IMG/VR virus record: IMGVR_UViG_3300011113_000105
Coordinates: 1-59,655 of that record
Strand: one strand, 5' to 3'
DNA: 59,655 nt
From: a virus
Shown here: positions 1 through 59,655 of the stretch, piece after piece
Numbering within the stretch: position 1 is the stretch's first letter
Layout: each line of letters begins with the position of its first letter
The notes under the pieces: generated by a model
Databases searched by the model: none
What the model saw: only the letters and a program-made list of their open reading frames with translations
What the model was told of the DNA's origin: nothing
Made by a program: the position numbers and the translations under genes

Positions 1-226
1 TTGATTTATATAGCTTTTTCCTTGTTCCACCTCGATTCCAATTTTCGGTTCCGTTCCAACCCGATTTTTACACGTTCCGTCCCCACCGCCCCCCGCCTAT
101 CCCATAGATTCTCTTTCTCGCATACTCCCGCCTCGCTTCCACCCCCGCCCCTGCGGTACAAACGCTTTTGACCCACACCATCCCACAGACCGCAACACCG
201 TTACATAAAAAAGTTATACAAGAGTA
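1..226. other. left-end noncoding region
   Basis: No convincing gene lies here. The + strand is strongly pyrimidine-rich with several C-runs (for example at 81-84, 89-94 and 142-151). If the molecule is circular this joins the G-rich right end (59,510-59,655), so the two together would form one intergenic region between the divergent early and late transcription units. An open frame begins at 168 but the real start is more likely 354, which has a strong ribosome site. Confidence 0.6.
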
Positions 227-254
227 TTGTAGTAACAGAAAAAAATGTTATAAT
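227..254 (+). promoter_or_regulatory. sigma70-type early promoter 1
   Basis: The -35 is TTGTAG at 227-232 and a perfect -10 TATAAT lies at 249-254, spaced by 16 bases. The surroundings are AT-rich. It would drive the first early gene at 354 through a leader of about 90 bases that carries a hairpin. Confidence 0.65.
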
Positions 255-295
255 AGAAACAAGTCGGGGAACATCCACAATGACCTCCGACTTAA

Positions 296-317
296 CGCTT
301 CCGGGTCACCCGAAGCG
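296..317 (+). promoter_or_regulatory. leader hairpin 1
   Basis: CGCTT pairs with AAGCG and CGGG with CCCG around a TCA loop, with one bulged C at 301. It lies 36 bases before the start at 354. It is matched by a similar hairpin (1252-1269) before the gene at 1302, and both are followed by the same 16-base ribosome-site sequence. Confidence 0.55.
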
Positions 318-336
318 CAATTCAACCTAGTTCAAC

Positions 337-352
337 TCAGTCAGGAGTCAGT
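337..352 (+). repeat. 16-base leader repeat, copy 1 (ribosome site)
   Basis: TCAGTCAGGAGTCAGT is found here directly before the ATG at 354 and again at 1286-1301 directly before the ATG at 1302. The core AGGAG is the ribosome-binding site and decides the start at 354 rather than the upstream frame opening. Confidence 0.75.
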
Positions 353-353
353 C

Positions 354-716
354 ATGAAATCTGTGCAGTTCTACATCTCCCCCGCTTCTCCGGGGTTCGA
401 GCAGTTGCCCCGTGCGGTGAAAGTCACGATTCGTAAGGCAACAATAATCCCACGTCCTGCACCTGCCCCGGTGCAAACGAAAACCTCCCTGGACACGGAC
501 CAAATCATTCGTGGTTTTGAGTCCGTCGACGACCCGTACGACGACGCGCATTACCTTGGCTCCAACAACATCGATGCGGATTTCGACATTGATGGCAGCT
601 TGGAGTTTTGCGATTCCGACGGATCGGAAGAACTATCTGGCTTGACGATCGTTGAGCCAGCCTACGGCAACCCGCTTGCCATTCGCCGTTACTTGAACGG
701 CTACGACATCCTGTAA
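354..716 (+). CDS. acidic early protein, unknown
   Basis: This is a 120-residue protein I do not recognise. The N-terminal half is basic to neutral with a proline and alanine stretch (residues 36-42). The C-terminal half is very acidic, rich in Asp in a D-D-P-Y-D-D type segment. There is no signal peptide or membrane segment. The ATG at 354 is chosen because AGGAG sits 7 bases upstream; the frame stays open to 168 without a ribosome site. It is the first gene after a good promoter, so it may be an immediate-early host-interaction protein, possibly a DNA mimic given the acidity. That role is only inference. Confidence 0.7.
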   Translation: MKSVQFYISPASPGFEQLPRAVKVTIRKATIIPRPAPAPVQTKTSLDTDQIIRGFESVDDPYDDAHYLGSNNIDADFDIDGSLEFCDSDGSEELSGLTIVEPAYGNPLAIRRYLNGYDIL

Positions 717-735
717 GCAATTCACGGAGGAAACG

Positions 736-855
736 ATGAACCCCGAATACAGCGAATTGATTTACATGCTCAGGAAGTGCCGCGCCGTGTTGAACATGGC
801 GGGTTACTACGACATGGTGGTTGCGATAGACAAACTTTTAGGAGAAACGGAATGA
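736..855 (+). CDS. small early protein, 39 residues
   Basis: This short gene has a strong GGAGG five bases before the ATG. Its stop overlaps the next start (ATGA), so it is probably translationally coupled to the DUF2591 gene. The protein is predicted helical with a Met/Tyr-rich middle. No family is recognised. Confidence 0.6.
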   Translation: MNPEYSELIYMLRKCRAVLNMAGYYDMVVAIDKLLGETE

Positions 856-1181
856 AGATCAGAACAAGCGAACTCATTGGCAATGCCCTGGACTGGGCGG
901 TGTTGCAACTCGACGCGGAGAACCCGTCAAATGGGTTTTACTCCACGGATTGGGCCGATGGTGGGCCGATCATCGAGAGGGAAGAAATTGCCCTGGAGCC
1001 GATGACGGACAGTGACTACGGTGACGGGTGGTTGGCTACCCGCGTTGAGGGGCCAGCCGTGTGCATGGAGTTTGGGCCGACCATGTTGGTCGCGGCCATG
1101 CGTTGCTACGTCACGTCACACCTGGGTGATGAGATCGAAGTGCCAGACGAGCTAACCAAAAAAGTTGGTTCAAACGCTTGA
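852..1181 (+). CDS. DUF2591-type phage protein
   Basis: The 109-residue protein matches the DUF2591 pattern common in phage early regions: an MKI.TSEL..ALDWAV opening, STDWADGGPIIERE in the middle, and GPT.L.AAMRCYV followed by LGDE.E.P at the end. Its function is unknown in the family. The ATG at 852 overlaps the preceding stop and follows GGAG at 841-844. Domain identity is from memory of the family pattern; the reading frame is clear. Confidence 0.8.
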   Translation: MKIRTSELIGNALDWAVLQLDAENPSNGFYSTDWADGGPIIEREEIALEPMTDSDYGDGWLATRVEGPAVCMEFGPTMLVAAMRCYVTSHLGDEIEVPDELTKKVGSNA

Positions 1182-1206
1182 CCTACGTGTAAAGTTCCCC
1201 TATAAT
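1178..1206 (+). promoter_or_regulatory. sigma70-type early promoter 2
   Basis: TTGACC at 1178-1183 and TATAAT at 1201-1206 are spaced by exactly 17 bases, a near-consensus promoter. The -10 is bracketed by CCCC (1197-1200) and GGGG (1207-1210), a small inverted repeat. The spacer start (TA, then GTGTAAAG) is shared with the promoter at 9238, which suggests a common factor. It overlaps the end of the DUF2591 gene and drives the gene at 1302. Confidence 0.85.
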
Positions 1207-1251
1207 GGGGGCATAGACCGAAGTGTCGCAATACACAACGGCTATCTAGTC

Positions 1252-1269
1252 CTTCCGGTATGTCGGAAG
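1252..1269 (+). promoter_or_regulatory. leader hairpin 2
   Basis: CTTCCG (1252-1257) pairs perfectly with CGGAAG (1264-1269) around a six-base loop. It sits between promoter 2 and the start at 1302, in the same position relative to the ribosome-site repeat as hairpin 1. Confidence 0.6.
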
Positions 1270-1285
1270 TCCAATCAGTCATCAA

Positions 1286-1301
1286 TCAGTCAGGAGTCAG
1301 T
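1286..1301 (+). repeat. 16-base leader repeat, copy 2 (ribosome site)
   Basis: Perfect copy of the sequence at 337-352, ending directly at the ATG at 1302. Part of it (TCAGTCA) is also repeated just upstream at 1275-1281. Confidence 0.75.
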
Positions 1302-1559
1302 ATGGGAACGCTCAAGTCCTTCTTCCACGATTACATCGCGGAACAGTCAGAGATTGATTTCTCTGCACATCCCTTCGCCCCGGATACGTGCTTCGTTCTG
1401 ATCGAGCACGACGTCACCACCGGGGAAACCAAACCCCTCCACGTCTACACCTTCCGCGCCGATGCGGAGGATGCACTGCGTCTGTTCGAGCACGGACAGA
1501 AAAACTTCCACATTCCCGAGTATCTCGACTACCGCATCGCGGAGGTGGTGCAGTCATGA
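1302..1559 (+). CDS. early protein, 85 residues, unknown
   Basis: This is a soluble acidic protein of 85 residues with predicted mixed alpha/beta content. A central segment (HVYTFRADAEDAL, about residues 46-58) looks like a beta strand followed by a helix. No family is recognised. The ATG at 1302 is preceded by AGGAG in the duplicated leader, and the stop overlaps the next start (ATGA at 1556). Confidence 0.7.
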   Translation: MGTLKSFFHDYIAEQSEIDFSAHPFAPDTCFVLIEHDVTTGETKPLHVYTFRADAEDALRLFEHGQKNFHIPEYLDYRIAEVVQS

Positions 1560-1768
1560 CCAACCGAATGAAACCACTTTGCGCTGCGTGTGGTGACACG
1601 TTCAGCGCGGCACGTCGCACCGCCGGGTATCACTTGTGTATGCCATGCGGTGAGCAGCAAGCACGACGGTACAAGCACACCATCGTTCCGATGAACAAGA
1701 GCAACTACGTTGCAGTGACCGACTTAGCCCTTCTGACCCAACTGAACCCCAAAAGGACCGCATCATGA
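1556..1768 (+). CDS. small zinc-ribbon-like protein
   Basis: The 70-residue basic protein has two Cys pairs, C-A-A-C near residue 9 and C-M-P-C near residue 29, spaced as in a zinc ribbon, so it probably binds zinc and perhaps nucleic acid. The C-terminal half has no motif I know. It is coupled to both neighbours: its start overlaps the previous stop and its stop overlaps the next ATG at 1765. Confidence 0.65.
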   Translation: MTNRMKPLCAACGDTFSAARRTAGYHLCMPCGEQQARRYKHTIVPMNKSNYVAVTDLALLTQLNPKRTAS

Positions 1769-2703
1769 ACTTTGAACTCAACGCCCCCCGCCATCTGATT
1801 TCTTTGGCTTCCTCCGCGCTCATCGTGAGTGTGGACATCAAGACATGGACTGCGACCAAGCAGGACAAGTCCATCAGCAACGAGGTGACAACATCGAAGA
1901 ACGCCGACGCAGACGCTGCGCGTGTGACCAAAGTTTTGTTGTCCCATTCCCCCGAGCACAAGGCGCTGCTGAACTATCGGCAGACCGTCTATAACTGGCT
2001 TCAGCGTGAGACCTACGACTGGGCGGGTTCCATGCGGCTGCTGCCCACGTACAAGCTGGAGTCGTTCAAGAAACAATTCAACGACCACATGGCCGCGTTC
2101 AATGCGCTGCTCGACAAGTTCCTGGCCGCGTACCCTGGGCTCATCAGCGACGCTGCGTTCAAGCAGGGCGGGATGTTTAACCGTTCCGAGTACCCTGAAG
2201 TCCAAGATGTGCGCCGTCGGTTCAGCATGAAGTTGTTCACCCACGCCGTGCCTGAGAACGATTTCCGGTGCTCAATCTCCCAGGTGCTTGCCGACGACCT
2301 GAAAGAACATTACGAGGCACAGACGCAAGAGATTGTGGGCGGAGTCATGACCGATCTGACAAAGCGCCTTACGACCTACGCCACACGACTGCGCAACGCA
2401 TGCGAGGAAGTGCAAGCCGAGGCCAACGAGGAAGCGAAGTCGGGCAAGGCCAAGCGCAGGAAGATTTACGAGTCCACGTTCGACAACGTGAAGTCGATGG
2501 TGGACATGATTCGTAACTTCAATCTGACAAACGATGCCGATCTGACGGAGGCCGCGAACAAGCTGGAGGCGATCCTGGCCACGCGCTCGCTGTCTGACCT
2601 GCGGGACAGCGCAGTCGCACGAGCCGACACGCGTGATGACCTGAACGACATCCTGAGCAAGTTCGCACCGATCAACGTGGCCGAGGTGAGTGACGATGAA
2701 TAA
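1765..2703 (+). CDS. DUF3150-like protein of a MoxR/VWA module
   Basis: The 312-residue protein is largely helical with no membrane segment. Residues about 180-300 look like a coiled-coil or helical bundle. It lies immediately upstream of a MoxR-type AAA+ ATPase and a VWA-metallopeptidase. In plasmids and phages a DUF3150 protein of about this size occurs with CobS/MoxR- and CobT/VWA-like genes. I assign it to that role mainly by context and general resemblance, so the family name is tentative. A reasonable guess is that it is the adaptor or third subunit of the complex. Confidence 0.65.
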   Translation: MNFELNAPRHLISLASSALIVSVDIKTWTATKQDKSISNEVTTSKNADADAARVTKVLLSHSPEHKALLNYRQTVYNWLQRETYDWAGSMRLLPTYKLESFKKQFNDHMAAFNALLDKFLAAYPGLISDAAFKQGGMFNRSEYPEVQDVRRRFSMKLFTHAVPENDFRCSISQVLADDLKEHYEAQTQEIVGGVMTDLTKRLTTYATRLRNACEEVQAEANEEAKSGKAKRRKIYESTFDNVKSMVDMIRNFNLTNDADLTEAANKLEAILATRSLSDLRDSAVARADTRDDLNDILSKFAPINVAEVSDDE

Positions 2704-2896
2704 CGAGATGAAAGTAACGGTGCAAGCCAGGGGCCGATATGGCACTTGGTTTTATTACCCCGCGTGTGAGAAGGCCGAGCAGTTTCGGCAGATAGAAGGA
2801 GGCAAGACCCTGACCGCCCATGCTCTGAAGTGCATCAGACAGTTGGGCTACGAGATAGAGATCAATATAGAAGTTCCGACAACCCTGAATCGTTAA
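2696..2896 (+). CDS. small protein, 66 residues, unknown
   Basis: The start at 2696 (ATG) overlaps the end of the upstream gene by 8 bases. The protein appears to be a small alpha/beta fold with a strand-rich N-terminus (KVTVQARGRYGTWFYYP). No family is recognised. It lies inside the MoxR/VWA gene group, between the DUF3150-like gene and the ATPase. Confidence 0.65.
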   Translation: MNNEMKVTVQARGRYGTWFYYPACEKAEQFRQIEGGKTLTAHALKCIRQLGYEIEINIEVPTTLNR

Positions 2897-2913
2897 TCAC
2901 TGGAGAAACCAAA

Positions 2914-3984
2914 ATGGCTAAAGTCAATTTCCGCACCACCGTTTCCTTGGAAGAAGCCAAGAACATCATCCGTGTCACGGGTGACGTGGTGACCAACATC
3001 ATCATTTCCGAACCCGGTGTCGGCAAGTCCACGCTGCTCAAGATGCTGGAGGAGGAGATGGGCACGGATGAGTACGACTTCATCTACGTGGACTGCCCTG
3101 TGAAAGACATGATGGACATTGCCGCGTCCATCCCGAACCACACCACGAAGCAACTGGAGTATTACGTGTCGTCCCTGTTCAAGCTGGGCAATGGCAAGAA
3201 GAAGTGCATCATGCTCGACGAGTTCATGAAAGCACCGAAGCTGCTACAGGTAATTTTCACTCGGCTGATGCTTGAGCGTACGGTGGGCGACATCCCCCTG
3301 CCCGAAGGTTCGTACGTGTTCGCCACGTCGAATAACGCTTCCGATGGTGTCGGAGACGCAATGCTCGACCATGCGGGTAACCGTGTGTGCAAGCTCGACC
3401 TGCGCAAGTCCACCGCTGACGAGTGGAACATTTGGGCCACGAAGAACGGCGTGGCGCGTTCCATCCGTGCTTGGGCGGCGATGAACCCGAGAGCGTTCGC
3501 TAGCTATCTGGACGGCGATCAGGATGACAACCCATATATTTTCAACCCGGCAAAGGGCAAGCGTCAGTTCGTGTCTCCACGTTCCTTGGCTAAAGCGTCC
3601 GTGTTCGTGGATCGTAGGGATCAGTTGACCGAGAACGCGCTGACCGCTGCACTGGCTGGCACGATCGGTGAGGCTGCTGCCAAGTCACTCGCTGCGTTCA
3701 TCTCGCTGGAGTCCAAGCTCATCAAGACGAGCGATGTCATCAAGGCGCCGACGACCGTCCCGGTTCCCGATGATGTTTCTGTCCTGATCATGATGATGTT
3801 CGAGGCAGTGGACACGATAAAGGTTCAGGATGATCTGAGCAAGTATATGGAGTTCGTGAACCGCATCAAGGCAACCGAGGTCCAGTCCGTGTTCTTCGTG
3901 ATGATGCTGCGCACGAAGCCCAAGCTGGCCCGGTACAACATCGAGATTTCCAAGTGGGCCGTCGAGAACCACTACATCATGTGA
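2914..3984 (+). CDS. MoxR/CobS-type AAA+ ATPase
   Basis: The 356-residue ATPase has Walker A EPGVGKST at residues 33-40, Walker B CIMLDEF at 98-104, and a sensor-1 ATSN at 137-140. These fit the MoxR/CobS branch of AAA+ proteins, which remodel protein complexes or load metals together with a VWA-domain partner. The C-terminal third (about 240-356) is helical and probably forms the lid and a partner-binding part. GGAG lies 8 bases before the ATG at 2914. The VWA-metallopeptidase at 4219 is the likely partner. Confidence 0.88.
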   Translation: MAKVNFRTTVSLEEAKNIIRVTGDVVTNIIISEPGVGKSTLLKMLEEEMGTDEYDFIYVDCPVKDMMDIAASIPNHTTKQLEYYVSSLFKLGNGKKKCIMLDEFMKAPKLLQVIFTRLMLERTVGDIPLPEGSYVFATSNNASDGVGDAMLDHAGNRVCKLDLRKSTADEWNIWATKNGVARSIRAWAAMNPRAFASYLDGDQDDNPYIFNPAKGKRQFVSPRSLAKASVFVDRRDQLTENALTAALAGTIGEAAAKSLAAFISLESKLIKTSDVIKAPTTVPVPDDVSVLIMMMFEAVDTIKVQDDLSKYMEFVNRIKATEVQSVFFVMMLRTKPKLARYNIEISKWAVENHYIM

Positions 3985-3992
3985 GGTGAAAA

Positions 3993-4235
3993 ATGAACCC
4001 CAAACAACTTGAAAAGATAAACGAGCTCATCAAGCGTGTAGCGACAGTATTGAGAGAGGACATAGAGAGTGATGACGGGTGTATCGATCCGTTGGATCAC
4101 TTGACTGCACTCAGTCTCATGCTCTGCACATTCAGTATCGAAGCTGGGTTCAGCAGGGAACAATTCCTTGGCGGGATCACTAAAACCTACGACAGTGCAA
4201 TAAACAACCGGGGGCGTCATGCAACTAACGACTGA
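3993..4235 (+). CDS. small acidic helical protein
   Basis: The 80-residue protein is predicted mostly helical, with the N-terminal 30 residues amphipathic. No family is recognised. It lies between the MoxR ATPase and the VWA-metallopeptidase and overlaps the latter by 17 bases, which suggests coupled translation and a role in the same complex. Confidence 0.65.
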   Translation: MNPKQLEKINELIKRVATVLREDIESDDGCIDPLDHLTALSLMLCTFSIEAGFSREQFLGGITKTYDSAINNRGRHATND

Positions 4236-5457
4236 ACAACGCATCAAGAAGGCGCACGTTGCGCTGATGAAGCATCCCGAGACAGCCCTGTTCTCGGGTG
4301 TGCTCATGCTTGGCGAAACGTCCGTGGTGGACGAGGGGATCACTGCGTACACCGATGGACTCAACAAGAAGTACGGTCGCGCGTTCGTTGAGGCTATCTG
4401 TAAGAAAGACTCACAGTTGAACGCACTGGTGTTGCACGAGAACTTGCACATCGTGTTCCGTCACCTGCTGCACAACCGTGATCTGTTTGTCGAGAACCGT
4501 CAACGCGCGAACATGGCGGCTGACTATGTGGTCAATGATGTCATCACGCACATCAAGGACAAATCATTGGTCGAGCTTCCGGTAGGCGCACTTGTCGATG
4601 ACAAGTATCACAACATGAACATGCGCGAGGTGTACCGTCTGCTCAAGGACGAGTGCGACGATGGTGACGGCGACGGTGGGTCGCAGGAACCGAAGCGCAG
4701 CAAGCAAGGTAACGGTTCCGGTGGGTCTGAACCCCAAGATGGGGAAGGCGGTGGTTACAAGTTCGACGACCACGACATCGACGGCGCGTCGCATGGCGCA
4801 ACCGCAGAGGAGATCAAGGAGATCGACACCAAGATCGATCGTGCTTTGCGTGAAGGCGCGTTGTTGGCTGGACGACTTGGCGCAAATCTTCCTCGCTCGA
4901 TCACCGAGTTGTTGGAGCCCAAGATCGATTGGCGTGCTGAGTTGCGTGAGTTCGTGTCGTCCTCGACCAAGGGCAAGGACGAGTTCACGTGGCGCAAGTT
5001 CAACCGTAGGCTTGTACCCAACGACATCTATCTGCCAACCGTAGAGAACGAAACGATTGGTGAGATTGTCGTGGCCATCGATACGTCAGGCTCGATCGAC
5101 CAAGCGCAAATCAACGCATTCGCCTCGGAACTGGCTTCGATCTGCGAGGCTGTGGAACCGGAAGCGGTCCGCGTTTTGTGGTGGGACACGATGGTGCACG
5201 GTGAGCAGCGGTTCGCTGACAACTATCAGAACATCGGGGGAATGCTCAAGCCGCAGGGCGGGGGTGGCACTCGCGTGGGGTGTGTCTCTGATTACATCAA
5301 CAAGCACAAGGTCAACGCCGAATGCGTGTTGGTGTTCACCGACGGCTACGTGGAGAACGATGTGAAGTGGAGCGTCAGTGCACCCACTCTGTGGCTTGTC
5401 ACGCACAACAAGCGTTGGACGCCGCCATCGGGTCGGGTTGTAGCTTTTGAACAGTAA
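4219..5457 (+). CDS. metallopeptidase-VWA protein (DUF2201-like)
   Basis: The 412-residue protein has two parts. The N-terminal part has HENLH at residues 73-77, an HExxH zinc-protease signature in a helix typical of DUF2201-type putative metallopeptidases. A Gly/Asp/Ser-rich linker follows at about 145-185. The C-terminal part is a VWA-like domain with a MIDAS motif D288-T-S290-G-S292. The pairing with a MoxR ATPase at 2914 is the classic MoxR-VWA arrangement. Whether the peptidase is active or only a fold cannot be told from sequence. The start overlaps the preceding gene. Confidence 0.85.
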   Translation: MQLTTEQRIKKAHVALMKHPETALFSGVLMLGETSVVDEGITAYTDGLNKKYGRAFVEAICKKDSQLNALVLHENLHIVFRHLLHNRDLFVENRQRANMAADYVVNDVITHIKDKSLVELPVGALVDDKYHNMNMREVYRLLKDECDDGDGDGGSQEPKRSKQGNGSGGSEPQDGEGGGYKFDDHDIDGASHGATAEEIKEIDTKIDRALREGALLAGRLGANLPRSITELLEPKIDWRAELREFVSSSTKGKDEFTWRKFNRRLVPNDIYLPTVENETIGEIVVAIDTSGSIDQAQINAFASELASICEAVEPEAVRVLWWDTMVHGEQRFADNYQNIGGMLKPQGGGGTRVGCVSDYINKHKVNAECVLVFTDGYVENDVKWSVSAPTLWLVTHNKRWTPPSGRVVAFEQ

Positions 5458-5477
5458 CTTTCAGTTAGGAAACAGTC

Positions 5478-6500
5478 ATGTCATACAACGACATTGCGTG
5501 GGTGTCATACGACAAACTCAAGAACCGTTCACAGGCCATGCAGCCGTACGTGAACACAACAGATACCTTCCCGCTTGGGGATCGTAGGTACTCGCACCGT
5601 CACTTCCGTGTGAGGAACGATGGTGTGTTTGAGCTTTATCTCGGCAACCGTGAAGTGATCAACGCCGGTCTGGAGTCACGACCGTCGAAGCGGGGAGGGG
5701 ATAAGTACGCTGCGGAAGAATACGCTGGCAACTCTCTGATCGCGCGCGTGTACCCGGACAACTCGTTTGAGTTTCTCTCAAGACGCAGTGGTATGTCTGA
5801 TCTTCTTTTCTACAACGCGCTGATCCCCAACACGCGGATCAACTGCAACAACAGGTTCGGTGGGGGCGTGATGACCAATGGAGGTGCGTCCTCGCACACG
5901 CATCCTCTGTTCCACGGACTGCGCGTGAACCTGAGTGATCTCTCGGTGCATCCCACGACAGACTATGTAACGTATCTGCCGACCCTGAACCGCAAAGAAG
6001 GCAAGCAGTTCAGCGCGGGGTTCGATGAGTTCCACAAGACGTGGCGCGTTCTGTTCGAGCCCATGCAGAGAAGCGCGTACTCTGAGATCGTGCGGGATTT
6101 ATCCGAGGAATATCCCGCTGTGTTTACTGAGGTGCTCGGTTTCCACAAACAGTCAAACCATTACACGAACCCTTCGATTGATGGACAAGAACTGACCAAC
6201 ATGATCCTTGACCTGATCTCCAAGAAACGGTACGCCGATGCTGCGTTGGCCAGCCTTGGCTACAACTACTCTTGGGTGCTGTATCGCATTTACAAGAATC
6301 ACAAGGAGAACATCAACTACATCTACAACTTTGATCCGACGCTTGCCAAGTCAATATCCAAGTTGACCGAGAACTGCATGAAGCACACGCCTCGGTTGTT
6401 CTCGCACCGCGCCATCGAGTCCGGCGCACCGTTAGTAGCGACCAAGTGGGGGCTGATCACCATGCTCAAGTCCACTGGCGAAACCGTAGTCCGTCTGTAA
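5478..6500 (+). CDS. unknown protein, 340 residues
   Basis: The protein is soluble and mixed alpha/beta. It has an N-terminal Arg/Tyr/His-rich stretch (GDRRYSHRHFRVR, about residues 34-46), a His-containing middle (THPLFHGLRV), and a helical C-terminal third. I recognise no domain. TAGGA precedes the ATG at 5478 by about 10 bases. It follows the MoxR/VWA genes by 20 bases in the same direction and could belong to that module, for instance as a substrate. Confidence 0.72.
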   Translation: MSYNDIAWVSYDKLKNRSQAMQPYVNTTDTFPLGDRRYSHRHFRVRNDGVFELYLGNREVINAGLESRPSKRGGDKYAAEEYAGNSLIARVYPDNSFEFLSRRSGMSDLLFYNALIPNTRINCNNRFGGGVMTNGGASSHTHPLFHGLRVNLSDLSVHPTTDYVTYLPTLNRKEGKQFSAGFDEFHKTWRVLFEPMQRSAYSEIVRDLSEEYPAVFTEVLGFHKQSNHYTNPSIDGQELTNMILDLISKKRYADAALASLGYNYSWVLYRIYKNHKENINYIYNFDPTLAKSISKLTENCMKHTPRLFSHRAIESGAPLVATKWGLITMLKSTGETVVRL

Positions 6501-6515
6501 TCACAGGAGAAAGTC

Positions 6516-7451
6516 ATGGAGAACCTCATTTCCCACATCGCTGATCGTGATCGCACGATGAAGTTTTTTGAGTCAGACAACGCAAGGGTGTTGTTACTGA
6601 GAAATCTCGTTCGCGAGTTCTGCTACACCTTCAACACCAGGGTGGGCTTCCTCGCAAGTAAGGATTCAGACGGGACTGAAGCCCTCTACCGCAATCAACC
6701 GACCATCCCGATCTACACCATCGAAGGCATGCCGTGCGGCACTCTGAGGGTCAAGTTCGACCATGAGGGTGACTTCTACGCGTTCAACTCAAGCATGGTC
6801 TGCAAGGAGAAGGCGAGTGCTCGCAGTGACAAGTACACGCGCGACTCTACGACCGTCAAGGGGCTCATCAACGCAATCAAGCGCAACAAGGAGATTCCAT
6901 CCCTGGAAGGTTGTATGACCCGATACAAGTACGGGATCGGGGACGCACTGCGCGCGACCTCTCGCGGCATTGATCGTCCGAATATCAACCTCTCATCCGA
7001 AGCGATGCTTGAACTGGTCAAGATGTATCTCGGTGAGACTGCGTACGTGATGCCGCACGACGACTCCATCCGTAAGGCGTATTCAGATTATCTTGAAAAG
7101 GCCGCTACGAACAGCGAGATGGAGAAAAACTTTAACCGCTTCAAGGAGGGGTGCAGAGGTATCGGCGTTCTCTCCACCGACGAGAAGCCCATCTATCTTG
7201 TGAGCGACATCACGTGGGTAGGGGACACGCCGAATGTCACCAATATAACCATTCACAAATCGCTGAGCGAGAACGAGCGCGTGGCGGGTGACGCCATGAT
7301 GATCCGCACGTTCATGCAGGGTAACAACGGTACATCTGACAACGAACTGGGCGTCAGGACATCTGACCGTTACTACGCTGACATCGACGTTGCCACAGGC
7401 TATAACAATCACGAGTGCGTTTGGGTTCTCATCCCCAACCGTGGTGAATGA
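6516..7451 (+). CDS. unknown protein, 311 residues
   Basis: This is a soluble protein without a recognised domain. The N-terminus is helical and rich in Arg/Asp; the middle has strands (PIYTIEGMPCGTLRVKF, about 67-83) and a Lys/Arg/Ser-rich stretch. AGGAG lies 8 bases before the ATG at 6516. Its stop overlaps the next start (ATGA at 7448). It keeps the operon begun at 1302 going and has no obvious counterpart I know. Confidence 0.72.
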   Translation: MENLISHIADRDRTMKFFESDNARVLLLRNLVREFCYTFNTRVGFLASKDSDGTEALYRNQPTIPIYTIEGMPCGTLRVKFDHEGDFYAFNSSMVCKEKASARSDKYTRDSTTVKGLINAIKRNKEIPSLEGCMTRYKYGIGDALRATSRGIDRPNINLSSEAMLELVKMYLGETAYVMPHDDSIRKAYSDYLEKAATNSEMEKNFNRFKEGCRGIGVLSTDEKPIYLVSDITWVGDTPNVTNITIHKSLSENERVAGDAMMIRTFMQGNNGTSDNELGVRTSDRYYADIDVATGYNNHECVWVLIPNRGE

Positions 7452-7804
7452 ACGATCCGTGGGACAGACGACTCTATGCTCCGGTTGCCCATCCCGATCG
7501 TGATATGTATCGTGTTCCTGTGTGGGTCAGCGATGATGAGATCGCTATCGGCCTCGGCAGAGACATCTTTAGATACTACACACGCGCAAACGCCCCGAAG
7601 AAATTGAAGGCGGCGCTTGCGATGGTCAGCGCGTTTCCACAGGACAGCCGACCGGAGTGGGCGGTGAACCCGACAAGCGCGTACGTGCCGATGGACAACA
7701 GACAGAGAGACATAGGCTGGAGATTGACGGACGACTTCTACATCCTCGTCTTGGATGAAGAATTCCTCAACAATTGTTATCTGAGAGGATCAGGAGATGG
7801 CTGA
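7448..7804 (+). CDS. unknown protein, 118 residues
   Basis: This small Trp/Tyr-rich soluble protein starts by overlapping the upstream stop. It overlaps the VRR-NUC gene by 8 bases at its end, and the AGGAG that serves that gene lies in its last codons. No family is recognised. Confidence 0.65.
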   Translation: MNDPWDRRLYAPVAHPDRDMYRVPVWVSDDEIAIGLGRDIFRYYTRANAPKKLKAALAMVSAFPQDSRPEWAVNPTSAYVPMDNRQRDIGWRLTDDFYILVLDEEFLNNCYLRGSGDG

Positions 7805-8105
7805 CACTCCCGAGAGAAAAGTTAAGAAGAAGGTAATCGATATTCTCAAACGGCGCGGAGCGTACTACGCTATGCCTGTGGCAAGCGGGTTTGGGAACGC
7901 GGGTGTCCCCGACATCCTCGCGTGTCTGAAGGGTCACTTTGTGGCGATTGAGTGCAAGGCCAACGGTGGCAAGTGCACGAAGCTGCAACTGTCGAACCTA
8001 GAGCAGATACAGCAAGCTGGGGGAACCGCCTTGGTGATCGATGAAACAAACATGCACGTATTGGAAGCAGTGTTGAACAGTATCAGCCCGGAGACAAAAC
8101 CATGA
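7797..8105 (+). CDS. VRR-NUC domain nuclease
   Basis: The 102-residue protein is a stand-alone VRR-NUC fold. Residues 36-55 carry GVPDI with catalytic D39, then AIECKANGG with E52 and K54, the D-(x)n-E-x-K core of PD-(D/E)XK enzymes. Stand-alone VRR-NUC proteins in phages cut branched or flapped DNA and take part in replication or recombination. AGGAG precedes the ATG at 7797. Its stop overlaps the next ATG at 8102. Confidence 0.88.
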   Translation: MADTPERKVKKKVIDILKRRGAYYAMPVASGFGNAGVPDILACLKGHFVAIECKANGGKCTKLQLSNLEQIQQAGGTALVIDETNMHVLEAVLNSISPETKP

Positions 8106-8266
8106 ACACGAAACTGTTGGAGATGGCGCGTAAGTTGTGGAACGTGGACTACGTTCCTTCCGAAGTCAATCGGCGCAACCAATTGAAATGGGCGCGTTCG
8201 ATCCACAGATTGGGGGACAAATGGCTACTCGCAAAGTACGTACAAAAGAAAACCGGACTCCACTGA
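8102..8266 (+). CDS. micro-gene, 54 residues, basic
   Basis: The start overlaps the VRR-NUC stop (ATGA). The product is a basic, Trp- and Lys-rich helical peptide with no recognised family. Its last 46 bases overlap the start of the next small gene at 8221, so one of the two could be false; both have reasonable signals. Confidence 0.5.
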   Translation: MNTKLLEMARKLWNVDYVPSEVNRRNQLKWARSIHRLGDKWLLAKYVQKKTGLH

Positions 8267-8376
8267 AGGAACCACAACCGAGCGTATGGCCCTTCCCGAC
8301 GTACAAGGGTCAGCCGTACAAGGCTCCACGCAAGAAACGAATTAAGCCTTCCGACTACCCGGAAGCGTTGTTTTAG
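8221..8376 (+). CDS. micro-gene, 51 residues, Lys/Pro-rich
   Basis: GGGGGA lies 5 bases before the ATG at 8221. The product is strongly basic with a Pro/Tyr-rich middle (PFPTYKGQPYKAPRKK). No domain is recognised. It overlaps the 8102 gene in another frame and ends 9 bases before the next start. Confidence 0.55.
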   Translation: MATRKVRTKENRTPLKEPQPSVWPFPTYKGQPYKAPRKKRIKPSDYPEALF

Positions 8377-8385
8377 GAGACGAAC

Positions 8386-8505
8386 ATGCAACGAATGCAA
8401 GACGATGGACTCGACGAACTGGGCTGGGCCGCAGCAATGCTCGCGGCGCTGGGCTTTTTGTTCTTCGCGATTGTGTATTTCTTTCACTGGGCGGGGTGGC
8501 TATGA
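8386..8505 (+). CDS. single-pass membrane peptide, 39 residues
   Basis: TAGGAG stands 8 bases before the ATG at 8386. Residues about 14-38 form one hydrophobic membrane helix (Ala/Leu/Phe/Trp-rich) after a short acidic N-terminus. Its stop overlaps the start at 8502. It could be a small membrane effector; it lies far from the lysis genes. Confidence 0.6.
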   Translation: MQRMQDDGLDELGWAAAMLAALGFLFFAIVYFFHWAGWL

Positions 8506-8717
8506 GTAGAGAAGACATCATCCGACTGGCGCGGGAAGCGGGGTTTGCTGATGGCGTGGTAGAGATTGTCGGGCTAGAAGGCTTTTCCCAGTTCGCCGCC
8601 CTTGTCGCCAAGGAAGAACGCACCCGCATCTACGAGATGCTGATCAAGATGCACACGCAGGAAGAGCGCCACAACTACTACATGTTCATCGCCAACATCA
8701 TCAAGGAGTCGGCATGA
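8502..8717 (+). CDS. small helical protein, 71 residues
   Basis: The opening MSREDIIRLAREAGF and the following FAALVAKEER are typical of a short helical protein family that is frequent in phage early regions; its function is not known. Its start and stop both overlap neighbours (ATGA at 8502 and 8714). Confidence 0.7.
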   Translation: MSREDIIRLAREAGFADGVVEIVGLEGFSQFAALVAKEERTRIYEMLIKMHTQEERHNYYMFIANIIKESA

Positions 8718-8830
8718 AGTTGGTGGACTTCATCGCAATGGCGTGGCTACTGGCTCTGTTCCTGTGCGCGCTACTGTCGCCGTTCGTCATGCTTGGCATG
8801 ATCATTTCTTACCTGTGGGGAGTGATATGA
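8714..8830 (+). CDS. membrane peptide, 38 residues
   Basis: Almost the whole product is hydrophobic, with one or two close membrane helices (about residues 7-37) and a single Lys-Asp pair near the N-terminus. It is coupled at both ends through ATGA overlaps. No family is recognised. Confidence 0.55.
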   Translation: MKLVDFIAMAWLLALFLCALLSPFVMLGMIISYLWGVI

Positions 8831-9003
8831 ACCACATCGACCTGCTCAAACTCTGCCATGCCTATCTGCGTGGTGCGGAGATCAACGAACCAACCGGACG
8901 CAAGCCCATCGATCGTGACACACTTGCGCGTTTGATCAACCTTTACCTCAACGAACATCATGCCGTTCAGTCTCCCGAAGTACACATGGGACAAGGATCG
9001 TGA
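8827..9003 (+). CDS. small protein, 58 residues
   Basis: A soluble helical peptide with a HIDLLKLCHAYLRGAE-type N-terminal helix. GGGGAG precedes the ATG at 8827. Its last 44 bases overlap the next gene at 8960 in another frame. Confidence 0.55.
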   Translation: MNHIDLLKLCHAYLRGAEINEPTGRKPIDRDTLARLINLYLNEHHAVQSPEVHMGQGS

Positions 9004-9220
9004 ACTCTGTAAGCAATGCAAACATTACGAGGAACGTGCGCACAATTCTGGACACAACGCAGGAATTGTGGTCATGCTCTGCCACGCCAACCCGCACAAG
9101 GGACGAAGGGGCATCGGCAGTTGCATCGACAACCGTCATCGAGGACCGTGTGGCCCACTCGGCAGCATGTTCCACCCCATCAACGTCTACAGGAAAGGAT
9201 TAGCAATCGGTGCAGACTAA
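8960..9220 (+). CDS. Cys/His-rich zinc-binding-like protein
   Basis: This is an 86-residue basic protein. C-K-Q-C-K-H at residues 17-22 is followed by a single Cys near 41 and two more Cys near 54 and 64 with several His, which suggests a zinc-binding fold. The start at 8960 lies inside the previous gene. No family is recognised. It ends just upstream of a promoter, so it probably closes the first early operon. Confidence 0.6.
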   Translation: MPFSLPKYTWDKDRELCKQCKHYEERAHNSGHNAGIVVMLCHANPHKGRRGIGSCIDNRHRGPCGPLGSMFHPINVYRKGLAIGAD

Positions 9221-9237
9221 GTGATACACAAAATCAA

Positions 9238-9266
9238 TTGACATAAGTGTAAAGAGGGCGCATCAT
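9238..9266 (+). promoter_or_regulatory. early promoter 3 with operator-like palindrome
   Basis: A perfect -35 TTGACA (9238-9243) is followed after 17 bases by CATCAT (9261-9266), a 4/6 match to the -10. A perfect palindrome, GCGCAT and ATGCGC around one C, spans 9258-9270 and covers the -10, so a dimeric repressor could bind there. The spacer start shares TA and GTGTAAAG with promoter 2 (1178). Confidence 0.65.
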
Positions 9267-9305
9267 GCGCGTCCCTGTTTGTCTAATCCAGTAAGGAGAG
9301 TCTTT

Positions 9306-9779
9306 ATGGCAACCGCCAAAAAACCCCGTAAGTCCCGCATGACCATCACGAAGTTCATTCAGTCCAACCCGAGCGCGAAGGCAGCAGACATCGCCAAGCA
9401 ACTCGGTGTTTCAGTCGCATCGGTCTACATCGCGCGCAGCAAGCTCAAGAAGCTGAATGCCGCTTCTGCCAAGGCAGAAGGCGTAAACATCGACAAGGTG
9501 CACAAGCCCAAGAAGGTGTTCCACGAGGACGTCACGGCGCTTGCGTTCGACCCGAAGATGGATGTTCAGACCTCCCACGTTATTGACTTTGTCAATCACC
9601 CGCCTCACTACAAGGTGGGCGGCGTCGAGACGATCGACTTCATCGAGGCCAAGGGTCTTGGCTACAACCTCGGCAACGTGGTGAAGTACGTCACTCGGGC
9701 AGACCACAAGGGTTCCCGCAAGGAGAACTTGGAGAAAGCGCGTTGGTATCTTGAGCGCGAACTGTCGCGTTGCGCGTAA
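9306..9779 (+). CDS. HTH + DUF3310 protein
   Basis: This 157-residue protein has an N-terminal HTH-like segment (about residues 15-48, with AADIAKQLGVSVASVYIARS) and a C-terminal DUF3310 domain (about 98-153, with VNHPPHY, GVETIDFIE and NVVKYVTRADHKG). DUF3310 is common next to phage replication genes and its activity is not settled. AAGGAG lies 9 bases before the ATG at 9306. The HTH and the palindrome over its own promoter fit self-regulation, but that is inference. Confidence 0.85.
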   Translation: MATAKKPRKSRMTITKFIQSNPSAKAADIAKQLGVSVASVYIARSKLKKLNAASAKAEGVNIDKVHKPKKVFHEDVTALAFDPKMDVQTSHVIDFVNHPPHYKVGGVETIDFIEAKGLGYNLGNVVKYVTRADHKGSRKENLEKARWYLERELSRCA

Positions 9780-9782
9780 GAA

Positions 9783-9809
9783 GGGGGGCCGCATGGCCTC
9801 CCCTTTTTT
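9783..9809 (+). terminator. rho-independent terminator
   Basis: A G-rich arm (GGGGGGCC), a GCAT loop and GGCCTCCCC form a strong stem with one unpaired base, followed by six T (9804-9809). It lies directly after the DUF3310 gene. The DNA polymerase start is only about 30 bases beyond, so some read-through or a downstream promoter is needed. Confidence 0.88.
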
Positions 9810-9841
9810 GTCCAAAAACTTCTTTAGATAGCGGTGCTGAC

Positions 9842-11707
9842 TTGAGTCTGATCACACTAGACTTTGAAACTTATTACGCAGATGACTTCAGTCTCACGAG
9901 GCTGACCACTGAGGAATACATACGCGACCCGCGCTTTGAAGTGATCGGTGTTGCGGTTCAGTTGGACGACGGCGAGCCCATGTGGTTCTCGGGCAACCGG
10001 GAAGAAACACGCAAGTGGCTGCTCCAGTTCAACTGGAAGGAGAGCGTCATGCTCGCCCACAACACCCTGTTCGATGGCGCGATCCTGCACTGGCACTTCG
10101 GCATCACTCCGATGGGGTTTGTTGATACGTTGTGCATGGCTCGCGCGCTTCACGGCGTGGAGGTGGGCGGCTCCCTGGCCAAGCTCGCCGAGCGTTATCA
10201 GATCGGCGTCAAAGGTGACGAGGTTGTCCATGCCAAGGGGAAGAATCGATGCCAGTTCTCTGCCGATGACTTGGCGCGATACGGTGGGTATTGCTGCAAC
10301 GATGTGCGCCTGACGTACGACTTGTTCACCAAGATGTACCGGGGTCTGCCGATGGAGGAGTTGCGTCTGATCGACATGACTCTGAGGATGTTCACTCATC
10401 CGATGCTGTACGTAGACGAGGCAGCCCTACAGGAGCGACTCGATGCGCTGATAAAGGAACAAAACGATTTGCTCGACACACTCAAGGAGCGCCTTGAGTG
10501 CGAGACAGGCGAGGAAGTTCGCAAGAAACTGTCGAGCAACAAGCAGTTCGCTGAGGTGTTGAAGTCCTTCGGGATCGAGCCGCCCGTGAAGATCAGCCCG
10601 ACCACGGGCAAAGAAACGTGGGCGCTTGCCAAAAAGGATGAAGGCTTCATAGCTCTGACGGAACACGACGACCCGTTCGTGCAACAGTTGTGCGCGGTGC
10701 GCCTTGGAACCAAGTCCACTTTGGAAGAGGGCCGCATCAAGCGGTTCATGGAGATTGGTCAGCGCAACGGTGGAAGCATTCCGATCCCCCTGAAGTACTA
10801 CGGAGCGCACACGGGTCGGTGGTCGGGCACGGACAAGGTGAACTTCCAGAACCTGCCGAGCCGCGATCCCAAGAAAAAAGCTCTCAAGAAAGCCATCATT
10901 CCGCCCGACGGCTACAAGATCATCAATTCAGATTCATCACAGATTGAGGCGCGGGTGCTCGCGTGGCTCGCGGGTCAAGAGGATGTGGTGCAGCAGTTTG
11001 CCAACGGGCAGGACGTGTACTCCATCTTTGCCTCATCGGTATATGGACGGACTATCACCAAGGCCGATCCCATAGAAAGATTTGTGGGCAAGACCTGCAT
11101 CTTGGGTCTGGGCTACGGGACTGGAGCGTTGAAACTTCAGCACACCCTGGCCACCACGCCACCTGGGGCCAAGCTCGACGAGGACGAGTGCAAGCGGATC
11201 GTCAGCGTGTACCGCAGCAAGAACCACAAGATCATCGACTTGTGGGAGGACTCAGACCGGATGCTGTCGGCCATGATGGAGGGCAACATCAAGCACCCCC
11301 TGCCGCTGGGCATGCACGAATGTGTCTACTATGACAACGAGGGCGTAATACTCCCTAACGGATTGCGCATCCGATACCCCAATTTACGACGAGCCGAGAA
11401 GGATGGCAAGTCCCGTATCGTCTATGACTCTCGCAAGGGAGAGGTCGGGATTTGGGGCGGGGCCGTGGTAGAAAACATCGTGCAAGCCCTGGCGCGGATC
11501 ATCGTGGGCACACAGATGGTCGAGATCAACGACACCTACAAGGTTGTGCTCACGGTGCACGACGCCGCCGTGATCGTCGTGCCTGACGACGAGGTCGAGA
11601 GCGCCACGAATCTGATAATCAAGATCATGTCTACGCCGCCCGAGTGGGCCACGGGTTTACCCGTAGCTTGTGAAGCCAAAGTAGGAGCGACCTATGGCGA
11701 CTGTTGA
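9842..11707 (+). CDS. family A DNA polymerase with 3'-5' exonuclease
   Basis: About 621 residues. The exonuclease domain has D7-F-E9, AHNTLFDG (exo II) and YCCND (exo III). The polymerase domain has motif A SDSSQIEAR with catalytic D364, motif B with K417 and LGYGTG, and motif C HDA at 573-575 (usually HDE). It copies the phage genome. No ATG fits: TTG at 9842 gives an N-terminus that begins right at exo I, and the open frame further upstream runs through a terminator. The start is therefore uncertain by a few codons. It overlaps the nuclease gene at 11,694 by 14 bases. Confidence 0.9.
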   Translation: MSLITLDFETYYADDFSLTRLTTEEYIRDPRFEVIGVAVQLDDGEPMWFSGNREETRKWLLQFNWKESVMLAHNTLFDGAILHWHFGITPMGFVDTLCMARALHGVEVGGSLAKLAERYQIGVKGDEVVHAKGKNRCQFSADDLARYGGYCCNDVRLTYDLFTKMYRGLPMEELRLIDMTLRMFTHPMLYVDEAALQERLDALIKEQNDLLDTLKERLECETGEEVRKKLSSNKQFAEVLKSFGIEPPVKISPTTGKETWALAKKDEGFIALTEHDDPFVQQLCAVRLGTKSTLEEGRIKRFMEIGQRNGGSIPIPLKYYGAHTGRWSGTDKVNFQNLPSRDPKKKALKKAIIPPDGYKIINSDSSQIEARVLAWLAGQEDVVQQFANGQDVYSIFASSVYGRTITKADPIERFVGKTCILGLGYGTGALKLQHTLATTPPGAKLDEDECKRIVSVYRSKNHKIIDLWEDSDRMLSAMMEGNIKHPLPLGMHECVYYDNEGVILPNGLRIRYPNLRRAEKDGKSRIVYDSRKGEVGIWGGAVVENIVQALARIIVGTQMVEINDTYKVVLTVHDAAVIVVPDDEVESATNLIIKIMSTPPEWATGLPVACEAKVGATYGDC

Positions 11708-12596
11708 GAAATGGGAGTGCGGTCTACCGTACAACCCCCCACCGTTCGGTAGCCCAAACAGCACCACCTATTACAACTGGTGGAAAGCCGAGCGCGATCG
11801 GAGGTTGGCGGCGGCAGTCGCGGAGCATGCCCCTGACTTTGCGACGGAGAAGGCGGCGAGTGCCCTGCTGCGCAGGATATTCGACAACGAAGGCTGGACC
11901 TACGAAGAACAAGTGCGCACCAAAAGCGGCAAGGCGATCGACTTCGTGGTCGAGGGGCGCGACATCTACGGTGTGGTCGTGAAGTTCGGAGTCGAGTGCA
12001 AGCGCAAAATGACCAAGTACCACGAGGACGGGCTGGCCGCGACTGTCCTGGCTGACTATCTTGAACAAGCCGCAGCATACTCACGGGACTTGGAGATGCC
12101 TGTGTTCATCGGGCCGGTGCTGACCAACCGATCCCCGAGCAGTATGCACACCGGAGGTCGTAGCGTGGAGTCGGTGTGTGCGCTAAACATTTTTGGCGGC
12201 AGACTGAACGTCGGCACGCTGGTCGTCAACAACGCGCGCTTCCTCCAGTGGTTCATGATCCTGCGCGGCGCGGCCTTTTGGCAAAGCGGAAAATTCAACC
12301 AGAGCAGGTTGAATATGGTATGTTCTACGGGATCGAAAAAAGAGCGTAGGTCTATCAATGACAGTCAAGATTCAGTGGTCGTACTCGGGGCTCAAGGACT
12401 TCAAGAACTGCCCCCGCCAGTACAACGAAGTCAAGGTTCTGAAGCGGTTTGTAAAGAAACAAACCAAGCAGATGCTGTATGGAACGGAAGTGCATTCAGC
12501 ACTGGAGAACTACGTCAAGGACGGAACTCCACTGCCGAAGAACTACGAGATGTACCGCAAGCAACTCGACCCGCTAAGGGAGATGGATGGAACTAA
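11694..12596 (+). CDS. PD-(D/E)XK nuclease-like, 3' end frameshifted
   Basis: The N-terminal 195 residues look like a restriction-type nuclease fold: D83 in AIDFVV, then VECKRK with E101 and K103. As written the frame continues to 12,596, 239 bases into the next gene, with a tail that has no protein-like look. If one T is added to the TTTT at 12,276-12,279 the frame continues through LAKRKIQPEQVEYGMFYG to a stop at 12,347-12,349, 8 bases before the next ATG. That gives about 218 residues and normal gene packing. This is either a sequencing error or a real mutation. The start overlaps the polymerase end. Confidence 0.75.
   Translation: MATVEKWECGLPYNPPPFGSPNSTTYYNWWKAERDRRLAAAVAEHAPDFATEKAASALLRRIFDNEGWTYEEQVRTKSGKAIDFVVEGRDIYGVVVKFGVECKRKMTKYHEDGLAATVLADYLEQAAAYSRDLEMPVFIGPVLTNRSPSSMHTGGRSVESVCALNIFGGRLNVGTLVVNNARFLQWFMILRGAAFWQSGKFNQSRLNMVCSTGSKKERRSINDSQDSVVVLGAQGLQELPPPVQRSQGSEAVCKETNQADAVWNGSAFSTGELRQGRNSTAEELRDVPQATRPAKGDGWN
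12276..12349 (+). other. probable frameshift site and true 3' end
   Basis: The homopolymer TTTT at 12,276-12,279 is the simplest place for a missing base. The -1 frame from there encodes 23 sensible residues and stops at 12,347. It does not fit a standard X-XXY-YYZ slippery site, so a programmed shift is less likely than an indel. Confidence 0.65.
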
Positions 12597-13020
12597 GTTT
12601 CCTGAACATCAGATGGCGGTCACCGAGAGCCGAGAGCCTTGCGACTTCAAGTCCCCTGACTACTGGGTTCGTGGCATTGCAGACTTGCTGGTGATCGACG
12701 GCGAGTATGGCTTCATTGTTGACTACAAGACAGGCAGCAACCGCTACCCCGATCCCAAGCAGTTGCAACTCATGGCGCTACTTGCCTTTTCTCACTTCCC
12801 TGAAGTCCAACATATCAAGGCGGGCCTGTTGTTCGTGGCGCATGAACACTTCGTCACTAGCGAATACTCCCGTAGCAATCAAGAGCGACTTTGGGCAGAC
12901 TTCCACGGCGACCTAGAGCGCCTGCGGCTGTCGATGCTCAACGACACTTGGCAACCCAACCCCACGCCGCTGTGCGGCTGGTGTCCCGTTAAAACCTGCG
13001 AGTTCCACAAAGAAAAATGA
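12358..13020 (+). CDS. Cas4/RecB-like PD-(D/E)XK nuclease, Fe-S type
   Basis: The 220-residue enzyme opens with WSYSGLKDFKNCPRQY, the typical start of Cas4/AddB-type nucleases. It has H46, D109 in RGIADL, D122 and K124 in VDYKTG, then a Q-rich helix with LQLMALL (QxxxY-like region). C18 plus C206, C209 and C214 reproduce the one-plus-three Cys pattern of a 4Fe-4S cluster. It probably degrades or trims DNA ends in replication or recombination. The ATG is at 12,358; the ribosome site is weak (TAGG). Confidence 0.87.
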   Translation: MTVKIQWSYSGLKDFKNCPRQYNEVKVLKRFVKKQTKQMLYGTEVHSALENYVKDGTPLPKNYEMYRKQLDPLREMDGTKFPEHQMAVTESREPCDFKSPDYWVRGIADLLVIDGEYGFIVDYKTGSNRYPDPKQLQLMALLAFSHFPEVQHIKAGLLFVAHEHFVTSEYSRSNQERLWADFHGDLERLRLSMLNDTWQPNPTPLCGWCPVKTCEFHKEK

Positions 13021-13226
13021 AAGACACGATCGTTGACTACGCGATGCCCTGCATGAACGCAGAGCGCGCCCTGAAAGAAGCACACAACGCTGTGCTTGAG
13101 AATGATTACGACGCAGCCATCAGTGCTGCCATGCGCGCCACGGGCGAATGCCGTTTGCTCGTGGTGTCCCTCAAGGGAATGAAGGAGCAACAAAATGCCC
13201 TACGTAAACAAGCCACGCCCGTATAA
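13017..13226 (+). CDS. small helical protein, 69 residues
   Basis: This is an Ala/Met-rich, predicted two- or three-helix protein with repeat-like RALKEAHNAVLENDYDAAI segments that resemble a short tetratricopeptide-type pair. No family is certain. Its start overlaps the nuclease stop (ATGA) and its end overlaps the next gene by 32 bases. Confidence 0.65.
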   Translation: MKDTIVDYAMPCMNAERALKEAHNAVLENDYDAAISAAMRATGECRLLVVSLKGMKEQQNALRKQATPV

Positions 13227-13512
13227 GAAAGAGTACCAGCAGCAGAAGGCGCGCGGTGAACTCGCTGCGCGTATGGAGCGCCAACGCGCCCGGCGAGCGT
13301 ACGATAAGAAACACCCGGACGATCCGAACGATAAGGATAAAACCGCCGAGTCCCGTGAGGGCAAAGACCTTGCGCACAAGAAGGCGCTGTCTAAAGGTGG
13401 AAACAACAAAGACGGCACGTTCGTGCAGAGCGCAAGCGGCAATCGATCCTTCAAGCGAGCGTCGTCAGGCGCACTGCTGTCCGAGGTCAGCAAGCGTGAA
13501 CGAAAGAAGTAA
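13195..13512 (+). CDS. basic HNH-like (degenerate) protein
   Basis: This 105-residue, strongly basic protein has a central KDLAHKKALSKGGNN segment (about 61-75) that resembles the DHKKPLSKGG core of small phage HNH-type proteins, followed by the usual SGNRSFKR. The Asp before the first His is Ala here, so catalysis is doubtful. AAGGAG lies 9 bases before the ATG. A promoter follows its stop. Confidence 0.7.
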   Translation: MPYVNKPRPYKKEYQQQKARGELAARMERQRARRAYDKKHPDDPNDKDKTAESREGKDLAHKKALSKGGNNKDGTFVQSASGNRSFKRASSGALLSEVSKRERKK

Positions 13513-13535
13513 GGGTTTTTCCTGCTCGACGTAAC

Positions 13536-13563
13536 TTGACATTTTCGAGTTCGTCGCCACAAT
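13536..13563 (+). promoter_or_regulatory. sigma70-type promoter 4
   Basis: TTGACA at 13,536-13,541 and CACAAT at 13,558-13,563 are spaced by 16 bases. It lies in a gene-free gap and should start a transcript near 13,570 that runs to the SNF2-like gene with a leader of about 180 bases. Confidence 0.65.
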
Positions 13564-13569
13564 AAGCAT

Positions 13570-13749
13570 GTCGGTCGTTAGGCGCAAGTGGACTGAGAGC
13601 TAAGGCTCATAGGGTTTCGCGTTGGCCCGATAACTGCGTCAGTTAGTCGGTGAGGTTTCTCCTGGGGGCCGCAGACCCCTCTTCCTTTGCTCACGTCTGG
13701 ACTGACCGGCTTGGGGGGACCGTTTCCCCCCACTTTAGTCACATCAAGT
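13570..13749 (+). ncRNA. structured leader before the SNF2 gene
   Basis: The 180-base gap holds several possible hairpins: GAGC/GCTC with a TAAG loop (about 13,598-13,609), GGGG/CCCC (13,664-13,679), and a strong GGGGGGA/TCCCCCC stem (13,713-13,731) with a five-base loop that ends 18 bases before the ATG at 13,750. The last lacks a clean T-run (ACTTT follows), so it may be an attenuator or a translation control element. I match it to no known riboswitch or small RNA family. Confidence 0.4.
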
Positions 13750-15327
13750 ATGGAAATAGTAGACAACACAGTTCTTATGCTCTCGTGCCCAAGCAACGTG
13801 GCACAGACGATCCGGGGGTACATCGACAAGTCACACATCGTGCGTGACGCAGACGGTGTAGCAGATGTCGCCATGTATTGGGGCATCGACGAGGTCCAGC
13901 GCCTCGCGAGGATCGCACCTGCATCTATCAAGATTCCATCTCCCATTGAGCGAGACTATCAATGGCCAGGGATGTTCCAGCCGTTCGATCACCAGCGTGA
14001 CACGGCGCGCTTTCTGACCCTGCACCGCCGCGCGTTCTGCTTCAACGAGGCAGGAACGGGCAAAACCTCCGCTGCGATTTGGGCGGCTGACTACCTGATG
14101 AACCTCGGGCTTGTGCGCCGAGTCCTGGTGATCTGTCCCCTGTCGATCATGCAGAGCGCATGGCAATCCGACCTGTTTAAGACAGCGATGCACCGTACGT
14201 GCGGGATCGCGCATGGCTCAACTTCCAAGCGTGAGAAGGTCATCAAGGGCGCGTACGAGTTTGTCGTCATCAACTTTGACGGCGTGGGCACGGTTGAGAA
14301 AGCGATTGTGCAGGGCGGCTTCGACCTGATCATCGTGGACGAGGCCAACGCCTACAAGAACCCAAGCACCGTGCGGTGGAAAACGCTTTCACGGATCGTG
14401 AAGGCAGACACCTACCTGTGGATGATGACGGGCACACCCGCTGCGCAGTCGCCCATCGATGCGTTCGGACTTGCCAAGATGGTCAGCCCCGACAACGTAC
14501 CCAAGTACGCAACGGCATGGCGTGACAAGGTCATGCATCAGGTGAGCAAGTTCAAATGGCTCCCGAAGTCCACGGCCCAGGCCACGGTGTTCAGCGCGTT
14601 GCAACCTGCGATCCGGTACGAAAAGGCGCAGTGTCTTGATCTGCCCGAGGTCACCTACCAGACTCGCGTCGTGCCGCTGTCCACTCAAGCCAACAAGTAT
14701 TACCGCGAACTACTCAAGGAAATGCAGATTGAGGCGGCAGGGCAAACGATCAGCACGGTCAACGCAGCCGCTGCGCTGTCTCGACTGCTTCAGTTGTCCG
14801 GTGGCGCTGTCTACACAGACGACTCCAACATCGTGGAGTTCGATGTCTCTCCCCGCCTAGCGGTGCTCAAGGAGGTGTTGGACGAGGCAGCACACAAGGT
14901 GCTGGTGTTTATTCCGTACCGGCACACGCTGGCCCTGGTGCAGAACTACCTCAACGCCCAAGGTATCAACAACGACATCATTAACGGTGATGTATCTGCT
15001 GCTGAGCGCGGGCGCATCTTCAATAACTTCCAGACCACTGATGACCTCAAGGTTCTACTGATCCAGCCGCAAGCTGCATCGCACGGCGTCACGCTTACCG
15101 CAGCAGACACGATTGTGTTCTGGTCGCCTGTGATGTCTGTGGAGACATATCTACAGTGCGTTGCGCGAATCGACCGAGTCGGTCAGCAGAACAAGATGAC
15201 AGTCATCCATCTCCAGGGGTCAGAGGTGGAACGTCGCATGTACACCATGTTGCAGAACAAGGTGGACATGCACGAGAAGTTGGTTGACCTGTTTATTGAT
15301 GAACTTGAAGGAGAAGGCAATGAATGA
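13750..15327 (+). CDS. SNF2-like superfamily 2 helicase
   Basis: This is a 525-residue ATPase. Walker A is EAGTGKT at 100-106, motif II is DEAN at 197-200 (rather than DEAH), and motif III is MMTGTPAAQ near 220. The C-terminal helicase lobe ends with a motif VI-like CVARIDRVGQ. Such phage SNF2-like enzymes translocate on double-stranded DNA and probably help replication fork processing or recombination. The ATG at 13,750 is chosen because the upstream frame runs through the leader hairpin; its ribosome site is poor, which fits control by the leader. It overlaps the next gene by 8 bases. Confidence 0.9.
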   Translation: MEIVDNTVLMLSCPSNVAQTIRGYIDKSHIVRDADGVADVAMYWGIDEVQRLARIAPASIKIPSPIERDYQWPGMFQPFDHQRDTARFLTLHRRAFCFNEAGTGKTSAAIWAADYLMNLGLVRRVLVICPLSIMQSAWQSDLFKTAMHRTCGIAHGSTSKREKVIKGAYEFVVINFDGVGTVEKAIVQGGFDLIIVDEANAYKNPSTVRWKTLSRIVKADTYLWMMTGTPAAQSPIDAFGLAKMVSPDNVPKYATAWRDKVMHQVSKFKWLPKSTAQATVFSALQPAIRYEKAQCLDLPEVTYQTRVVPLSTQANKYYRELLKEMQIEAAGQTISTVNAAAALSRLLQLSGGAVYTDDSNIVEFDVSPRLAVLKEVLDEAAHKVLVFIPYRHTLALVQNYLNAQGINNDIINGDVSAAERGRIFNNFQTTDDLKVLLIQPQAASHGVTLTAADTIVFWSPVMSVETYLQCVARIDRVGQQNKMTVIHLQGSEVERRMYTMLQNKVDMHEKLVDLFIDELEGEGNE

Positions 15328-15733
15328 CGCAGAGATGTTAGTTGAAACCTATTTGACACTTCGGCGTGAGCGTGAAAGGATCAAGAACGACTACGAGTCG
15401 CGAGACAACGCGCTTAAAGACGACATGGAGAAGATCGAAGCGGCGTTGCTCGAAATCTGCAACGCCACCAACGTGAACGGACTACGCACGGCGCACGGCA
15501 CTGTCACGCGCCAAGTCAAGGACCGTTTCTTTTGCACTGACTGGGACAACTTCAAGAAGTTCATTGAGACGGAAGGCTCGATCGATCTCTTGGAGCGCCG
15601 CATCCATCAGCGCAATTTCAAAGAGTTCATGTCCGAGAGGAAGGGAGACGGTCTTCCCCCCGGTGTGAATGCCTTGCGTGAGTACGACATCGTCGTGCGC
15701 AAGGCCCCGTCAACCAGTGAAATTACAGTTTAA
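15320..15733 (+). CDS. coiled-coil protein of phage replication region
   Basis: The 137-residue protein has an N-terminal coiled-coil (about residues 5-45), then GLRTAHGTVTR and WDNFKKFI, and a C-terminal LPPGVNALREYDIVVRK. This pattern recurs in unannotated phage proteins beside replication and single-strand-binding genes. The function is unknown. GGAGAAGG precedes the ATG at 15,320. Confidence 0.75.
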   Translation: MNDAEMLVETYLTLRRERERIKNDYESRDNALKDDMEKIEAALLEICNATNVNGLRTAHGTVTRQVKDRFFCTDWDNFKKFIETEGSIDLLERRIHQRNFKEFMSERKGDGLPPGVNALREYDIVVRKAPSTSEITV

Positions 15734-15744
15734 GGACTTACCAA

Positions 15745-16584
15745 ATGAGCAACGCACTTGCAAACATCCTCGGTTCCACCGACCTCGTTGAACTCGGTCT
15801 TGATGACGATACCAAAGCGGTAGCTGGCGGTTCGATCAATAGCACCAAGCGCATCTCCATCGAGGGGCGTGTGTTCCGCAAGATCGTGGGCGGCAAAGAG
15901 CAGTCAGTCAACACGCAGAACGAAATGCCCATCATCTTCGTGAAGATGGCGCACGAGGCATCACGCACGTTCTACAACAGCACGTACAAGAAGGGTGTGA
16001 AGCTCGCGCCCTCCTGCTGGTCGAGCAACTCCAAGACCCCCGACGCAGACGTCACCAACCCTCCCGCTGCATCTTGCGCTGAGTGCCCCAACTCGGTCAA
16101 GGGTTCGGGACAGGGTGGTCAGGGTACGGCTTGCCGTCTGTCGTGGCGCACGGCGGTGGTGCTGCCCAGCGACCCCAGTGGTGATGTGTATCAGTTGGTA
16201 CTCCCCGCTACTTCTGCCTTCGGCAAAGAAGAAAACGGTCGGTGGCCGTTCCGTCCGTACATCCAGATGCTGGCCAACAACAACGTCTCCGCAGGGCGCG
16301 TTGTGACCAAGATGGAGTTCGACATCAACAGCCCCGTGCCGCGTTTGTTGTTCTCCCCGATGGCTGCCGTTCCTGCTGATGTGCGTGATGCCGTTACGCG
16401 TCAGGGCAAGACCCCCGCCGCCGAGAACGCGATCAAGCTGACTGTCTACAAGGCAGACGCAGCATCCGAGGAAGGCACTGCCCCGGAGCAACCCGCTGAG
16501 CCCACCGTGCGCGAGGTCAAGCAGCGCGGCGGCGAAAAGGCCGAGGACGTGAGCGACATCGTCAAGAAGTGGACTAAGAAGTAA
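15745..16584 (+). CDS. replication-region protein with Cys cluster
   Basis: This is a 279-residue soluble protein. The middle has CAECPNSVKGSGQGGQ followed by a further Cys and SWRTAVV (about 112-136), a possible zinc site. The surrounding strands could form an OB-like or other beta fold. The C-terminal 60 residues are charged and flexible. Similar proteins with this Cys cluster occur in aquatic phages without assigned function; by position it could replace a single-strand DNA-binding protein, but that is a guess. Its stop overlaps the next start by one base. Confidence 0.75.
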   Translation: MSNALANILGSTDLVELGLDDDTKAVAGGSINSTKRISIEGRVFRKIVGGKEQSVNTQNEMPIIFVKMAHEASRTFYNSTYKKGVKLAPSCWSSNSKTPDADVTNPPAASCAECPNSVKGSGQGGQGTACRLSWRTAVVLPSDPSGDVYQLVLPATSAFGKEENGRWPFRPYIQMLANNNVSAGRVVTKMEFDINSPVPRLLFSPMAAVPADVRDAVTRQGKTPAAENAIKLTVYKADAASEEGTAPEQPAEPTVREVKQRGGEKAEDVSDIVKKWTKK

Positions 16585-16922
16585 TGCCGTCCAAGTACAG
16601 TGATCAGTTGGCTTGCGCTGTACTTGGCGCAAAGAGCACGTCACCGTTGGGAATGCGCCTTGGCAGAGTCTGTGTCGAGGCAAATCTCCCTGCGGTGTAC
16701 GTGGCTCAAGTCCTGGGCGTCACACGCATGACGATCCACAATTGGTTCAGAGGGAGCGAAATCCGCAAGTCACGCACAGACAAAATTGTCGTGCTGACCA
16801 AACTGATTCAGGAGGACTTGGCAAACGGGGTATTGCCAGCGAAAAATTTTGCAGATGCTCGGGCCTACCTTCAGGAGATGTGCGACACGCCGCTGAAGCC
16901 TGTCGTTCAAAAGAAGGTCTGA
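16584..16922 (+). CDS. HTH DNA-binding protein
   Basis: The 112-residue basic protein has a clear helix-turn-helix at about residues 36-58 (VYVAQVLGVTRMTIHNWFRG), of the Cro/C1 kind. It may regulate phage transcription or act in replication. It starts on the last base of the preceding stop and is followed by a terminator hairpin. Confidence 0.8.
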   Translation: MPSKYSDQLACAVLGAKSTSPLGMRLGRVCVEANLPAVYVAQVLGVTRMTIHNWFRGSEIRKSRTDKIVVLTKLIQEDLANGVLPAKNFADARAYLQEMCDTPLKPVVQKKV

Positions 16923-16939
16923 TTGCATCCTGTTGTAAC

Positions 16940-16961
16940 GGCGGAGGTGTCTCCGCCTTTT
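16940..16961 (+). terminator. rho-independent terminator
   Basis: GGCGGAG (16,940-16,946), loop GTGT, CTCCGCC (16,951-16,957), then TTTT. The stem is perfect over seven pairs. It lies 13 bases before the PrimPol start, so that gene must rely on read-through or the hairpin acts as an attenuator. Confidence 0.85.
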
Positions 16962-16974
16962 CGTCTCTGCGGAC

Positions 16975-19839
16975 ATGAACAAACAATTTTTCGAGAAAAT
17001 CTTTCCAACGCAGGGCAACGTATGTGTAGCAGGAATCGACAAGGACGGCGTAATCACGCCGCGATTCACAGCCAACATCGACGATGCACTGAAACTTGCA
17101 CAAAGTTTCATCGACCGACAGGTCAACGTGTACTTCACGCCGGGCACGTACTCGGGGTTCAGACGCAAGCAGGAGCAGTGCGTCTACGTGAAATCGTTCT
17201 TCCTCGATCTCGACGTAATGCACGGGAAGGTGAAGTACGACACGAAGAAGGACGCGCTTGAGGACATCGAGAAACTTGCCACCGATCTGAATTGGCCGTT
17301 GCCGGTCATCATCGATTCGGGCGGCGGTATCCACGCGTATTGGATTCTTGACGAGGCGCTTCCCGCTGCGGAGTGGGACAAACGTGCCGAGCAGTTCAAG
17401 CAACTGTGCCTGGACCGCAAGATGAAGATCGATGAAGCCGTACCTGCGGACTCAGCGCGCTTGATGCGCGTGCCTGGTACGAGCAACTACCGATACGACC
17501 CCCCACAGGAATCCGAACTGCTGACGGAGGTTGAGACGCACCCGTTGAGCGTATTCCTAGAGGCACTCGACACGGTACAACTGCCGAGCAAGTTTGTATT
17601 GAGCGACGTCGAGAAGGGTCTTGACGATGACACGAAAGCAATTTTTGAAAAGCGCAACGGCAACTTTGAATATGACTTCGCCAAGATTGCGCAACTCAGT
17701 CTGGAAGGGGACGGATGTGGCCAAATCAAATACATCCTCGAAAACGCAGATAGTTGCCCGGAGCCACTGTGGTACGCTGGACTATCTGTCGCCGTCAGGT
17801 GTCGTGATGGCGGTGATGCCATACATCTCATGTCCGAGGACTACCCCGAGTATTCCTACGACGAGACAGAACGAAAAGCCACACAGTCCCTCCGAGAAGC
17901 AAACTGGGCTCACGGATGCGATGCGTTTGCAAAAGAAAACGCTGACGGATGTGCCGGATGCCCACACAGAGGGCGCATCACTGGGCCTATCGAGCTTGGC
18001 AAACTCATCCGAGTTGCATCACAGCCCATTGACCGAGATGCTGAAGAAAGCCCAAAGCCAGAAGATGAAGCGGAACCAGTTTGGTACCCACAGAATTCCC
18101 AAAAAATTCTCGTCTTCCCAGACTTCCTCCAACCCTACCAGCGAGGCGTCAACGGAGGGGTCTACTTCATGCCCCCACCCAGGAGAGACAAAAAAGGGAA
18201 GTTGATTCAGGACGACCCTGAACTCGTCACGCCCAACGACTTGTACCCCGTCAGGCGCATCTACAGCGCGCACGATGGTGAGTGCCTCGTCATGCATCTG
18301 CATCTGCCGAGGGATCAGTCGCGTGAATTCTTGCTGCCGCTGAAGGACGTTGTTTCATCTGAAAAGTTGAAGTCAACGCTGGCCAGCAACGGTGTGGTGT
18401 TTGAGCCTACACAGGCCAACCGCATGGCAAGCTACCTCATGAAATGGACGGCATATCTCGTGGAGACACAACGCGCTGACATCATGCGTGTCCAGCAGGG
18501 CTGGACTGAGGACAACAAGAGTTTTGTTGTCGGGACACAGGAAATCTCAAAGAACGAAGTGCGGTACTGCCCCCCGTCGCCGCTGTCCAAGGGCGTCGTG
18601 CGGTTTGTCAACGCAGTCGGCGAATTCGACGAGTGGAAGAAATGCGCCCAAATGTTCAACGATCCGGGCTACGAACTCCACGCGTTCACGATGCTGTGCG
18701 GGTTCGCATCACCTTTGATGGCTGTCACCAACGTCAACGGCGTAACGCTTTCTCTGTACAGCGAAGGCCCAGGCACCGGCAAGACGGGCGCACTCTTTGG
18801 CGCGATGAGCATCTGGGGCAAGCCAGACAAGTTGTCGGTCTATGAGGGTACGGGCAACGGCTTGATTCAGCGCATGATCACCAGCAAGAACATCCCGTTT
18901 GCGCTGGACGAGCAGGGCGACCTTGACCCCAAGGTTGTGTCGAGTCTGCTGTACAACATCAGTTCCGGTCAGCCCAAGATTCGCCTGATGTCCTCGACCA
19001 ACCAGGAGCGTGAGGCAGCGTTCAACACCAACCTGATCGCCATCATCACCACCAACAAGCCACTGCGCAGTCTGCTTCAGGAGTACCGGGCCAACACCAG
19101 CGCACAGAACGTGCGACTGCTTGAACCCGAAGTGCGCATTCCGGGCGTCAAAGGCTACGAGTTGGACACGCCGCGCGGCAAGATCATGTTTGATCCGTTC
19201 AAGTACAACTACGGACACGCAGGGCCGTTCTACATCCGGGAGATCATGAACAACCTACCTGCGGAAGAACTGCGCAGACTGGTGGACGTCGAGTATTTGA
19301 AAGTGGCTGAACGGTATACCAAGAACTCGGAATACCGTTTCCTATCGAATCTGCTGGCCACGACGCGGGTTGCTGGTGAACTTGTCAACGAGATGGGCAT
19401 CGTGAACTTTGACCTTGACCGCGTGTTTGAGGTCGTCGGTGCCGAGTTTGGCGACATGATCGTAGGCAGGAAGCGGGACGACGAGTCCGGCAACGAGGAC
19501 ATTGTTGGTGACTTCATCAACAAGAACATCCAGAACTGCCTTGTCATCCGTGACGGCAAGGTCACGATGGAGCCGCGCAACGCGCTGCATGTCCGCGCTG
19601 AAGTAGATACAGGGCGTATCTACATCTCGACTTCTGCGATGAAGCACTACCTTCGGGAGATCAAGGCTGATCCGCGCCAGTTTGAGTCGCGGCTGAAGCA
19701 GAAGCAGATTCTGGTGGACAAGGTGCGCAAGCAGATGGGCGCTGGCTGGAAGGACGCGCTTGGCTCTACCAACGTCAATGCGTACGAGCTTGTAATGGAC
19801 TCCTCACACCTGTTCGATGTCAAAGAAGAACCCAAGTGA
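16975..19839 (+). CDS. PrimPol (AEP) - DUF927-like helicase fusion
   Basis: The protein has 954 residues. The N-terminal part is an archaeo-eukaryotic primase-polymerase: FFLDLD with D78 and D80, GGGIHAYW with H120, and SARLMRVPGT near 160-170. A Cys cluster (CAGCPH) lies near residue 325. The C-terminal ATPase has Walker A EGPGTGKT at 597-604 and Walker B with D645-E646, followed by a DUF927-like region. It should both prime and unwind DNA for the phage fork and replace separate primase and helicase genes. There is no clear ribosome site, and a terminator stands right upstream. Confidence 0.88.
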   Translation: MNKQFFEKIFPTQGNVCVAGIDKDGVITPRFTANIDDALKLAQSFIDRQVNVYFTPGTYSGFRRKQEQCVYVKSFFLDLDVMHGKVKYDTKKDALEDIEKLATDLNWPLPVIIDSGGGIHAYWILDEALPAAEWDKRAEQFKQLCLDRKMKIDEAVPADSARLMRVPGTSNYRYDPPQESELLTEVETHPLSVFLEALDTVQLPSKFVLSDVEKGLDDDTKAIFEKRNGNFEYDFAKIAQLSLEGDGCGQIKYILENADSCPEPLWYAGLSVAVRCRDGGDAIHLMSEDYPEYSYDETERKATQSLREANWAHGCDAFAKENADGCAGCPHRGRITGPIELGKLIRVASQPIDRDAEESPKPEDEAEPVWYPQNSQKILVFPDFLQPYQRGVNGGVYFMPPPRRDKKGKLIQDDPELVTPNDLYPVRRIYSAHDGECLVMHLHLPRDQSREFLLPLKDVVSSEKLKSTLASNGVVFEPTQANRMASYLMKWTAYLVETQRADIMRVQQGWTEDNKSFVVGTQEISKNEVRYCPPSPLSKGVVRFVNAVGEFDEWKKCAQMFNDPGYELHAFTMLCGFASPLMAVTNVNGVTLSLYSEGPGTGKTGALFGAMSIWGKPDKLSVYEGTGNGLIQRMITSKNIPFALDEQGDLDPKVVSSLLYNISSGQPKIRLMSSTNQEREAAFNTNLIAIITTNKPLRSLLQEYRANTSAQNVRLLEPEVRIPGVKGYELDTPRGKIMFDPFKYNYGHAGPFYIREIMNNLPAEELRRLVDVEYLKVAERYTKNSEYRFLSNLLATTRVAGELVNEMGIVNFDLDRVFEVVGAEFGDMIVGRKRDDESGNEDIVGDFINKNIQNCLVIRDGKVTMEPRNALHVRAEVDTGRIYISTSAMKHYLREIKADPRQFESRLKQKQILVDKVRKQMGAGWKDALGSTNVNAYELVMDSSHLFDVKEEPK

Positions 19840-20038
19840 GGCTCCGTACGACGAGCCGACGTGGCTGTTCCCGTACTCAGGCATGAGTATCGGGGACAGC
19901 TTTTTTATCCCAACTATGAAGCCAGCCTACATGACGTACGTCATCGATACGTCCGCGAAGAAGTACGGCATCAAGGTCAAGATATTCACGACAACCGAGG
20001 ACGGTGTCCTCGGTGTCCGTGCGTGGCGGATTACTTAG
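19817..20038 (+). CDS. small protein, 73 residues, end of early region
   Basis: The start lies 23 bases inside the PrimPol gene. The product has a Pro/Tyr-rich N-terminus and a strand-rich C-terminus (KYGIKVKIFTTTEDG). No family is recognised. Its stop overlaps the stop of the convergent giant gene by 8 bases. Confidence 0.65.
   Translation: MSKKNPSEAPYDEPTWLFPYSGMSIGDSFFIPTMKPAYMTYVIDTSAKKYGIKVKIFTTTEDGVLGVRAWRIT
19994..20014. repeat. 9-bp perfect inverted repeat at convergent junction
   Basis: ACCGAGGAC and GTCCTCGGT pair perfectly around a GGT loop, within the last codons of the + strand gene and 17 bases from the end of the - strand giant gene. There is no T-run on either side, so it is not a standard terminator, but it is placed where transcripts from both sides meet. 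Confidence 0.6.
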
Positions 20039-23000
20039 TGTTTTCCTTGATCTCTTCAAACGTCTCAAGAATCTGCCGCTTGATCGTGTTCTGAATCTTC
20101 ACGATCTCTTCGAGTTGCGCTTTGCGCTCTCCAATCGACAGACTAGTGTCAGCGCGCACTTTGTTGGCTGCTTCACGCATCAAGCGCAGAGGGCCGTTGA
20201 CCTCATGGTTGTACGCCTCGACCAACGCGTACTTGTACTCGTTGTTCTCCATGAACCTGTCCAACAGTTCAGGCTTGTTCTTGAGTGAATTGATTTGGCG
20301 TTCGTAGCCCTTGATCTCGTTCTCGGCCCTGCTGAACTCCCGTGCGTCCACGTTGGATTTGCCGCCGATGAAGCTGCTCAGCAATAGAGTGTCGTTTTTG
20401 ACGTCGAACTGTTTATCGGACAGTACAAGTGCGCCGATGTTGACGCCCGTGGAGAGCATCTTGGCCCATCCATCGAGATAGTTGCTGGCGAAGAAGTACA
20501 GCGTGTTGGGGCTGATGTCCACTTCACCCGTCGTCGCGTCGAATAGCGCACGGGTAGCCATCTTGTACATCTCGGGGATGTTGTCGCCGCCCGTGTAGGC
20601 ATCGCCGTAGCGTGACTGACGGTTGTTGTAGATTTCTCTGCCCAGACCGTCGATGTTCATCACGTACTCGAAGAACGGACGAGCAGCGGACGGCGTAACG
20701 GAATCAAGCGCAAACGCAGGGAAGTTATCCAGCGGGCTGATGCGCGAGAACGGCAGCGGCACGAACGAGTCGAGGCCAATCGTCACGATGTTCGACAGCG
20801 CATCGCCGAGGGTCGCACGGCCCATGACAGCACCAGCCACCTGAGCGCCAGCGGCTGCGAAAGCGCCCGGCCCGAAACCCCACGGAATCTGCAAGAACTT
20901 GTCAGAGCCAGGGATCGGGAACCGAGCGTAACGGGTCCAACGCGCCATGTCATCGGTGGCCACACGGTTGCGTCCCTCATCGTCATCGCCGCTGAGCATC
21001 ATGGCGATCATGAAAGTCGCCACGCCCATGCCTGCCAGACCGAGCGTAGTGATACGCGCCGCGCGCTGCTTCTCTTTCATCGCAGCCACAGCGTTGTCGA
21101 TGTCTTGTTTGGTACGCCCCTTGACGCCAGCCTTGGCTTCTGCCTCCGCTTCAGCGCGGAACGCCGCCTCATCAAAACCGAGCGCAGGAGCAAGTGCATC
21201 GATAGCGCGCACCGCGCCCGTTGCAGCAGGACGGAAGAACATGAACAACGCGCCCATTGCTTTGCCGTACTTGCCGACCTGCTCAAAGTTGGCGAGGTTC
21301 TTGGAATACTCAACGGCTTTTGCCTTGGCTTCCTCATCGGACATGCCACGGGCAATGAACTCGTCCTTCATCACACGATACGTTGACGTGCGCGCAGAAA
21401 TTTCAAAAATGTCGTTGTAGGCATCAAAGAACCCTGTGATCTGGTCCTTGGTCTTGAGGATGCCTGAGCGCCCAACTTCCTTGACGAGATTATCGAGCGC
21501 ACCCTTGGCAGCAATGCCCTGGAGATACGAAACACGACCGCCCAGTATGATGTACTCCACAATGTCGCGGTAATACTTTTCCTGCTGATTTAAGTCTTTG
21601 TACGGTTTGGTGCCGCCAGCAAGACGCTCAATTTCTTTAAACTTGCCCTTCTCATACAGATTCAACAGATTACCTGCGCGGTACAAACCGCCTTGCGCTA
21701 CGTCAGCAGACACGGCAGTGATCAAGCGCCCAGCAACGGTGGGGCCAAGTTCAGCACTGATGATTCCAGCGTTTGTGAACGTGTCGCGCACAAAGTTCAT
21801 AGGCGCAAACGCGGGGTTGAAGCGCGTATGCACTTGCCCGAGGCCGCTGGTGAAGCCGTTCACGAAGTCAAGAATCGGGCTGCTCTTCCTCCAAGTGCGC
21901 CGAATGGCTTCATTCTGCTTTTCGTCGTTAATCTGATAGACCTCAATCGTCCCATCGTTGTTGTAATGGAAGATTTTTTTAGGGCCGCCAAACTCTTCCT
22001 TTTTCTGGCCCTTCAGATAACGATCCTCAAACTTGATCGTGCCGACTTTTTCACCGTTAATGATCTTGTCGTTGATGGCATTTTTGATAGCCAGGGTCAA
22101 ATCCCTGCGGCCTGCGCGCATCGCAGCGGTGGCACCGTCAGCAAGGGTCTGCAATAGTGGGTTTTCGGATTCCGACTGACGCCCCTCAAACGTGTTTTGG
22201 TCATCTTGCAGTTCGCCACCAATGTACTGCGAGTCGAGGTTCAAGACTTCATCGTGCTGAGTGCGCCCAGGCTTGCCTTTGAACGGGATGTAGTTTTTGT
22301 AGCCGTAGAAGTCAACGACGTTCTGGACGGGCTCAGACCAGTAGTGCGACGCGGCGTTGAGCGCGGCGGTCTTTTTCTGAACAGCCTGAACAGCATCAAC
22401 TACGGCATTGATCTCGTTGGCTAGCGCGGGCTTGTCAAACAAGTCCTTGATGCGCTTGATTTCTTCCGGTTTGCGGTTAGCGATGACGTTGTATTCAGCG
22501 TCATTAATGTCGGTCTTTTTAGCAAGTATCTTGGGGTCTATCGACTTGTCCATGTACTGCATGTTGGCCACACGATTGCCGTAAGCGTCCTTTATGAATT
22601 TGCCATTAGCGTCTTTAGCAAACACAAATTCGTCAATTAACTGTCGCAGAGCTTTGTTCCGTTGCTCACGCTGCTGCTCAGGCAGACCTGAAGGCTGAGA
22701 CAGAATCTCAAGAACTTTTTCCCGCCAAGCGTACGGAGACAGTGCCAATGGATTGCCCTGGGCGTCAGTGAACCCGGCAACCGTGTACTTGGACTGCTTG
22801 TCCAGCGGCACATTCCGCAGGAACAGCACCTCGCGGCGCTCAGGCTCGTGACGTGCCTCAAGGATCAAATGCAGATCAGCAAGTGCTTCTTCAATAGTCC
22901 GACCGGCAGCCTGCGCGTAGCGTTCAACGGCGGCATCTACCGCCTTGGCCAGCGGAGAGATGTGACGTGCGTACAAGTCAACAGCCATACCAGTTGAACG

Positions 23001-26000
23001 GCTGATCTGGCCATAGACATCATTGAGCCCTTGGCCCACGCGCTTGAGCACACGGAACAACTCCGCGCGCTCAGTTAGCCGCTTGATGATGCGACGATCG
23101 TTTTGAAAGTCACTAGCCAGCCAATTAAGTCCTTCTTTGGTAAACAGTCTACGGATGATGGCCTTGGCGCCACGCTGTTTGAGTTCAACTTCACTGCGGA
23201 GTTCTTCTTCCGTTTTCTGTTGAACCGGAGGAACAGGCGGGGCTTGAACGGTGGTGGGGGCAGTGGCAGCGAGTGACGCACCAATGCTTTTCTTGCCAGC
23301 AAGCTGCCTGATGTTGCCTTCTGGTGCGGCGAGCAAGAACTGAAACGCAGCGGCAGTCTCAAGCAGAAGATTGCCTTTGTACCCTGGCTCCGACAGGATT
23401 TCCCGCTTGAGGTTCGTGATGCCGCCCTTGGACGTCAGGCGCTTTTCTTTTTCGATCTGCTCTTTTGTAGGGCGGTAGCCCATCTCGCTGAGGTCTTTTT
23501 CAACGGTCTCAGTGGTGTCAAACGCTTCTGTTTCAGGCGTGAATTCACGCGCAGCTTCAGCACGTGTTGCACCTTCGTCAGTTTTTTCTTTGTCGTAGCG
23601 CTCAACAATCAGGCCAGTCTCGGGGTCTATGACTTCAACTGGGCCACGTCCTTCTACCTCTTGTTTTTCCGGTACAAGAGTCTCTTTGACTTCTTCGCCT
23701 CTTTCTTTCTTACGCGCTTTGGCAGCGTTGAGCTTCGCTTCTTCTTCGCGGAGCTGCTCATCCGTCTTTTTGGTGACGCCAGAACGCACAACGACCCGGC
23801 CAGTCTTGGGGTCTATGACTTCGATTGGAACAAGAATAGTTGTGCGAATCTTGCTAGGCGTGAACAGTTTGTACAACTGCGCCAGCGTATCCGTGAAGTA
23901 GTCCCACGCCGTCTTGAACATGACGTCGTAGTCAAAGCGCCCAAGTTCACGGCTTTCCCTGACCGCAGCAGAGAGTTCAACTTCCTTCTTGGTAGCGCGT
24001 GCGGCAGGCTCAAGCTGTATCCGAGACAACTCGTACTGGAAGTCCATGTCGGTCATCGCATAAGCAATGAACTCGTACATGTTCTCGAACGCATTTGGAT
24101 ACTTGGAGCCAATCCTGCTCTTGGCCAGAGCAGCGACGTTGATCAGGTGTTCGACAGCCCGACGCGTGCTCTCGTCCAGTTTGGACGGATCAAGGTAGAA
24201 CTGATGGATGATCTTGACTGTTGCTGCGTGCGTCAGTTCGTGCAGAACAGTTGCTTCATCAAATCCGTTTTGCCCGATGAAAATCGTGTTGGTATCAGCG
24301 TCGTACCGGCCAACCTCGTCAAACACCATGTTCGGGTCATACACGACCTTCACATTCAGCGCGAACTCACGCATCGGGCCACTGCGTACGCTCAACAGTT
24401 TGGTGGCAAGATTCTTGAAGACTTCAGCCGATACCTTCTTGCGTTCGCGACGCAACACACGGTCATACGAACTCATCAGCGCGCTGATGTAGGTTTCGCG
24501 CTTTGGCTTCGGTAGAGTGCCATTTGCACTCGTGCTCAAGTAATCCAGCACGCCTTCAATGTTGCCCTTGAAAAGCATACTGAGGACTTTTGGCGGCAAC
24601 AGTGCGCCCTTACCTGCGGGCTGCGCTTCGCGCTCACGTCTAGCCTCTTCAATCTGCTGCTCTTTGACCGTACGTTCTTCAGCGGAAAGTTCGTCACGTG
24701 CCTGCTTTTGCGCAAGTTCCTTCTGAACCTGCTTCTTCACGGCGTTGAACGCCAAAAACTGTTCAGCAGCAGAATCAGTTTTGTTCAGTTGAGTGAACAG
24801 CCGCTTGCTTTCTTCGGACAGCGTGTTCCAGGCAGGGAAGTTATAGGACAGCCCGCTCCTACGGCTGAATGCATCTCGCTCGCGGGTGTAACTCTCTTGT
24901 GCCCTAACTTTGCTGATTTCTCCCGCACGATCTTCCGGTGTGGCGGCACGACTCTCAGAACGCTTCTTCTGAAGATAGTCAGATAGAGCAATCGCCGCTT
25001 GGTCATGCTCTACGATCGTGTTTCTGTTGATGTTGTTCTGAAAGTAGACGCGTCGCTCGTCGTCAGTCAACTCCCTGAACGCTGGCAGTTTTTCGTCTTC
25101 TTCGGCAGACTCGTTGTACGCTTCACGCGTCTCTTCGTAGAGATCACGTTGCTCCTGTGGGGGAAGATATTTCTGTTCCTCTTTGAGTTGCTGCGCAGCA
25201 ACTACAGGCGCCTCAATTGCGGTCAGTGGTCTTGTTTCTACATCAACCTGTACTTCTAATTCTTTTTGTATTTTTGCTGCTTCTTTGACGCGCGCAGCAA
25301 GTTCACGAGAAGTCTCGTTTTTATTACGTTTTAGTCCTAATGATTCCGCCAAGCTATCGACAAGTTTATCGAGCTTGATTTGCTCTTCTGTACGCCTTGC
25401 TGTGCCAGCAGACGGCAAGCCATCGTCACCAAACAGTGAATCTATTTGGTCAATAATTGATTGTGACTTTGTGCCTGCTGCACCGGTAGGGGGTCCAGCA
25501 GGAGGCGTAGGAGGAGTTGGGGGCGCAGGCGGCTTGGGAGGCGGGGGCGGTGTGGGTGCTCCGGGCGGAGTTACTGTAGTTTGTGTTCCGCCTGCTCCTG
25601 GAGGAGTCGCTGGAGCGCCCGCTCCAATATCACCCACTCCACCGGGCTGAGTTCCTGCAACTCCTTCGGCAACTCCAGCCGCAGGGGGCTGTGCAGAAAT
25701 CTGAATGCCTGCTCGACCTGCTCCTTCGACAAATGCTCCAACATCTTGTGCTCCTTGTGTAGCCGTCGCGGTAGCCGCATCGATTTCTGCTTTTAATTTG
25801 TTGTACTGTTTTTTGAGTCTGAGCGACCTGAAAAAATCTGGACGACTAAGTTGGTCGCCCTTCGCTTCAATCTCTTTGAGTTTTTGCTCTACCGTAGCAA
25901 ATTCAGCTTGCTTGGCGGTGAGTTCTTCAGGAGACAGTTTGACAGCAGGCGTCTCAGGCGCACGCTTGGGCATCTCATCCGTAACAGAGCCCGTTTCAAC

Positions 26001-27098
26001 TTCGCCAGGAGCAGGCGGTGCTTTCGGTTCAGCGCGGCCAAATGCAACATCCGTAGCAGCGGTGATACCCGCACCGCCAAAGCCGCCCTTCAGGCCAGCG
26101 TTGATGAATCGCTCAAAGTTCTTCTCACTGAAGAACTGCTTGTTCTGGTCAACGAACTTCTCAGCCGCTGCGCTGGACATCTCCTGCAACGCTTCCGTTG
26201 CGCCTTCCGTAGCAAACCCCTTGAGCGCACCGACTCCGGCGCGCTTGTACCACGCACCGATGAGCGCATCTCTGGTCACACCACTGATGTCTGCTTTGCG
26301 CAGAATGTTGATGGGCGTGATCGCGTCCAGCACTGCGTTGAACGAACCCGCGACGAGCGCCGCACCGATGTCCTGTTTGCCAGTCTCTTCGTAAATGTTC
26401 TGGTAAACGTCAGGAATGTTTTGTACTGCTGAACCTGTTACAGCACCAGCTACTTCGTACTTGAGCGCCGTTTTGCGCGCAGCATCAATGCCTTCCTTCA
26501 GCGCCGTTTCACGGATTGCCGCAAGGGTTTCTTTCTCGATGCCGTACGCGCCTGTCTGGGCGACTGAACGCGCTGCTTGTTTGGTCAGTTCGCGCTTCGC
26601 CGCCGCTTCAGCGGCTTGCATTGCCGCAGCCGTGGCCGGGCGCGCTACAACTGCCGCCGCACCGCCAGTCAAAAGGCTTGGAATGATTGACGGGATTGCC
26701 TCAGCAATCGCTTCCTTGATGTACGTTACAGCGTCGCCAACGCCCTTGATGTCCTTGTAGGAAGGAACTTCTGCGGGGTACAGGCGCTCAGTTTCCTTCT
26801 GGTACTCAGCCGCCTCTTGCATCTGGCGGCGTGCATAGTCCTCTGCACCAATCATCTTGCCCAGCATGGCTGGGCCGACATCGGTAACAAGAGAAGCAAT
26901 CCCGCGTCCACCACGCATGACGGACGGGAAAAAGCCAGTCTGCCCTTTGGGTTCGGGCGGCGCTACAGCTTCGCGCGCTTTTGGCGCTGGAGCAAAAAAG
27001 TTCCTGGCGTAGAGGTCTACATCGCTTTGAGTAAGACCTGCGGGACCCTCGAAGAGATGTACTTTTCCTTCGGGGTCCTTGAACTGATACTTTGCCAC
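20031..27098 (-). CDS. giant polyvalent/internal virion protein, HELTH metallopeptidase, LPD38-like
   Basis: At 2355 residues this is the largest gene. The start is GTG at 27,098, 3 bases after the upstream stop. An N-terminal FEGPAGLTQSDVDLYAR segment is of the kind seen in phage ejection proteins. Ala/Gly-rich amphipathic helices follow. A Pro-rich low-complexity linker lies at about 499-540. A zincin motif HELTH (H953, E954, H957) sits in an ATVLHELTHAAT context. A long helical part leads to a C-terminal region (about 1730-2100) that resembles LPD38 of large polyvalent proteins. Such proteins are thought to enter the host with the DNA. Domain limits are rough. Confidence 0.85.
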   Translation of the reverse strand: MAKYQFKDPEGKVHLFEGPAGLTQSDVDLYARNFFAPAPKAREAVAPPEPKGQTGFFPSVMRGGRGIASLVTDVGPAMLGKMIGAEDYARRQMQEAAEYQKETERLYPAEVPSYKDIKGVGDAVTYIKEAIAEAIPSIIPSLLTGGAAAVVARPATAAAMQAAEAAAKRELTKQAARSVAQTGAYGIEKETLAAIRETALKEGIDAARKTALKYEVAGAVTGSAVQNIPDVYQNIYEETGKQDIGAALVAGSFNAVLDAITPINILRKADISGVTRDALIGAWYKRAGVGALKGFATEGATEALQEMSSAAAEKFVDQNKQFFSEKNFERFINAGLKGGFGGAGITAATDVAFGRAEPKAPPAPGEVETGSVTDEMPKRAPETPAVKLSPEELTAKQAEFATVEQKLKEIEAKGDQLSRPDFFRSLRLKKQYNKLKAEIDAATATATQGAQDVGAFVEGAGRAGIQISAQPPAAGVAEGVAGTQPGGVGDIGAGAPATPPGAGGTQTTVTPPGAPTPPPPPKPPAPPTPPTPPAGPPTGAAGTKSQSIIDQIDSLFGDDGLPSAGTARRTEEQIKLDKLVDSLAESLGLKRNKNETSRELAARVKEAAKIQKELEVQVDVETRPLTAIEAPVVAAQQLKEEQKYLPPQEQRDLYEETREAYNESAEEDEKLPAFRELTDDERRVYFQNNINRNTIVEHDQAAIALSDYLQKKRSESRAATPEDRAGEISKVRAQESYTRERDAFSRRSGLSYNFPAWNTLSEESKRLFTQLNKTDSAAEQFLAFNAVKKQVQKELAQKQARDELSAEERTVKEQQIEEARREREAQPAGKGALLPPKVLSMLFKGNIEGVLDYLSTSANGTLPKPKRETYISALMSSYDRVLRRERKKVSAEVFKNLATKLLSVRSGPMREFALNVKVVYDPNMVFDEVGRYDADTNTIFIGQNGFDEATVLHELTHAATVKIIHQFYLDPSKLDESTRRAVEHLINVAALAKSRIGSKYPNAFENMYEFIAYAMTDMDFQYELSRIQLEPAARATKKEVELSAAVRESRELGRFDYDVMFKTAWDYFTDTLAQLYKLFTPSKIRTTILVPIEVIDPKTGRVVVRSGVTKKTDEQLREEEAKLNAAKARKKERGEEVKETLVPEKQEVEGRGPVEVIDPETGLIVERYDKEKTDEGATRAEAAREFTPETEAFDTTETVEKDLSEMGYRPTKEQIEKEKRLTSKGGITNLKREILSEPGYKGNLLLETAAAFQFLLAAPEGNIRQLAGKKSIGASLAATAPTTVQAPPVPPVQQKTEEELRSEVELKQRGAKAIIRRLFTKEGLNWLASDFQNDRRIIKRLTERAELFRVLKRVGQGLNDVYGQISRSTGMAVDLYARHISPLAKAVDAAVERYAQAAGRTIEEALADLHLILEARHEPERREVLFLRNVPLDKQSKYTVAGFTDAQGNPLALSPYAWREKVLEILSQPSGLPEQQREQRNKALRQLIDEFVFAKDANGKFIKDAYGNRVANMQYMDKSIDPKILAKKTDINDAEYNVIANRKPEEIKRIKDLFDKPALANEINAVVDAVQAVQKKTAALNAASHYWSEPVQNVVDFYGYKNYIPFKGKPGRTQHDEVLNLDSQYIGGELQDDQNTFEGRQSESENPLLQTLADGATAAMRAGRRDLTLAIKNAINDKIINGEKVGTIKFEDRYLKGQKKEEFGGPKKIFHYNNDGTIEVYQINDEKQNEAIRRTWRKSSPILDFVNGFTSGLGQVHTRFNPAFAPMNFVRDTFTNAGIISAELGPTVAGRLITAVSADVAQGGLYRAGNLLNLYEKGKFKEIERLAGGTKPYKDLNQQEKYYRDIVEYIILGGRVSYLQGIAAKGALDNLVKEVGRSGILKTKDQITGFFDAYNDIFEISARTSTYRVMKDEFIARGMSDEEAKAKAVEYSKNLANFEQVGKYGKAMGALFMFFRPAATGAVRAIDALAPALGFDEAAFRAEAEAEAKAGVKGRTKQDIDNAVAAMKEKQRAARITTLGLAGMGVATFMIAMMLSGDDDEGRNRVATDDMARWTRYARFPIPGSDKFLQIPWGFGPGAFAAAGAQVAGAVMGRATLGDALSNIVTIGLDSFVPLPFSRISPLDNFPAFALDSVTPSAARPFFEYVMNIDGLGREIYNNRQSRYGDAYTGGDNIPEMYKMATRALFDATTGEVDISPNTLYFFASNYLDGWAKMLSTGVNIGALVLSDKQFDVKNDTLLLSSFIGGKSNVDAREFSRAENEIKGYERQINSLKNKPELLDRFMENNEYKYALVEAYNHEVNGPLRLMREAANKVRADTSLSIGERKAQLEEIVKIQNTIKRQILETFEEIKENTK

Positions 27099-27101
27099 GG
27101 T

Positions 27102-29789
27102 TTAACCTTCGTCAGATTGCCCACCAAGCGTACCGAGATACTGGAGTTGTGGCAACACTGGGGCCAGCGTCTGCTCGTAGAGTTCCTTTTGATACGCCGC
27201 AAGGCTCGGGTACTCTTTCTTAAGTTTGGCACCGGTGTACGGATCGTTCCACGCCTTGAGCGCCTGTTGCTGAGACTGCCGTGCAATTGCACCCTTGACT
27301 TGATAAAGCGTGCGCTCCAATCCTGTATTGCCCGCCCTTGCGCGATCTGCTGCAATGCGCTCACGCGCTCTGTTAGCCCGGATTTGTTCGTCAAGCGTTC
27401 TGCGCTGAATGTCAGCCTGCTCTGCCGCCTTGATGAGCCCAAGCGCCGTTTGCTTGTCGCCACGACCGGCCGCAACCTTGGACTGGAGCATCGCCACCTG
27501 CATCTGCTTGCCAAGTCGGTCGTATTCACGAACCATTTTGTCAGTGTCTCTGACCGACTCAGTGATGGCCGGAGCCGCAGCACCAGCAGCGCGAAGTGCA
27601 CCAAAAACACCTTTTCCTGCTCCAACCTGTGAAGCAGCTTTGGCCATTTCAAATCCAAATGCAGAAAGTGCGTTGCGCGTTCTGCTCTCGCCGATTTCCT
27701 TGGACTTGGCCTTGATGTCGTCGATCTGCTCCTGCATCGCCTTGTACAGCGGGGCGTCTTCTTCCTTAAAGAAGTTCAAATACCTTCTAGCTTTGGCGAT
27801 TTCGTCTTCAGGGCTGCTACCAGTTACCTGCGCCATAGCAGTACCGACCGTCGTTGCGGGGTCTGCCTTTTTACCGCCTTTGGGCGCAGCAGGAGCAGGA
27901 ACGGGCGGGCCACCACGTGACGGAACTTTGGCAAGCGCAGCCGCCGCTTCTTTTGCATCAAATTTTTGATACGCAGCGGGAGAACCGCGACCAGACCCAG
28001 TACCAGTAGTAGCCGTGTAGTAGGGATCGGCCTTGAATTTAGCCATCAACTCAGGGTCATTACGCAGCCGTTCTTCATTCGCAGCCGCCCAGTCACGCGC
28101 AACTTTTGCCTTGCGGTATTCCTCCTCGTCACCAAACATGTACGAAAGAGGTCCGGTCTTGCTGCGGATAGGCGCAACTGTTTTTTCGTATTCGACGCCT
28201 GAAGACGGGCGAAGTTTGCCTTTGATGTAGTCAAACACACTAGAGATGTCTTTGCGAAGCGCGGAACCGCCACCGCCGCCTTCATCAATTGCCTCTTCGT
28301 CTGTTACCAAACTCCGGTTATTTTCTTCAGTAGGCTCCGCGAACGACACGATGCCGCCACGCCGCATGCTCTCCTCGGAGGGCAACATCTCCTCCATGTT
28401 TTGAGGCGCAACGCTGGCAAGCCCACGAGAATAGGACGCGGCCTCTGCGCGCTCGCGCAGTTCATCTTGCAGCATCTCGGCCTGCTTCACATCACGGCGG
28501 TCGAGTGCGTTCTTCAGAGCCTGCTGGAGTTGCGCGTTGCTCAGGCGCTTGATCGCGCCTTCGACGTAGTTGTCGCTCGTAACATCTCCACCGTAGGCCA
28601 TGCCCACAGCGCCGCCGTCGGCGTACGAACTGACCGTGCCGCCTTCCTTCTTCATCAGACCGTACGCACCGAGGCCCAGACCAGCCAACGTGCCCAGCGT
28701 GCTGGGCGGCTGCTGATACACAGTCGCACCAGTTTGCATCAGTGGCACGCCACGGATGATGTCGGACATGAAGCCCAACTGCTTGTATGGGTAGTTCTGG
28801 AAGTTGAGGAAGTCCTGATACTGCGCGTTGTAGACGTCCTGTGCACGCTGCTGTTGCTGCTGGCCGTACTGTTGTTGCAGTTGGTTAATCGCCAAGTTCT
28901 GCCCAAACTGCGTCTGCCCTAATCCGCCAAGCTGTTGCGCGGCTTGCAAACCGGTTTGCAACCCCTGAAGGCCCAGACCCGCGCCGTACTGACGTGACTG
29001 CTCGCCCAACTGAGCGGCGGCTTGGTTGTATTGCGCACCGAGACCAGCCTGCTGCATCAACTGACCGTAGCCAAACTGACGCGACTGCTCCGCAGCCTGC
29101 TGCGCCTGCATCCGAGCCTGCTGATTGGCAAGCTGCGCTTGCATCCGTGCCTGCTGTTCGGTGTTGAATTGCTGCGCCGCTTGTTGAAACGCGCCCTGCA
29201 ATCCACGAGACTGGATGTCACCCATCTGCGTGGCGAGGTTGCGCTGCGCTTCGGCATTCTCAATAGCCTGACGCGCACCACCAAACGCACCGGCACGGGC
29301 AAACTGCTGACCGCGCCGAGTACCAGCAATGTCCGCCATGCGCTGAGCTTCACGCTTCTCGATGTCCACCACGTTCTGCATGTAGGGAGACATGTACTGA
29401 CCGAGTGTTCCTTCGCCAGTCAACGATTGCGTGCCAACGCCATAAGCAGTAAAGCCCGTGGGGCGATAGGTATCTACTGGTTTGTAAAAGTTGGCAAACT
29501 GCGACGGCGCGTATTGGTCATAAGCAAGTGCCCGCAACCCAGCGGTTCCTGCCATAGCTGAAGCGTCTGTCAACTGAGGCGCGGCTTCCATCGCCTGAGC
29601 ACCAGCAAACGCCTGCTGTTGCAGCGGGGTGAACTGCGCGAAGCGTTCACCCATGTACTGCTGATACGGGAACTTGGAAAAGTCCGTCAGCGCCTGAGCG
29701 CGACCCAACAGGTCTTGAGCGTACGGTGCAACCTCTGGCGCAAAGCCGACTTGCTGCTGTTGAATCTGGGTCGGAATGAGATCAGCCAT
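27102..29789 (-). CDS. internal virion-type protein, Gln-rich
   Basis: This 895-residue protein has an N-terminal 350 residues very rich in Gln, Ala and Gly with heptad-like helices and repeated EQSRQ(F/Y)G. A Gly-rich patch with SYADGG and MAYGG (about 385-405) follows, then a charged helical C-terminal half. Position between two other giant proteins fits an internal core or ejection protein. AAGGA precedes the ATG at 29,789. It ends 3 bases before the next gene. Confidence 0.78.
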   Translation of the reverse strand: MADLIPTQIQQQQVGFAPEVAPYAQDLLGRAQALTDFSKFPYQQYMGERFAQFTPLQQQAFAGAQAMEAAPQLTDASAMAGTAGLRALAYDQYAPSQFANFYKPVDTYRPTGFTAYGVGTQSLTGEGTLGQYMSPYMQNVVDIEKREAQRMADIAGTRRGQQFARAGAFGGARQAIENAEAQRNLATQMGDIQSRGLQGAFQQAAQQFNTEQQARMQAQLANQQARMQAQQAAEQSRQFGYGQLMQQAGLGAQYNQAAAQLGEQSRQYGAGLGLQGLQTGLQAAQQLGGLGQTQFGQNLAINQLQQQYGQQQQQRAQDVYNAQYQDFLNFQNYPYKQLGFMSDIIRGVPLMQTGATVYQQPPSTLGTLAGLGLGAYGLMKKEGGTVSSYADGGAVGMAYGGDVTSDNYVEGAIKRLSNAQLQQALKNALDRRDVKQAEMLQDELRERAEAASYSRGLASVAPQNMEEMLPSEESMRRGGIVSFAEPTEENNRSLVTDEEAIDEGGGGGSALRKDISSVFDYIKGKLRPSSGVEYEKTVAPIRSKTGPLSYMFGDEEEYRKAKVARDWAAANEERLRNDPELMAKFKADPYYTATTGTGSGRGSPAAYQKFDAKEAAAALAKVPSRGGPPVPAPAAPKGGKKADPATTVGTAMAQVTGSSPEDEIAKARRYLNFFKEEDAPLYKAMQEQIDDIKAKSKEIGESRTRNALSAFGFEMAKAASQVGAGKGVFGALRAAGAAAPAITESVRDTDKMVREYDRLGKQMQVAMLQSKVAAGRGDKQTALGLIKAAEQADIQRRTLDEQIRANRARERIAADRARAGNTGLERTLYQVKGAIARQSQQQALKAWNDPYTGAKLKKEYPSLAAYQKELYEQTLAPVLPQLQYLGTLGGQSDEG

Positions 29790-29798
29790 GATCGGTCC

Positions 29799-32459
29799 TT
29801 ATGCCGGGAGGTACTTGTCGGCACGGGTGTTCTTGGCCACCTTGCCTTTGCCCATACTCTTGGAGCGAGCGCGCTGCACTCGATCCATCATCGCATACAG
29901 TTTGCGCGCACCAGCTTCGGTTGAACCATTACCCAGTTCAGACACGATGCGGGCGGGCACCACGAACTCGCCATCAGCCAGCCGAGCAGGGCGCTTGCCG
30001 CCGATCGTTGCGGGGATCGAATCCGACACACCATCGCCAGGGCCGCGCAACAGCCGGCCACCATCGGAGTAGCTGCCGAGGTCAAACTGGCCACCACCCG
30101 CAGCGCCGCCGAGAACCGCGAGCGAAGACAAACCGCCACGAGCCATGCGCGGAATATCCTGCGCCATGCCCCCAGAGGCTCCGCCACCACCCTCGTAAGT
30201 AGCGGGCTTGGCCACCAATTCTTCGTAGTACCCCTTGCGCTTCTCAGTGGGCTTGCTACCAAACTCTCTGTAATGAAACTGGACGTACTCTTCCGGCGTC
30301 ATTGTCTTGGCTTGAGGATCAGTCTCGTACGCCTTCTGTACATCAGGGTTGGCGTCAAAATAGAACGCAGCCAGATCAGGATACTGCTTGCCACTGGGGT
30401 CTTTGACGGACGGCACTTCCTTGGGTACGCCCTTGGAAACCGCGTCTTGATTGCCAGTCAAATTAACAGGCTTGAGGTCTTGATAGGTGCTGGGGATGCC
30501 CATGACTTCACGGTACGAACGCATGATCGGCCCACCGCCAGGAACATACGGCTTGATTGGAGCCGGGCCACGACCCATCAAATAATCGTAAATGCCCTGC
30601 ATGCCGGGAGACATGTCAGTAAAACGGAACTCGTTGTACGCAGCGCGCGCCTGCATCTCAGGAATGCCACGACTGTTGGCGAACGCGACAACATCCCGAT
30701 ACATCGCGTTCGGGTTGCTCTTCAGATAGTCACGAATCAGTCCAACCGCTTGGCCCTGTGAATACATCCGATCAGTCGGACGAATATCCGTGATAGTGGG
30801 CATGCGCGTAGCGCCGCCGCCTTGCTCGTACGCAGTCCGCACTTCATTCATCGTCTGCGCTTTGGGCTGGAACGGGGTTCCAATCGTCACATCAGGTTGA
30901 GGCGCAACGTACGGGGGGATGACTGTGTCACCGCCAAAAGTCACATCGGCAGGCGTACTGACCGGAGGCGTAGGCGCTTTTACACCGATGTCCCGAGAAA
31001 TCTGTCTAATTTGGGCTTCAATCTCGGGAAGAGACAAACCAGCACCACCGGCTTGTTTCGGCTTTAGCTGGTTCATCCAATAGTTCAGACCTTCCTGCTC
31101 CACATCCCGGTTCAGGATGTTCCGGTAAAGCTGGTTGATCTGCTGTGCTTGCGGGCTTGTGATTGCCGCATCAGCGTAGCTGTAGCCCGCTGGGGCAGTA
31201 CCGGAGATGATGGCGGCTTTGCTTACATCCACCGGCTCGGCGCTGAAGTTGTACCCGGCAGTGCTCAGGTTCAACGGAGCGGGTTGCGCTACGGCACGAG
31301 CAGCATCGATCTGCTTGGCCAGCATGGGATTGGCAGCACGCACATCCTGCACAACTTGATTGAAATTGCCCAATCCTGAAGTCATCCAATGTTTGATGGC
31401 TTCATCATTTGGGTTCAACTCAGCGAGCGGATTGGCCTTGTACGCAGCCAAAACTTCTTCTCGTGTAGCTTTAGGTGGAGGGGTTCCCCCGTTGGCCATA
31501 CGCACCACGGGTTCGCTTCGCTGAGCAAACGCAAAGTCTTCGTCGTAGGGTGTACCGCCGTCAGCCAAGTGACTCATCAAGCCGCCACCGGCTGCACCGG
31601 GAGGGGGACCGCCGTACAAACTAGCAAACCCACCGCGCTCAACAAACTGTTCAGGCGTATACGAGCCAGCGCGTCGAAGATTGCCGTACTCATCGATTTC
31701 GTACGGGGTAACGCGTGCAGTGGGTGACGTCATCTGAGTGACAGTCTTCGGCATTCTGGACTGCATGTCTTGCGCAGCGGCTATCGGCCCAGCGATACCG
31801 GAAGCTGTTTGGATCGCGCCTTTTGCGCCTCCAAGGGCATCCATAAACGCAGTACGGCCAGCTTCACCTTTTAGGCTTTGAAGCCCAGCCATAGCACGAT
31901 CACTGAAACTGCCGCCAAGACTGCTTCTTGCCGCGTCAGTAGTAGCTTTTTCAATGGCCTCTCGCTGAAGCTGTTTCAAAACTACATCTTTATCCGCGCC
32001 CGTTTCAAGCATTAAACGAGCAACGTCGCCTTCAGCAATAGCCGGAATGCTTGCTCTAGCGCCTTCCACCGCCGCCGAGGTACCCGCACTTGCCAAAGCA
32101 CCAGCGAGATTAGAACCGCCATAAGCACCGAAGCCCGCCATCAGGCCCTTGCCCAAGTCCCCGGTACGCAGAGCTTCAAAGCCGCCAACCGCCAGACCCG
32201 CGCCCAAAGGAGTGCCGAGGAACGCTAGAGAAGTGCCCGCAGTGAGGGGGGCAAGTGCTGCGCCAATAATCGTCGGCAGCAACGCTTTAAGGAAATTTGC
32301 TTCCGGCAGACCCGTCTCAGGGTTGATGGTCAACTCACCACCATTCGCCACTGCCAATTCTTGCAGTCCCCGTACTTCACCGGGCGTCATGTGCACAAGT
32401 ACGGAATCACCGTCACGCCCTTTACTGGCGAGGTGTTGTGCTGCGAGTTGCAGGCTCAT
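29799..32459 (-). CDS. internal virion-type protein with C-terminal LADGEFVVPA motif
   Basis: The 886-residue protein opens with HLASKGRDGDSVLVHMTPGE, and its hydrophobic Ala/Gly-rich stretch at about 60-130 could insert into a membrane. Gly-Gly motifs follow (HLADGG, RMANGG, later RMARGG and SYSDGG). The last 80 residues carry GPGDGVSDSIPATI, RLADGEFVVPARIVSELGNG and a KYLPA end, a signature I know from many aquatic phage virion proteins. It probably belongs to the ejected core with its two neighbours. AAGGGGG precedes the ATG. Confidence 0.8.
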   Translation of the reverse strand: MSLQLAAQHLASKGRDGDSVLVHMTPGEVRGLQELAVANGGELTINPETGLPEANFLKALLPTIIGAALAPLTAGTSLAFLGTPLGAGLAVGGFEALRTGDLGKGLMAGFGAYGGSNLAGALASAGTSAAVEGARASIPAIAEGDVARLMLETGADKDVVLKQLQREAIEKATTDAARSSLGGSFSDRAMAGLQSLKGEAGRTAFMDALGGAKGAIQTASGIAGPIAAAQDMQSRMPKTVTQMTSPTARVTPYEIDEYGNLRRAGSYTPEQFVERGGFASLYGGPPPGAAGGGLMSHLADGGTPYDEDFAFAQRSEPVVRMANGGTPPPKATREEVLAAYKANPLAELNPNDEAIKHWMTSGLGNFNQVVQDVRAANPMLAKQIDAARAVAQPAPLNLSTAGYNFSAEPVDVSKAAIISGTAPAGYSYADAAITSPQAQQINQLYRNILNRDVEQEGLNYWMNQLKPKQAGGAGLSLPEIEAQIRQISRDIGVKAPTPPVSTPADVTFGGDTVIPPYVAPQPDVTIGTPFQPKAQTMNEVRTAYEQGGGATRMPTITDIRPTDRMYSQGQAVGLIRDYLKSNPNAMYRDVVAFANSRGIPEMQARAAYNEFRFTDMSPGMQGIYDYLMGRGPAPIKPYVPGGGPIMRSYREVMGIPSTYQDLKPVNLTGNQDAVSKGVPKEVPSVKDPSGKQYPDLAAFYFDANPDVQKAYETDPQAKTMTPEEYVQFHYREFGSKPTEKRKGYYEELVAKPATYEGGGGASGGMAQDIPRMARGGLSSLAVLGGAAGGGQFDLGSYSDGGRLLRGPGDGVSDSIPATIGGKRPARLADGEFVVPARIVSELGNGSTEAGARKLYAMMDRVQRARSKSMGKGKVAKNTRADKYLPA

Positions 32460-32489
32460 GTGGCCCCCTTGAAAATGGTTAAATTCATT

Positions 32490-33866
32490 TTATCGACTGA
32501 TCTCTTCCCAGTCCAACGATCCCAACACCTGATTCCCGTTTGTTGCCGCCGTGCAAGCAAGAGTCAGTTCATAGGCTGTGGCTGTAAATGGGTCACGCTC
32601 CAGTTGACTGGCAAACAGTGCTTCTTTAAGGATGTCAACACTGTTGGAGCCTTGATTGGAGCCTTGGAAGAAGCCTGTTGCCAGGATGCGCCCGGTGCCC
32701 ACGGTAAACGCCGTTCCGGTAATGTTGTACTCCACCGCCGAGTTCGTCCCGGCGCTTACCCAGGTGCCGCCCGTTGTAGTGCCAGACGCCACAACTTCCC
32801 ACTTGTAGTTGGCGTTGTTGGTGATGCCAAGGATGGAGATTGCGGTCAGGATGACGATGGCATCAAGCCGGGTGCTCTTCAGTCTGATCGAGACAATGGG
32901 GTAAAAAGTCCCGGCAGTGGTCAAAGTTGTCGGGGATGTGATCGTGTTACCGGCAGTCAACTGGGCACCACGCAACTCATAACCACCCTCGGAGATAACC
33001 GTGGAGCAGACCTGCTTGAGCGTGCTTGCACTGGCCGTGGCGGCAGTGTTGGTCATCTCGTACCGCAGGGGCAAAGACGCCGTGGTGATGTAGGTCGTGG
33101 TAACGAGGTTGGCGTGGTTGAAGTTGTGCGCCGGGACAAACACCCCGTCGATGATGAACCCCATCCGGCAAGTTCCCAAGCCCAACCACTCAATGTCCAT
33201 GTACAGAATCTGCGCCTTGGATGCGTCAAGCGTGATGCCTGACGGGCCGGTTCCGTTTAGAGGATCTTGGTTCCAATCTGCCTGAGCCACGCGGGTGTTT
33301 ACAACGCTACCCGTCACGCTGCTGCGCTCAACGAAGTACAGATCCGACCCCTCGCGCTCAAAGTAAAGACCGTTGGCCGCACCGTAATAGCCCACCCGCT
33401 GACGCAGATTGGCCTTTGCTGTTCCAAGCACAAAGGTGCTCATCACCAACAGGCTCTTGCCCGGTTGGTACGAAAACACCTTGATGGTTTCGCGGATGAT
33501 CTGGTCGCCGTTGGCAGTGCCCACAGTCAGGTTGACCAATCCCTCATTTGCATTGAATGTGGCGGCAGCAGTGCCGGTGATGCTGTTGGCCCACAGGTTG
33601 TTGTCGGCGTATCGGTGCGACGAATCAAACAGCGTCAGCGGATTACTGACCCGCATGCGCCCGAAGGCGTCTACATTGGTGCCGCCGATAGAGACTGGGA
33701 TTGGGGATTCTGTAGCCACAATGCGCCTCAGTATGGCGTCAAGCCGGTTGAAGTACAGACGCAGGACGTTGTTGAACTGCTCGTGATAGCGAGACTCATA
33801 GTCCCGTGGGGCCAGAGGCAGGTTGGGTGGCGCAGGGACAATTGCATCTTCAATAAGGAGCGCCAT
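32490..33866 (-). CDS. virion structural (tail or fibre) protein
   Basis: The 458-residue protein starts with an N-terminal helix that contains APRDYESRYHEQFNNVLRLYFNRLDA, a pattern seen at the start of phage tail or baseplate fibre proteins, and continues with long beta-rich, Thr/Asn/Ala-rich sequence. No enzyme motif is visible. It lies directly next to the neck or tail protein at 33,867, with the stop and start adjacent. It is likely a tail component. Confidence 0.72.
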   Translation of the reverse strand: MALLIEDAIVPAPPNLPLAPRDYESRYHEQFNNVLRLYFNRLDAILRRIVATESPIPVSIGGTNVDAFGRMRVSNPLTLFDSSHRYADNNLWANSITGTAAATFNANEGLVNLTVGTANGDQIIRETIKVFSYQPGKSLLVMSTFVLGTAKANLRQRVGYYGAANGLYFEREGSDLYFVERSSVTGSVVNTRVAQADWNQDPLNGTGPSGITLDASKAQILYMDIEWLGLGTCRMGFIIDGVFVPAHNFNHANLVTTTYITTASLPLRYEMTNTAATASASTLKQVCSTVISEGGYELRGAQLTAGNTITSPTTLTTAGTFYPIVSIRLKSTRLDAIVILTAISILGITNNANYKWEVVASGTTTGGTWVSAGTNSAVEYNITGTAFTVGTGRILATGFFQGSNQGSNSVDILKEALFASQLERDPFTATAYELTLACTAATNGNQVLGSLDWEEISR

Positions 33867-35702
33867 TTAGCGTCTCCCATCAGGACGGATGTCAATACGC
33901 GGCGCGCCTAGCTGCCATGCCGTACCGAGTTGGTTGGAGTCGATCTTGAAGATCATCTGCCGCCCACGCACGCGGGTGTAGATTTGCCCGGTGAATTCCT
34001 CGGTGATGACGTACGTGCTGCCTTTTACGACCGACTGCCCTGCGTTGTCGATGCTGCCTGAGCCTGAGTTGTACAGCCCATAGAGCGTCATGTTGACTGT
34101 GGGCGTGTTGGCCGTTGAATTTTCAAACGTCAGATCAGGCAGTATGCGCCACACGAACCCGAAGTTGTGCCCGTCACCAATGTCAAACTCGGACGACGAG
34201 ATGTAGGCGTTGATGGCCGCAGGCGTACCTGTTTCGTTATTGTCCAACCCCGACTCGTGATCAACGAGGTTGTAGTTGTAGGTTGCAGCCAACGGGTAGT
34301 CGCGCAAGCCTGAATCCAGCCACGCCGTCCTGGCCATCGTGCCGTAGTACCAAATCTTCTCCAGGTAGTTATAGACCACGTACTTATCGACGGTCGTGGA
34401 GTTAGCCGAGCAGTAGAACCACCAGACTTCGTTGAAGCCTTCGTTCGTACCGGCGTACACCTGCTGCGCCTGAGCCTGATTGAAGTCGCCAAATACATAC
34501 CGGCGCAGGTCACAGGGGAGCGTCTGCACCCGACCGTCGTAGGCGTAAAACTTGTCCACGCCCATCCAGTACACGATGCCCGAAGCAATCGCCGCAGCGT
34601 TCTGCCCCACGATGGAGATGTTGTCGCCCAGAAGCTGAGCGCCCCAGAAGATCGGCGCATCCAGATACTGAAGCGAATACAGCGACGAGTCAGTGAACAC
34701 CACAATTTCCTGACGCGCTTGAATGGCGGTGACAATCTCCGAGCCGTGCGACAGACGCAAACTACCAGCTTGGTTGGTTGCTGAAGGTGTCCAGTTAACA
34801 GCGTCTTCTTGATCCGACCAGCGAATCAACATGGGATCAATAACCGCCGATCCGTAGTCGTTGCACCCCATCGCAAAAACGAATCGGTTGATGTCGGACA
34901 CAAAAATGCTGTTCTGGATGGTCGGCACATCCGAAGCCCCGGACAACGAAGAAAGGGCCACGCCCCGTACGTTTAGCCCAGTCGTCGCATCCCAGTAGTA
35001 CATGCCTCCCTTGCGCGGGCCGAAGATCAAATCTTCGCCAAAGTTGGACTGGCTCCACAAGCGTAGACTGGTCTGCGTCGTACTCGGCGTGCCCACACTC
35101 CACGCTCCAGTGCCCCAAGTCCCAGCGCCCCAACCCGTCAAAGGCACCACTGTTTCGGGGCCGACGTTGATCTGGAACGCGGCAGAGACTGCTGAGCCCC
35201 CTGTAGCGCCTGCCGCCACAACCGAAGGTGTGGTGATCGTGAATGTGTTGGTGGTGAGCACCGTAATTTGGAACTCGGCGTTTAGCACCGAAGCGTAGGT
35301 GCCCGTGACCCCACTGAAGGTAACGAAGTCCCCAGTGATAGCGCCGTGCGATGCCGCCGTGACCGTCACCGTAGTGGTGCCGTTGCCGGTAAACGGGTCG
35401 GTGCCTAGCGTGACCGTAGTGCGAATCGGCGTGATGTCGTTATAGGCTCCGCCGTTTTCAATATAGAACTTCAGGTGCGTACCGACGCCAACAAGGTTTT
35501 GGCTGGTCAGCGTCACCCAGTTCCATAGGGATCGGCAGACGCCAAGGAAAGTGTTGCTGGAGATGCGCTGCCAGCCGCCAATGACCTCGGGGTTGCCCTG
35601 GCGAAAGCGAACCTTGTCGCACTCGTACCAACCGCCTTCGGTGGTGTACCGCGTGTTTTCGCGGTTGACTCCGGGCTTGAAGAGTATTTTTTGCAACGGC
35701 AT
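33867..35702 (-). CDS. tail/neck protein, P22 gp10-like beta-propeller
   Basis: The 611-residue beta-rich protein begins with KPGVNRENTRYTTEGGWYEC and the segment VRFRQGNPEVIGGWQR, typical of the short-tail DNA-stabilisation (gp10 or tubular-protein) family of podoviruses. Repeated WD-type and YYW motifs fit a propeller. A Thr/Val/Ala-rich insertion near residues 95-185 could be an Ig-like or fibre insertion. AAAAAAT-type ribosome site is weak; the start at 35,702 follows the lysozyme stop by 3 bases. Confidence 0.78.
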   Translation of the reverse strand: MPLQKILFKPGVNRENTRYTTEGGWYECDKVRFRQGNPEVIGGWQRISSNTFLGVCRSLWNWVTLTSQNLVGVGTHLKFYIENGGAYNDITPIRTTVTLGTDPFTGNGTTTVTVTAASHGAITGDFVTFSGVTGTYASVLNAEFQITVLTTNTFTITTPSVVAAGATGGSAVSAAFQINVGPETVVPLTGWGAGTWGTGAWSVGTPSTTQTSLRLWSQSNFGEDLIFGPRKGGMYYWDATTGLNVRGVALSSLSGASDVPTIQNSIFVSDINRFVFAMGCNDYGSAVIDPMLIRWSDQEDAVNWTPSATNQAGSLRLSHGSEIVTAIQARQEIVVFTDSSLYSLQYLDAPIFWGAQLLGDNISIVGQNAAAIASGIVYWMGVDKFYAYDGRVQTLPCDLRRYVFGDFNQAQAQQVYAGTNEGFNEVWWFYCSANSTTVDKYVVYNYLEKIWYYGTMARTAWLDSGLRDYPLAATYNYNLVDHESGLDNNETGTPAAINAYISSSEFDIGDGHNFGFVWRILPDLTFENSTANTPTVNMTLYGLYNSGSGSIDNAGQSVVKGSTYVITEEFTGQIYTRVRGRQMIFKIDSNQLGTAWQLGAPRIDIRPDGRR

Positions 35703-35705
35703 GGG

Positions 35706-36188
35706 CTAGTCCATCAAAGCGCATTCAGCTTGGCGGCGTTTAACCAAGCCGGGAAGTACCTTGCCGCCGCCTCGTGTCCAGAGCATCAACTGCTCCTTTG
35801 CCGCATCCCAGTCTTGGGCGTTGATTTTCCGCCGTAAGGTCGAGGTTTGCAAGCGCCCAACCCCGAGGTTATACGCGAAGTCCACGATGGCGTTGAATTT
35901 GGGCCAGTCGTTTTGGGTCATCGCCAGGGTCAGCAGTATTGGGCACTGCCGCACGACACCGGGAGCGTAGGTGTGGAGCAGTTCAAGTTTGAGCCACTCC
36001 TCTGCCACCTGCCGGGTGATGGGCGGGTCATCCATCGTGACCTTGCGCCCGTCCGGCCTGAACACCGTCCCGTACCCCTGCGTAGGAAATCCAGCGGGGC
36101 AGATATACGGGTAAACCAGACCATCCTGGCCTACCCGTGCAAGACCCTCAAACCGCTTGCAGAGTTCTTCTGCAATGCTGAAGTTCAT
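35706..36188 (-). CDS. endolysin, GH24-type lysozyme
   Basis: The 160-residue protein has catalytic E14 in CKRFEG and T36 in FPTQGYGT, and a later FNAIVDFAYNLGVG, which is the family pattern of phage GH24 muramidases. There is no signal peptide, so a holin must release it. It forms a lysis cassette with the three membrane-protein genes just upstream in the same transcript. The start overlaps the holin-like stop. Confidence 0.9.
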   Translation of the reverse strand: MNFSIAEELCKRFEGLARVGQDGLVYPYICPAGFPTQGYGTVFRPDGRKVTMDDPPITRQVAEEWLKLELLHTYAPGVVRQCPILLTLAMTQNDWPKFNAIVDFAYNLGVGRLQTSTLRRKINAQDWDAAKEQLMLWTRGGGKVLPGLVKRRQAECALMD

Positions 36189-36679
36189 AGCCCACGGGCC
36201 TTCAGCGTTCTATCGAGGAACCAATAGTTGATCGTCCCGCTGACAAGCGCCATGAAGTCTGCGGTCATCATGGTTTCAAAGACTTCCTTTGGCACGGCAC
36301 CATTCGTCCAGGCGTTCCAGGCGTACCAGAGATGCACAAACGACCACAGCAGGATCACCCAGTATGTGACCACCGGGCGGACAGAAGCGGACAGGGATGC
36401 CGCCCAACCGCCTGCGGCTTTTGCCATCTCGGCTTGTTGGTTGATAGCGGCGTTGAAGGCGTCCATCACTCCGGTGTCGATGGCCCGGTCGCGCTCGGCT
36501 CCAATCTCGGCCAGTTTCTGCTGCCCCCGCAGTTGCTCCAGTTCGCACTGGCGACTGAACATCGCCATCTCGTGTTGGCGCTCATTCTTCTTGTCGAAGA
36601 ACTTCAGGACTTCCGGGGCCAGACGGAAAAGGCCCCCAAGCAGGGAGCCAAAGATACCGCCGCTAAGTAGTTCAAGCAT
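36185..36679 (-). CDS. holin-like membrane protein (3TM/GTA type)
   Basis: This 164-residue protein has a hydrophobic N-terminal helix (about 4-27), a charged helical middle (KNERQHEMAMF, EIGAERDRAID), and two hydrophobic segments at about 103-124 and 141-154, with an FLDRTLKARGL tail. This resembles the three-transmembrane holin family of gene transfer agents and phages. It is placed directly before the lysozyme. The start and stop overlap neighbours. Confidence 0.75.
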   Translation of the reverse strand: MLELLSGGIFGSLLGGLFRLAPEVLKFFDKKNERQHEMAMFSRQCELEQLRGQQKLAEIGAERDRAIDTGVMDAFNAAINQQAEMAKAAGGWAASLSASVRPVVTYWVILLWSFVHLWYAWNAWTNGAVPKEVFETMMTADFMALVSGTINYWFLDRTLKARGL

Positions 36680-36681
36680 GG

Positions 36682-37047
36682 TTACTCCCTTGCTGTGGTG
36701 ACCACATCATCACCCTTGGACACCGTTACTTTGTCCCCTTGCACTGTCACGCGCATGGGTTGCTCGGGCTTATCAAGCCGGTCGAGCTTTTCGATCAGGG
36801 TCTGAATGACCTTGAACTCGGGCTTCTCCTGCTTCTCGGCAGTCCCGGCAATGCCGTTCATCATGTTGATGAGGGCCACAAGCGCACCACCAATCATCGT
36901 CATCACGGCAGTGATGGCAGAGTCCGACAGGAAGTAGGAGGAACCAACCCCGATCAGTACGATCAGGGTGATGTAGAAAAGGCCAAATCTGCCGATGGAC
37001 TTACCGGCAACTTCCTTGGCTGTCTCGGCGGGCTTGATGTCTTCCAT
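36682..37047 (-). CDS. small membrane protein, lysis cassette
   Basis: The 121-residue protein has two close membrane helices (about 20-40 and 43-65) and a charged soluble tail with KVTVSKGDDVV. It may be a second holin or antiholin. The ATG at 37,047 overlaps the preceding stop (TGATG). Confidence 0.7.
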   Translation of the reverse strand: MEDIKPAETAKEVAGKSIGRFGLFYITLIVLIGVGSSYFLSDSAITAVMTMIGGALVALINMMNGIAGTAEKQEKPEFKVIQTLIEKLDRLDKPEQPMRVTVQGDKVTVSKGDDVVTTARE

Positions 37048-37322
37048 CACTTGCCTCCCTTAACCATCTTCTCGCGCTCTTCAAGCAAGCGCACTTTGAC
37101 CTGGAGTTCGTTGATGTGCGCCATCAACTGCTCCTTCTGTGCGGCTCGGCGCTCGGCGCTGATGGGGCTGTCCGTTGGGATGCCTTCCTTGGTGATCAGG
37201 GCAGGCATCTGCCCTTCGATCTTGGTCAGACGCTCAGAGAAGGACGCAACCTGCCCAAGCAGCCACGCAATCGCAGCCACCACGATGGGGATGATTGCCT
37301 TCAAAACATCTGACCATGCCAT
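37047..37322 (-). CDS. N-anchored coiled-coil membrane protein (spanin- or holin-like)
   Basis: The 91-residue protein has one membrane helix at residues 8-24 and a long charged coiled-coil afterwards. Such a layout occurs in Rz-like i-spanins and hemolysin-XhlA-like phage proteins. No lipoprotein partner (o-spanin with a lipobox) is visible nearby, so the function is open. Confidence 0.68.
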   Translation of the reverse strand: MAWSDVLKAIIPIVVAAIAWLLGQVASFSERLTKIEGQMPALITKEGIPTDSPISAERRAAQKEQLMAHINELQVKVRLLEEREKMVKGGK

Positions 37323-37325
37323 GAT

Positions 37326-37556
37326 TTACTCCAGTATCACCACCGTGTCGGTGTCATCAAAGAACATCATCCGGCCATAGCAGGCGATGTTGTAGTCCTG
37401 CCCGTTGGCGTCCAGTTCAGTCCAAGACCGTACCTCAATCCGCACATGCTTGGCAAGGATTTCCCGCCCGTTCTCAAACACGCGCCAGACATGAAGCATG
37501 GAGCCACGACCCGGTTGTCCTCGTGACTTGTTGAACCGGATCGTGTACTTGTTCAC
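37326..37556 (-). CDS. small protein, 76 residues, unknown
   Basis: This beta-rich soluble protein starts with GTG at 37,556, overlapping the dioxygenase stop (GTGA). It contains RFNKSRGQPGRGS and an HVWRVFENGREILAKHV strand region. I recognise it as a recurring small phage protein without function. It sits between dioxygenase 1 and the lysis cassette. Confidence 0.68.
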   Translation of the reverse strand: MNKYTIRFNKSRGQPGRGSMLHVWRVFENGREILAKHVRIEVRSWTELDANGQDYNIACYGRMMFFDDTDTVVILE

Positions 37557-38143
37557 TTGTAGTTAATGAATTTGGCAATAGAGATTCTGTATGCGCCTTC
37601 TTGCCCCTTCACAGGATTTGCTCCGTGCATAGTGCATCCGTGAAACAAAACCAACCTGTTTGGTTTTGGCTCTATTACTACATCATGCTCTGAAAATATA
37701 AACTCTCCCCCGCCTATATTTCCAATACAGTCAAACCAAACTGCCGATAATATCGAAGCATCGCGGTGTTGGTCATAGTATCCGCCATCGCTATAGTAAT
37801 TAACCAATGTAGTGTCTTTTGACGAGCACCGCAGATGAAGAAACGAGGAGTCTGTAGGTACGATCTGTTCGGCAAAACCTTGGCTAAATACTTTACTGAA
37901 ACCATTTAGTATGTCGGATTTGCTTCTGTCGCTGCTATAAAGGTCATCTAAAAATACGCCATCGCCGTTTTTCTTAAACTCCTTGTTTTCGTATCTTGCG
38001 GCAGATGTAAACTCTGGCTTATTTGCAAAACGCTTTATATCAAGAAGTTCTTTTTGTATTTTTGCGTATTCTTCGGGCGTAAAAAAATTATCCGCAACGA
38101 CATATGTCAGCGAATTTTTTCTCAAGACCCGCAAGTCCATCAT
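37553..38143 (-). CDS. 2OG-Fe(II) dioxygenase 1
   Basis: The 196-residue enzyme has iron ligands H126 and D128 (QHRDAS) and a distal H173 (TMHGANPV), with R186 (AYRISI) for 2-oxoglutarate. The double-stranded beta-helix order fits the prolyl-4-hydroxylase type. Its DNA is clearly richer in A/T than its neighbours, so it may be a recent arrival. It lies three genes downstream of the glycine-rich adhesin in the same transcript. The substrate is unknown. Confidence 0.85.
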   Translation of the reverse strand: MMDLRVLRKNSLTYVVADNFFTPEEYAKIQKELLDIKRFANKPEFTSAARYENKEFKKNGDGVFLDDLYSSDRSKSDILNGFSKVFSQGFAEQIVPTDSSFLHLRCSSKDTTLVNYYSDGGYYDQHRDASILSAVWFDCIGNIGGGEFIFSEHDVVIEPKPNRLVLFHGCTMHGANPVKGQEGAYRISIAKFINYK

Positions 38144-38526
38144 TCTGGAACTTTAGGCCACTGGATTGCGTCAGGGAATCCGGGCTGAAGACGAATCTCT
38201 CGCAAAGCACGCCGATACTCAACCCATGCAGCCTTGATGCCTGAAGTCATGGGCACATCCGGCAGCATCGACCAGTCCGACTCGGCCAGCATTTTCTTGG
38301 CGCGATCCCAGGCGAGGTCGCCCGCAGACGATGTTGCGGGGCCAGAGGGCGCATCGCCCACCTCAACCCAACCCATGTCGTTGTAGGCTTCGCCCAACCA
38401 CGCCAGATCACCGATCTGATCGATGAAGCCGTGAAGGCCAAAGATCGGCCCCCAGTTTTCAGGCAGGGGTTGCGGCTCGTTTAGCGCGCTTCCGTCCGAC
38501 AGTTTTTTGAGTTGCCACAGTTTCAT
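38140..38526 (-). CDS. tail-assembly chaperone-like protein (Phage_tail_APC)
   Basis: The 128-residue protein carries the family pattern: an RAKKMLAESDWSMLPDVP middle and an AWVEYRRALREIRLQPGFP end, as in small tail fibre assembly chaperones. The start is at 38,526 with AAGGAG before it; a longer frame to 38,556 has none. It lies two genes downstream of the adhesin, which is the likely client. It overlaps the preceding gene by 68 bases. Confidence 0.82.
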   Translation of the reverse strand: MKLWQLKKLSDGSALNEPQPLPENWGPIFGLHGFIDQIGDLAWLGEAYNDMGWVEVGDAPSGPATSSAGDLAWDRAKKMLAESDWSMLPDVPMTSGIKAAWVEYRRALREIRLQPGFPDAIQWPKVPE

Positions 38527-38980
38527 TTTCCGGCTCCTTCTTTTGAGCACCACCATTCACATACACATACTCTTTTTGGGCAAGATTATGTGCAACTGTT
38601 GCTTCGGCTTGCGCCTGATCAAATCCTGATGCGCCAAGTTGCTGAAACACCGCCATGTCGTTTACAAACGGAACATGCCCATTAAGATGTTTCTTTTCTG
38701 CCTCACTGACGCGCCACTCGCGCCAACTTGCAAAATCTTGACGGGGTTTAAGCGCAATGTGGCATCCGACATTTGCTGCCAACTGATGGATTAGTTCGAC
38801 AACCTCCACGGGCTGCATAGGCGTCCACAAAACAGAACCGTCATTTCCGCGCATCATCAATTCGGTTGTTCCACCAAAACAAGTGCCAACCGTAACAGAC
38901 CGAGCGCGGTTAAGAGACGACTCAAAGTTCGCCTCGTCCTGTTTGCGCTGAATCTCTTGAAGTTTCTTCTCGTGTGTCAT
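38459..38980 (-). CDS. unknown protein, 173 residues, adhesin neighbour
   Basis: The protein is soluble with a charged helical N-terminus, and its last 30 residues are Lys/Thr/Ala-rich and flexible. A region near residues 35-65 has alternating strands. No family is recognised. The ATG at 38,980 is preferred; it overlaps the adhesin stop. The long 68-base overlap with the chaperone gene in another frame is unusual. Confidence 0.65.
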   Translation of the reverse strand: MTHEKKLQEIQRKQDEANFESSLNRARSVTVGTCFGGTTELMMRGNDGSVLWTPMQPVEVVELIHQLAANVGCHIALKPRQDFASWREWRVSEAEKKHLNGHVPFVNDMAVFQQLGASGFDQAQAEATVAHNLAQKEYVYVNGGAQKKEPENETVATQKTVGRKRAKRAATPA

Positions 38981-39999
38981 TGCGGATTCCAACTTATGAC
39001 AACCTGCCCACCGGGCGATCCTACAGAAATTGGATAACTTGCGCCGGGAGTAACCGCTCTACAGTTTGTGGTGCTTGGATTTGCAGCGGATCCGGCATTA
39101 CCTGAAGTGCCGGGGTTTCCAGCGTTGCCACGACCACCGCCACCGCCTCCAGGGCCGTAATAATTAAACGGAGAAGAACCGGCGCCACCGCCACTGCCTG
39201 CTCTGTTGGCGTTTGCCTTTCTGCCCGTCGGCCAAGAAGTAAAACACGGTGCCTGACCGCACCCAAAGCCTCCCCCACCGCCGCCGCCAGGAGTGCCACC
39301 AGCACCACCGGTATTTTGCGGGGGGGTATTGGGATAAGGGCAGTTTTTTGTGCTGCCATTATTACAAATTCCGGCACCTCCGCCGCCAAAACCAAGTTTC
39401 CAAGAGGCCAGGGGGCATGTCGTTTGGCTCGCCGTAGTGCCCGCACCTCCCCCATTTCCGCCAGCCCCCCCGGGCTGGGTGTTGTAGTTCTGGATAGAAC
39501 TTGGGCACGGGCAAGCAAGGTTGGTAGTGGAGTTGCCTCCGGCACTACCCGTCGTTCCTTTTGAGCCGCCACTACCCGCAGCAGCGCCATTTCCTGCCGC
39601 CCCTCCGGGGAATGTTAAGCAAAACCCAGTAGATGCGTTGCCCGCATTTCCGGGGTTACCTGCTGATCCGGGGTTGCCGTCAAGTCCCGATGGAGGAATA
39701 CCGCACTGTAAAAAGCCGCCAACTCCGACAGGCCCATTTCGAGTGCCGCCCTGACCATTGCACGGACAGTAAGGCGAAACAAAAAAACCAAAGCCTCCGC
39801 TGCCACCTCTACCACCTGATCCTGCGTTTCCGGCGTTACTGGAATTCCCCGGATTACCAGACCCGCCTTTACCAGTAACATTAATCCTGCTTACACCAAC
39901 AGGCACAGTAAATGTGCCGGGTGAATTAAAAGTTTGCGTGCCGCCGGGGACAATTGACTTGCCACCGAACAGCGCAACTTTAGGTGTTCCTGCTGGCAT
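38977..39999 (-). CDS. glycine-rich, Cys-rich collagen-like tail adhesin
   Basis: The 340-residue protein begins with a beta-type FNSPGTFTVPVGVSRINVTG segment, common at the start of phage Gly-rich fibre domains, and ends with a strand segment SVGSPGGQVVISW. Between them is Gly/Asn/Ala/Ser-rich sequence, with Gly runs up to seven. There are at least two five-triplet Gly-X-Y runs (GNPGSAGNPGNAGNA; GNAGNPGTSGNAGSA) with Pro in Y, and twelve Cys. This suggests a polyglycine-II or collagen-like fibre tip. It starts within the stop of a dioxygenase gene (TAATG) with AAGGAG before it. Confidence 0.8.
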   Translation of the reverse strand: MPAGTPKVALFGGKSIVPGGTQTFNSPGTFTVPVGVSRINVTGKGGSGNPGNSSNAGNAGSGGRGGSGGFGFFVSPYCPCNGQGGTRNGPVGVGGFLQCGIPPSGLDGNPGSAGNPGNAGNASTGFCLTFPGGAAGNGAAAGSGGSKGTTGSAGGNSTTNLACPCPSSIQNYNTQPGGAGGNGGGAGTTASQTTCPLASWKLGFGGGGAGICNNGSTKNCPYPNTPPQNTGGAGGTPGGGGGGGFGCGQAPCFTSWPTGRKANANRAGSGGGAGSSPFNYYGPGGGGGGRGNAGNPGTSGNAGSAANPSTTNCRAVTPGASYPISVGSPGGQVVISWNPQ

Positions 40000-40589
40000 T
40001 ATTGGCTCCTTGTACCTGAATCGTACCCATATGCAGGGCGTTTATCTTTGGCGTGGTCTGCATTAGGGCCGTTTTTGTCCACATAATGCAGCATGAACTG
40101 CACATTGAGTTGCCCGTCTTTAAGCGGCTGCCGCCAGTGCGTCACATCACAGCCCAGGTAGATCACAGCATCGCCAGGGTTCAGCACATGTTTTTCGGGG
40201 TCGTTTTGCCCATATTGTGTATAAACCGGGGAAAACTCACCTTTAGTGGCTACATTGATCGTGACACTGACTTCGCAGGCAGGTCGATCAACATGCTGTT
40301 TCAGTTTCTCTCCCGGCTGATAGATGCGAGAGTACGAATATGTCGGGATGAGTTCTCTGCCCGTAGCGTCTTCTACAGATTCCTTACTTGCCTCAAGCAA
40401 AACTTCGATTAAAGGATCGGCGTAATACGCATACCTAGAGGTCGGATCGCCTTCTTTAGCGGCTTCTTTCCACTCGCCCCTACGAATCTTGTTTTCAAAG
40501 TATCTTGAAACAACAGCAATAGTTTGTTCGTCAATAAAATTCCTGACGAGAACGCAGCCGTGTTTTTCAAAGTGTTCTGCATCAGTCAT
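39999..40589 (-). CDS. 2OG-Fe(II) dioxygenase 2
   Basis: The 196-residue enzyme has H99 and D101 (QHVDRPACEVS), then a NPGDAVIYLG segment and distal H151, with MLHYV following. This is a double-stranded beta-helix dioxygenase of the P4H-like kind. Its stop overlaps the ATG of the glycine-rich adhesin (TAATG), so the two are translated together. The tail beyond residue 170 is charged and flexible. Confidence 0.85.
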   Translation of the reverse strand: MTDAEHFEKHGCVLVRNFIDEQTIAVVSRYFENKIRRGEWKEAAKEGDPTSRYAYYADPLIEVLLEASKESVEDATGRELIPTYSYSRIYQPGEKLKQHVDRPACEVSVTINVATKGEFSPVYTQYGQNDPEKHVLNPGDAVIYLGCDVTHWRQPLKDGQLNVQFMLHYVDKNGPNADHAKDKRPAYGYDSGTRSQ

Positions 40590-41178
40590 AGTAAAACCAT
40601 CCTGTCACGATGTACTTTGATGTATTGCCAAGTACCGTATTCCCGCGATGCGTGTGCGTATACGCAGCAGGCCAAATAATCATGGTGTTGGCTTCAGGGC
40701 GCAAACGAAGGCGTTGATACAGAAACTCGGTTTCCCCACCGTCCTGTTCGCCAAGATCGTTTAGGTACAACATGTAAACAAGCACGCGCTCGGCATGTTC
40801 CTTATTACCTTGCTCGGCGTGCCATACATGGTATCCGCCGCCAGGATCAGTACGCTGCATCTTCATGGCCGTACCGTGTATTTTGGCGTCTTTCAATACC
40901 GAAAACTGTTCTGTGTATTGGTCATAACATTGTTGAAGACCATTAAAGAACACGCGAGTAGCGGGCGTATCGTTGAAATCAGCAGCGTTATGAGCGCCAA
41001 AGTTTAGGCCCAACTGCATGTCGTTTTTGCGGTGCTTAGGCGCACCTTCCCCGCGCTGGCGATTTACACCTGCGCCTGACTCAACAAGCCGCTCAAACTC
41101 GTTGATCAAGTGTTGGCAATAACCTTCCGGGTACACATCCCGATAGATGCCAATGAACTCTTTGTATTCGGTGTTCAT
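40582..41178 (-). CDS. 2OG-Fe(II) dioxygenase 3
   Basis: The 198-residue enzyme has GGGYHVWHAE with H120 and E122 as the likely H-x-E iron pair, LYLNDLGEQDGGETEF as the core strand and turn, and THTHRGN with distal H175 or H177. It fits prolyl-4-hydroxylase-like enzymes of the 2OG-FeII_Oxy_3 type. The start is at 41,178, overlapping the preceding stop (ATGA). A longer frame to 41,202 is less likely. It overlaps dioxygenase 2 by 8 bases. Confidence 0.86.
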   Translation of the reverse strand: MNTEYKEFIGIYRDVYPEGYCQHLINEFERLVESGAGVNRQRGEGAPKHRKNDMQLGLNFGAHNAADFNDTPATRVFFNGLQQCYDQYTEQFSVLKDAKIHGTAMKMQRTDPGGGYHVWHAEQGNKEHAERVLVYMLYLNDLGEQDGGETEFLYQRLRLRPEANTMIIWPAAYTHTHRGNTVLGNTSKYIVTGWFYYD

Positions 41179-41735
41179 TTGAAGGGCGGGCCTGAAACCC
41201 AAGCAACAAGGGATTGACGGCTACCGCTTGTCACGGGGGTTACTTGGTGGAGTACATACGAAGGGAATGCTGCCACCAGACCCCGCTGTTTGCGAACGGT
41301 TTGCGGCTGACCACCAGTAGTTACTTGGAGGTTTCCCCCCTCGTACTGGCTCGGGTCGGTCAGTTGAAGTACCAGACTGAGTTTCCGGCTTATGTTTATC
41401 CTGCCCCCATAATCCACATGCCATCCGTACATCCCCTGTTCTGATTGATCGTAGTTGGTCAACTGAATCGGCTCACCAAATCCAGTCAGGTCAAACCGGT
41501 AGTATTGGGCATTGAGAGATGAAGCAATATGCCCCAGTTTCTCAAAAACCCAAGCGGTGTCTTGCGTCTTGTTGAGCCAAGATAACTGAGAGCGCCTGAT
41601 TTTTTTAAGCGCCTCTTGTTCTACACCGCCCCCAACCTGCGCCTGTTGCTCGGCCTTCTGCGCCTGCTCTTGGAGCCAGTTCAGTTCCTGCTCCGTGAAG
41701 CCGCCTTCCCACCAAACAAACGGCTCAACAGGCAT
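41175..41735 (-). CDS. 2OG-Fe(II) dioxygenase 4 (PKHD-type)
   Basis: The 186-residue enzyme has GWHVDYG with H106 and D108, YEGGNLQV, distal H163 (VLHQVTPV) and R173 (SRQSLVAW), a clear PKHD/PiuC-like set. An N-terminal helix of about 50 residues is rich in Glu and Gln. The ATG at 41,735 is chosen because the upstream extension to 42,263 is out-of-frame reading of dioxygenase 5. AAGGAG is about 26 bases upstream, so translation is probably coupled. Confidence 0.88.
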   Translation of the reverse strand: MPVEPFVWWEGGFTEQELNWLQEQAQKAEQQAQVGGGVEQEALKKIRRSQLSWLNKTQDTAWVFEKLGHIASSLNAQYYRFDLTGFGEPIQLTNYDQSEQGMYGWHVDYGGRINISRKLSLVLQLTDPSQYEGGNLQVTTGGQPQTVRKQRGLVAAFPSYVLHQVTPVTSGSRQSLVAWVSGPPFK

Positions 41736-41746
41736 GGCATAAGGCG

Positions 41747-42340
41747 TCAGCAGGTGCTGCACGGGCGCTCCTTGTGTGACACGATGAAGTGAATGCACCG
41801 TGTTGGGGTGTCGGCATTGCTGCCGGTGAGTTGATGCTGCATCCACGAGTTTGCAAACATGACCGACCCCGGCACCATGTTGTTGAAGTGGATGTTGTTG
41901 GTGGCGTTGCTGACCTCTTCGCCCTGCACAAAGTCCAGTTCGATCATGGACTTGTTCATGCGGGTGTCGTGGTAGATAGGATATGCCCCACCTTGAGGCG
42001 TCTCCAAAAAGAACCAACCGCACATTTGGCTGTTCTTGTGGACATGCACATTCGTGCCGCCACCCCGGTTGACCTCCTGCGCCCACAGGCCGGAGAGGTA
42101 GAAGTCGTATCGGTCTACCGCGTAGCCTTGCCCCCGTAAAAGGTCTACGGCTGACAGAAGAATGTAGTTTGCCACTTCCTGCAAGGCAGGCTCGTGCCCA
42201 AGATGCGCGGACTGACACATCGGCCAATCGGGCTTGCGTACCTGATCCAAGTATTGGATGCATGTCGGCAGAACCTTCTCAGCCAAGTCGGGCCGCTCAT
42301 CTCGGTAGACGATTGCCGGGAAGTAGGCAAAGCCTTGCAT
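41747..42340 (-). CDS. 2OG-Fe(II) dioxygenase 5 (2OG-FeII_Oxy_5 type)
   Basis: The 197-residue enzyme has NVHVHKNSQMCGWFFL with H99/H101, a PGSVMFANSWMQHQL segment with distal H169, and R181 in TPTRCIHFIV. This fits the family that uses an H-x-H/N start instead of H-x-D. It is the first dioxygenase of the group in transcription order, just after the small coiled-coil gene, whose stop overlaps its start (TGATG). The other four are clearly different sequences, so simple recent duplication is not the origin. Confidence 0.82.
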   Translation of the reverse strand: MQGFAYFPAIVYRDERPDLAEKVLPTCIQYLDQVRKPDWPMCQSAHLGHEPALQEVANYILLSAVDLLRGQGYAVDRYDFYLSGLWAQEVNRGGGTNVHVHKNSQMCGWFFLETPQGGAYPIYHDTRMNKSMIELDFVQGEEVSNATNNIHFNNMVPGSVMFANSWMQHQLTGSNADTPTRCIHFIVSHKERPCSTC

Positions 42341-42573
42341 CAGGCGTCAATGTGGGCTTCAAGCGCAGCAGCAAAAGCGGCAATGTCAGCAGCAGTCACA
42401 TCACGAGCATCCACAGGCTTGCTGCGGGCATTCTCGATCAGGGTTTCCTTCGCCAGACGCACGGCTTCCAAACGGGCACGGCGCTTGTCCATAGCCAGTT
42501 CATGGGCGCGGCGACCTGCTTCTTGCGCTTCTTGCAGTTCAATCTGTGCTTGTTGTTCAGCGGTCAGGGCCAT
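42340..42573 (-). CDS. small coiled-coil protein, 77 residues
   Basis: This helical, Ala/Glu/Gln/Arg-rich protein follows the fibre gene by 15 bases and is coupled to dioxygenase 5. GGAG is 9 bases upstream of the ATG. No family is recognised; it could be a fibre-associated helper. Confidence 0.65.
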   Translation of the reverse strand: MALTAEQQAQIELQEAQEAGRRAHELAMDKRRARLEAVRLAKETLIENARSKPVDARDVTAADIAAFAAALEAHIDA

Positions 42574-42588
42574 TTTTCACTCCTTGAG

Positions 42589-44139
42589 TTAAGCCTTCAT
42601 ATCCTTCATGGCGATATTGCCGTACCAAGTCGTGCCGCCGTTGGGGGTGAAGAACACCCACACATCGACTGCGTTCGCCGTGGTGGTGCGAGACAGACTG
42701 GCTGCCCCGCCAGGGAAAACAAATGAACCGCCAGACCAAGCCACAGTTCTACCGGCAGTTCCATCGTTCGTCAAGATCAATGTAAACGAAGATGACCCCG
42801 TGGCGATGGGGTTGGACAGGGTGAATGTGCAGTTGCCGGTCAGCGTGGCCGTGAAGACATTCGCGTTCTGGAGGTTGATCGTGGTAGCCGTGCCAGTGTT
42901 ACCCAGAGCAGATACCGTGTCAGCGTAGGCAACAGGTTGCGTGAAGCCTGCTGCGGTGATGGTAGCGCGGGTAGTGCTGTTGGTTCTGAGCGTTACAACC
43001 CCTGATGCACCATCTGCATAAATTCGTGTTTCGCCCGAAGTTGCACCGTTGCCAAATCCCACAAGATCAGTGGTTGAAAGAATAAACGCAACTGCACCCG
43101 ATCCTTGCCGGAAATACCCAACAGCATTGCCAGTTGCCGATGGTGTTTCAACTTGCAATCGATAAGCAGGCGAACTCGTCCCAATGCCAAGACCTGTGGA
43201 GGTCAGGCGCATTTGTTCGGTGCCGGAAACCGTAGTGTTGTTTGCCGCTGTCATCCACGCATGGAAAGTGGCTGCCGTCTGAGAACTAGACCCTCCACCA
43301 TAAAAAACAGCGTTATCTGTAGATGTACTGTATGGGTACATCACCAAGAAATTGGGCTGCGCATTTGTGTAATGCCGGAGAAGAAATTTTCCTTCTTTGG
43401 TTGTTGCGTTTGTTTCGTTTGATGACAGACGAAATTGATTATCGGCACCACCAACAATATCCACCCGAGCGGCTACCGTAGTGGCCCCAACCCCCAAATT
43501 GTTTCCGTCAAAAGTCAGGTTGGCCGAGGAGCCAATTGCGCTTGTGGACGAAGCGTAGAAAACCCGGTTGGCTGTAAACGAAGTCAGGCCCGTACCGCCG
43601 TTGGTGGTAGCAAGCGTTCCCGCGAGGGTCACTGCGCCAGAGGTGGCAGAAGACGGGGTGAAGCCCGTGGTGCCTGCGCTGAATGTCGTCACGCCGTCAG
43701 CCGTGCTTGTGGCGATCTTGACGAAATCACTGCCGTTCCAAGCAACAACTGCACGCTCACCGGACTCAAGCGTCACACCCGTGGTCGGGCCTGCGCCGAC
43801 CAACTTAACCTGCTGAGAAGTCGAGGTGGCGTTGATGACGATGTAGGGCTTGCTTGCCGCAGGAGCCGTGATCGTCAACAGGCTTGCCGGGTTGCCGGTG
43901 CAGTTGATGATGCTGTACTGAGACGAGCCTGTGGCCCCGGAACCCGCCTGGGTCAAGGCTGATCCGGTTGTCTTGCTCAGGGTTACCGCAGTCTGGCTGC
44001 CGCTGATGGTCTGGGTTCCCGCTACAGCGCCGTCAAGGTAGTTGGTGATGTAGTCGTTGACCGTGTCGCCCCAGACGCCGGAGAGTTCTCCCGTGACCGG
44101 CAGGGCAAGACCCAAAAGGGAGGTGTATGAGGTGGGCAT
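42589..44139 (-). CDS. tail fibre protein
   Basis: The 516-residue, beta-rich, Thr/Ser/Ala/Gly-rich protein opens with TSLLGLALPVTGELSGVWGD, typical of aquatic phage fibres, and contains GLGIGTSSPAYRLQVET-type motifs that recur in fibre shafts. Its last 120 residues form a strand-rich head. It probably contributes to host binding along with the glycine-rich adhesin downstream. AGGAG lies before the ATG. Confidence 0.82.
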   Translation of the reverse strand: MPTSYTSLLGLALPVTGELSGVWGDTVNDYITNYLDGAVAGTQTISGSQTAVTLSKTTGSALTQAGSGATGSSQYSIINCTGNPASLLTITAPAASKPYIVINATSTSQQVKLVGAGPTTGVTLESGERAVVAWNGSDFVKIATSTADGVTTFSAGTTGFTPSSATSGAVTLAGTLATTNGGTGLTSFTANRVFYASSTSAIGSSANLTFDGNNLGVGATTVAARVDIVGGADNQFRLSSNETNATTKEGKFLLRHYTNAQPNFLVMYPYSTSTDNAVFYGGGSSSQTAATFHAWMTAANNTTVSGTEQMRLTSTGLGIGTSSPAYRLQVETPSATGNAVGYFRQGSGAVAFILSTTDLVGFGNGATSGETRIYADGASGVVTLRTNSTTRATITAAGFTQPVAYADTVSALGNTGTATTINLQNANVFTATLTGNCTFTLSNPIATGSSSFTLILTNDGTAGRTVAWSGGSFVFPGGAASLSRTTTANAVDVWVFFTPNGGTTWYGNIAMKDMKA

Positions 44140-44148
44140 CTAAGGCTC

Positions 44149-45021
44149 CTACGGTGTGGTGTCCACAGGCGTCCAACCGGCGCTCTGTGTGTTGCTGATA
44201 TTCTGCCAATTAGCGGTCTGGGTGTCATCAATGACTTCCCAGTATCGCCTTCCAGTAATGCTGTCCGTGGCCGTTGCAAGTTCGCTGATACTGGCGAAGA
44301 ACCGGGCCTCTGCTGACTGTGCGTCTGATCCTGTAGCGGTTTCTGTTACTGCCGCTTGGACATCGTGGTTGGTGCTGACCTGATCCGTCCCCGTGGCAGA
44401 TTCAGAAACTGCACCCTGTATTTCTTGATTTGCACTTACTGCGTCTGTTCCAGTGGCTGTCTCCGAGACATCACTGTAGAAGGCAAACGCGGCAGCGGTT
44501 TCGTCAGACCCAGTAGCCGTTTCAGAAATGTCCGAAGCAAAAGACTGCTGCGCGGCAAGGCTGTCCGATCCAGTGGCTGTCTCAGAAACTGCAACCCCAT
44601 ACTCCGGGGAAGAGGCCGTGGCGTCAGTTCCTGTTGCCGTCTCTGACAGAGCAACGCCCAAAGAACCGTTTGCCGCCGTTGCATCTGAGGCGGAGGCCGA
44701 ATCTTCTACCTGAGACAGAAGACTGCCATTTGCTTCGGTTGCGTCTGTCCCGGTCGCGGTTTCGCTGACTTCAGGATTAGTGGACGCCCCTGCGGATATT
44801 GCGTCCGTCCCAGTAGCGGATTCTGCTACCGCAACACCAAACGCTGCATCTGCGGCAATCGCATCTGAGCCGGTTGCAGTCTCCGCTACATCGTTGTAGT
44901 AGGCCCGTGCGGAGTCAATGGCATCTGAGCCGGTTGCAGACTCAGATACCGAATTGTCGTAAACGGAGTCACCCCAACCGGCTTGACCCCATGTACCGGA
45001 ACCCCATCCGCCGTCTGCCAC
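44149..45021 (-). CDS. repeat-built tail/fibre protein
   Basis: The 290-residue protein has a Gly/Trp-rich head of 24 residues, twelve tandem 20-residue units and a short tail (about 265-290) with Trp-containing QTANWQNI and QSAGWTPV. Each unit begins with a V/I-S-E-(T/S)-A-T-G-(T/S)-D core followed by a more variable half. The start is GTG at 45,021. It probably forms a repeated beta structure in a fibre or virion surface protein. It lies between two other virion-type genes. Confidence 0.8.
   Translation of the reverse strand: MADGGWGSGTWGQAGWGDSVYDNSVSESATGSDAIDSARAYYNDVAETATGSDAIAADAAFGVAVAESATGTDAISAGASTNPEVSETATGTDATEANGSLLSQVEDSASASDATAANGSLGVALSETATGTDATASSPEYGVAVSETATGSDSLAAQQSFASDISETATGSDETAAAFAFYSDVSETATGTDAVSANQEIQGAVSESATGTDQVSTNHDVQAAVTETATGSDAQSAEARFFASISELATATDSITGRRYWEVIDDTQTANWQNISNTQSAGWTPVDTTP
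44230..44949 (-). repeat. twelve tandem 60-base repeats
   Basis: The 720 bases encode twelve consecutive 20-residue units. The core (S-E-T-A-T-G-T-D, with S for T changes) is strongly kept; the other half varies in sequence but not in length. The DNA copies are clearly diverged, so the array is old or under diversifying change. The fifth and twelfth units are the most altered. Confidence 0.85.
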
Positions 45022-45030
45022 AACTCATCC

Positions 45031-45612
45031 TTAACCGGCGAGGCTAAAGGTGTAGGTCACATTCAGAATGTCGCCAGAAACCACCGAGCGATCGCCAGGA
45101 GCGGAGAAGTCAGCAGCCGAGAACAGCGTGCCGGTCGTGCCACCCTTGGTGTTGTTGGAGGTCAGGAACGCGCCGCCAACCGTGGTCGTACCGTTGATCG
45201 AAAACACTGCCTTGCTTGCGGTGTTGGTCACCACAGAAGGATTGGCGTTCGTGGCGGAAGCAAAGGTCGCAGCAGGACGGGTGCTTTCACTGTATGCGGT
45301 CACTTCAGTCCAACCACCGTGGGTAGCCATCGTGTCACCGGCAGAGGGGCTGTTGGATGCAGCAGCGCCGTACAGACCCAGATACCAAGTGGTGATCTGA
45401 GCCGTTGAGGTCAGAGCAGAACCTGCCATGTACTGGAGGCCCACATTGACCACGAGATTGGGCGTCTCAGCAACCCACTTGAGGTTGCCGTCCTTGTCGT
45501 AGCACTCAACGGTGTACTTGCCCGTGGCCTTGGCACCTTCGGAGGCACCCGTGTTTGCAACCAGACCGCTTGCCGCGATGTCGGTGGCTTTTGCTTTTTC
45601 AATCGAGGACAT
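45031..45612 (-). CDS. virion-type protein, 193 residues
   Basis: The start MSSIEKAK at 45,612 is chosen; the frame opens upstream to 45,768 without support. The product has an N-terminal helix and a beta-rich body that includes YTVECYDKDGNLKWVAETPNL and NLVVNVGLQYMAG, a pattern common in phage tail/structural proteins. No enzyme motif is visible. Confidence 0.72.
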   Translation of the reverse strand: MSSIEKAKATDIAASGLVANTGASEGAKATGKYTVECYDKDGNLKWVAETPNLVVNVGLQYMAGSALTSTAQITTWYLGLYGAAASNSPSAGDTMATHGGWTEVTAYSESTRPAATFASATNANPSVVTNTASKAVFSINGTTTVGGAFLTSNNTKGGTTGTLFSAADFSAPGDRSVVSGDILNVTYTFSLAG

Positions 45613-45620
45613 GATGACTC

Positions 45621-46052
45621 CTATGCAATACGAATGATCGCGTTGGTGTTGTTTGCAGTTGGGAACTGCACTTGAAAACTTGTAGTTGCTGTCTTGTCGC
45701 CACCGAAGTCCAGCACGCACACCGTGGGGTTTCCACCGCCTACTTTGTAGATAAGCGCGCCACGGCATGTAAATGATGCCGGGTTCCAGGTCACGTTAGC
45801 GAACGACAAGTAAGCGACCGTATCCGAAAGAATAGGTCCAATGGTCGGTGCAGTGGTAACCGTCAACACTTCGCCACCCGCCGCATAGCCAGTGCCAGAT
45901 GTTTCGCCAGAGGTGGTGTAAACCAACGTAGTCGGTCCAAGATTGGCCGCGCCCGTGTAGAGCGCGATCTTGAACGTGTCCGTGTTGAAGTTGAACGTGC
46001 CATCAGCAAGCCCGACTTTGAACGCGTTGGTGGCACCCTGTTGGATTGGCAT
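45621..46052 (-). CDS. virion-type protein, 143 residues
   Basis: This beta-rich protein starts MPIQQGATNAFKVGLADG with KIALYTGAANLGP, which resembles small phage structural (tail or head surface) proteins. The start at 46,052 overlaps the preceding stop. TTG at 46,055 is not needed. Confidence 0.72.
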   Translation of the reverse strand: MPIQQGATNAFKVGLADGTFNFNTDTFKIALYTGAANLGPTTLVYTTSGETSGTGYAAGGEVLTVTTAPTIGPILSDTVAYLSFANVTWNPASFTCRGALIYKVGGGNPTVCVLDFGGDKTATTSFQVQFPTANNTNAIIRIA

Positions 46053-46738
46053 CAAGCAACCCCATTATTCTGAGGTAGCGGGGGCAGACGGAACTGCCCG
46101 CTGCGGTATGCATCGCCGCGCTCCAGACCATCACCCAGACGTTTGGCCAGTTGCAGGGCTTCCATGTACTTTTGGTTGTACATGGCCATCATGTCCTGCT
46201 CACCCTTCATGTAGGTGTAGGCTTCCACGAGCGAGCCGTACAACAACACCGTATCGAAGTTGTCGCCTAGCCACGTCTGCCCGTTAGCCGCCACCGTGAT
46301 TGACTCAGGGTAGTAGTAATAGTGCAGTTCGATTTCGTACGACGCATCCGGCGTGGGGCCAAGAATGAACGTCAGTTCGTCCTCGTTGTCTGACCGAGGG
46401 CCAAAGATGGCGTAGTAGCGCGGGATGGCTTTATCGCTGTTGGGGTTGGGGTACGCCTGCCGGATAAAGTTCACGTCTTTGTTCAGCAAATACTCGTACG
46501 AACCGTCCGCAGCAATCGCAGCCATCGAGTACACCGACAAAAAATCTGACGGGCACTGAAGGTACTTATTGTTGGCGGTGGTGTAACCCGTGACGTTCTT
46601 GCGTATCGACGGAAACTGAACCGAGTTGTAAATGCGCTGCTCAGCCTGCCTAACAAAGACAGGAATCTGCGCCACGAAGTCCGAACTCGGATTCTCCGTG
46701 TACGCCTGTATTGCGGCACTCAACGCAGCGTAGTTCAC
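46052..46738 (-). CDS. head-tail adaptor/neck protein
   Basis: The 228-residue protein has an N-terminal helical part with FVRQAEQRIYNSVQFPSIRK and a beta part with ELHYYYYPESI. A late helix (LLYGSLVEAYTYMKGEQDMM) follows. This is the pattern of phage adaptor or gp11/gp4-like neck proteins. The start is GTG at 46,738 and overlaps the previous stop (GTGA). Confidence 0.75.
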   Translation of the reverse strand: MNYAALSAAIQAYTENPSSDFVAQIPVFVRQAEQRIYNSVQFPSIRKNVTGYTTANNKYLQCPSDFLSVYSMAAIAADGSYEYLLNKDVNFIRQAYPNPNSDKAIPRYYAIFGPRSDNEDELTFILGPTPDASYEIELHYYYYPESITVAANGQTWLGDNFDTVLLYGSLVEAYTYMKGEQDMMAMYNQKYMEALQLAKRLGDGLERGDAYRSGQFRLPPLPQNNGVA

Positions 46739-46935
46739 GCCATCGGCCCCCGAGCCATCGTGCCCTTGGTAGCGCAGCCGTTACCGCGAGTCTTGATGCC
46801 GTCGGTCTTGGTTGGCTTGTACGCGTTGCTGCGGACATTAGCCACAGACACGTTGGCTTCGCGGAGGTATTTCTTGTTGTCCTCTTCGCCAACAACGACG
46901 TTCGGGACAATCTTGGGCACTTTGTAGGTAGCCAT
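46735..46935 (-). CDS. small virion-type protein with NGCATKG motif
   Basis: The 66-residue basic protein ends in GIKTRGNGCATKGTMARGPM, a short signature repeated in related forms in two other small proteins of this region (residues near 79-92 of the 49,026 gene and 132-144 of the 49,315 gene). Its role is unknown. Confidence 0.7.
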   Translation of the reverse strand: MATYKVPKIVPNVVVGEEDNKKYLREANVSVANVRSNAYKPTKTDGIKTRGNGCATKGTMARGPMA

Positions 46936-46936
46936 C

Positions 46937-47119
46937 TCAGACCCCTTTTTGCTTGCGGCCAGGATTCATCTGGTTGGCAACCTTGGCCAGACCACGACCC
47001 ATCTTGAGCATATCGCTGTTGGTTTTGCCGCCAGCGCGCATCTTTTTCACGTTGGCATCGGGATGTGCGCCCTTGCCCTTGGCCATGTGCTTCATCAGCA
47101 TTTCTTTCGTGGTAGCCAT
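46937..47119 (-). CDS. small Lys-rich protein, 60 residues
   Basis: The product is basic, with MRAGGKTNSDMLKMGRGLAK. This is a small family seen in aquatic phages beside connector genes, with no function assigned. AGGAG lies before the ATG at 47,119. Confidence 0.68.
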   Translation of the reverse strand: MATTKEMLMKHMAKGKGAHPDANVKKMRAGGKTNSDMLKMGRGLAKVANQMNPGRKQKGV

Positions 47120-47128
47120 TTTCTGCTC

Positions 47129-47557
47129 CTATGCTGTCACTACCGTGACTGTACCAATTTGAACCCGCAACACCAAGTCATTTGGCGTGAGTGCTGCATC
47201 GAATCCGCTTGACCCGCCAACAGGGTTCCATCCCCACTGGAAGTCGCGGCTGCCTTCGCTGGGGAAACCTACTTCGTTCTGGGTAGTCGCTGACCCATTT
47301 ACAAGCTGCAACCCGGTGTTGCCTGACTGCGTATAGCTGTTGTCCGGACGGGGGTTACGAATGCCTTGCGGATCGTCAACCGGGTACATGCCAAGCTGCA
47401 ACTGCGGTTGGTCTGGGTCCCAGCATTCAGGACAAACAAGCAGTTCGTAGTTCTTGGTCTTGATGATCTCCCGACGAAGAATCTTGAGCTTGAAACGGAA
47501 GTTACAACGATCGCACTGGGCGATCGCGTTCTTACCGGATGCAAACCTGTTACCCAT
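47129..47557 (-). CDS. zinc-ribbon virion-type protein
   Basis: The 142-residue protein has an N-terminal zinc ribbon: C-D-R-C near 15-18 and C-P-E-C near 42-45. A Pro/Asn/Gly-rich linker and a small beta-rich C-terminus follow. This type occurs between connector genes of aquatic phages. The start overlaps the stop of the next upstream gene. Confidence 0.75.
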   Translation of the reverse strand: MGNRFASGKNAIAQCDRCNFRFKLKILRREIIKTKNYELLVCPECWDPDQPQLQLGMYPVDDPQGIRNPRPDNSYTQSGNTGLQLVNGSATTQNEVGFPSEGSRDFQWGWNPVGGSSGFDAALTPNDLVLRVQIGTVTVVTA

Positions 47558-48507
47558 TACGCAGTCCCGCTACCGATGAACTGCTGACGCGGCACAAACC
47601 GTACCGCTGCCTTTTCACGATCTTCGTCGGCGGCTAGCTGCCATGCCTCGTCATACTGCTGCTTGAGCACGGGTAGCCGCTCAGCCCCGCCAGGAATCTT
47701 CAGCGCCAAGTAGTACGCCAAGCCTGCGGCCAAGCACGGGAGGAACCGGAACGGGATGTCCATCGTCTTAATCCCGCCGCCAGCGTCCTGCACCCGGCGT
47801 AGACGCCAGTACACAAACTGATACGAGGTGCTCGGATCGGGAGTCGGCCAAACCGTGACCGAGTTCTTCTGAGTCAGGTAGATTGACTCAGCGGTTGTAT
47901 GGCTAGCTGCTGTCGTTCCGCCCTGGCCACGAGCGCAGTTCAGCAGCAAGGCTGGGTTGCCACCGGAGGCCGCTTGGTACTCGTTGTAGAAGATCAACTC
48001 TGACCCGATAGTCACGAACCCGGCGTTGGGGAAACCAGCCAGGGTAGAGACAGGAATGCTCGTGACAGAAGAATTGAAGTTCGACGCAACGGTGGCGGCA
48101 GTCAGTGCACTTTGAGCACTCAACCGCTGGATGTACACCTGGATCGGACGCCCCTGGATCAGCTTGTTAGGGATCGTGGCGTACGTAGAAACACTGATCC
48201 GAGTGATGGTCAGATCGGCTTGATTGTTCGGTACGTTGGCTTGCGTACGGATAACGTGTTCCAGCAAGTCCACCGTGTCGTCCGGCAGTGCGTAGGTCGG
48301 CTGGCCAGTAACGAGCGGGATCATGCCCTGCTCGAACGTCCACATATTGATGCCGCGATTAGCCCAGTCGGCGAACAGCAAATTCAAACTGCGGCGAGCA
48401 GTGCGTAGGTCGTAGCCCGTACGAAGCTCACCACCTGCGCGCTCAAACGCCTCCTCGACGATCTCATTGAGGTCGAGGTTGAATGCTGCGAGGCCGGAGG
48501 TGGTCAT
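47557..48507 (-). CDS. head-tail connector (P22 gp4-like) protein
   Basis: The 316-residue protein begins with LDLNEIVEEAFERAGGELRTGYDLRTARRSLNL-type helices (given in parts: EEAFERAGGE, RTARRSLNLLF). It continues with PTYALPDDTVDLLEHVIR, found in phage head-completion/tail accessory proteins. A beta insertion lies at about 130-205. The C-terminal YQFVYWRLRRVQDAGG and a helical end complete the pattern. It likely closes the portal channel. Confidence 0.75.
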   Translation of the reverse strand: MTTSGLAAFNLDLNEIVEEAFERAGGELRTGYDLRTARRSLNLLFADWANRGINMWTFEQGMIPLVTGQPTYALPDDTVDLLEHVIRTQANVPNNQADLTITRISVSTYATIPNKLIQGRPIQVYIQRLSAQSALTAATVASNFNSSVTSIPVSTLAGFPNAGFVTIGSELIFYNEYQAASGGNPALLLNCARGQGGTTAASHTTAESIYLTQKNSVTVWPTPDPSTSYQFVYWRLRRVQDAGGGIKTMDIPFRFLPCLAAGLAYYLALKIPGGAERLPVLKQQYDEAWQLAADEDREKAAVRFVPRQQFIGSGTA

Positions 48508-48744
48508 TTAGCGGAACCTTGCTGTTTTCTTGGCGATGCCCTTGGGCTGCTTCACGAACTGCTTGCCGGAGGCTTTGCCTGCTCGCTTGGCTCGGGTTGT
48601 GGCTGCGTATTCTTGGGGGGAAAGACTTTTGATCGCAGCCTCTGGAAGATACCTTTCACCCGTGTCAGAAGATCGTTTACCACTTTTCGTCCTCCACTTT
48701 TGGGCAGTCCAGTCCTTGAGCGACTGCTGTGACGGTTTAGTCAC
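48508..48744 (-). CDS. DUF5872-type basic protein
   Basis: The 78-residue protein carries KDWTAQKWRTKSGKRS, TGERYLPEAAIKSLS and YAATTRAKRAGKASGKQFV, which match the DUF5872 pattern of small phage virion-type proteins. The start is GTG at 48,744 with GGAG 6 bases before; the longer frame to 48,852 is unlikely. It overlaps the preceding stop by 8 bases. Confidence 0.78.
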   Translation of the reverse strand: MTKPSQQSLKDWTAQKWRTKSGKRSSDTGERYLPEAAIKSLSPQEYAATTRAKRAGKASGKQFVKQPKGIAKKTARFR

Positions 48745-49024
48745 GATAGCTCCCGCCCTTTTCCTTGTAACGCTTGGCCAGTAGCTGCGCTTTTCTCGCG
48801 CTCCACTGACCTGCCGCAGTACCTTGCACCGCTTGAGCCTTGATGGACTCAAACAGCGACTTGCGCATACCCGGCTTGGTGTAGTTCCCGGCCTCGTTGA
48901 CCTTGGACTTGACCTTGCCGCCTTCGGCGTACTCAGTGAAATCGGTGTCGTCGCGGCGAGCCTTGCGCTTGCCGCCGGGCATCTTGCTGGGGTTCATGAT
49001 CCCCATTCCGCGACTTGCCATCAT
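48737..49024 (-). CDS. small virion-type protein with EYAEGG motif
   Basis: The 95-residue basic protein begins MMASRGMGIMNPSKMP and contains YAEGGKVKSKVNEAGNYTKP and GQWSARKAQLLAKRY, a clear recurring aquatic-phage family without known function. It is the second in a run of four Lys/Gly-rich small proteins. The ATG at 49,024 follows the preceding stop directly. Confidence 0.75.
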   Translation of the reverse strand: MMASRGMGIMNPSKMPGGKRKARRDDTDFTEYAEGGKVKSKVNEAGNYTKPGMRKSLFESIKAQAVQGTAAGQWSARKAQLLAKRYKEKGGSYRD

Positions 49025-49025
49025 T

Positions 49026-49313
49026 TCAGTACATCCTTCCGCGAGTCTTACCGCGCATAGCGCAGCCATCAGCACGCGATGAAGCAGAGCCCCCTTTGGC
49101 CAGCGGCGCACCTTCTGGGTCGCGGGGTGGTTCTTTCATCTTGCCGCCAAATTTCTGAAGCATCTCCGCACGGAAAGGACGCTCAGGCTTCGCCGATTCT
49201 TTCGGCTTACGCTTGGGTTCCGGCTTGATTTGAGGTACCGGCTCGGCAATCGCCGTGCGAACAGCTTCTTCAGCAGACGGCAGTTTGCCGCCATCAGCGT
49301 AGCGGCGCTTCAT
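49026..49313 (-). CDS. small virion-type protein with RYADGG and DGCAMRGKT motifs
   Basis: This 95-residue protein starts MKRRYADGGK, has a Pro/Lys-rich middle (PEPKRKPKESAKPERP), and ends SRADGCAMRGKTRGRMY. The GG motif and the end motif are shared with neighbours. It is coupled closely to both neighbours. Confidence 0.72.
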   Translation of the reverse strand: MKRRYADGGKLPSAEEAVRTAIAEPVPQIKPEPKRKPKESAKPERPFRAEMLQKFGGKMKEPPRDPEGAPLAKGGSASSRADGCAMRGKTRGRMY

Positions 49314-49314
49314 T

Positions 49315-49815
49315 TCAGCACTTCCCGCCGTAAGCCTTGCCGCCCTTCTTCATGCCCAGGGGCTTGGAAGCGGCCATCTTGACTTGCGTGCCCTTGGTCT
49401 TGCCCTTCATGGCCAGACCGTCGCGGCTAGGAGCAGCGGTAGGAACAGCGCCCATCTTGGCCTTGGTGATACCGCCAGAAGCCATCTTCTTCATGCTCTT
49501 CATTTCTTTTTCCTCGTGTTTGATCATGGACTTGGGAGCGCCTGCCTTCTTCATGAAGGAGACTTCTTTTTTCATCATTGCCGGGGACTCTTTCATCTCG
49601 CCGCCTTTCGCAAAAAGTTCCATCTTGCCCCGATGGACCTTGGGTTTGTTGATCGCCTGAGCATCGGGACGGGTACCTGAACCGAACTTCTTGCCTTTGT
49701 CAGCCTTCATGAACTCTTCGCCAACAGTTTTAGGAACACCAGCCTTCTTTGCAAACGCCGGGTTGTTGGCTACAGCCGCCATGAAGTTGTGCTGTTTTTT
49801 GCTAACTGAGGGCAC
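49315..49815 (-). CDS. DUF3008-like Lys/Met-rich virion-type protein
   Basis: The 166-residue protein has the opening PSVSKKQHNFMAAVANNP of DUF3008-type phage proteins and a long Lys/Met/Gly-rich body with LFAKGG, MASGG and MKKGG, and SRDGLAMKGKTKG near the end. The start is GTG at 49,815. It overlaps the next upstream gene by 14 bases. Confidence 0.75.
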   Translation of the reverse strand: MPSVSKKQHNFMAAVANNPAFAKKAGVPKTVGEEFMKADKGKKFGSGTRPDAQAINKPKVHRGKMELFAKGGEMKESPAMMKKEVSFMKKAGAPKSMIKHEEKEMKSMKKMASGGITKAKMGAVPTAAPSRDGLAMKGKTKGTQVKMAASKPLGMKKGGKAYGGKC

Positions 49816-50050
49816 TGCGCTGCTCCTTCATGTAGGCGTCCAACTTACCTTCCAACCGATCAAGCCGCGCAATCACGCGGTTCATGTCGTCGTGCACGTC
49901 TGACTTGGTCACGTACTCCTTGGCAATCTCTTCCCGCGTGCGATTGAGCAGGATTTGAATGCGCTGCACTTCCTCTGCATGGCTCTTGATCACCCAGAGG
50001 ATGATCGCCGAGAGGAAAGACAGGATGACGTTCCATATCAGCAGTTCCAT
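49802..50050 (-). CDS. N-anchored coiled-coil protein, 82 residues
   Basis: One membrane helix at about residues 4-22 is followed by a charged coiled-coil to the end. It is similar in plan to the 37,047 gene but different in sequence. Such proteins occur in head gene regions of aquatic phages. Its role is unknown. Confidence 0.7.
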   Translation of the reverse strand: MELLIWNVILSFLSAIILWVIKSHAEEVQRIQILLNRTREEIAKEYVTKSDVHDDMNRVIARLDRLEGKLDAYMKEQRSALS

Positions 50051-50307
50051 GCCCGCAAACTCTTATTGATACGGCTGTTGGGATCGTTCTTCGTCTTCTC
50101 GCTAGTCAGCTTGCTCTTCATCCCAGACATTCTGGCGCAGAAGGACTTGCGCCTTCCAGCGTCTTTCTCCGTCTTCGGATTCGGAGCGGGAGGCTTGAGG
50201 CCCGGCTTCCCAGGATTCGCGCGGTTGTAGGAGGCGCGCCCTTTGGCGTTCAAGCCGCCCTTCGGGTTCTTGCCTTCCTTGCGCTGCCATGCTTCTGACT
50301 TAGCCAT
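50038..50307 (-). CDS. DUF6321-type basic protein
   Basis: The 89-residue basic protein has AWQRKEGKNPKGGLNAKGRA, SYNRANPGK and GRRKSFCARMSGM, the signature of DUF6321 small phage proteins, which occur near head genes. The function is unknown. It overlaps both neighbours by a few bases. Confidence 0.8.
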   Translation of the reverse strand: MAKSEAWQRKEGKNPKGGLNAKGRASYNRANPGKPGLKPPAPNPKTEKDAGRRKSFCARMSGMKSKLTSEKTKNDPNSRINKSLRAWNC

Positions 50308-50587
50308 AAAAGAGGGTCACGGCAGCAGCACTGCCCGTGTCGCAGAAGACGCCGTTCTCGGCCAAGATGCCTTCGCCGGGGATCACCACCGTGTGGCAAC
50401 CGTTGGCGTTGGCGCCCACCTTCAACAACACCGTGCCAGAAGCAGCCGATGCGTTGTCGTAGAAGATCACCGGATCAGTGCCTGCTGAAGACACAGCGAC
50501 ATACGCGCCTTTGATGCGCGTACGGTACGTGACCATAGCCGCATCACTCGTAATGAACGCGGCTTTTACGTCGTATTGCATCGCCAT
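50300..50587 (-). CDS. small virion-type protein, 95 residues
   Basis: This strand-rich protein has GTDPVIFYDNASAASGTVLL and a CHTVVIPGEGILAENG segment, typical of small phage head or tail surface proteins. GGAG stands before the ATG at 50,587. Its exact role is unknown. Confidence 0.68.
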   Translation of the reverse strand: MAMQYDVKAAFITSDAAMVTYRTRIKGAYVAVSSAGTDPVIFYDNASAASGTVLLKVGANANGCHTVVIPGEGILAENGVFCDTGSAAAVTLFYG

Positions 50588-50599
50588 GATGCGCTCCTA

Positions 50600-51019
50600 T
50601 TAGGCCGTACGAGTGAACGTGTAGGCAGTGGCGCTGGAGAACATCAGGGTGAAACGGGCGATACCCGTGGCACCGGAAGCAATGGTCAGATCACCGAAGG
50701 AACCAGCGGTGTCCACGGCGGCGCTAGACAGCACGGCGTTCGTGTTGACTGCCACCGTCACCGTGCTCGCGCCTGCGGTGTTGTCGATGAACAAGTCCAG
50801 CACGGTACCGCGAGATGCACCCAGGAAAGTACCAAGAGCGGTGCCGGTAGGCAACGTGATGGTGGTCGGGGCAGCCGAAGTAGAGGTGATGTACCCGTCA
50901 GCAACCTGAGCCGCAGTAGCAGTAGCGTCCGAGTTGATGGCGTTAGCGGAAGTGGGTTGGTGACCCTGGATGAAGCCGTTTTGCGAAACAACCGGCCCAT
51001 TAAAGGTAGTGCGTGCCAT
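50600..51019 (-). CDS. virion-type protein, 139 residues (possible head decoration)
   Basis: The protein is Thr/Ala-rich and beta-rich, beginning ARTTFNGPVVSQNGFI. It is the first gene after the capsid terminator, with GGAG before the ATG. Its position beside the capsid gene and its composition fit a decoration or minor head protein, but it is not certain. Confidence 0.68.
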   Translation of the reverse strand: MARTTFNGPVVSQNGFIQGHQPTSANAINSDATATAAQVADGYITSTSAAPTTITLPTGTALGTFLGASRGTVLDLFIDNTAGASTVTVAVNTNAVLSSAAVDTAGSFGDLTIASGATGIARFTLMFSSATAYTFTRTA

Positions 51020-51130
51020 TGAAGGCTCCTCAATTGCGCTTACTGTCTGTGAGGTCAGTCCGCCAAGCCGGTCAGTAAGCAGTGGGAAGTCTTGGACTTA
51101 CCGAGTTTATACACCCGCCAAAGAAAAAAG
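51020..51130. other. intergenic gap between capsid and next gene
   Basis: There is no gene in this stretch. On the minus strand it carries a GTATAAA box (about 51,108-51,114) that could be a weak -10, and several short TCAGTC-like words. A promoter here would restart transcription after the terminator at 51,131, but no good -35 is visible. Confidence 0.35.
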
Positions 51131-51154
51131 AAAAGGGGGCCGAAGCCCCCTTTT
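51131..51154 (-). terminator. strong terminator after major capsid gene
   Basis: AAAAGGGGGC, loop CGAA, GCCCCCTTTT gives a perfect ten-pair stem with A and T runs on both sides, so it works in either direction. On the minus strand it begins 13 bases after the capsid stop. It should protect high-level capsid mRNA and reduce expression of downstream genes. Confidence 0.9.
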
Positions 51155-51166
51155 CTGCTCAGTAGA

Positions 51167-52078
51167 TCAGGACGAACCCGAAGAACCGAACATTCCCAGC
51201 GGATCAGACCAGCCGAACGAATAACGCTCGCGGGCCTTGTAACGCACGTTACCGGTGTCGAAGTCGCCGTCCATGCTGTTTTGCAGCGGGGTGCGGACGA
51301 AATGCTTCATACCGTTAGGCACGTCCGTGGTCAGGAACCACGCATTGCTGTCGGTCAAGAAGTGGTTAACGGTGTAACCCTCGGGGATTGCACCCATCTG
51401 CTTGATAGCGTTGATGTCGTTATCAGCAGTTGCCACACGCAGTTCGGTGTCCAGCAGACGCTTGGCAACGAACATCAGTGCGGGCGGGATCACCAGCTTC
51501 TTGGGCTTGGCAGCGATCAGCAAGCCACGCTCATCCGTCCAGGCAGCGATCTGAATAACGGCGGCTTCCAGAGAAGTTTCGTTCAGGTCAACCTGCACAG
51601 CGGGCGTGTTGCTGTTGGTGCCACCGCTGACCAGGGGGTGGTCAGTAGCGAACAGGGCCTTGCCGTCGCCACCGGGGTAGCTGGCAGAGAAGCCGTTGTT
51701 CAGCACCGCAGCAGCCTTAACCTGCTTGGTGTAGGCCATTGCACGGGCCAGCGCCTTGGTGTAACGAGCAGACAGGCTGTCGTACAGGTTGTCTTCGATC
51801 GCCTCTTCGGTGATCGAGAAACCCAAAGCGATGGTTTCGTGCGTATAGCGGGTGCTCCAAGCCTCCTGCGCATTGTCATAAGCAATGGCAGAGCCTTCGT
51901 TCTTCACCGGAGCGGCGGAGAAGCCAGACAGCTTGGTTTCCTCTTCAAACGAACGCTCAGAAGTCTCGGTTTCGTAGACTTCCTTGTGCTCTTCGCCGTA
52001 GCGAGCGTACTCCAGACCGAACAGGGCGTTCAGGCCGGGGAGCAGCTCTTTCAGCAGTTGTGCGCGTGAAATAGCCAT
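51167..52078 (-). CDS. major capsid protein, Mu gpT-like
   Basis: The 303-residue protein begins AISRAQLLKELLPGLNALFG and contains ALFATDHPLVSGGTNSN and NHFLTDSNAWFLTTDVPNGM, the pattern of Mu gpT-type major head subunits. It is followed by a strong terminator, preceded by scaffold and a second head protein, and has AAGGAG before the ATG. It should form the HK97-type shell. Confidence 0.88.
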   Translation of the reverse strand: MAISRAQLLKELLPGLNALFGLEYARYGEEHKEVYETETSERSFEEETKLSGFSAAPVKNEGSAIAYDNAQEAWSTRYTHETIALGFSITEEAIEDNLYDSLSARYTKALARAMAYTKQVKAAAVLNNGFSASYPGGDGKALFATDHPLVSGGTNSNTPAVQVDLNETSLEAAVIQIAAWTDERGLLIAAKPKKLVIPPALMFVAKRLLDTELRVATADNDINAIKQMGAIPEGYTVNHFLTDSNAWFLTTDVPNGMKHFVRTPLQNSMDGDFDTGNVRYKARERYSFGWSDPLGMFGSSGSS

Positions 52079-52096
52079 TTTGTATTACTCCTTCGG

Positions 52097-52801
52097 TCAG
52101 ACGCCAGTGGCGTTCAAGTACTGATGACCGCCGGTCACAACGCTAGCCGTCGTGGTGGTGATGCCACCGCTGGACGTAGACGTGGACACAACGTACGGCG
52201 CATTGAACTTGACGATCAGTTCGCAGAAATTGCCAGACGAGTTGGCAGTGTCAGGAACCACGTCAATGATACGGATAGGCAGCGAAGCGGTGTTCGTGTT
52301 GCCATCCGTGTACACGCCGATAGCGGAGTCACCGGTAACGGCAGAGCCCGTGTTTTGCACGAGTTCAGCGTTGGTGCCAATAACAGTGCGACCCAGGAAA
52401 GCCGGGGTCAGACCGTTACCGTCTTCGGTGTTGCCAGCAACCAGAACAACCTTGAACAGTTGGTCAGGATCGTCAGCCACGAAAGCCAGAATGGTCGTTC
52501 CATTCTTGACGGCCAAACTCGCAGGGTAGTACTGCGAGAAGGTCAGTTGCCCAGTGGTTGCACTGGTGTACTGGCAGCCCAAGAACACGCCGCAAGGCGT
52601 GGCCGTAGCTTGGCCAGTATCCTTTTCAATGGTGCCACCAGCAACAAGCTTGACAACGTCGCCATAGAAAATGCTGGTGCCGTAGCCGGTACCAGACGTA
52701 TTTGCAATGACGAGTTGACGAGTTGCTCCGGCGAACACCTGCCCGCCGATCAGATTGATCGGCTTCAAGCCATAAGGCTTGTCAACGGTCGGGTAAGCCA
52801 T
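52097..52801 (-). CDS. capsid-associated head protein
   Basis: The 234-residue protein starts AYPTVDKPYGLKPINLIGGQ and is beta-rich with GDVVKLVAGGTIEK. It is a companion of Mu gpT-like capsids in aquatic phages and is probably a head decoration or vertex component. AGGAG lies before the ATG. A C-terminal Ser/Thr-rich stretch (STSSGGITTTTASV) is flexible. Confidence 0.75.
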   Translation of the reverse strand: MAYPTVDKPYGLKPINLIGGQVFAGATRQLVIANTSGTGYGTSIFYGDVVKLVAGGTIEKDTGQATATPCGVFLGCQYTSATTGQLTFSQYYPASLAVKNGTTILAFVADDPDQLFKVVLVAGNTEDGNGLTPAFLGRTVIGTNAELVQNTGSAVTGDSAIGVYTDGNTNTASLPIRIIDVVPDTANSSGNFCELIVKFNAPYVVSTSTSSGGITTTTASVVTGGHQYLNATGV

Positions 52802-52816
52802 GAAAGACTCCTAGAT

Positions 52817-53278
52817 TTAAGAACCAGAACCGAAAGTAACCTTCGATTTCTTCTCAGAGAAAAGAGGCATGCGAGGGTCACTGTCGCGCATGAAATTGTT
52901 GTCCACCGATTCCACTTGAGCCTTGTTTTGGCTCTCGTAGTACTTGGAGCGTTGCTCCATGAACTCCTTCGGAATACGGCAAAGCAACAGTCCGCCTATC
53001 TCGATGCTGCCCTTAAAGCGGCCTTCGGTAGACGCGTGCATCATGAGTTCGGGATAGTCCTCTGCCTTGCAGGGTTCGTATCCTTCACGAAGTTTTGAAG
53101 AGATGTTGCTGGGATCAGCCGCGCCCATCGTGGAAGTACGCACCCAGCGGTGCGACCAACCCGGACGCTCGTCAGGGGTCGGCAGAGTCTCAGGAGCCCG
53201 CCATGCGGTAGGACGCATCGTCGTTTGACGTGCTTCCAACTCACGAGAAAGCCGATTTTGAGCCTTGACCTGTTCCAT
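52817..53278 (-). CDS. head-region protein, 153 residues
   Basis: This is a charged soluble protein with a Trp/Pro-rich N-terminal part (TAWRAPETLPTPDERPGW) and a helical middle (IPKEFMEQRSKYYESQ). It recurs in aquatic phages between scaffold and capsid genes. The function is unknown. The start overlaps the scaffold stop. Confidence 0.7.
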   Translation of the reverse strand: MEQVKAQNRLSRELEARQTTMRPTAWRAPETLPTPDERPGWSHRWVRTSTMGAADPSNISSKLREGYEPCKAEDYPELMMHASTEGRFKGSIEIGGLLLCRIPKEFMEQRSKYYESQNKAQVESVDNNFMRDSDPRMPLFSEKKSKVTFGSGS

Positions 53279-54282
53279 TATTCACCTCTCTTCAATTGAG
53301 CAACCTGTTTCGCGTACAACTCTAAAGGGACCCCAAGACGCTTTGCGATAGCTGCCTCGGATGCCTTCAGCCTGATACGGTTAGGCGGGGTACTGCGAGT
53401 AGCCGGAGCCACCACAGTGGTTTGTTTTGCACGGCGAGTAGTTTCTACTTCGTCCGGTTTTGAAGCCGTTTTAGAAGAAGCTTCATCTTCATCTTTGCTC
53501 CCGAAATGCTCGGGGAATCGTTTCCGCATGGTACGGTCAATCGTTCGGAAATAATCTTCCGTACCAATGTAGTCTGGACCATATTCGCGTTGAAGTTTCC
53601 TGTCAAGCCCCATCGCGGCGCTTGTCATTTCTTCATCTTTTCCGAACCAGTCGTTGTTCTCCGCGAGCCAATCCTGAGTACGTTCACTCAGTTTGGGGGC
53701 TGCTGGAGCGGGGGCCTGGGGAGCAACTTTGGGCTCTTGTACTTCAACAGGCCGCATCCTCTGGGCCTGCTCCATCTGATATGTCGCTTTGGCGATTTCT
53801 TTCTGCGCCGCGATCATGGCGTCTGCGTCAGCAGACTCGTACGCCTTGCGGTACTTTTCCTCCGCTGCGGACAAAGTCGCTTCAGCAACCGTCTTGGATT
53901 GTTCAATATAGGCTTGGCTGCCGTTGGCCAACTGCTCTTGGAGTTTCTTGTTCTCCTCGTAAACCTGACGAGCAAAAGCTTCAGCCGCCTCACGCTCGCG
54001 GATTGCCTCTTCCTTGGCACGCCGCTCGTCGTGGTATCCACGGGTGAACTTTTTGATCCGTTTTTGGACTTTTTCGTCGTAGGACGCTAGCTCTTCGTCA
54101 GTAACTTCGTCTACGGGCTGGGCCATCGGGGCTCGACCACGGTCTTGCTCGGGGGTATCGTCCTCGATTTCGACCTCAAAATCATCAGCAGCGGCGGCTT
54201 TTTGCCCCTGCTTTTCGGCTTCTTTGGCTTCCTTTTCGTCAGGAAACTCAAAGTCTTCGCCCTTGTATTCCGTTGTTGCCAT
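53278..54282 (-). CDS. scaffold protein
   Basis: The 334-residue protein is highly charged and helical with long Glu/Lys/Ala coiled-coils (about 65-190) and a Pro/Ala linker (APQAPAPAAPKL), followed by a helical C-terminal binding part. There is no catalytic motif. Position between co-chaperonin and capsid genes and composition are typical of phage head scaffolds. Confidence 0.82.
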   Translation of the reverse strand: MATTEYKGEDFEFPDEKEAKEAEKQGQKAAAADDFEVEIEDDTPEQDRGRAPMAQPVDEVTDEELASYDEKVQKRIKKFTRGYHDERRAKEEAIREREAAEAFARQVYEENKKLQEQLANGSQAYIEQSKTVAEATLSAAEEKYRKAYESADADAMIAAQKEIAKATYQMEQAQRMRPVEVQEPKVAPQAPAPAAPKLSERTQDWLAENNDWFGKDEEMTSAAMGLDRKLQREYGPDYIGTEDYFRTIDRTMRKRFPEHFGSKDEDEASSKTASKPDEVETTRRAKQTTVVAPATRSTPPNRIRLKASEAAIAKRLGVPLELYAKQVAQLKRGE

Positions 54283-54291
54283 GTCTGCTCC

Positions 54292-54699
54292 TTATGCAGC
54301 GCGAGTGATACCGCGCGGGTCTTCAACAACAGCCTCGACCGAATCATCGTTGATGATGCGGAACTCGCGGCCATGAATCTTCAGGCGAGTGCCTGAATTG
54401 GGTCGGACGATAACGAAGTCACCGACCTTGCACGACGGTCCACTGGGGAACCGGGTCTTGTCTGCGTAGGCGTCAGGGCCAATCTTGACCACGAACAGAA
54501 CAGGAGTGAGTACTTCCTCATAGTGCATGGTCTTGGAATCCTTGATGAGTCCGACCTCACTGTCTTGATACTCTTCCATCGCCTCTGGGACAACGCACAG
54601 AAGGTGATAGGTCTTGGGTTCAGGCAACTGCTTGGCTTTCTGTTCAGAAGCCTTGTTCAGCAGCGGCGCGAGGTCAATAGCACCCGCAAAATCAGTCAT
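54292..54699 (-). CDS. GroES-like co-chaperonin
   Basis: The 135-residue protein has a beta-barrel GroES-like pattern. A strand with TPVLFVVKIGPDAY leads to a lysine-containing mobile-loop-like part (ADKTRFPSGPSC), KVGDFVIVRPNSGTRLK, then EFRIINDDSVEAVVEDPRG, which corresponds to the GroES end. Phages use such co-chaperonins with host GroEL to fold the capsid protein. It lies between portal and scaffold. The ATG at 54,699 has GGAG 8 bases before; ATG at 54,705 is too close. Confidence 0.78.
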   Translation of the reverse strand: MTDFAGAIDLAPLLNKASEQKAKQLPEPKTYHLLCVVPEAMEEYQDSEVGLIKDSKTMHYEEVLTPVLFVVKIGPDAYADKTRFPSGPSCKVGDFVIVRPNSGTRLKIHGREFRIINDDSVEAVVEDPRGITRAA

Positions 54700-54889
54700 C
54701 AGCATGCTCCATTCGTTGCACGAGGTCGTTAATGATGGCTTCTGCGAGGCTCAGACCCCGGATGATCCCGCAGACGTTTCGGTACTCGTCAAAGTTGATG
54801 GCCCGACCCGCGCCCAGAAAGGCGATGTTGTCGGCCCTCAACTTGTCGATCTCTTTGGCCACATGGGCCAGAACTTTTAGGTCATTCAA
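54692..54889 (-). CDS. small helical protein, 65 residues
   Basis: The start is TTG at 54,889, overlapping the portal stop (TTGA), with AAGGA before it. The product is helical with a VQRMEHADD end and a LSLAEAIINDLVQ helix. A small gene of this kind often lies after the portal in aquatic phages. Its role is unknown. Confidence 0.65.
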   Translation of the reverse strand: MNDLKVLAHVAKEIDKLRADNIAFLGAGRAINFDEYRNVCGIIRGLSLAEAIINDLVQRMEHADD

Positions 54890-57381
54890 CTCTTGTCCTT
54901 CTTAGAGGTTTGTCTTTGCGCAGCGGCCATCTGCATGGCCATCTGCGCCCGGTGTTTGGCGATGTCAGCGCCAATCTTTGTGCCATCAACAAGCTGCTGC
55001 TTCTGCAATTTGTCCTTTGCAGCGGCTGCGGTAGCCGCGACTTGCATGGCAGCGATCTCCTTTTGAGCCGCGATCCGGGCCTTCTCAATTTCGAGTTGGT
55101 CGGCTTTTGCAGCGGCTTCAATCTGCTGTTTCTGCGCCTTGAGTTGAAGGTCTTGTTGCTTGAGTTGAAGTTCCTGCATCTGCATCTGGACGATCGGGTC
55201 CTGCATCTGCTGTTGAGCAGCGGCGGCTGCGGCCTGCTGCTGGTTCTGCTGGGTGATGGCCATTGACGCCTGAGCCACCATGACAGCGATCTGGTCGGCG
55301 ATCTCCGGGGCCACCTTCTTGGTCTGCTCCTCGTTGGGCAGGATCATCCCCGTGGCCATCTCGACCTGCTTGCGATACTCGAAGCCCATGTGCTCGTTGA
55401 TGTGAGCCATCGTCGCAGCCACGATCATCTGCGCCTGCGGGTTCATCTGCATCAACTGTTGAATCTTCGGGTTCTGGAGCATGGCCATGTGCGTGGCAAT
55501 ATGCGCCTCGTGGTTCTGCTCCATGAACGCCTTGACCGGCTTCATCGTCAGCAAGTCCTGGTTCTCCGTGACGGGGTCCTTCGGAGTCAGGTCGTCCTCG
55601 ATCGGCACCAGCTTCTGAGCGTTCTTGATCCCAAGCACGTCCAACATCTGACGGTTGAGCAACGCCATGTTGAACAACTGCGGCGACGCCTGAGCCAACT
55701 GGAACGCAGCCTGATACTGCACGATCTTCTGTGCCATCGTGGCAGCGTTGGGGTCGCTGACCGGGATCACATCCGTGCTGTCGTAGTCACCTCGCCGGGC
55801 CATCCGCGAGCCTTCCTCCGGCTCGTAGGAATACTCCTCGGGCGTGTAGTCAGCGATGATGTTCTTGAGCAGACGCAACTCCTGCTTCATCGCATAGTGC
55901 AGTCGAGCTTGAACTGCGCTCATCACCTTCAGCGTGCGCTCAAGGATGGCCAGGGTGGTGCCCACCGGAGCTTGTGCTCCCATGTCGCTGACCTTGATGT
56001 CACCTGCCGAGGCAAACGCGCGGCCTTCCTGCACGATGTTCTGGAACAGAGCAAACAGAACTTGGCTCGGCTCCTTGTATGGCAGGGGCAGGATGTTGTC
56101 GCGGATCGAGCCAGACGGCACGTCTACATCACGGAACTCGCCGGGGGCGATCGGGGTGTCATCTCCCTTGACCCGCAAGCCGCGTGACTTCAAGCCACCG
56201 GGCAGGTTGGACAGCGTGCCAGCATCGACCAACTGACGGATCAGCATCGTGGCCGACTTGGCATATCCACCGATCAGGTGGATCAGCCCGTAGCCATAGA
56301 AGCCAAAGCCAGGGATGTACTGATAGTGGACGAAGTGTTCGCGCTTGAGTTTGAGCTTGTCGTCCTCGTACCAATTGCGACGGATGGCCAGGACGGTGCG
56401 GGTGGCCTTCTCTACGGTAACGACGTACGGTAGTGCAATCCCGGTGGGGTTGCCGTCCTTGTCTGTGTCCTCGTAGCCCTTCAAGTCCAGAACGACAGAC
56501 ATCTCCAGCAGCCGGTAGCGGTCGTCCTGCATGGCCGTCATGCCCTGCTCTTCGGCCTTCTGCTTCTCAATGTCGTCCAACTCACGTGAGGGCTCGCCCA
56601 GTTCTACTTCGCGGTAGAACCCAGCGGCCTGGAGTTTGGCGATCTCGTTCTTGGTCTTACGCATGACGTGCGTCACGCGCTCCGCACGCTCCAAATTGGC
56701 TGCACCGTAGGGCACCACGATGTCCTCAGCGGGGATGAACATCGCCACCTGACGGCCCAGACTCGGGTCGTAATAGACCTTCTTGAACGCTGAACCCGAA
56801 ATGGGCAGGTTCCACAGCAGCTTCTCGTGCTCAGGACGATACTCCTGCATCACGTCCGTCAACTGATAGTTCATGTCCTCCTGGACACGCTGTGCTGCGT
56901 CCTGCTTCTCCGGGGTGTCCTTGCCCAAGATTTTGGTCTTGACAGGCCCAGCAGCCGGAAAAGTCTCCATGATTGCCTCTGACTGGAACCTCACGACAGA
57001 CTCCGTCAGCATCGGGTGGAACACACCACACGCACCCTGCCACGGCTCTGTACGTTCCTCGTACTTCAGGCCAAGGAGCTTCAAGCCATCGACGTAGGTC
57101 TGAATCCATTCTTTGCGATCTCCTTGGTCCTTGGTGAAATCGTCCACCAGATCGTTGCCCAGACTCTGGAGCACGTTGTCGTCGATGAACTCGGCGAGGT
57201 TGGCATCAAAGTCCTCAGACGTCTTGGGCTCGGGACGCAGTTCAATCTCAATGTCACCCATGCCGATGCTGACCGACTCAGGGTCTTCAATCTCAATCTC
57301 GATGGGCTCCATCTCTGCTGCCATCGCGTCTAGGCCCAGGGGCGCGCCGTACAGAGCCTTGTCAATTCCGCTTGTTGCCAT
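54886..57381 (-). CDS. portal protein, P22-like
   Basis: The 831-residue protein has an acidic N-terminus and then LKYEERTEPWQGACGVFHPML and ETFPAAGPVK. Later come LWNLPISGSAFKKVYYD, HFVHYQYIPGFGFYGYGLIH and a Gln/Ala-rich helical C-terminal barrel (about 720-815) as in P22-type portals. It forms the DNA gate at one vertex. The ATG at 57,381 is preferred to TTG at 57,387. It follows the terminase by 9 bases. Confidence 0.88.
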   Translation of the reverse strand: MATSGIDKALYGAPLGLDAMAAEMEPIEIEIEDPESVSIGMGDIEIELRPEPKTSEDFDANLAEFIDDNVLQSLGNDLVDDFTKDQGDRKEWIQTYVDGLKLLGLKYEERTEPWQGACGVFHPMLTESVVRFQSEAIMETFPAAGPVKTKILGKDTPEKQDAAQRVQEDMNYQLTDVMQEYRPEHEKLLWNLPISGSAFKKVYYDPSLGRQVAMFIPAEDIVVPYGAANLERAERVTHVMRKTKNEIAKLQAAGFYREVELGEPSRELDDIEKQKAEEQGMTAMQDDRYRLLEMSVVLDLKGYEDTDKDGNPTGIALPYVVTVEKATRTVLAIRRNWYEDDKLKLKREHFVHYQYIPGFGFYGYGLIHLIGGYAKSATMLIRQLVDAGTLSNLPGGLKSRGLRVKGDDTPIAPGEFRDVDVPSGSIRDNILPLPYKEPSQVLFALFQNIVQEGRAFASAGDIKVSDMGAQAPVGTTLAILERTLKVMSAVQARLHYAMKQELRLLKNIIADYTPEEYSYEPEEGSRMARRGDYDSTDVIPVSDPNAATMAQKIVQYQAAFQLAQASPQLFNMALLNRQMLDVLGIKNAQKLVPIEDDLTPKDPVTENQDLLTMKPVKAFMEQNHEAHIATHMAMLQNPKIQQLMQMNPQAQMIVAATMAHINEHMGFEYRKQVEMATGMILPNEEQTKKVAPEIADQIAVMVAQASMAITQQNQQQAAAAAAQQQMQDPIVQMQMQELQLKQQDLQLKAQKQQIEAAAKADQLEIEKARIAAQKEIAAMQVAATAAAAKDKLQKQQLVDGTKIGADIAKHRAQMAMQMAAAQRQTSKKDKS

Positions 57382-57390
57382 GATCAATCC

Positions 57391-58905
57391 TTACACCGTA
57401 TAAAACCGTTCTTTGCGTGGACTCATGAAGTACCGAATGTCGTCCTGCTCATCGCTGGGCAGGCGGATAAACCCACCCTGCCGGAAGCGCAGCAGTGCCA
57501 ACGTGGTCGAGTCCACAAGGTCGTCGTTTGTGCCGGATGGGAAGTCGTTGCACTCTTCAATAACTTCCTTGGCCCAGCGTCTATCGGGAGCCCATACTAT
57601 CCCACTACGAAACAAATCGGAAACCGCATTTACGCGGCTTATCTTGTCCTGGCCTCTGCCCGGCGTGAACTCGCCGATGGGCACACCCATGCGCCTGAAC
57701 TCCTGGTACAGCGCCGCACCGTTGGACTTCTTCTCCACCATGAACGCGTCAGGTTGCCAATCCTTGTACTCCTCCAGCACAAGCTGTTTGAGGTCAGGAA
57801 ACTCCATGCGCTTCTTGATGGCGTTCAGAAGAATGATGTTGTAGTTGCTTGTCTCTTCGTTGAAGAACACGCCCCACGTAGTCAGAGCGTTGTAGTCCGC
57901 GCGGTTGTTGGATTCCTGCGCGGCGTCCAGAGACATGATGGTGAACTCACAGGACGGTGGGTCGTCCTTGTCCCATATCTGCCACCACTCTCGCTTGATC
58001 AGCGCGCCTTCTTCCGAGACGGGGTTCTGCATGTACTGGGCCTGCCAGTACCGGGGGTCCATACCCGCCTTTTTGGCCAGCAGTTCTTCTAGGCTCCAGA
58101 ACTCGCTCCACAGCGGCTTTTCGTTCAGGATCGCGGGGAACTCAACGACTTCCCACTCGTCTACGCCTTCTTCGCGCCCCATCTGCGCAATGATCTGCCC
58201 CGTGAGGTCCAACTTGGACCAGCGTGTCATCACAACGATGATTGCACCGCCCGGCATAAGACGCTGAATAGGCCCAGACTGAAACCACTCCCAAGCAGGC
58301 AGAAAAACATCGGGTCGCCCCAGCTTAGCGTCTTGTTCAGAATGAGGATCGTCAATGATAAATAGGTCAGCACCGCGACCAGCAAGGGCACCACCCACGC
58401 CAATTGCGAAATACTCTCCATTGAAGTTCGTCCCCCAACGACTGGCTGATTTGCTGTCTGCTTGCAGTTCTACCTGCGGGAAGATGTCCTTGTACGAGTC
58501 AGAACTGACCAGATTTCGCACCCTACGGCCAAAGTTCACCGCCAGATCGGCAGTGTGCGAGGCCATGATGACCTTTTTGTGCGGATATTTACCCAAAAAC
58601 CACGCTGGCGCAAGATAGGAGATGAGTTCTGACTTGCCGTGGCGTGGCGCAATGTTCACAATCACGCGTTTTTTCTTCCCCGAGGCGATTTCCTCGAAGA
58701 TTCGGGCCAGTCTGCGGTGGTGTGGACCGACTTTGTACCCCGGATAGACGTGTTCTGCGAAGGAAAGTAAGGAATCGCGCCCCAAAATCTGCGCAGACTC
58801 GGCATCCCACGCCTTCAGAAGCTCCAAAGTCCGCTTTTTGTCCTCCAACGACATCGTTGGAAGCAAATTTTTCAGCGTTTGAATCTGTTCAGGCTTGATC
58901 CGCAT
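57391..58905 (-). CDS. terL: terminase large subunit
   Basis: The 504-residue DNA-packaging motor has Walker A APRHGKSE at 86-93, Walker B LFIIDDP with D175-D176, and a motif III-like VVMTRWS. The C-terminal nuclease has SLDAAQ with the first catalytic Asp, VEKKSNG in the middle and DDLVDSTTLAL with late Asp residues. The start MRIKPEQ at 58,905 overlaps the small-subunit stop by 17 bases. Confidence 0.92.
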   Translation of the reverse strand: MRIKPEQIQTLKNLLPTMSLEDKKRTLELLKAWDAESAQILGRDSLLSFAEHVYPGYKVGPHHRRLARIFEEIASGKKKRVIVNIAPRHGKSELISYLAPAWFLGKYPHKKVIMASHTADLAVNFGRRVRNLVSSDSYKDIFPQVELQADSKSASRWGTNFNGEYFAIGVGGALAGRGADLFIIDDPHSEQDAKLGRPDVFLPAWEWFQSGPIQRLMPGGAIIVVMTRWSKLDLTGQIIAQMGREEGVDEWEVVEFPAILNEKPLWSEFWSLEELLAKKAGMDPRYWQAQYMQNPVSEEGALIKREWWQIWDKDDPPSCEFTIMSLDAAQESNNRADYNALTTWGVFFNEETSNYNIILLNAIKKRMEFPDLKQLVLEEYKDWQPDAFMVEKKSNGAALYQEFRRMGVPIGEFTPGRGQDKISRVNAVSDLFRSGIVWAPDRRWAKEVIEECNDFPSGTNDDLVDSTTLALLRFRQGGFIRLPSDEQDDIRYFMSPRKERFYTV

Positions 58906-59509
58906 CGGTCTGAGGCTCAATGTCCGTCACATCCGTCGGAATCACACGCGTTTTCACGTCGATCGTGCGTTTTTCGAGCTTTTCCAGCGTCTCAAGTAGC
59001 TCTTTTTCGACTTCTTCGATGCTCTGCTGCTTGACGGTCATCTCCGACCGCTTCTTGAACGCATCCACACCGTCAATTTCACCCAGCGAACGTAGAGCAG
59101 TAAGCCGTATCTTCGCATCTGGATGCTCTGTCTCCGCCACCAGCTTGTTGACGACATAGGTCTTCAAATCCGCCAACTCCTTGACAACCAAGGAATCATG
59201 TTGTGCAACAAGCCCAGCGAGATACGCAACCGTAGGATTTGTATACGTGGATAGCTGAGCGGCCATCGCTTTGTTGCCCAGCATCTTTTGAGCGACTTCC
59301 AACGCTTTGCCTCGCTCGGCTTCAGTGGGTTCTATGGGGTTGCCGGTCAAATCAGAGATCAGTTTGACCGTTCTGGCGCGCATCTCCAACTCTTCACGCT
59401 CTGACAGGTCAGGCAGGGCTTCCGTTGCAGAAGCCGGGAGAGGCACATCGAAATCGATGTCAGGAACAAGTTCGTCCATAGGAGGAAAAGGGCACTCCAA
59501 AGTTGACAT
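58889..59509 (-). CDS. probable terminase small subunit
   Basis: The 206-residue protein lies directly upstream of terL and overlaps it by 17 bases. It is helical, with a Pro/Asp-rich N-terminus, a central helical bundle (about 75-165) that could form the ring, and a charged C-terminal coiled-coil with EKELLETLEKLEKR. No sequence signature is certain; position is the main evidence. ATG at 59,509 is used and the ribosome site is weak. Confidence 0.72.
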   Translation of the reverse strand: MSTLECPFPPMDELVPDIDFDVPLPASATEALPDLSEREELEMRARTVKLISDLTGNPIEPTEAERGKALEVAQKMLGNKAMAAQLSTYTNPTVAYLAGLVAQHDSLVVKELADLKTYVVNKLVAETEHPDAKIRLTALRSLGEIDGVDAFKKRSEMTVKQQSIEEVEKELLETLEKLEKRTIDVKTRVIPTDVTDIEPQTDADQA

Positions 59510-59535
59510 CAATATAGCACGGCTTTTTGAAAGGA

Positions 59536-59551
59536 GGTAGGGACTCCTACC
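59536..59551. repeat. perfect 6-bp hairpin upstream of terminase operon
   Basis: GGTAGG pairs with CCTACC around GACT, 27 bases upstream of the small-terminase ATG. It might be part of a late-gene leader or a protein-binding site near the packaging start. Confidence 0.5.
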
Positions 59552-59602
59552 GGGGGGTGTTGGGAAAGTAGAAGTTATTACACCTAGGGTTTTTACTTAA
59601 AA

Positions 59603-59631
59603 GGGGGGAGGGGGGTGCGGGGAAGTTTGGG
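59603..59631 (+). other. G-quadruplex-type motif
   Basis: Runs of six, six, four and three G are separated by loops of one, three and six bases (59,603-59,608; 59,610-59,615; 59,619-59,622; 59,629-59,631), which meets the usual G4 rule. It lies between divergent operons if the ends join. Confidence 0.6.
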
Positions 59632-59655
59632 AAGTGGTGTGGTGATTTGCGCGGA

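What the first reader, a model, noticed from the sequence alone, without database searches (positions are those of the whole stretch)
20031..27098. 2355-residue polyvalent-type protein with HELTH metallopeptidase motif
Seen: one reading frame of 7 kb with an ejection-type N-terminus, a proline-rich linker, HELTH (H953, E954, H957) in a typical zincin context and a C-terminal part that resembles LPD38. Known: large polyvalent proteins of phages and conjugative elements are thought to travel into the host with the DNA and carry mixed effector domains. Inference: a virion-borne protease that may act on host proteins or on virion proteins as soon as it enters the cell.
Basis: partly seen in the sequence, partly recalled or inferred. 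Interest (0 to 1): 0.7.

Follow-up and report, generated by a model that had tools for sequence, protein, structure and literature searches.

The report
Phage ejection protein with zinc-peptidase domain
This uncultured short-tailed-type phage carries a giant cargo protein, probably shot into the bacterium together with its DNA, whose middle is a well-preserved zinc protease domain of the type found in the giant RNA polymerase of phage N4; it is a good new example of a kind already described, and what the protease cuts is unknown in all of them.

Summary
HELTH lies at residues 953-957. It is a real zincin: the model places it on a helix after three strands, and the third ligand is Glu1009 on a later helix. 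In 74 of 74 uncultured relatives found through the C-terminal part alone, H953, E954, H957 and E1009 are kept; among 68 non-identical sequences (median identity 35%) these are the only four invariant residues. The domain is homologous to domain C1 of the phage N4 virion RNA polymerase (solved) and to the largest ejection protein of phiKMV-like, PhiM1, Bcep22/Parlo-like and crAss-like phages. The C-terminal part contains Pfam LPD38 and resembles DarB-like virion proteins; no polymerase or other effector domain was found. Iyer et al. 2017 already described this kind and proposed self-processing or host targets. So: new member of a known kind. Active peptidase very likely; presence in virions likely by homology and gene order; the substrate is open. 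Side result: the region of the PhiM1 ejectosome published as 'endolysin-like' carries this zincin signature.

The parts
20031..27098 (-). whole gene, 2355 codons plus stop, GTG start; giant ejection-type polyvalent protein, last gene of the late operon
26640..26990 (-). residues 37-153, N-terminal region matching a PHROG family of virion structural proteins (phrog_6958)
26637..26702 (-). residues 133-154, hydrophobic Gly/Ala-rich stretch, possible membrane helix
25488..25577 (-). residues 508-537, Pro-rich linker, not conserved in relatives
24474..25181 (-). residues 640-875, helical region before the zincin, conserved within the clade
23844..24473 (-). residues 876-1085, zincin metallopeptidase domain homologous to N4 vRNAP domain C1
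24228..24242 (-). HELTH, residues 953-957: zinc ligands H953 and H957, general base E954
24072..24074 (-). E1009, third zinc ligand (in YEFIAY)
23424..23843 (-). residues 1086-1225, variable linker with two copies of EVIDPxTG
20034..23417 (-). residues 1228-2355, mostly helical C-terminal part of unknown fold, homologous to the C-terminal part of the Parlo and Vibrio 1.205 giant proteins
20439..20948 (-). residues 2051-2220, Pfam LPD38
27102..29789 (-). 895-aa protein directly upstream, weak match to a DNA ejection protein family (phrog_4287, E 1.4e-5); likely second ejection protein
29799..32459 (-). 886-aa protein with DUF4214, same operon; possible third ejection or tail protein

Best explanation
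The gene encodes the largest ejection (cargo) protein of a podovirus-like phage, equivalent in position to T7 gp16 and N4 gp50. Its middle domain is a working zinc metallopeptidase (ligands H953, H957, E1009; base E954) of the N4-vRNAP-C1 type. I think it is packaged uncut, leaves the virion with the DNA, refolds in the envelope or cytoplasm, and there cleaves the ejection proteins themselves, most likely its own chain at the variable linkers, separating the membrane-bound N-terminal part from the C-terminal LPD38 part. Shown here: the domain, the conservation of its metal site, the homologies and the gene order. Inferred from relatives: packaging and ejection. Conjecture: timing and substrate.
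For: Zincin fold in the model (pLDDT mostly 80-94 over the domain; helix, three strands, HELTH helix, later helix with E1009); best PDB match N4 vRNAP C1 (9pnt, Z 6.7, rmsd 3.9, 170 aligned); profile match to the solved phiKMV-like internal virion protein 9sfn (E 2e-17), N4 vRNAP (4e-8) and PhiM1 gp48 8vb2 (7e-6). Catalytic tetrad kept in 74/74 relatives picked without reference to the domain, the sole invariant residues. The same domain sits in chains with an RNAP, with other middle parts, or with no recognised partner enzyme, as expected for a general service function. Homologues are virion proteins: JC1 gp69 by mass spectrometry (PMC9144972); N4 vRNAP is packaged unprocessed (PMC5512222). 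Iyer et al. propose self-processing of polyvalent proteins by this peptidase.
Against: I found no report of cleavage for any member with this clade of zincin; the N4 vRNAP structure paper saw no degradation and discusses C1 without activity. In this protein no second enzyme was found that would need releasing, which weakens the motive for self-processing. Linkers vary so much that no conserved cleavage site is visible. Virion presence is not tested for this uncultured phage.
Confidence: 0.45

Rival explanations
1. Injected effector: the peptidase is delivered to cleave a host protein (for instance a defence, envelope or regulatory protein) at the start of infection; this is one of the first reader's two readings.
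For: Strict conservation of the active site whatever the partner domains; lethal-factor and Pro-Pro endopeptidase zincins appear in the fold list, although weakly (Z about 4 and 3.6); named as a possibility by Iyer et al..
Against: Nothing points to a given host substrate; the domain is spread over phages of very different hosts (Pseudomonas, enterobacteria, Vibrio, gut crAss-like phages), so a single host target would have to be very general.
Confidence: 0.3
2. Head-stage maturation protease: it cleaves head or cargo proteins before or during packaging, as proposed for P1 DdrB.
For: Processing of P1 DdrB before packaging is cited by Iyer et al.; the gene is in the late operon with capsid and portal.
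Against: N4 vRNAP with the same domain is packaged uncut. Whether the window has a separate head maturation protease was not settled.
Confidence: 0.13
3. Not a peptidase: the metal site is a structural or other catalytic device (folding, packaging signal, clasp to the rest of the chain).
For: In N4 the region with this domain is required for encapsidation (PMC5512222), and C1 contacts the RNAP in a complex in which the CTD inhibits it; the N4 authors mention that HExxH also occurs in radical SAM proteins fused to alphaKG-HExxH domains.
Against: E954, the general base and not a metal ligand in zincins, is as invariant as the ligands; a purely structural site would not need it.
Confidence: 0.07
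4. Cell-wall enzyme: the region cuts peptidoglycan during ejection, as implied by the names 'internal virion protein with endolysin domain' and 'peptidoglycan lytic exotransglycosylase' of the phiKMV-like homologues.
For: Names in the annotation and the PhiM1 paper's assignment of TEP 268-528 (PMC11440229).
Against: The signature there is the HExxH...E of zincins, not that of a transglycosylase; no Pfam lysozyme or transglycosylase match in the window protein.
Confidence: 0.05

Closest known systems
Domain C1 of the N4 virion RNA polymerase gp50 (residues 2124-2375; PDB 9pnt, 9pnr)
   Same: Homologous domain: HELVH at 2228 and a following Glu (NEFMAW), matching by profile and fold; giant ejected protein, last of an ejection-gene trio
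   Different: No RNA polymerase in the window protein, none found among the window proteins scanned; the C-terminal profile does not match N4 gp50 by sequence, by fold inconclusive
DarB-like giant proteins of Bcep22-like phages and Serratia phage Parlo
   Same: Zincin and LPD38-type C-terminal part both match Parlo (85 bits; 76 and 28 bits); the JC1 homologue is in virions
   Different: Parlo's is 3764 aa with an extra middle part between the two matching regions and a second HExxH; the window protein lacks it
phiKMV-like internal virion protein (DL62; PDB 9sfn chain G) and PhiM1 tetrameric ejection protein gp48 (8vb2)
   Same: Same zincin with HExxH and Glu in a solved virion ejection protein
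   Different: 1263-1337 aa; the C-terminal profile of the window clade does not match the phiKMV-like protein
Polyvalent-protein MPTase and LPD38 families of Iyer et al. 2017 (PMC5512222)
   Same: HExxH on one helix, Glu on a following helix, three-stranded core; LPD38 restricted to phage-type polyvalent proteins
   Different: No Pfam model covers this zincin clade; which of Iyer's 12 clades it belongs to was not tested

Membership tests
Zincin metallopeptidases (polyvalent MPTase type, Iyer et al. 2017) | HExxH on a helix following a three-stranded sheet | tested here: met
   Model: strands at model residues 278-281, 291-294, 299-302, then helix 309-330 with HELTH
Zincin metallopeptidases (polyvalent MPTase type, Iyer et al. 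2017) | Conserved Glu on a C-terminal helix as third ligand | tested here: met
   E1009 on helix 368-377 of the model; invariant in 74/74 complete relatives; ligand distances were not measured
Zincin metallopeptidases (polyvalent MPTase type, Iyer et al. 2017) | Bound zinc and peptidase activity | not testable with these tools
   needs purified protein
N4 vRNAP C1-type zincin | Sequence and fold homology to N4 gp50 2124-2375 | tested here: met
   PHROG vRNAP profile E 4e-12 at 780-1039; N4 chains E 4e-8 by profile; Z 6.7, first in the list but modest in size
N4-like virion RNA polymerase | Single-subunit RNAP module upstream of the zincin | tested here: not met
   No RNAP family match in the 2355-aa protein; of the vRNAP profile the reported best match lies behind the polymerase module
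Phage-type polyvalent protein | Large multi-domain protein with MPTase and LPD domains | tested here: met
   LPD38 E 1.9e-15 plus the zincin
Phage-type polyvalent protein | Transferred into the host with the DNA | not testable with these tools
   Only by homology to N4 vRNAP and virion-borne DarB-like proteins
T7 gp16-like internal core proteins | Sequence homology to T7 gp16 | tested here: inconclusive
   No significant match of the zincin or C-terminal profiles to T7 gp16; position in the operon is alike

The most novel reading that the evidence does not exclude
One peptidase module with an invariant active site is a shared core part of the largest ejected protein across otherwise unrelated short-tailed phages (phiKMV-like, N4-like, Bcep22/Parlo-like, crAss-like and this large uncultured clade), and does a common, still unknown cleavage step in genome ejection rather than serving a particular partner domain.
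Probability: 0.35. Interest if true: 0.7.

Novelty: new member of a known kind. Interest (0 to 1): 0.38.

Why it matters
The family and the idea of self-processing have been in print since 2017, and the N4 domain has been solved, but I found no report of its activity or substrate. The strict conservation of all four catalytic residues in a protein that lacks the RNA polymerase says the peptidase has a job of its own. Because the domain also sits in laboratory phages such as N4, the question can be tested with a single catalytic mutation. It also suggests a corrected annotation for several solved ejectosome proteins.

Tried and rejected
Pfam, scanned on the region alone in 32 relatives, gives only borderline metallopeptidase matches (SprT-like, M91, DUF6782, astacin, ATLF, M35), none a family assignment. 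PDB by single sequence gave nothing useful. Foldseek alone had no significant PDB match for either model. The C-terminal model has only helix-bundle background matches, so its fold stays unknown; likeness to N4 C2 is neither confirmed nor excluded. The Pro-rich linker as a conserved cleavage site for a Pro-Pro endopeptidase-like enzyme: dropped, since many relatives lack it. T7 gp16 has a HERLH at 559 but does not match the profiles. Relatives fished with the HExxH pattern itself were not counted as evidence of conservation, because the pattern forces it; the C-terminal search replaced it. No relatives were found in the bacterial and archaeal genome collection.

Full report
Observation. The open frame 20031-27098 is on the minus strand, with a GTG start at 27098 three bases after the stop of the upstream gene and a GAAGG-like ribosome site. 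It has 2355 codons and one HExxH, HELTH at 953-957. From the composition, about 0.007 such motifs are expected by chance. Pfam finds LPD38 at 2051-2220 (E 1.9e-15). PHROGs finds a virion structural family at 37-153 and the N4-type virion RNA polymerase profile at 780-1039, matching positions 1983-2211 of 3406, that is, behind the polymerase module.

Surroundings. The window is one virus record of 59655 bases. The minus strand carries terminase (57391-58920), portal (54886-57387), major head protein (51167-52078), tail-type genes, endolysin (35706-36188), two virion structural proteins, then proteins of 886, 895 and 2355 aa, the last gene of the operon. The plus strand carries DNA polymerase, helicase, primase and nuclease genes. 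No RNA polymerase was found among the proteins scanned. This resembles the T7 14-15-16 and N4 52-51-50 ejection-gene order (PMC10925440; N4 record). In 56 of 57 related loci with enough upstream sequence a frame of 384-1391 codons lies directly upstream on the same strand, and in 19 it is recognisably the 895-aa protein.

The zincin. tblastn of the domain against named phages hits the giant ejection-type proteins of very different phages: Schitoviridae vRNAPs, phiKMV-like and Prado-like internal virion proteins, crAss-like phages, Parlo's DarB-like protein and Vibrio 1.205 (loci). All show HExxHA and, some 45 to 90 residues later, a Glu followed by Phe or Leu. Profile scores against these full-length proteins are 85 bits (Parlo), 77 (Vibrio 1.205, PG11 vRNAP), 72 (cr55_1), 64 (DL62), 54-56 (Prado-like, cr116_1) and 33 bits for N4 gp50. 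In the PDB the profile finds 9sfn_G internal virion protein (E 2e-17), N4 vRNAP (4e-8), PhiM1 gp48 8vb2 (7e-6) and 23sg gp10 (4e-4). A profile of phiKMV/Prado-like sequences shows HEAAH plus HEF in PhiM1 gp48 and HELIH plus HEM in 23sg. The PhiM1 paper calls that stretch (268-528) endolysin/exotransglycosidase-like (PMC11440229); the sequence says zincin.

Is the metal site kept? Relatives were fished with two C-terminal patterns that do not touch the zincin. Of 80 loci, 74 hold the whole domain in one frame, and all 74 keep H953, E954, H957 and E1009. The other six do not hold the motif in the same frame: four start at or near the contig end, one (L127, same contig as L023) has the gene split, with HELVHAAT intact in a preceding frame, and one (L143) begins about 300 bases from the contig end. 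In 68 non-identical domains with median pairwise identity 35% these four are the only fully invariant residues. This is the strongest evidence for a working enzyme rather than a relic.

Fold. The model of 640-1100 has mean pLDDT 83. Over the domain: long helix 237-267, strands 278-281, 291-294, 299-302, helix 309-330 (HELTH at 314-318), helix 337-357, helix 368-377 with E1009 at 370. This is the core that Iyer et al. describe. VIA-align puts N4 vRNAP first (Z 6.7, 170 residues, chain 2127-2354, which is C1), then unrelated helix bundles, then lethal factor (about 4) and PPEP-3 (3.6). Z values of this size would not be enough alone; with the sequence match they agree. BFVD matches include internal protein D of a Bordetella phage, a Vibrio phage vRNAP, crAss-like and 'large polyvalent protein' entries.

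The rest. The C-terminal part (1228-2355) matches the C-terminal parts of Vibrio 1.205 (98 bits) and Parlo (76 and 28 bits) and weakly Bcep22-like proteins, but not N4 gp50. Its model (pLDDT 77) has no credible PDB match. No other enzyme was recognised.

Function. Shown: a homologous, strictly conserved zincin in the largest late protein. Inferred: packaging and ejection, from N4 vRNAP (PMC5512222, PMC12633501) and from the virion proteome of JC1 (PMC9144972). Open: the substrate. Iyer et al. proposed self-processing before packaging, in the head or after injection, or host targets, and noted that N4 vRNAP is packaged uncut. I favour cleavage of ejection proteins after ejection, with about 0.45 confidence, over a host target (0.3). 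Finding the domain without RNA polymerase argues that it does not exist only to regulate or release the polymerase.

Novelty. The kind is known: zincin in N4-type giant proteins, LPD38 in phage polyvalent proteins, and the C1 structure. New here are this member, its large uncultured clade, the unbiased conservation test, and the link to solved phiKMV-like and PhiM1 ejection proteins. In the papers searched and read I found no earlier statement of that last link; most subscription papers were not searchable. No relatives were found in the genome collection, so hosts are unknown.

Noticed in passing
37553-38143, 40582-41202 and 41175-42263, minus strand: Three 2OG-Fe(II) oxygenase-like genes within the structural gene region.
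   Followed up: no
L010, L007 and PDB chains 8vb2, 9sfn, 23sg: Ejection proteins named transglycosylase or endolysin in annotation carry the HExxH...Glu zincin signature; the PhiM1 paper's endolysin-like region 268-528 includes it.
   Followed up: partly
23424-23843, minus strand: The linker after the zincin holds two copies of EVIDPxTG (around residues 1094 and 1156), seen otherwise only as one copy in the nearest relative L095.
   Followed up: partly
29799-32459, minus strand: The 886-aa protein of the ejection-gene cluster carries DUF4214 (E 2e-6).
   Followed up: no
L023 and L127 (one contig): The giant gene appears split into a 469-codon and an 1168-codon frame; sequencing error or real break not resolved.
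   Followed up: no
L005, residues 2187 and 2424 of the Vibrio phage PG11 vRNAP; L006, residues 1195 and 2557 of the Parlo protein: A second HExxH occurs in these giant proteins, possibly a second zincin in the chain.
   Followed up: no

Follow-up and report, generated by a model that had tools for sequence, protein, structure and literature searches.

Related systems

The collagen-type prolyl-4-hydroxylases (P4Hs), represented by the animal C-P4Hs, the B. anthracis enzyme (PDB 3itq, 5hv0) and the PBCV-1 enzyme (5c5t), are sequence relatives of two dioxygenases, D2 and D3, encoded by the phage gene block described here. The target proposed for D2 and D3 is likewise X-Pro-Gly, with Pro in the Y position of the Gly-X-Y triplet. 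In contrast to the known P4H systems, a glycine-rich fibre tip of a phage takes the place of the collagen triple helix as putative substrate, one operon encodes several divergent enzymes, and the activity is a predicted one. A virus that encodes both a Gly-X-Y protein and the hydroxylase for it is Mimivirus, with a lysyl hydroxylase/glycosyltransferase (PMC8968730, which cites Luther 2011); Mimivirus is, however, a eukaryotic giant virus, and the hydroxylated residue is Lys. No lysyl hydroxylase/glycosyltransferase was seen in the window, i.e., the whole 59,655-nt stretch of DNA analysed. Cyanophages S-8S56, S-CAM9 and S-PRM1 and roseophage CRP-6 do have such an enzyme, of the LH3-like type, its gene following that of a collagen-like fibre in which Lys occupies Y.

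Two further groups of phages are relevant for comparison. The glycine-rich tip known from the Pam3 gp24/gp25 fibre and chaperone and from the S16 gp38 adhesin (PMC9608196) is the best structural match, at a score below the caution line (see below), of the model of protein G, the glycine-rich protein of the locus, and in the window, as in Pam3, a fibre-assembly chaperone gene lies downstream. The triplets of G differ in carrying Pro in Y, and the passages of PMC9608196 consulted describe no modification. In pelagiphages of the HTVC023P type (PMC9599517), D1-, D2- and D4-like genes are consecutive in the tail region and adjoin those of glycine-rich tail proteins with few GxPG motifs. These genes were labelled auxiliary metabolic genes (AMGs) with 'ferrochelatase' partners, whereas the D4 family is predicted here to fold as a dioxygenase.

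Organization of the gene block

The block is located in IMG/VR record IMGVR_UViG_3300011113_000105, from a virus of aquatic bacteria, and comprises five 2OG-Fe(II) dioxygenase genes, D1–D5, grouped around the gene of the glycine-rich tail protein G; all the cassette genes lie on the minus strand (Table 1).

Table 1. Genes of the dioxygenase cassette and its immediate neighbours
Gene	Position	Strand	Assignment
fib	44139-42589	-	tail fibre protein, encoded upstream of the cassette; phrog_7760 tail fiber (2.8e-6); position kept in relatives
u0	42573-42340	-	small gene between fib and D1; position kept in relatives
D1	42340-41747	-	2OG-Fe(II) oxygenase of PF13759 type (Pfam 1.9e-9); PDB 3bvc profile match (1.6e-10)
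D2	41735-41175	-	PF13640 dioxygenase (Pfam 1.2e-13); related to PKHD-type and prolyl-4-hydroxylases
D3	41178-40582	-	PF13640 dioxygenase (Pfam 5e-13); HxE...H...K
D4	40589-39999	-	dioxygenase of phrog_2954 (1e-48; family annotated 'ferrochelatase'); PF13532 only 0.018
G	39999-38977	-	glycine-rich tail-fibre adhesin; candidate substrate
c1	38977-38459	-	between G and the chaperone; position kept in relatives; no Pfam/PHROG match
c2	38556-38140	-	tail-fibre assembly chaperone Phage_tail_APC; PF16778 (5.7e-16); phrog_4912 tail fiber assembly
D5	38143-37553	-	PF13640 dioxygenase (Pfam 1.5e-7)

A sequence-only reading of this DNA had listed the five dioxygenases, and all five ORFs and their family assignments were confirmed. 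It had also described the first four as consecutive genes whose stops and starts overlap, which is true of D2/D3 (ATGA overlap), D3/D4 (8-nt overlap) and D4/G, where the D4 stop overlaps the G start in TAATG exactly as it had reported, but not of D1/D2, separated by an 11-nt gap. The chaperone said to follow G is indeed present; it is the second gene on, with c1 in between. Since the gene block is conserved in more than 100 contigs, it is not a product of chance. No Rfam match was found in the window, a promoter scan of the cassette region gave matches at the level of shuffled sequence, and megablast of this region against phage records gave none. Terminator-like matches in the cassette region number 17, with 9.5 expected.

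The dioxygenases

All five enzymes fall into 2OG-Fe(II) oxygenase families in Pfam or PHROG, and their membership in the superfamily follows from a family or profile match or from the double-stranded beta-helix fold; for D5 it rests on PF13640 (1.5e-7), its PDB match being weak. In alignments of relatives the HX(D/E)...H triad is conserved in D2 (H106/D108/H163), D3 (H120/E122/H177), D4 (H99/D101/H151) and D5 (H126/D128/H173). The exception is D1, with H99-x-H101...H169 in place of the textbook HxD. The 2OG-binding basic residue after the second His is conserved as R173 in D2, K188 in D3 and R186 in D5; in D4 the usual position lacks a canonical Arg/Lys.

The best PDB profile matches of D2 are PKHD hydroxylases (3dkq, 2.7e-16), followed by 5c5t (1.5e-9) and 3itq (3.4e-7); PiuC is among its matches. 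The closest solved relatives of D3 are bacterial and viral prolyl-4-hydroxylases (3itq/5hv0, 1.2e-9; 5c5t, 2e-8). Taken together, the D2 and D3 profiles match known P4Hs (5c5t, 3itq, 5hv0) at 1.2e-9 to 3.5e-7. No match of D4 to D2 or D3 was obtained with hhalign, and the relation was settled by structure: the AF2 model of D4 (pLDDT 92), a structure prediction of the kind that the sequence-only reading had proposed, is clearly that of a dioxygenase, with VIA Z 16–18 against dioxygenases, a best Foldseek match to the P. putida P4H (9.7e-10) and a further match to PHD2. The ferrochelatase fold implied by the PHROG label is not that of the model.

Protein G

Protein G contains triplets with Asn in X and Pro or Ala in Y, its ends being conserved and its middle variable. 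Both Gly-X-Y runs pointed out in the sequence-only reading are present. Among the GxyG triplets of 73 full-length G proteins, Pro occupies X 37 times and Y 497 times, and Asn X 769 times and Y 58 times. Pro is strongly favoured in Y of the G triplets (488 observed, 182 in shuffles), and every one of the 73 proteins contains GxPG. Lys constitutes only 0.8% of the G core and is therefore unlikely to be a hydroxylation substrate.

The description of G as collagen-like does not hold in the structural sense: there are only short Gly-X-Y runs, PF01391 is not matched at E<=1, and instead of a collagen triple helix G models as a glycine-rich fibre tip. In the model (pLDDT 83.8) the best structural matches are glycine-rich domains, the closest being the Pam3 fibre 7ypx with VIA Z 7.1 over 84 residues (rmsd 2.2), which is below the Z 8 caution line. 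Foldseek alone gave no significant match for G. As the N-terminus of G is absent from 50,697 phage records, no cultured representative was found.

Co-inheritance in relatives

The comparative survey that the sequence-only reading had called for covered 84 complete, distinct relatives, all of which carry D2, D3 and G together (84/84); in 83 G directly follows D3 or D4. D2, D3 and G are thus passed on as one cassette, but to regard all five enzymes as a single system goes too far: the others are optional (D4 in 67/84, D1 in 61/84, D5 in 2/84), and the presence of D1 or D4 shows no link with the GxPG content of G. Among many tests, the Cys, Thr and Lys contents of G differed slightly with D1/D4 presence. 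When loci of the same lineage were anchored on an independent, unrelated gene, that of the virion protein at 32490-33866, 18 of 19 lacked both the enzymes and G, and one had both. Three other glycine-rich fibres found in enzyme-free loci have no GNPG motifs. Relatives exchange their fibre modules as a whole.

Y-Pro proteins in other viruses

Gly-X-Y proteins were also sought in IMG/VR by DNA pattern alone, without the use of the enzymes, and a D-family enzyme was then looked for within 5 kb. It was found for 49 of the 63 clusters of the Y-Pro class versus 5 of the 61 clusters of X-Pro collagens (p=4e-16), a contrast in which habitat may play a part, as the two sets may stem from environments differing in oxygen; among clusters with no Pro the count was 4/23. 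D2 was present elsewhere in the record for 9 of the 14 Y-Pro misses versus 3 of 47 X-Pro records. Clustered at 50% identity, the D2 enzymes that accompany Y-Pro proteins fall into 10 groups, and the same enzyme families adjoin Y-Pro proteins that differ widely in size and in context. An IMG/VR scan with a distant D2 yielded 10 loci; the eight close ones (89–100% identity) all lie a few nucleotides after a Y-Pro protein of 745–1603 aa, the two distant ones do not.

Since viral Y-Pro proteins selected by GTPGTPG mostly lack D2 (L633, L637, L644, L578), as do cellular GNPGNPG proteins, the link concerns phage glycine-rich proteins with Asn in X and Pro in Y, not Y-Pro proteins in general. The converse also fails, D2-like genes occurring without Y-Pro proteins: in S-H38 D2 is far from any glycine-rich gene, and no (GxP)3G was present in 13 records of cultured or single-cell phages, most of them picked for a D2-like gene.

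Proposed function and alternatives

The cassette is probably a virion-protein modification unit, in which D2 and D3 would hydroxylate G and D1, D4 and D5 would be optional extras; the substrate, residue, timing and benefit that we infer are as follows. Late in infection D2 and D3, optionally with D1, D4 and D5, would be made together with G and the chaperone. With Fe(II), 2-oxoglutarate and O2 they would add hydroxyl groups to side chains of G while its chain is still unfolded, and the chaperone would then fold the chain into the glycine-rich fibre tip. The most likely target of D2 and D3 is the Y-position Pro, for D2 (possibly D3) that of G-N-P-G, with Asn in X as the second candidate. The hydroxyl groups may stiffen the extended glycine-rich strands or change the receptor-binding surface.

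Dioxygenase genes of this kind are treated in the literature, including PMC9599517, as AMGs, and it is conceivable, if unlikely, that the enzymes act on the host, hydroxylating EF-Tu, ribosomal or regulatory proteins or tuning 2-oxoglutarate/iron metabolism, and owe their late-operon place to expression only. Besides that classification, the best Foldseek match of D4, a hydroxylase that binds EF-Tu, the match of D2 to PiuC and the D2-like genes away from fibres in S-H38 speak for such a role, which nevertheless leaves unexplained the fixed place beside G, the absence of the enzymes from fibre-swapped relatives of the same lineage, and the contrast between Y-Pro and X-Pro proteins. The fibre region might also be a recombination hot spot in which the enzymes are carried along with G but do not act on it. 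Although entire fibre modules are exchanged and D1, D4 and D5 come and go, such passenger status is quite unlikely, given that every relative with G also retains D2 and D3 (84/84) and that the same enzyme families accompany such dissimilar Y-Pro proteins.

It is improbable that another virion protein, such as fib or a further fibre, is modified by the enzymes in place of G: within the module fib and u0 equal G in conservation, but relatives of fib, unlike G, also occur in enzyme-free loci. Hydroxylation of DNA bases, of the TET/JBP or AlkB-like type, is very improbable. Some dioxygenases do act on bases, and a role in DNA repair was put forward in an older review on cyanophages; yet D2 and D3 find their best relatives among protein hydroxylases, the cassette sits in a tail operon, and neither a glycosyltransferase nor a nucleotide hypermodification gene is among the ORFs scanned, in agreement with the sequence-only reading, which had noted no base-modifying partners nearby.

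Significance

A broader proposal, with about an even chance of being correct, is that phages hydroxylate their own adhesin repeats by a dedicated multi-enzyme set in which the residue matches the enzyme: Pro in Y with the prolyl-hydroxylase-like D2/D3, Lys in Y with the LH3-like lysyl hydroxylase/glycosyltransferase. A literature search, outside subscription papers and preprints, found no report of hydroxylated phage fibres, nor of this class of virion post-translational modification in phages. A study of phage collagens from 2012 stated that bacteria and viruses have no prolyl hydroxylases for Pro in the Y position, and that Y-Pro is therefore not favoured (PMC3368898). Contrary to this statement, a large phage group favours Y-Pro and carries P4H-like enzymes alongside. 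If the proposed modification is real, some aquatic-phage dioxygenases filed as AMGs would be, in part, virion-assembly enzymes, and the D4 family would lose its 'ferrochelatase' label. Phages would then also be a source of compact hydroxylases for producing hydroxylated repeat proteins in bacteria, and G would be finished chemically much like collagen in our own cells.

The Dioxygenase Gene Block

The window, an IMG/VR virus record of 59,655 bases, encodes a portal protein, DNA polymerase, helicase, primase, and internal virion proteins, and its terminase is 53% identical to that of phage DSL-LC04 and 48% to that of Pelagibacter phage HTVC027P. The five dioxygenase genes of the sequence-only reading, D1–D5, were confirmed at their positions near the gene of the glycine-rich tail protein G. 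Of the overlapping junctions ascribed to four of them in a row, D2/D3, D3/D4, and D4/G (TAATG) stand, while D1 and D2 are separated by 11 nt; a fibre-assembly chaperone gene is indeed present downstream of G, with one unassigned gene (c1) intervening. This gene has no family match and keeps its place in nearly all relatives. A putative metallopeptidase plus VWA-like protein (DUF2201), adjoining an ATPase gene, is encoded elsewhere.

Positions of the features discussed
Feature	Location	Strand or source
D1	42340-41747	minus
D2	41735-41175	minus
D3	41178-40582	minus
D4	40589-39999	minus
D5	38143-37553	minus
G	39999-38977	minus
c1	38459-38977	minus
Tail fibre gene (fib)	42589..44139
Virion protein (survey anchor)	32490-33866
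Metallopeptidase plus VWA-like protein	4219-5457	plus
ATPase gene	2830-3984
LH3-like lysyl hydroxylase/glycosyltransferase	L829 (OQ504984.1 record 171526-176353); L832, L833, L834, L505	S-8S56, S-CAM9, S-PRM1, CRP-6, contig L505
Row of five dioxygenase-type genes	L142 3769-7048	Pelagibacter phage HTVC008M

D2 and D3 are related to prolyl-4-hydroxylases. Among relatives the HX(D/E)...H triad is kept in D2–D5, unlike D1 with its HxH motif. D4 has only a weak Pfam match and its PHROG family is labelled ferrochelatase; its structural model (pLDDT 92), which scores Z 16–18 against 2OG enzymes such as P. putida prolyl-4-hydroxylase and PHD2, identifies D4 as a dioxygenase. The ferrochelatase label (phrog_2954, phrog_3531) is probably wrong. 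The first half of phrog_3531 matches D4 and the second D2/D3, which suggests natural fusions.

Linkage of the Enzymes with G

Joint inheritance of the enzymes and the Gly-rich gene was found for D2 and D3: among 84 distinct contigs showing fib plus the genes after G, retrieved with D4 or G as the query, both occur in 84/84 alongside G or another Gly-rich ORF at the G position, a constancy not built in because neither served as a query. G immediately follows D3 or D4 in 83/84. D4 (67/84), D1 (61/84), and D5 (2/84) are optional, and the GxPG content of G shows no link to whether D1 or D4 is there. When an independent virion protein served as the anchor, 18 of the 19 loci showing fib had neither a D gene nor G, and one had both. 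In three of the enzyme-free loci other Gly-rich fibres are encoded, and these lack GNPG.

G as the Candidate Substrate

The core of G (73 full-length proteins) consists of 37% Gly, 10% Asn, 8% Pro, and 0.8% Lys. Read as GxyG, its triplets hold Pro 37 times in X and 497 in Y, and Asn 769 and 58 times, respectively; the cores contain 488 Y-Pro versus 182 after shuffling. The adhesin had been called collagen-like; G does not match Pfam Collagen. In its model (pLDDT 83.8) both ends are beta-structured, and the core between them, for the most part confidently predicted, contains hardly any helix or strand. Among structural matches the Pam3 cyanophage fibre ranks first, with Z 7.1 and rmsd 2.2 over 84 residues, ahead of the ALK/LTK glycine-rich domains; at Z <8 the match is no more than suggestive. 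The Pam3 fibre has a chaperone of its own for folding (PMC9608196), and the fibre-assembly chaperone gene of the window lies downstream of G, beyond c1.

In a survey not seeded with the enzymes, DNA encoding GNPGNPG and GNAGNAG, with collagen-like GPxGPxGPxG as the control, was sought in IMG/VR, and the Gly-X-Y ORFs among the matches listed, which are samples, were grouped into 155 clusters and classed by the place of Pro. Among these matches, a D-family gene (HMMs built from relatives of the window's genes) lies within 5 kb of 49/63 Y-Pro, 5/61 X-Pro, and 4/23 no-Pro clusters (Fisher p = 4e-16 and 5e-7 for Y-Pro versus the latter two), the Pro-fraction and distance cut-offs having been chosen after the first tables were inspected, as a single set on the final classes. 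A D2-family gene occurs elsewhere in the full record in 9 of the 14 Y-Pro misses, and in 3/47 X-Pro records; one of these three apparently shares its phage with a contig encoding a Y-Pro protein (pair L376/L373, of equal length and almost the same name). The D2 genes beside Y-Pro proteins, grouped by sequence identity alone, form 10 clusters at 50%, so they are not one recent family. Gly-rich proteins of ~600-1600 aa that carry ~19-65 Y-Pro triplets have a D2 gene close by, at ~20 nt or less in L244, L319, L334, and L820-L826 and at ~1.9 kb in L238.

In the proposed mechanism D2 and D3 would hydroxylate the G chain before folding. We consider G their probable substrate; Y-Pro is the most likely target residue, held with less confidence than G itself.

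Alternative Roles and Limits

Foremost among four rival explanations are host-protein or metabolic roles of the enzymes; such gene clusters are already known and were read as auxiliary metabolic genes with "ferrochelatase" partners (PMC9599517). D2 relatives may have several substrates, because D2-like genes occur without (GxP)3G, absent from 13 cultured or single-cell phage records mostly picked for a D2-like gene, or beside few GxPG: in pelagiphages HTVC023P, HTVC033P, and HTVC008M, D1/D2/D4-like rows adjoin Gly-rich proteins of this kind. In the myophage HTVC008M the row has five dioxygenase-type genes, one of them labelled ferrochelatase, and a sixth, small gene may be another dioxygenase. 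Next in rank, the enzymes would be passengers linked to G. Less likely targets are other fibres and, last, DNA bases, such genes having also been read as DNA repair (PMC2984593).

D2 is mostly absent with Y-Pro proteins from a GTPGTPG scan and with cellular GNPGNPG proteins. The 64.7-kb record L633 holds a 2299-residue frame with G-x-P in 373/614 triplets (X = Thr, Ile, Leu), and no D2 gene was found in it. The Y-Pro and X-Pro sets may differ in habitat and oxygen, a possible confounder of the contrast, against which only the within-lineage anchor comparison (18/19 versus 1/19 loci) is a partial guard.

A Parallel Case in Y-Lys Fibres

Synechococcus phages S-8S56, S-CAM9, and S-PRM1 encode a collagen-like fibre with abundant Lys in Y; downstream of it come one small gene, D3-like and D2-like genes, and a gene for a "hypothetical" protein. 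That of S-8S56, the sole one of the three profiled, combines procollagen-galactosyltransferase-like, PLOD-type glycosyltransferase (PF25342, 1.4e-47), and lysyl-hydroxylase-like domains, with an overall LH3 match of 5e-35. A related enzyme lies near a Y-Lys fibre in Roseobacter phage CRP-6 and IMG/VR contig L505; across all five loci the LH3-like enzyme, "hypothetical" in the phage records, is encoded at most a few genes downstream of the fibre. This pattern suggests a match between fibre-linked dioxygenases and the residue that they meet, but no such enzyme was found in the examined stretch beside other Y-Lys-rich X-Pro collagens (L479, L488, L511, L531).

A 2012 paper held Y-Pro to be missing from viral collagens for want of prolyl hydroxylases (PMC3368898), and no report of hydroxylated phage fibres was found in the open-access literature searched. 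The proposed hydroxylation of G would be chemistry of a known kind, varied and in a new setting.
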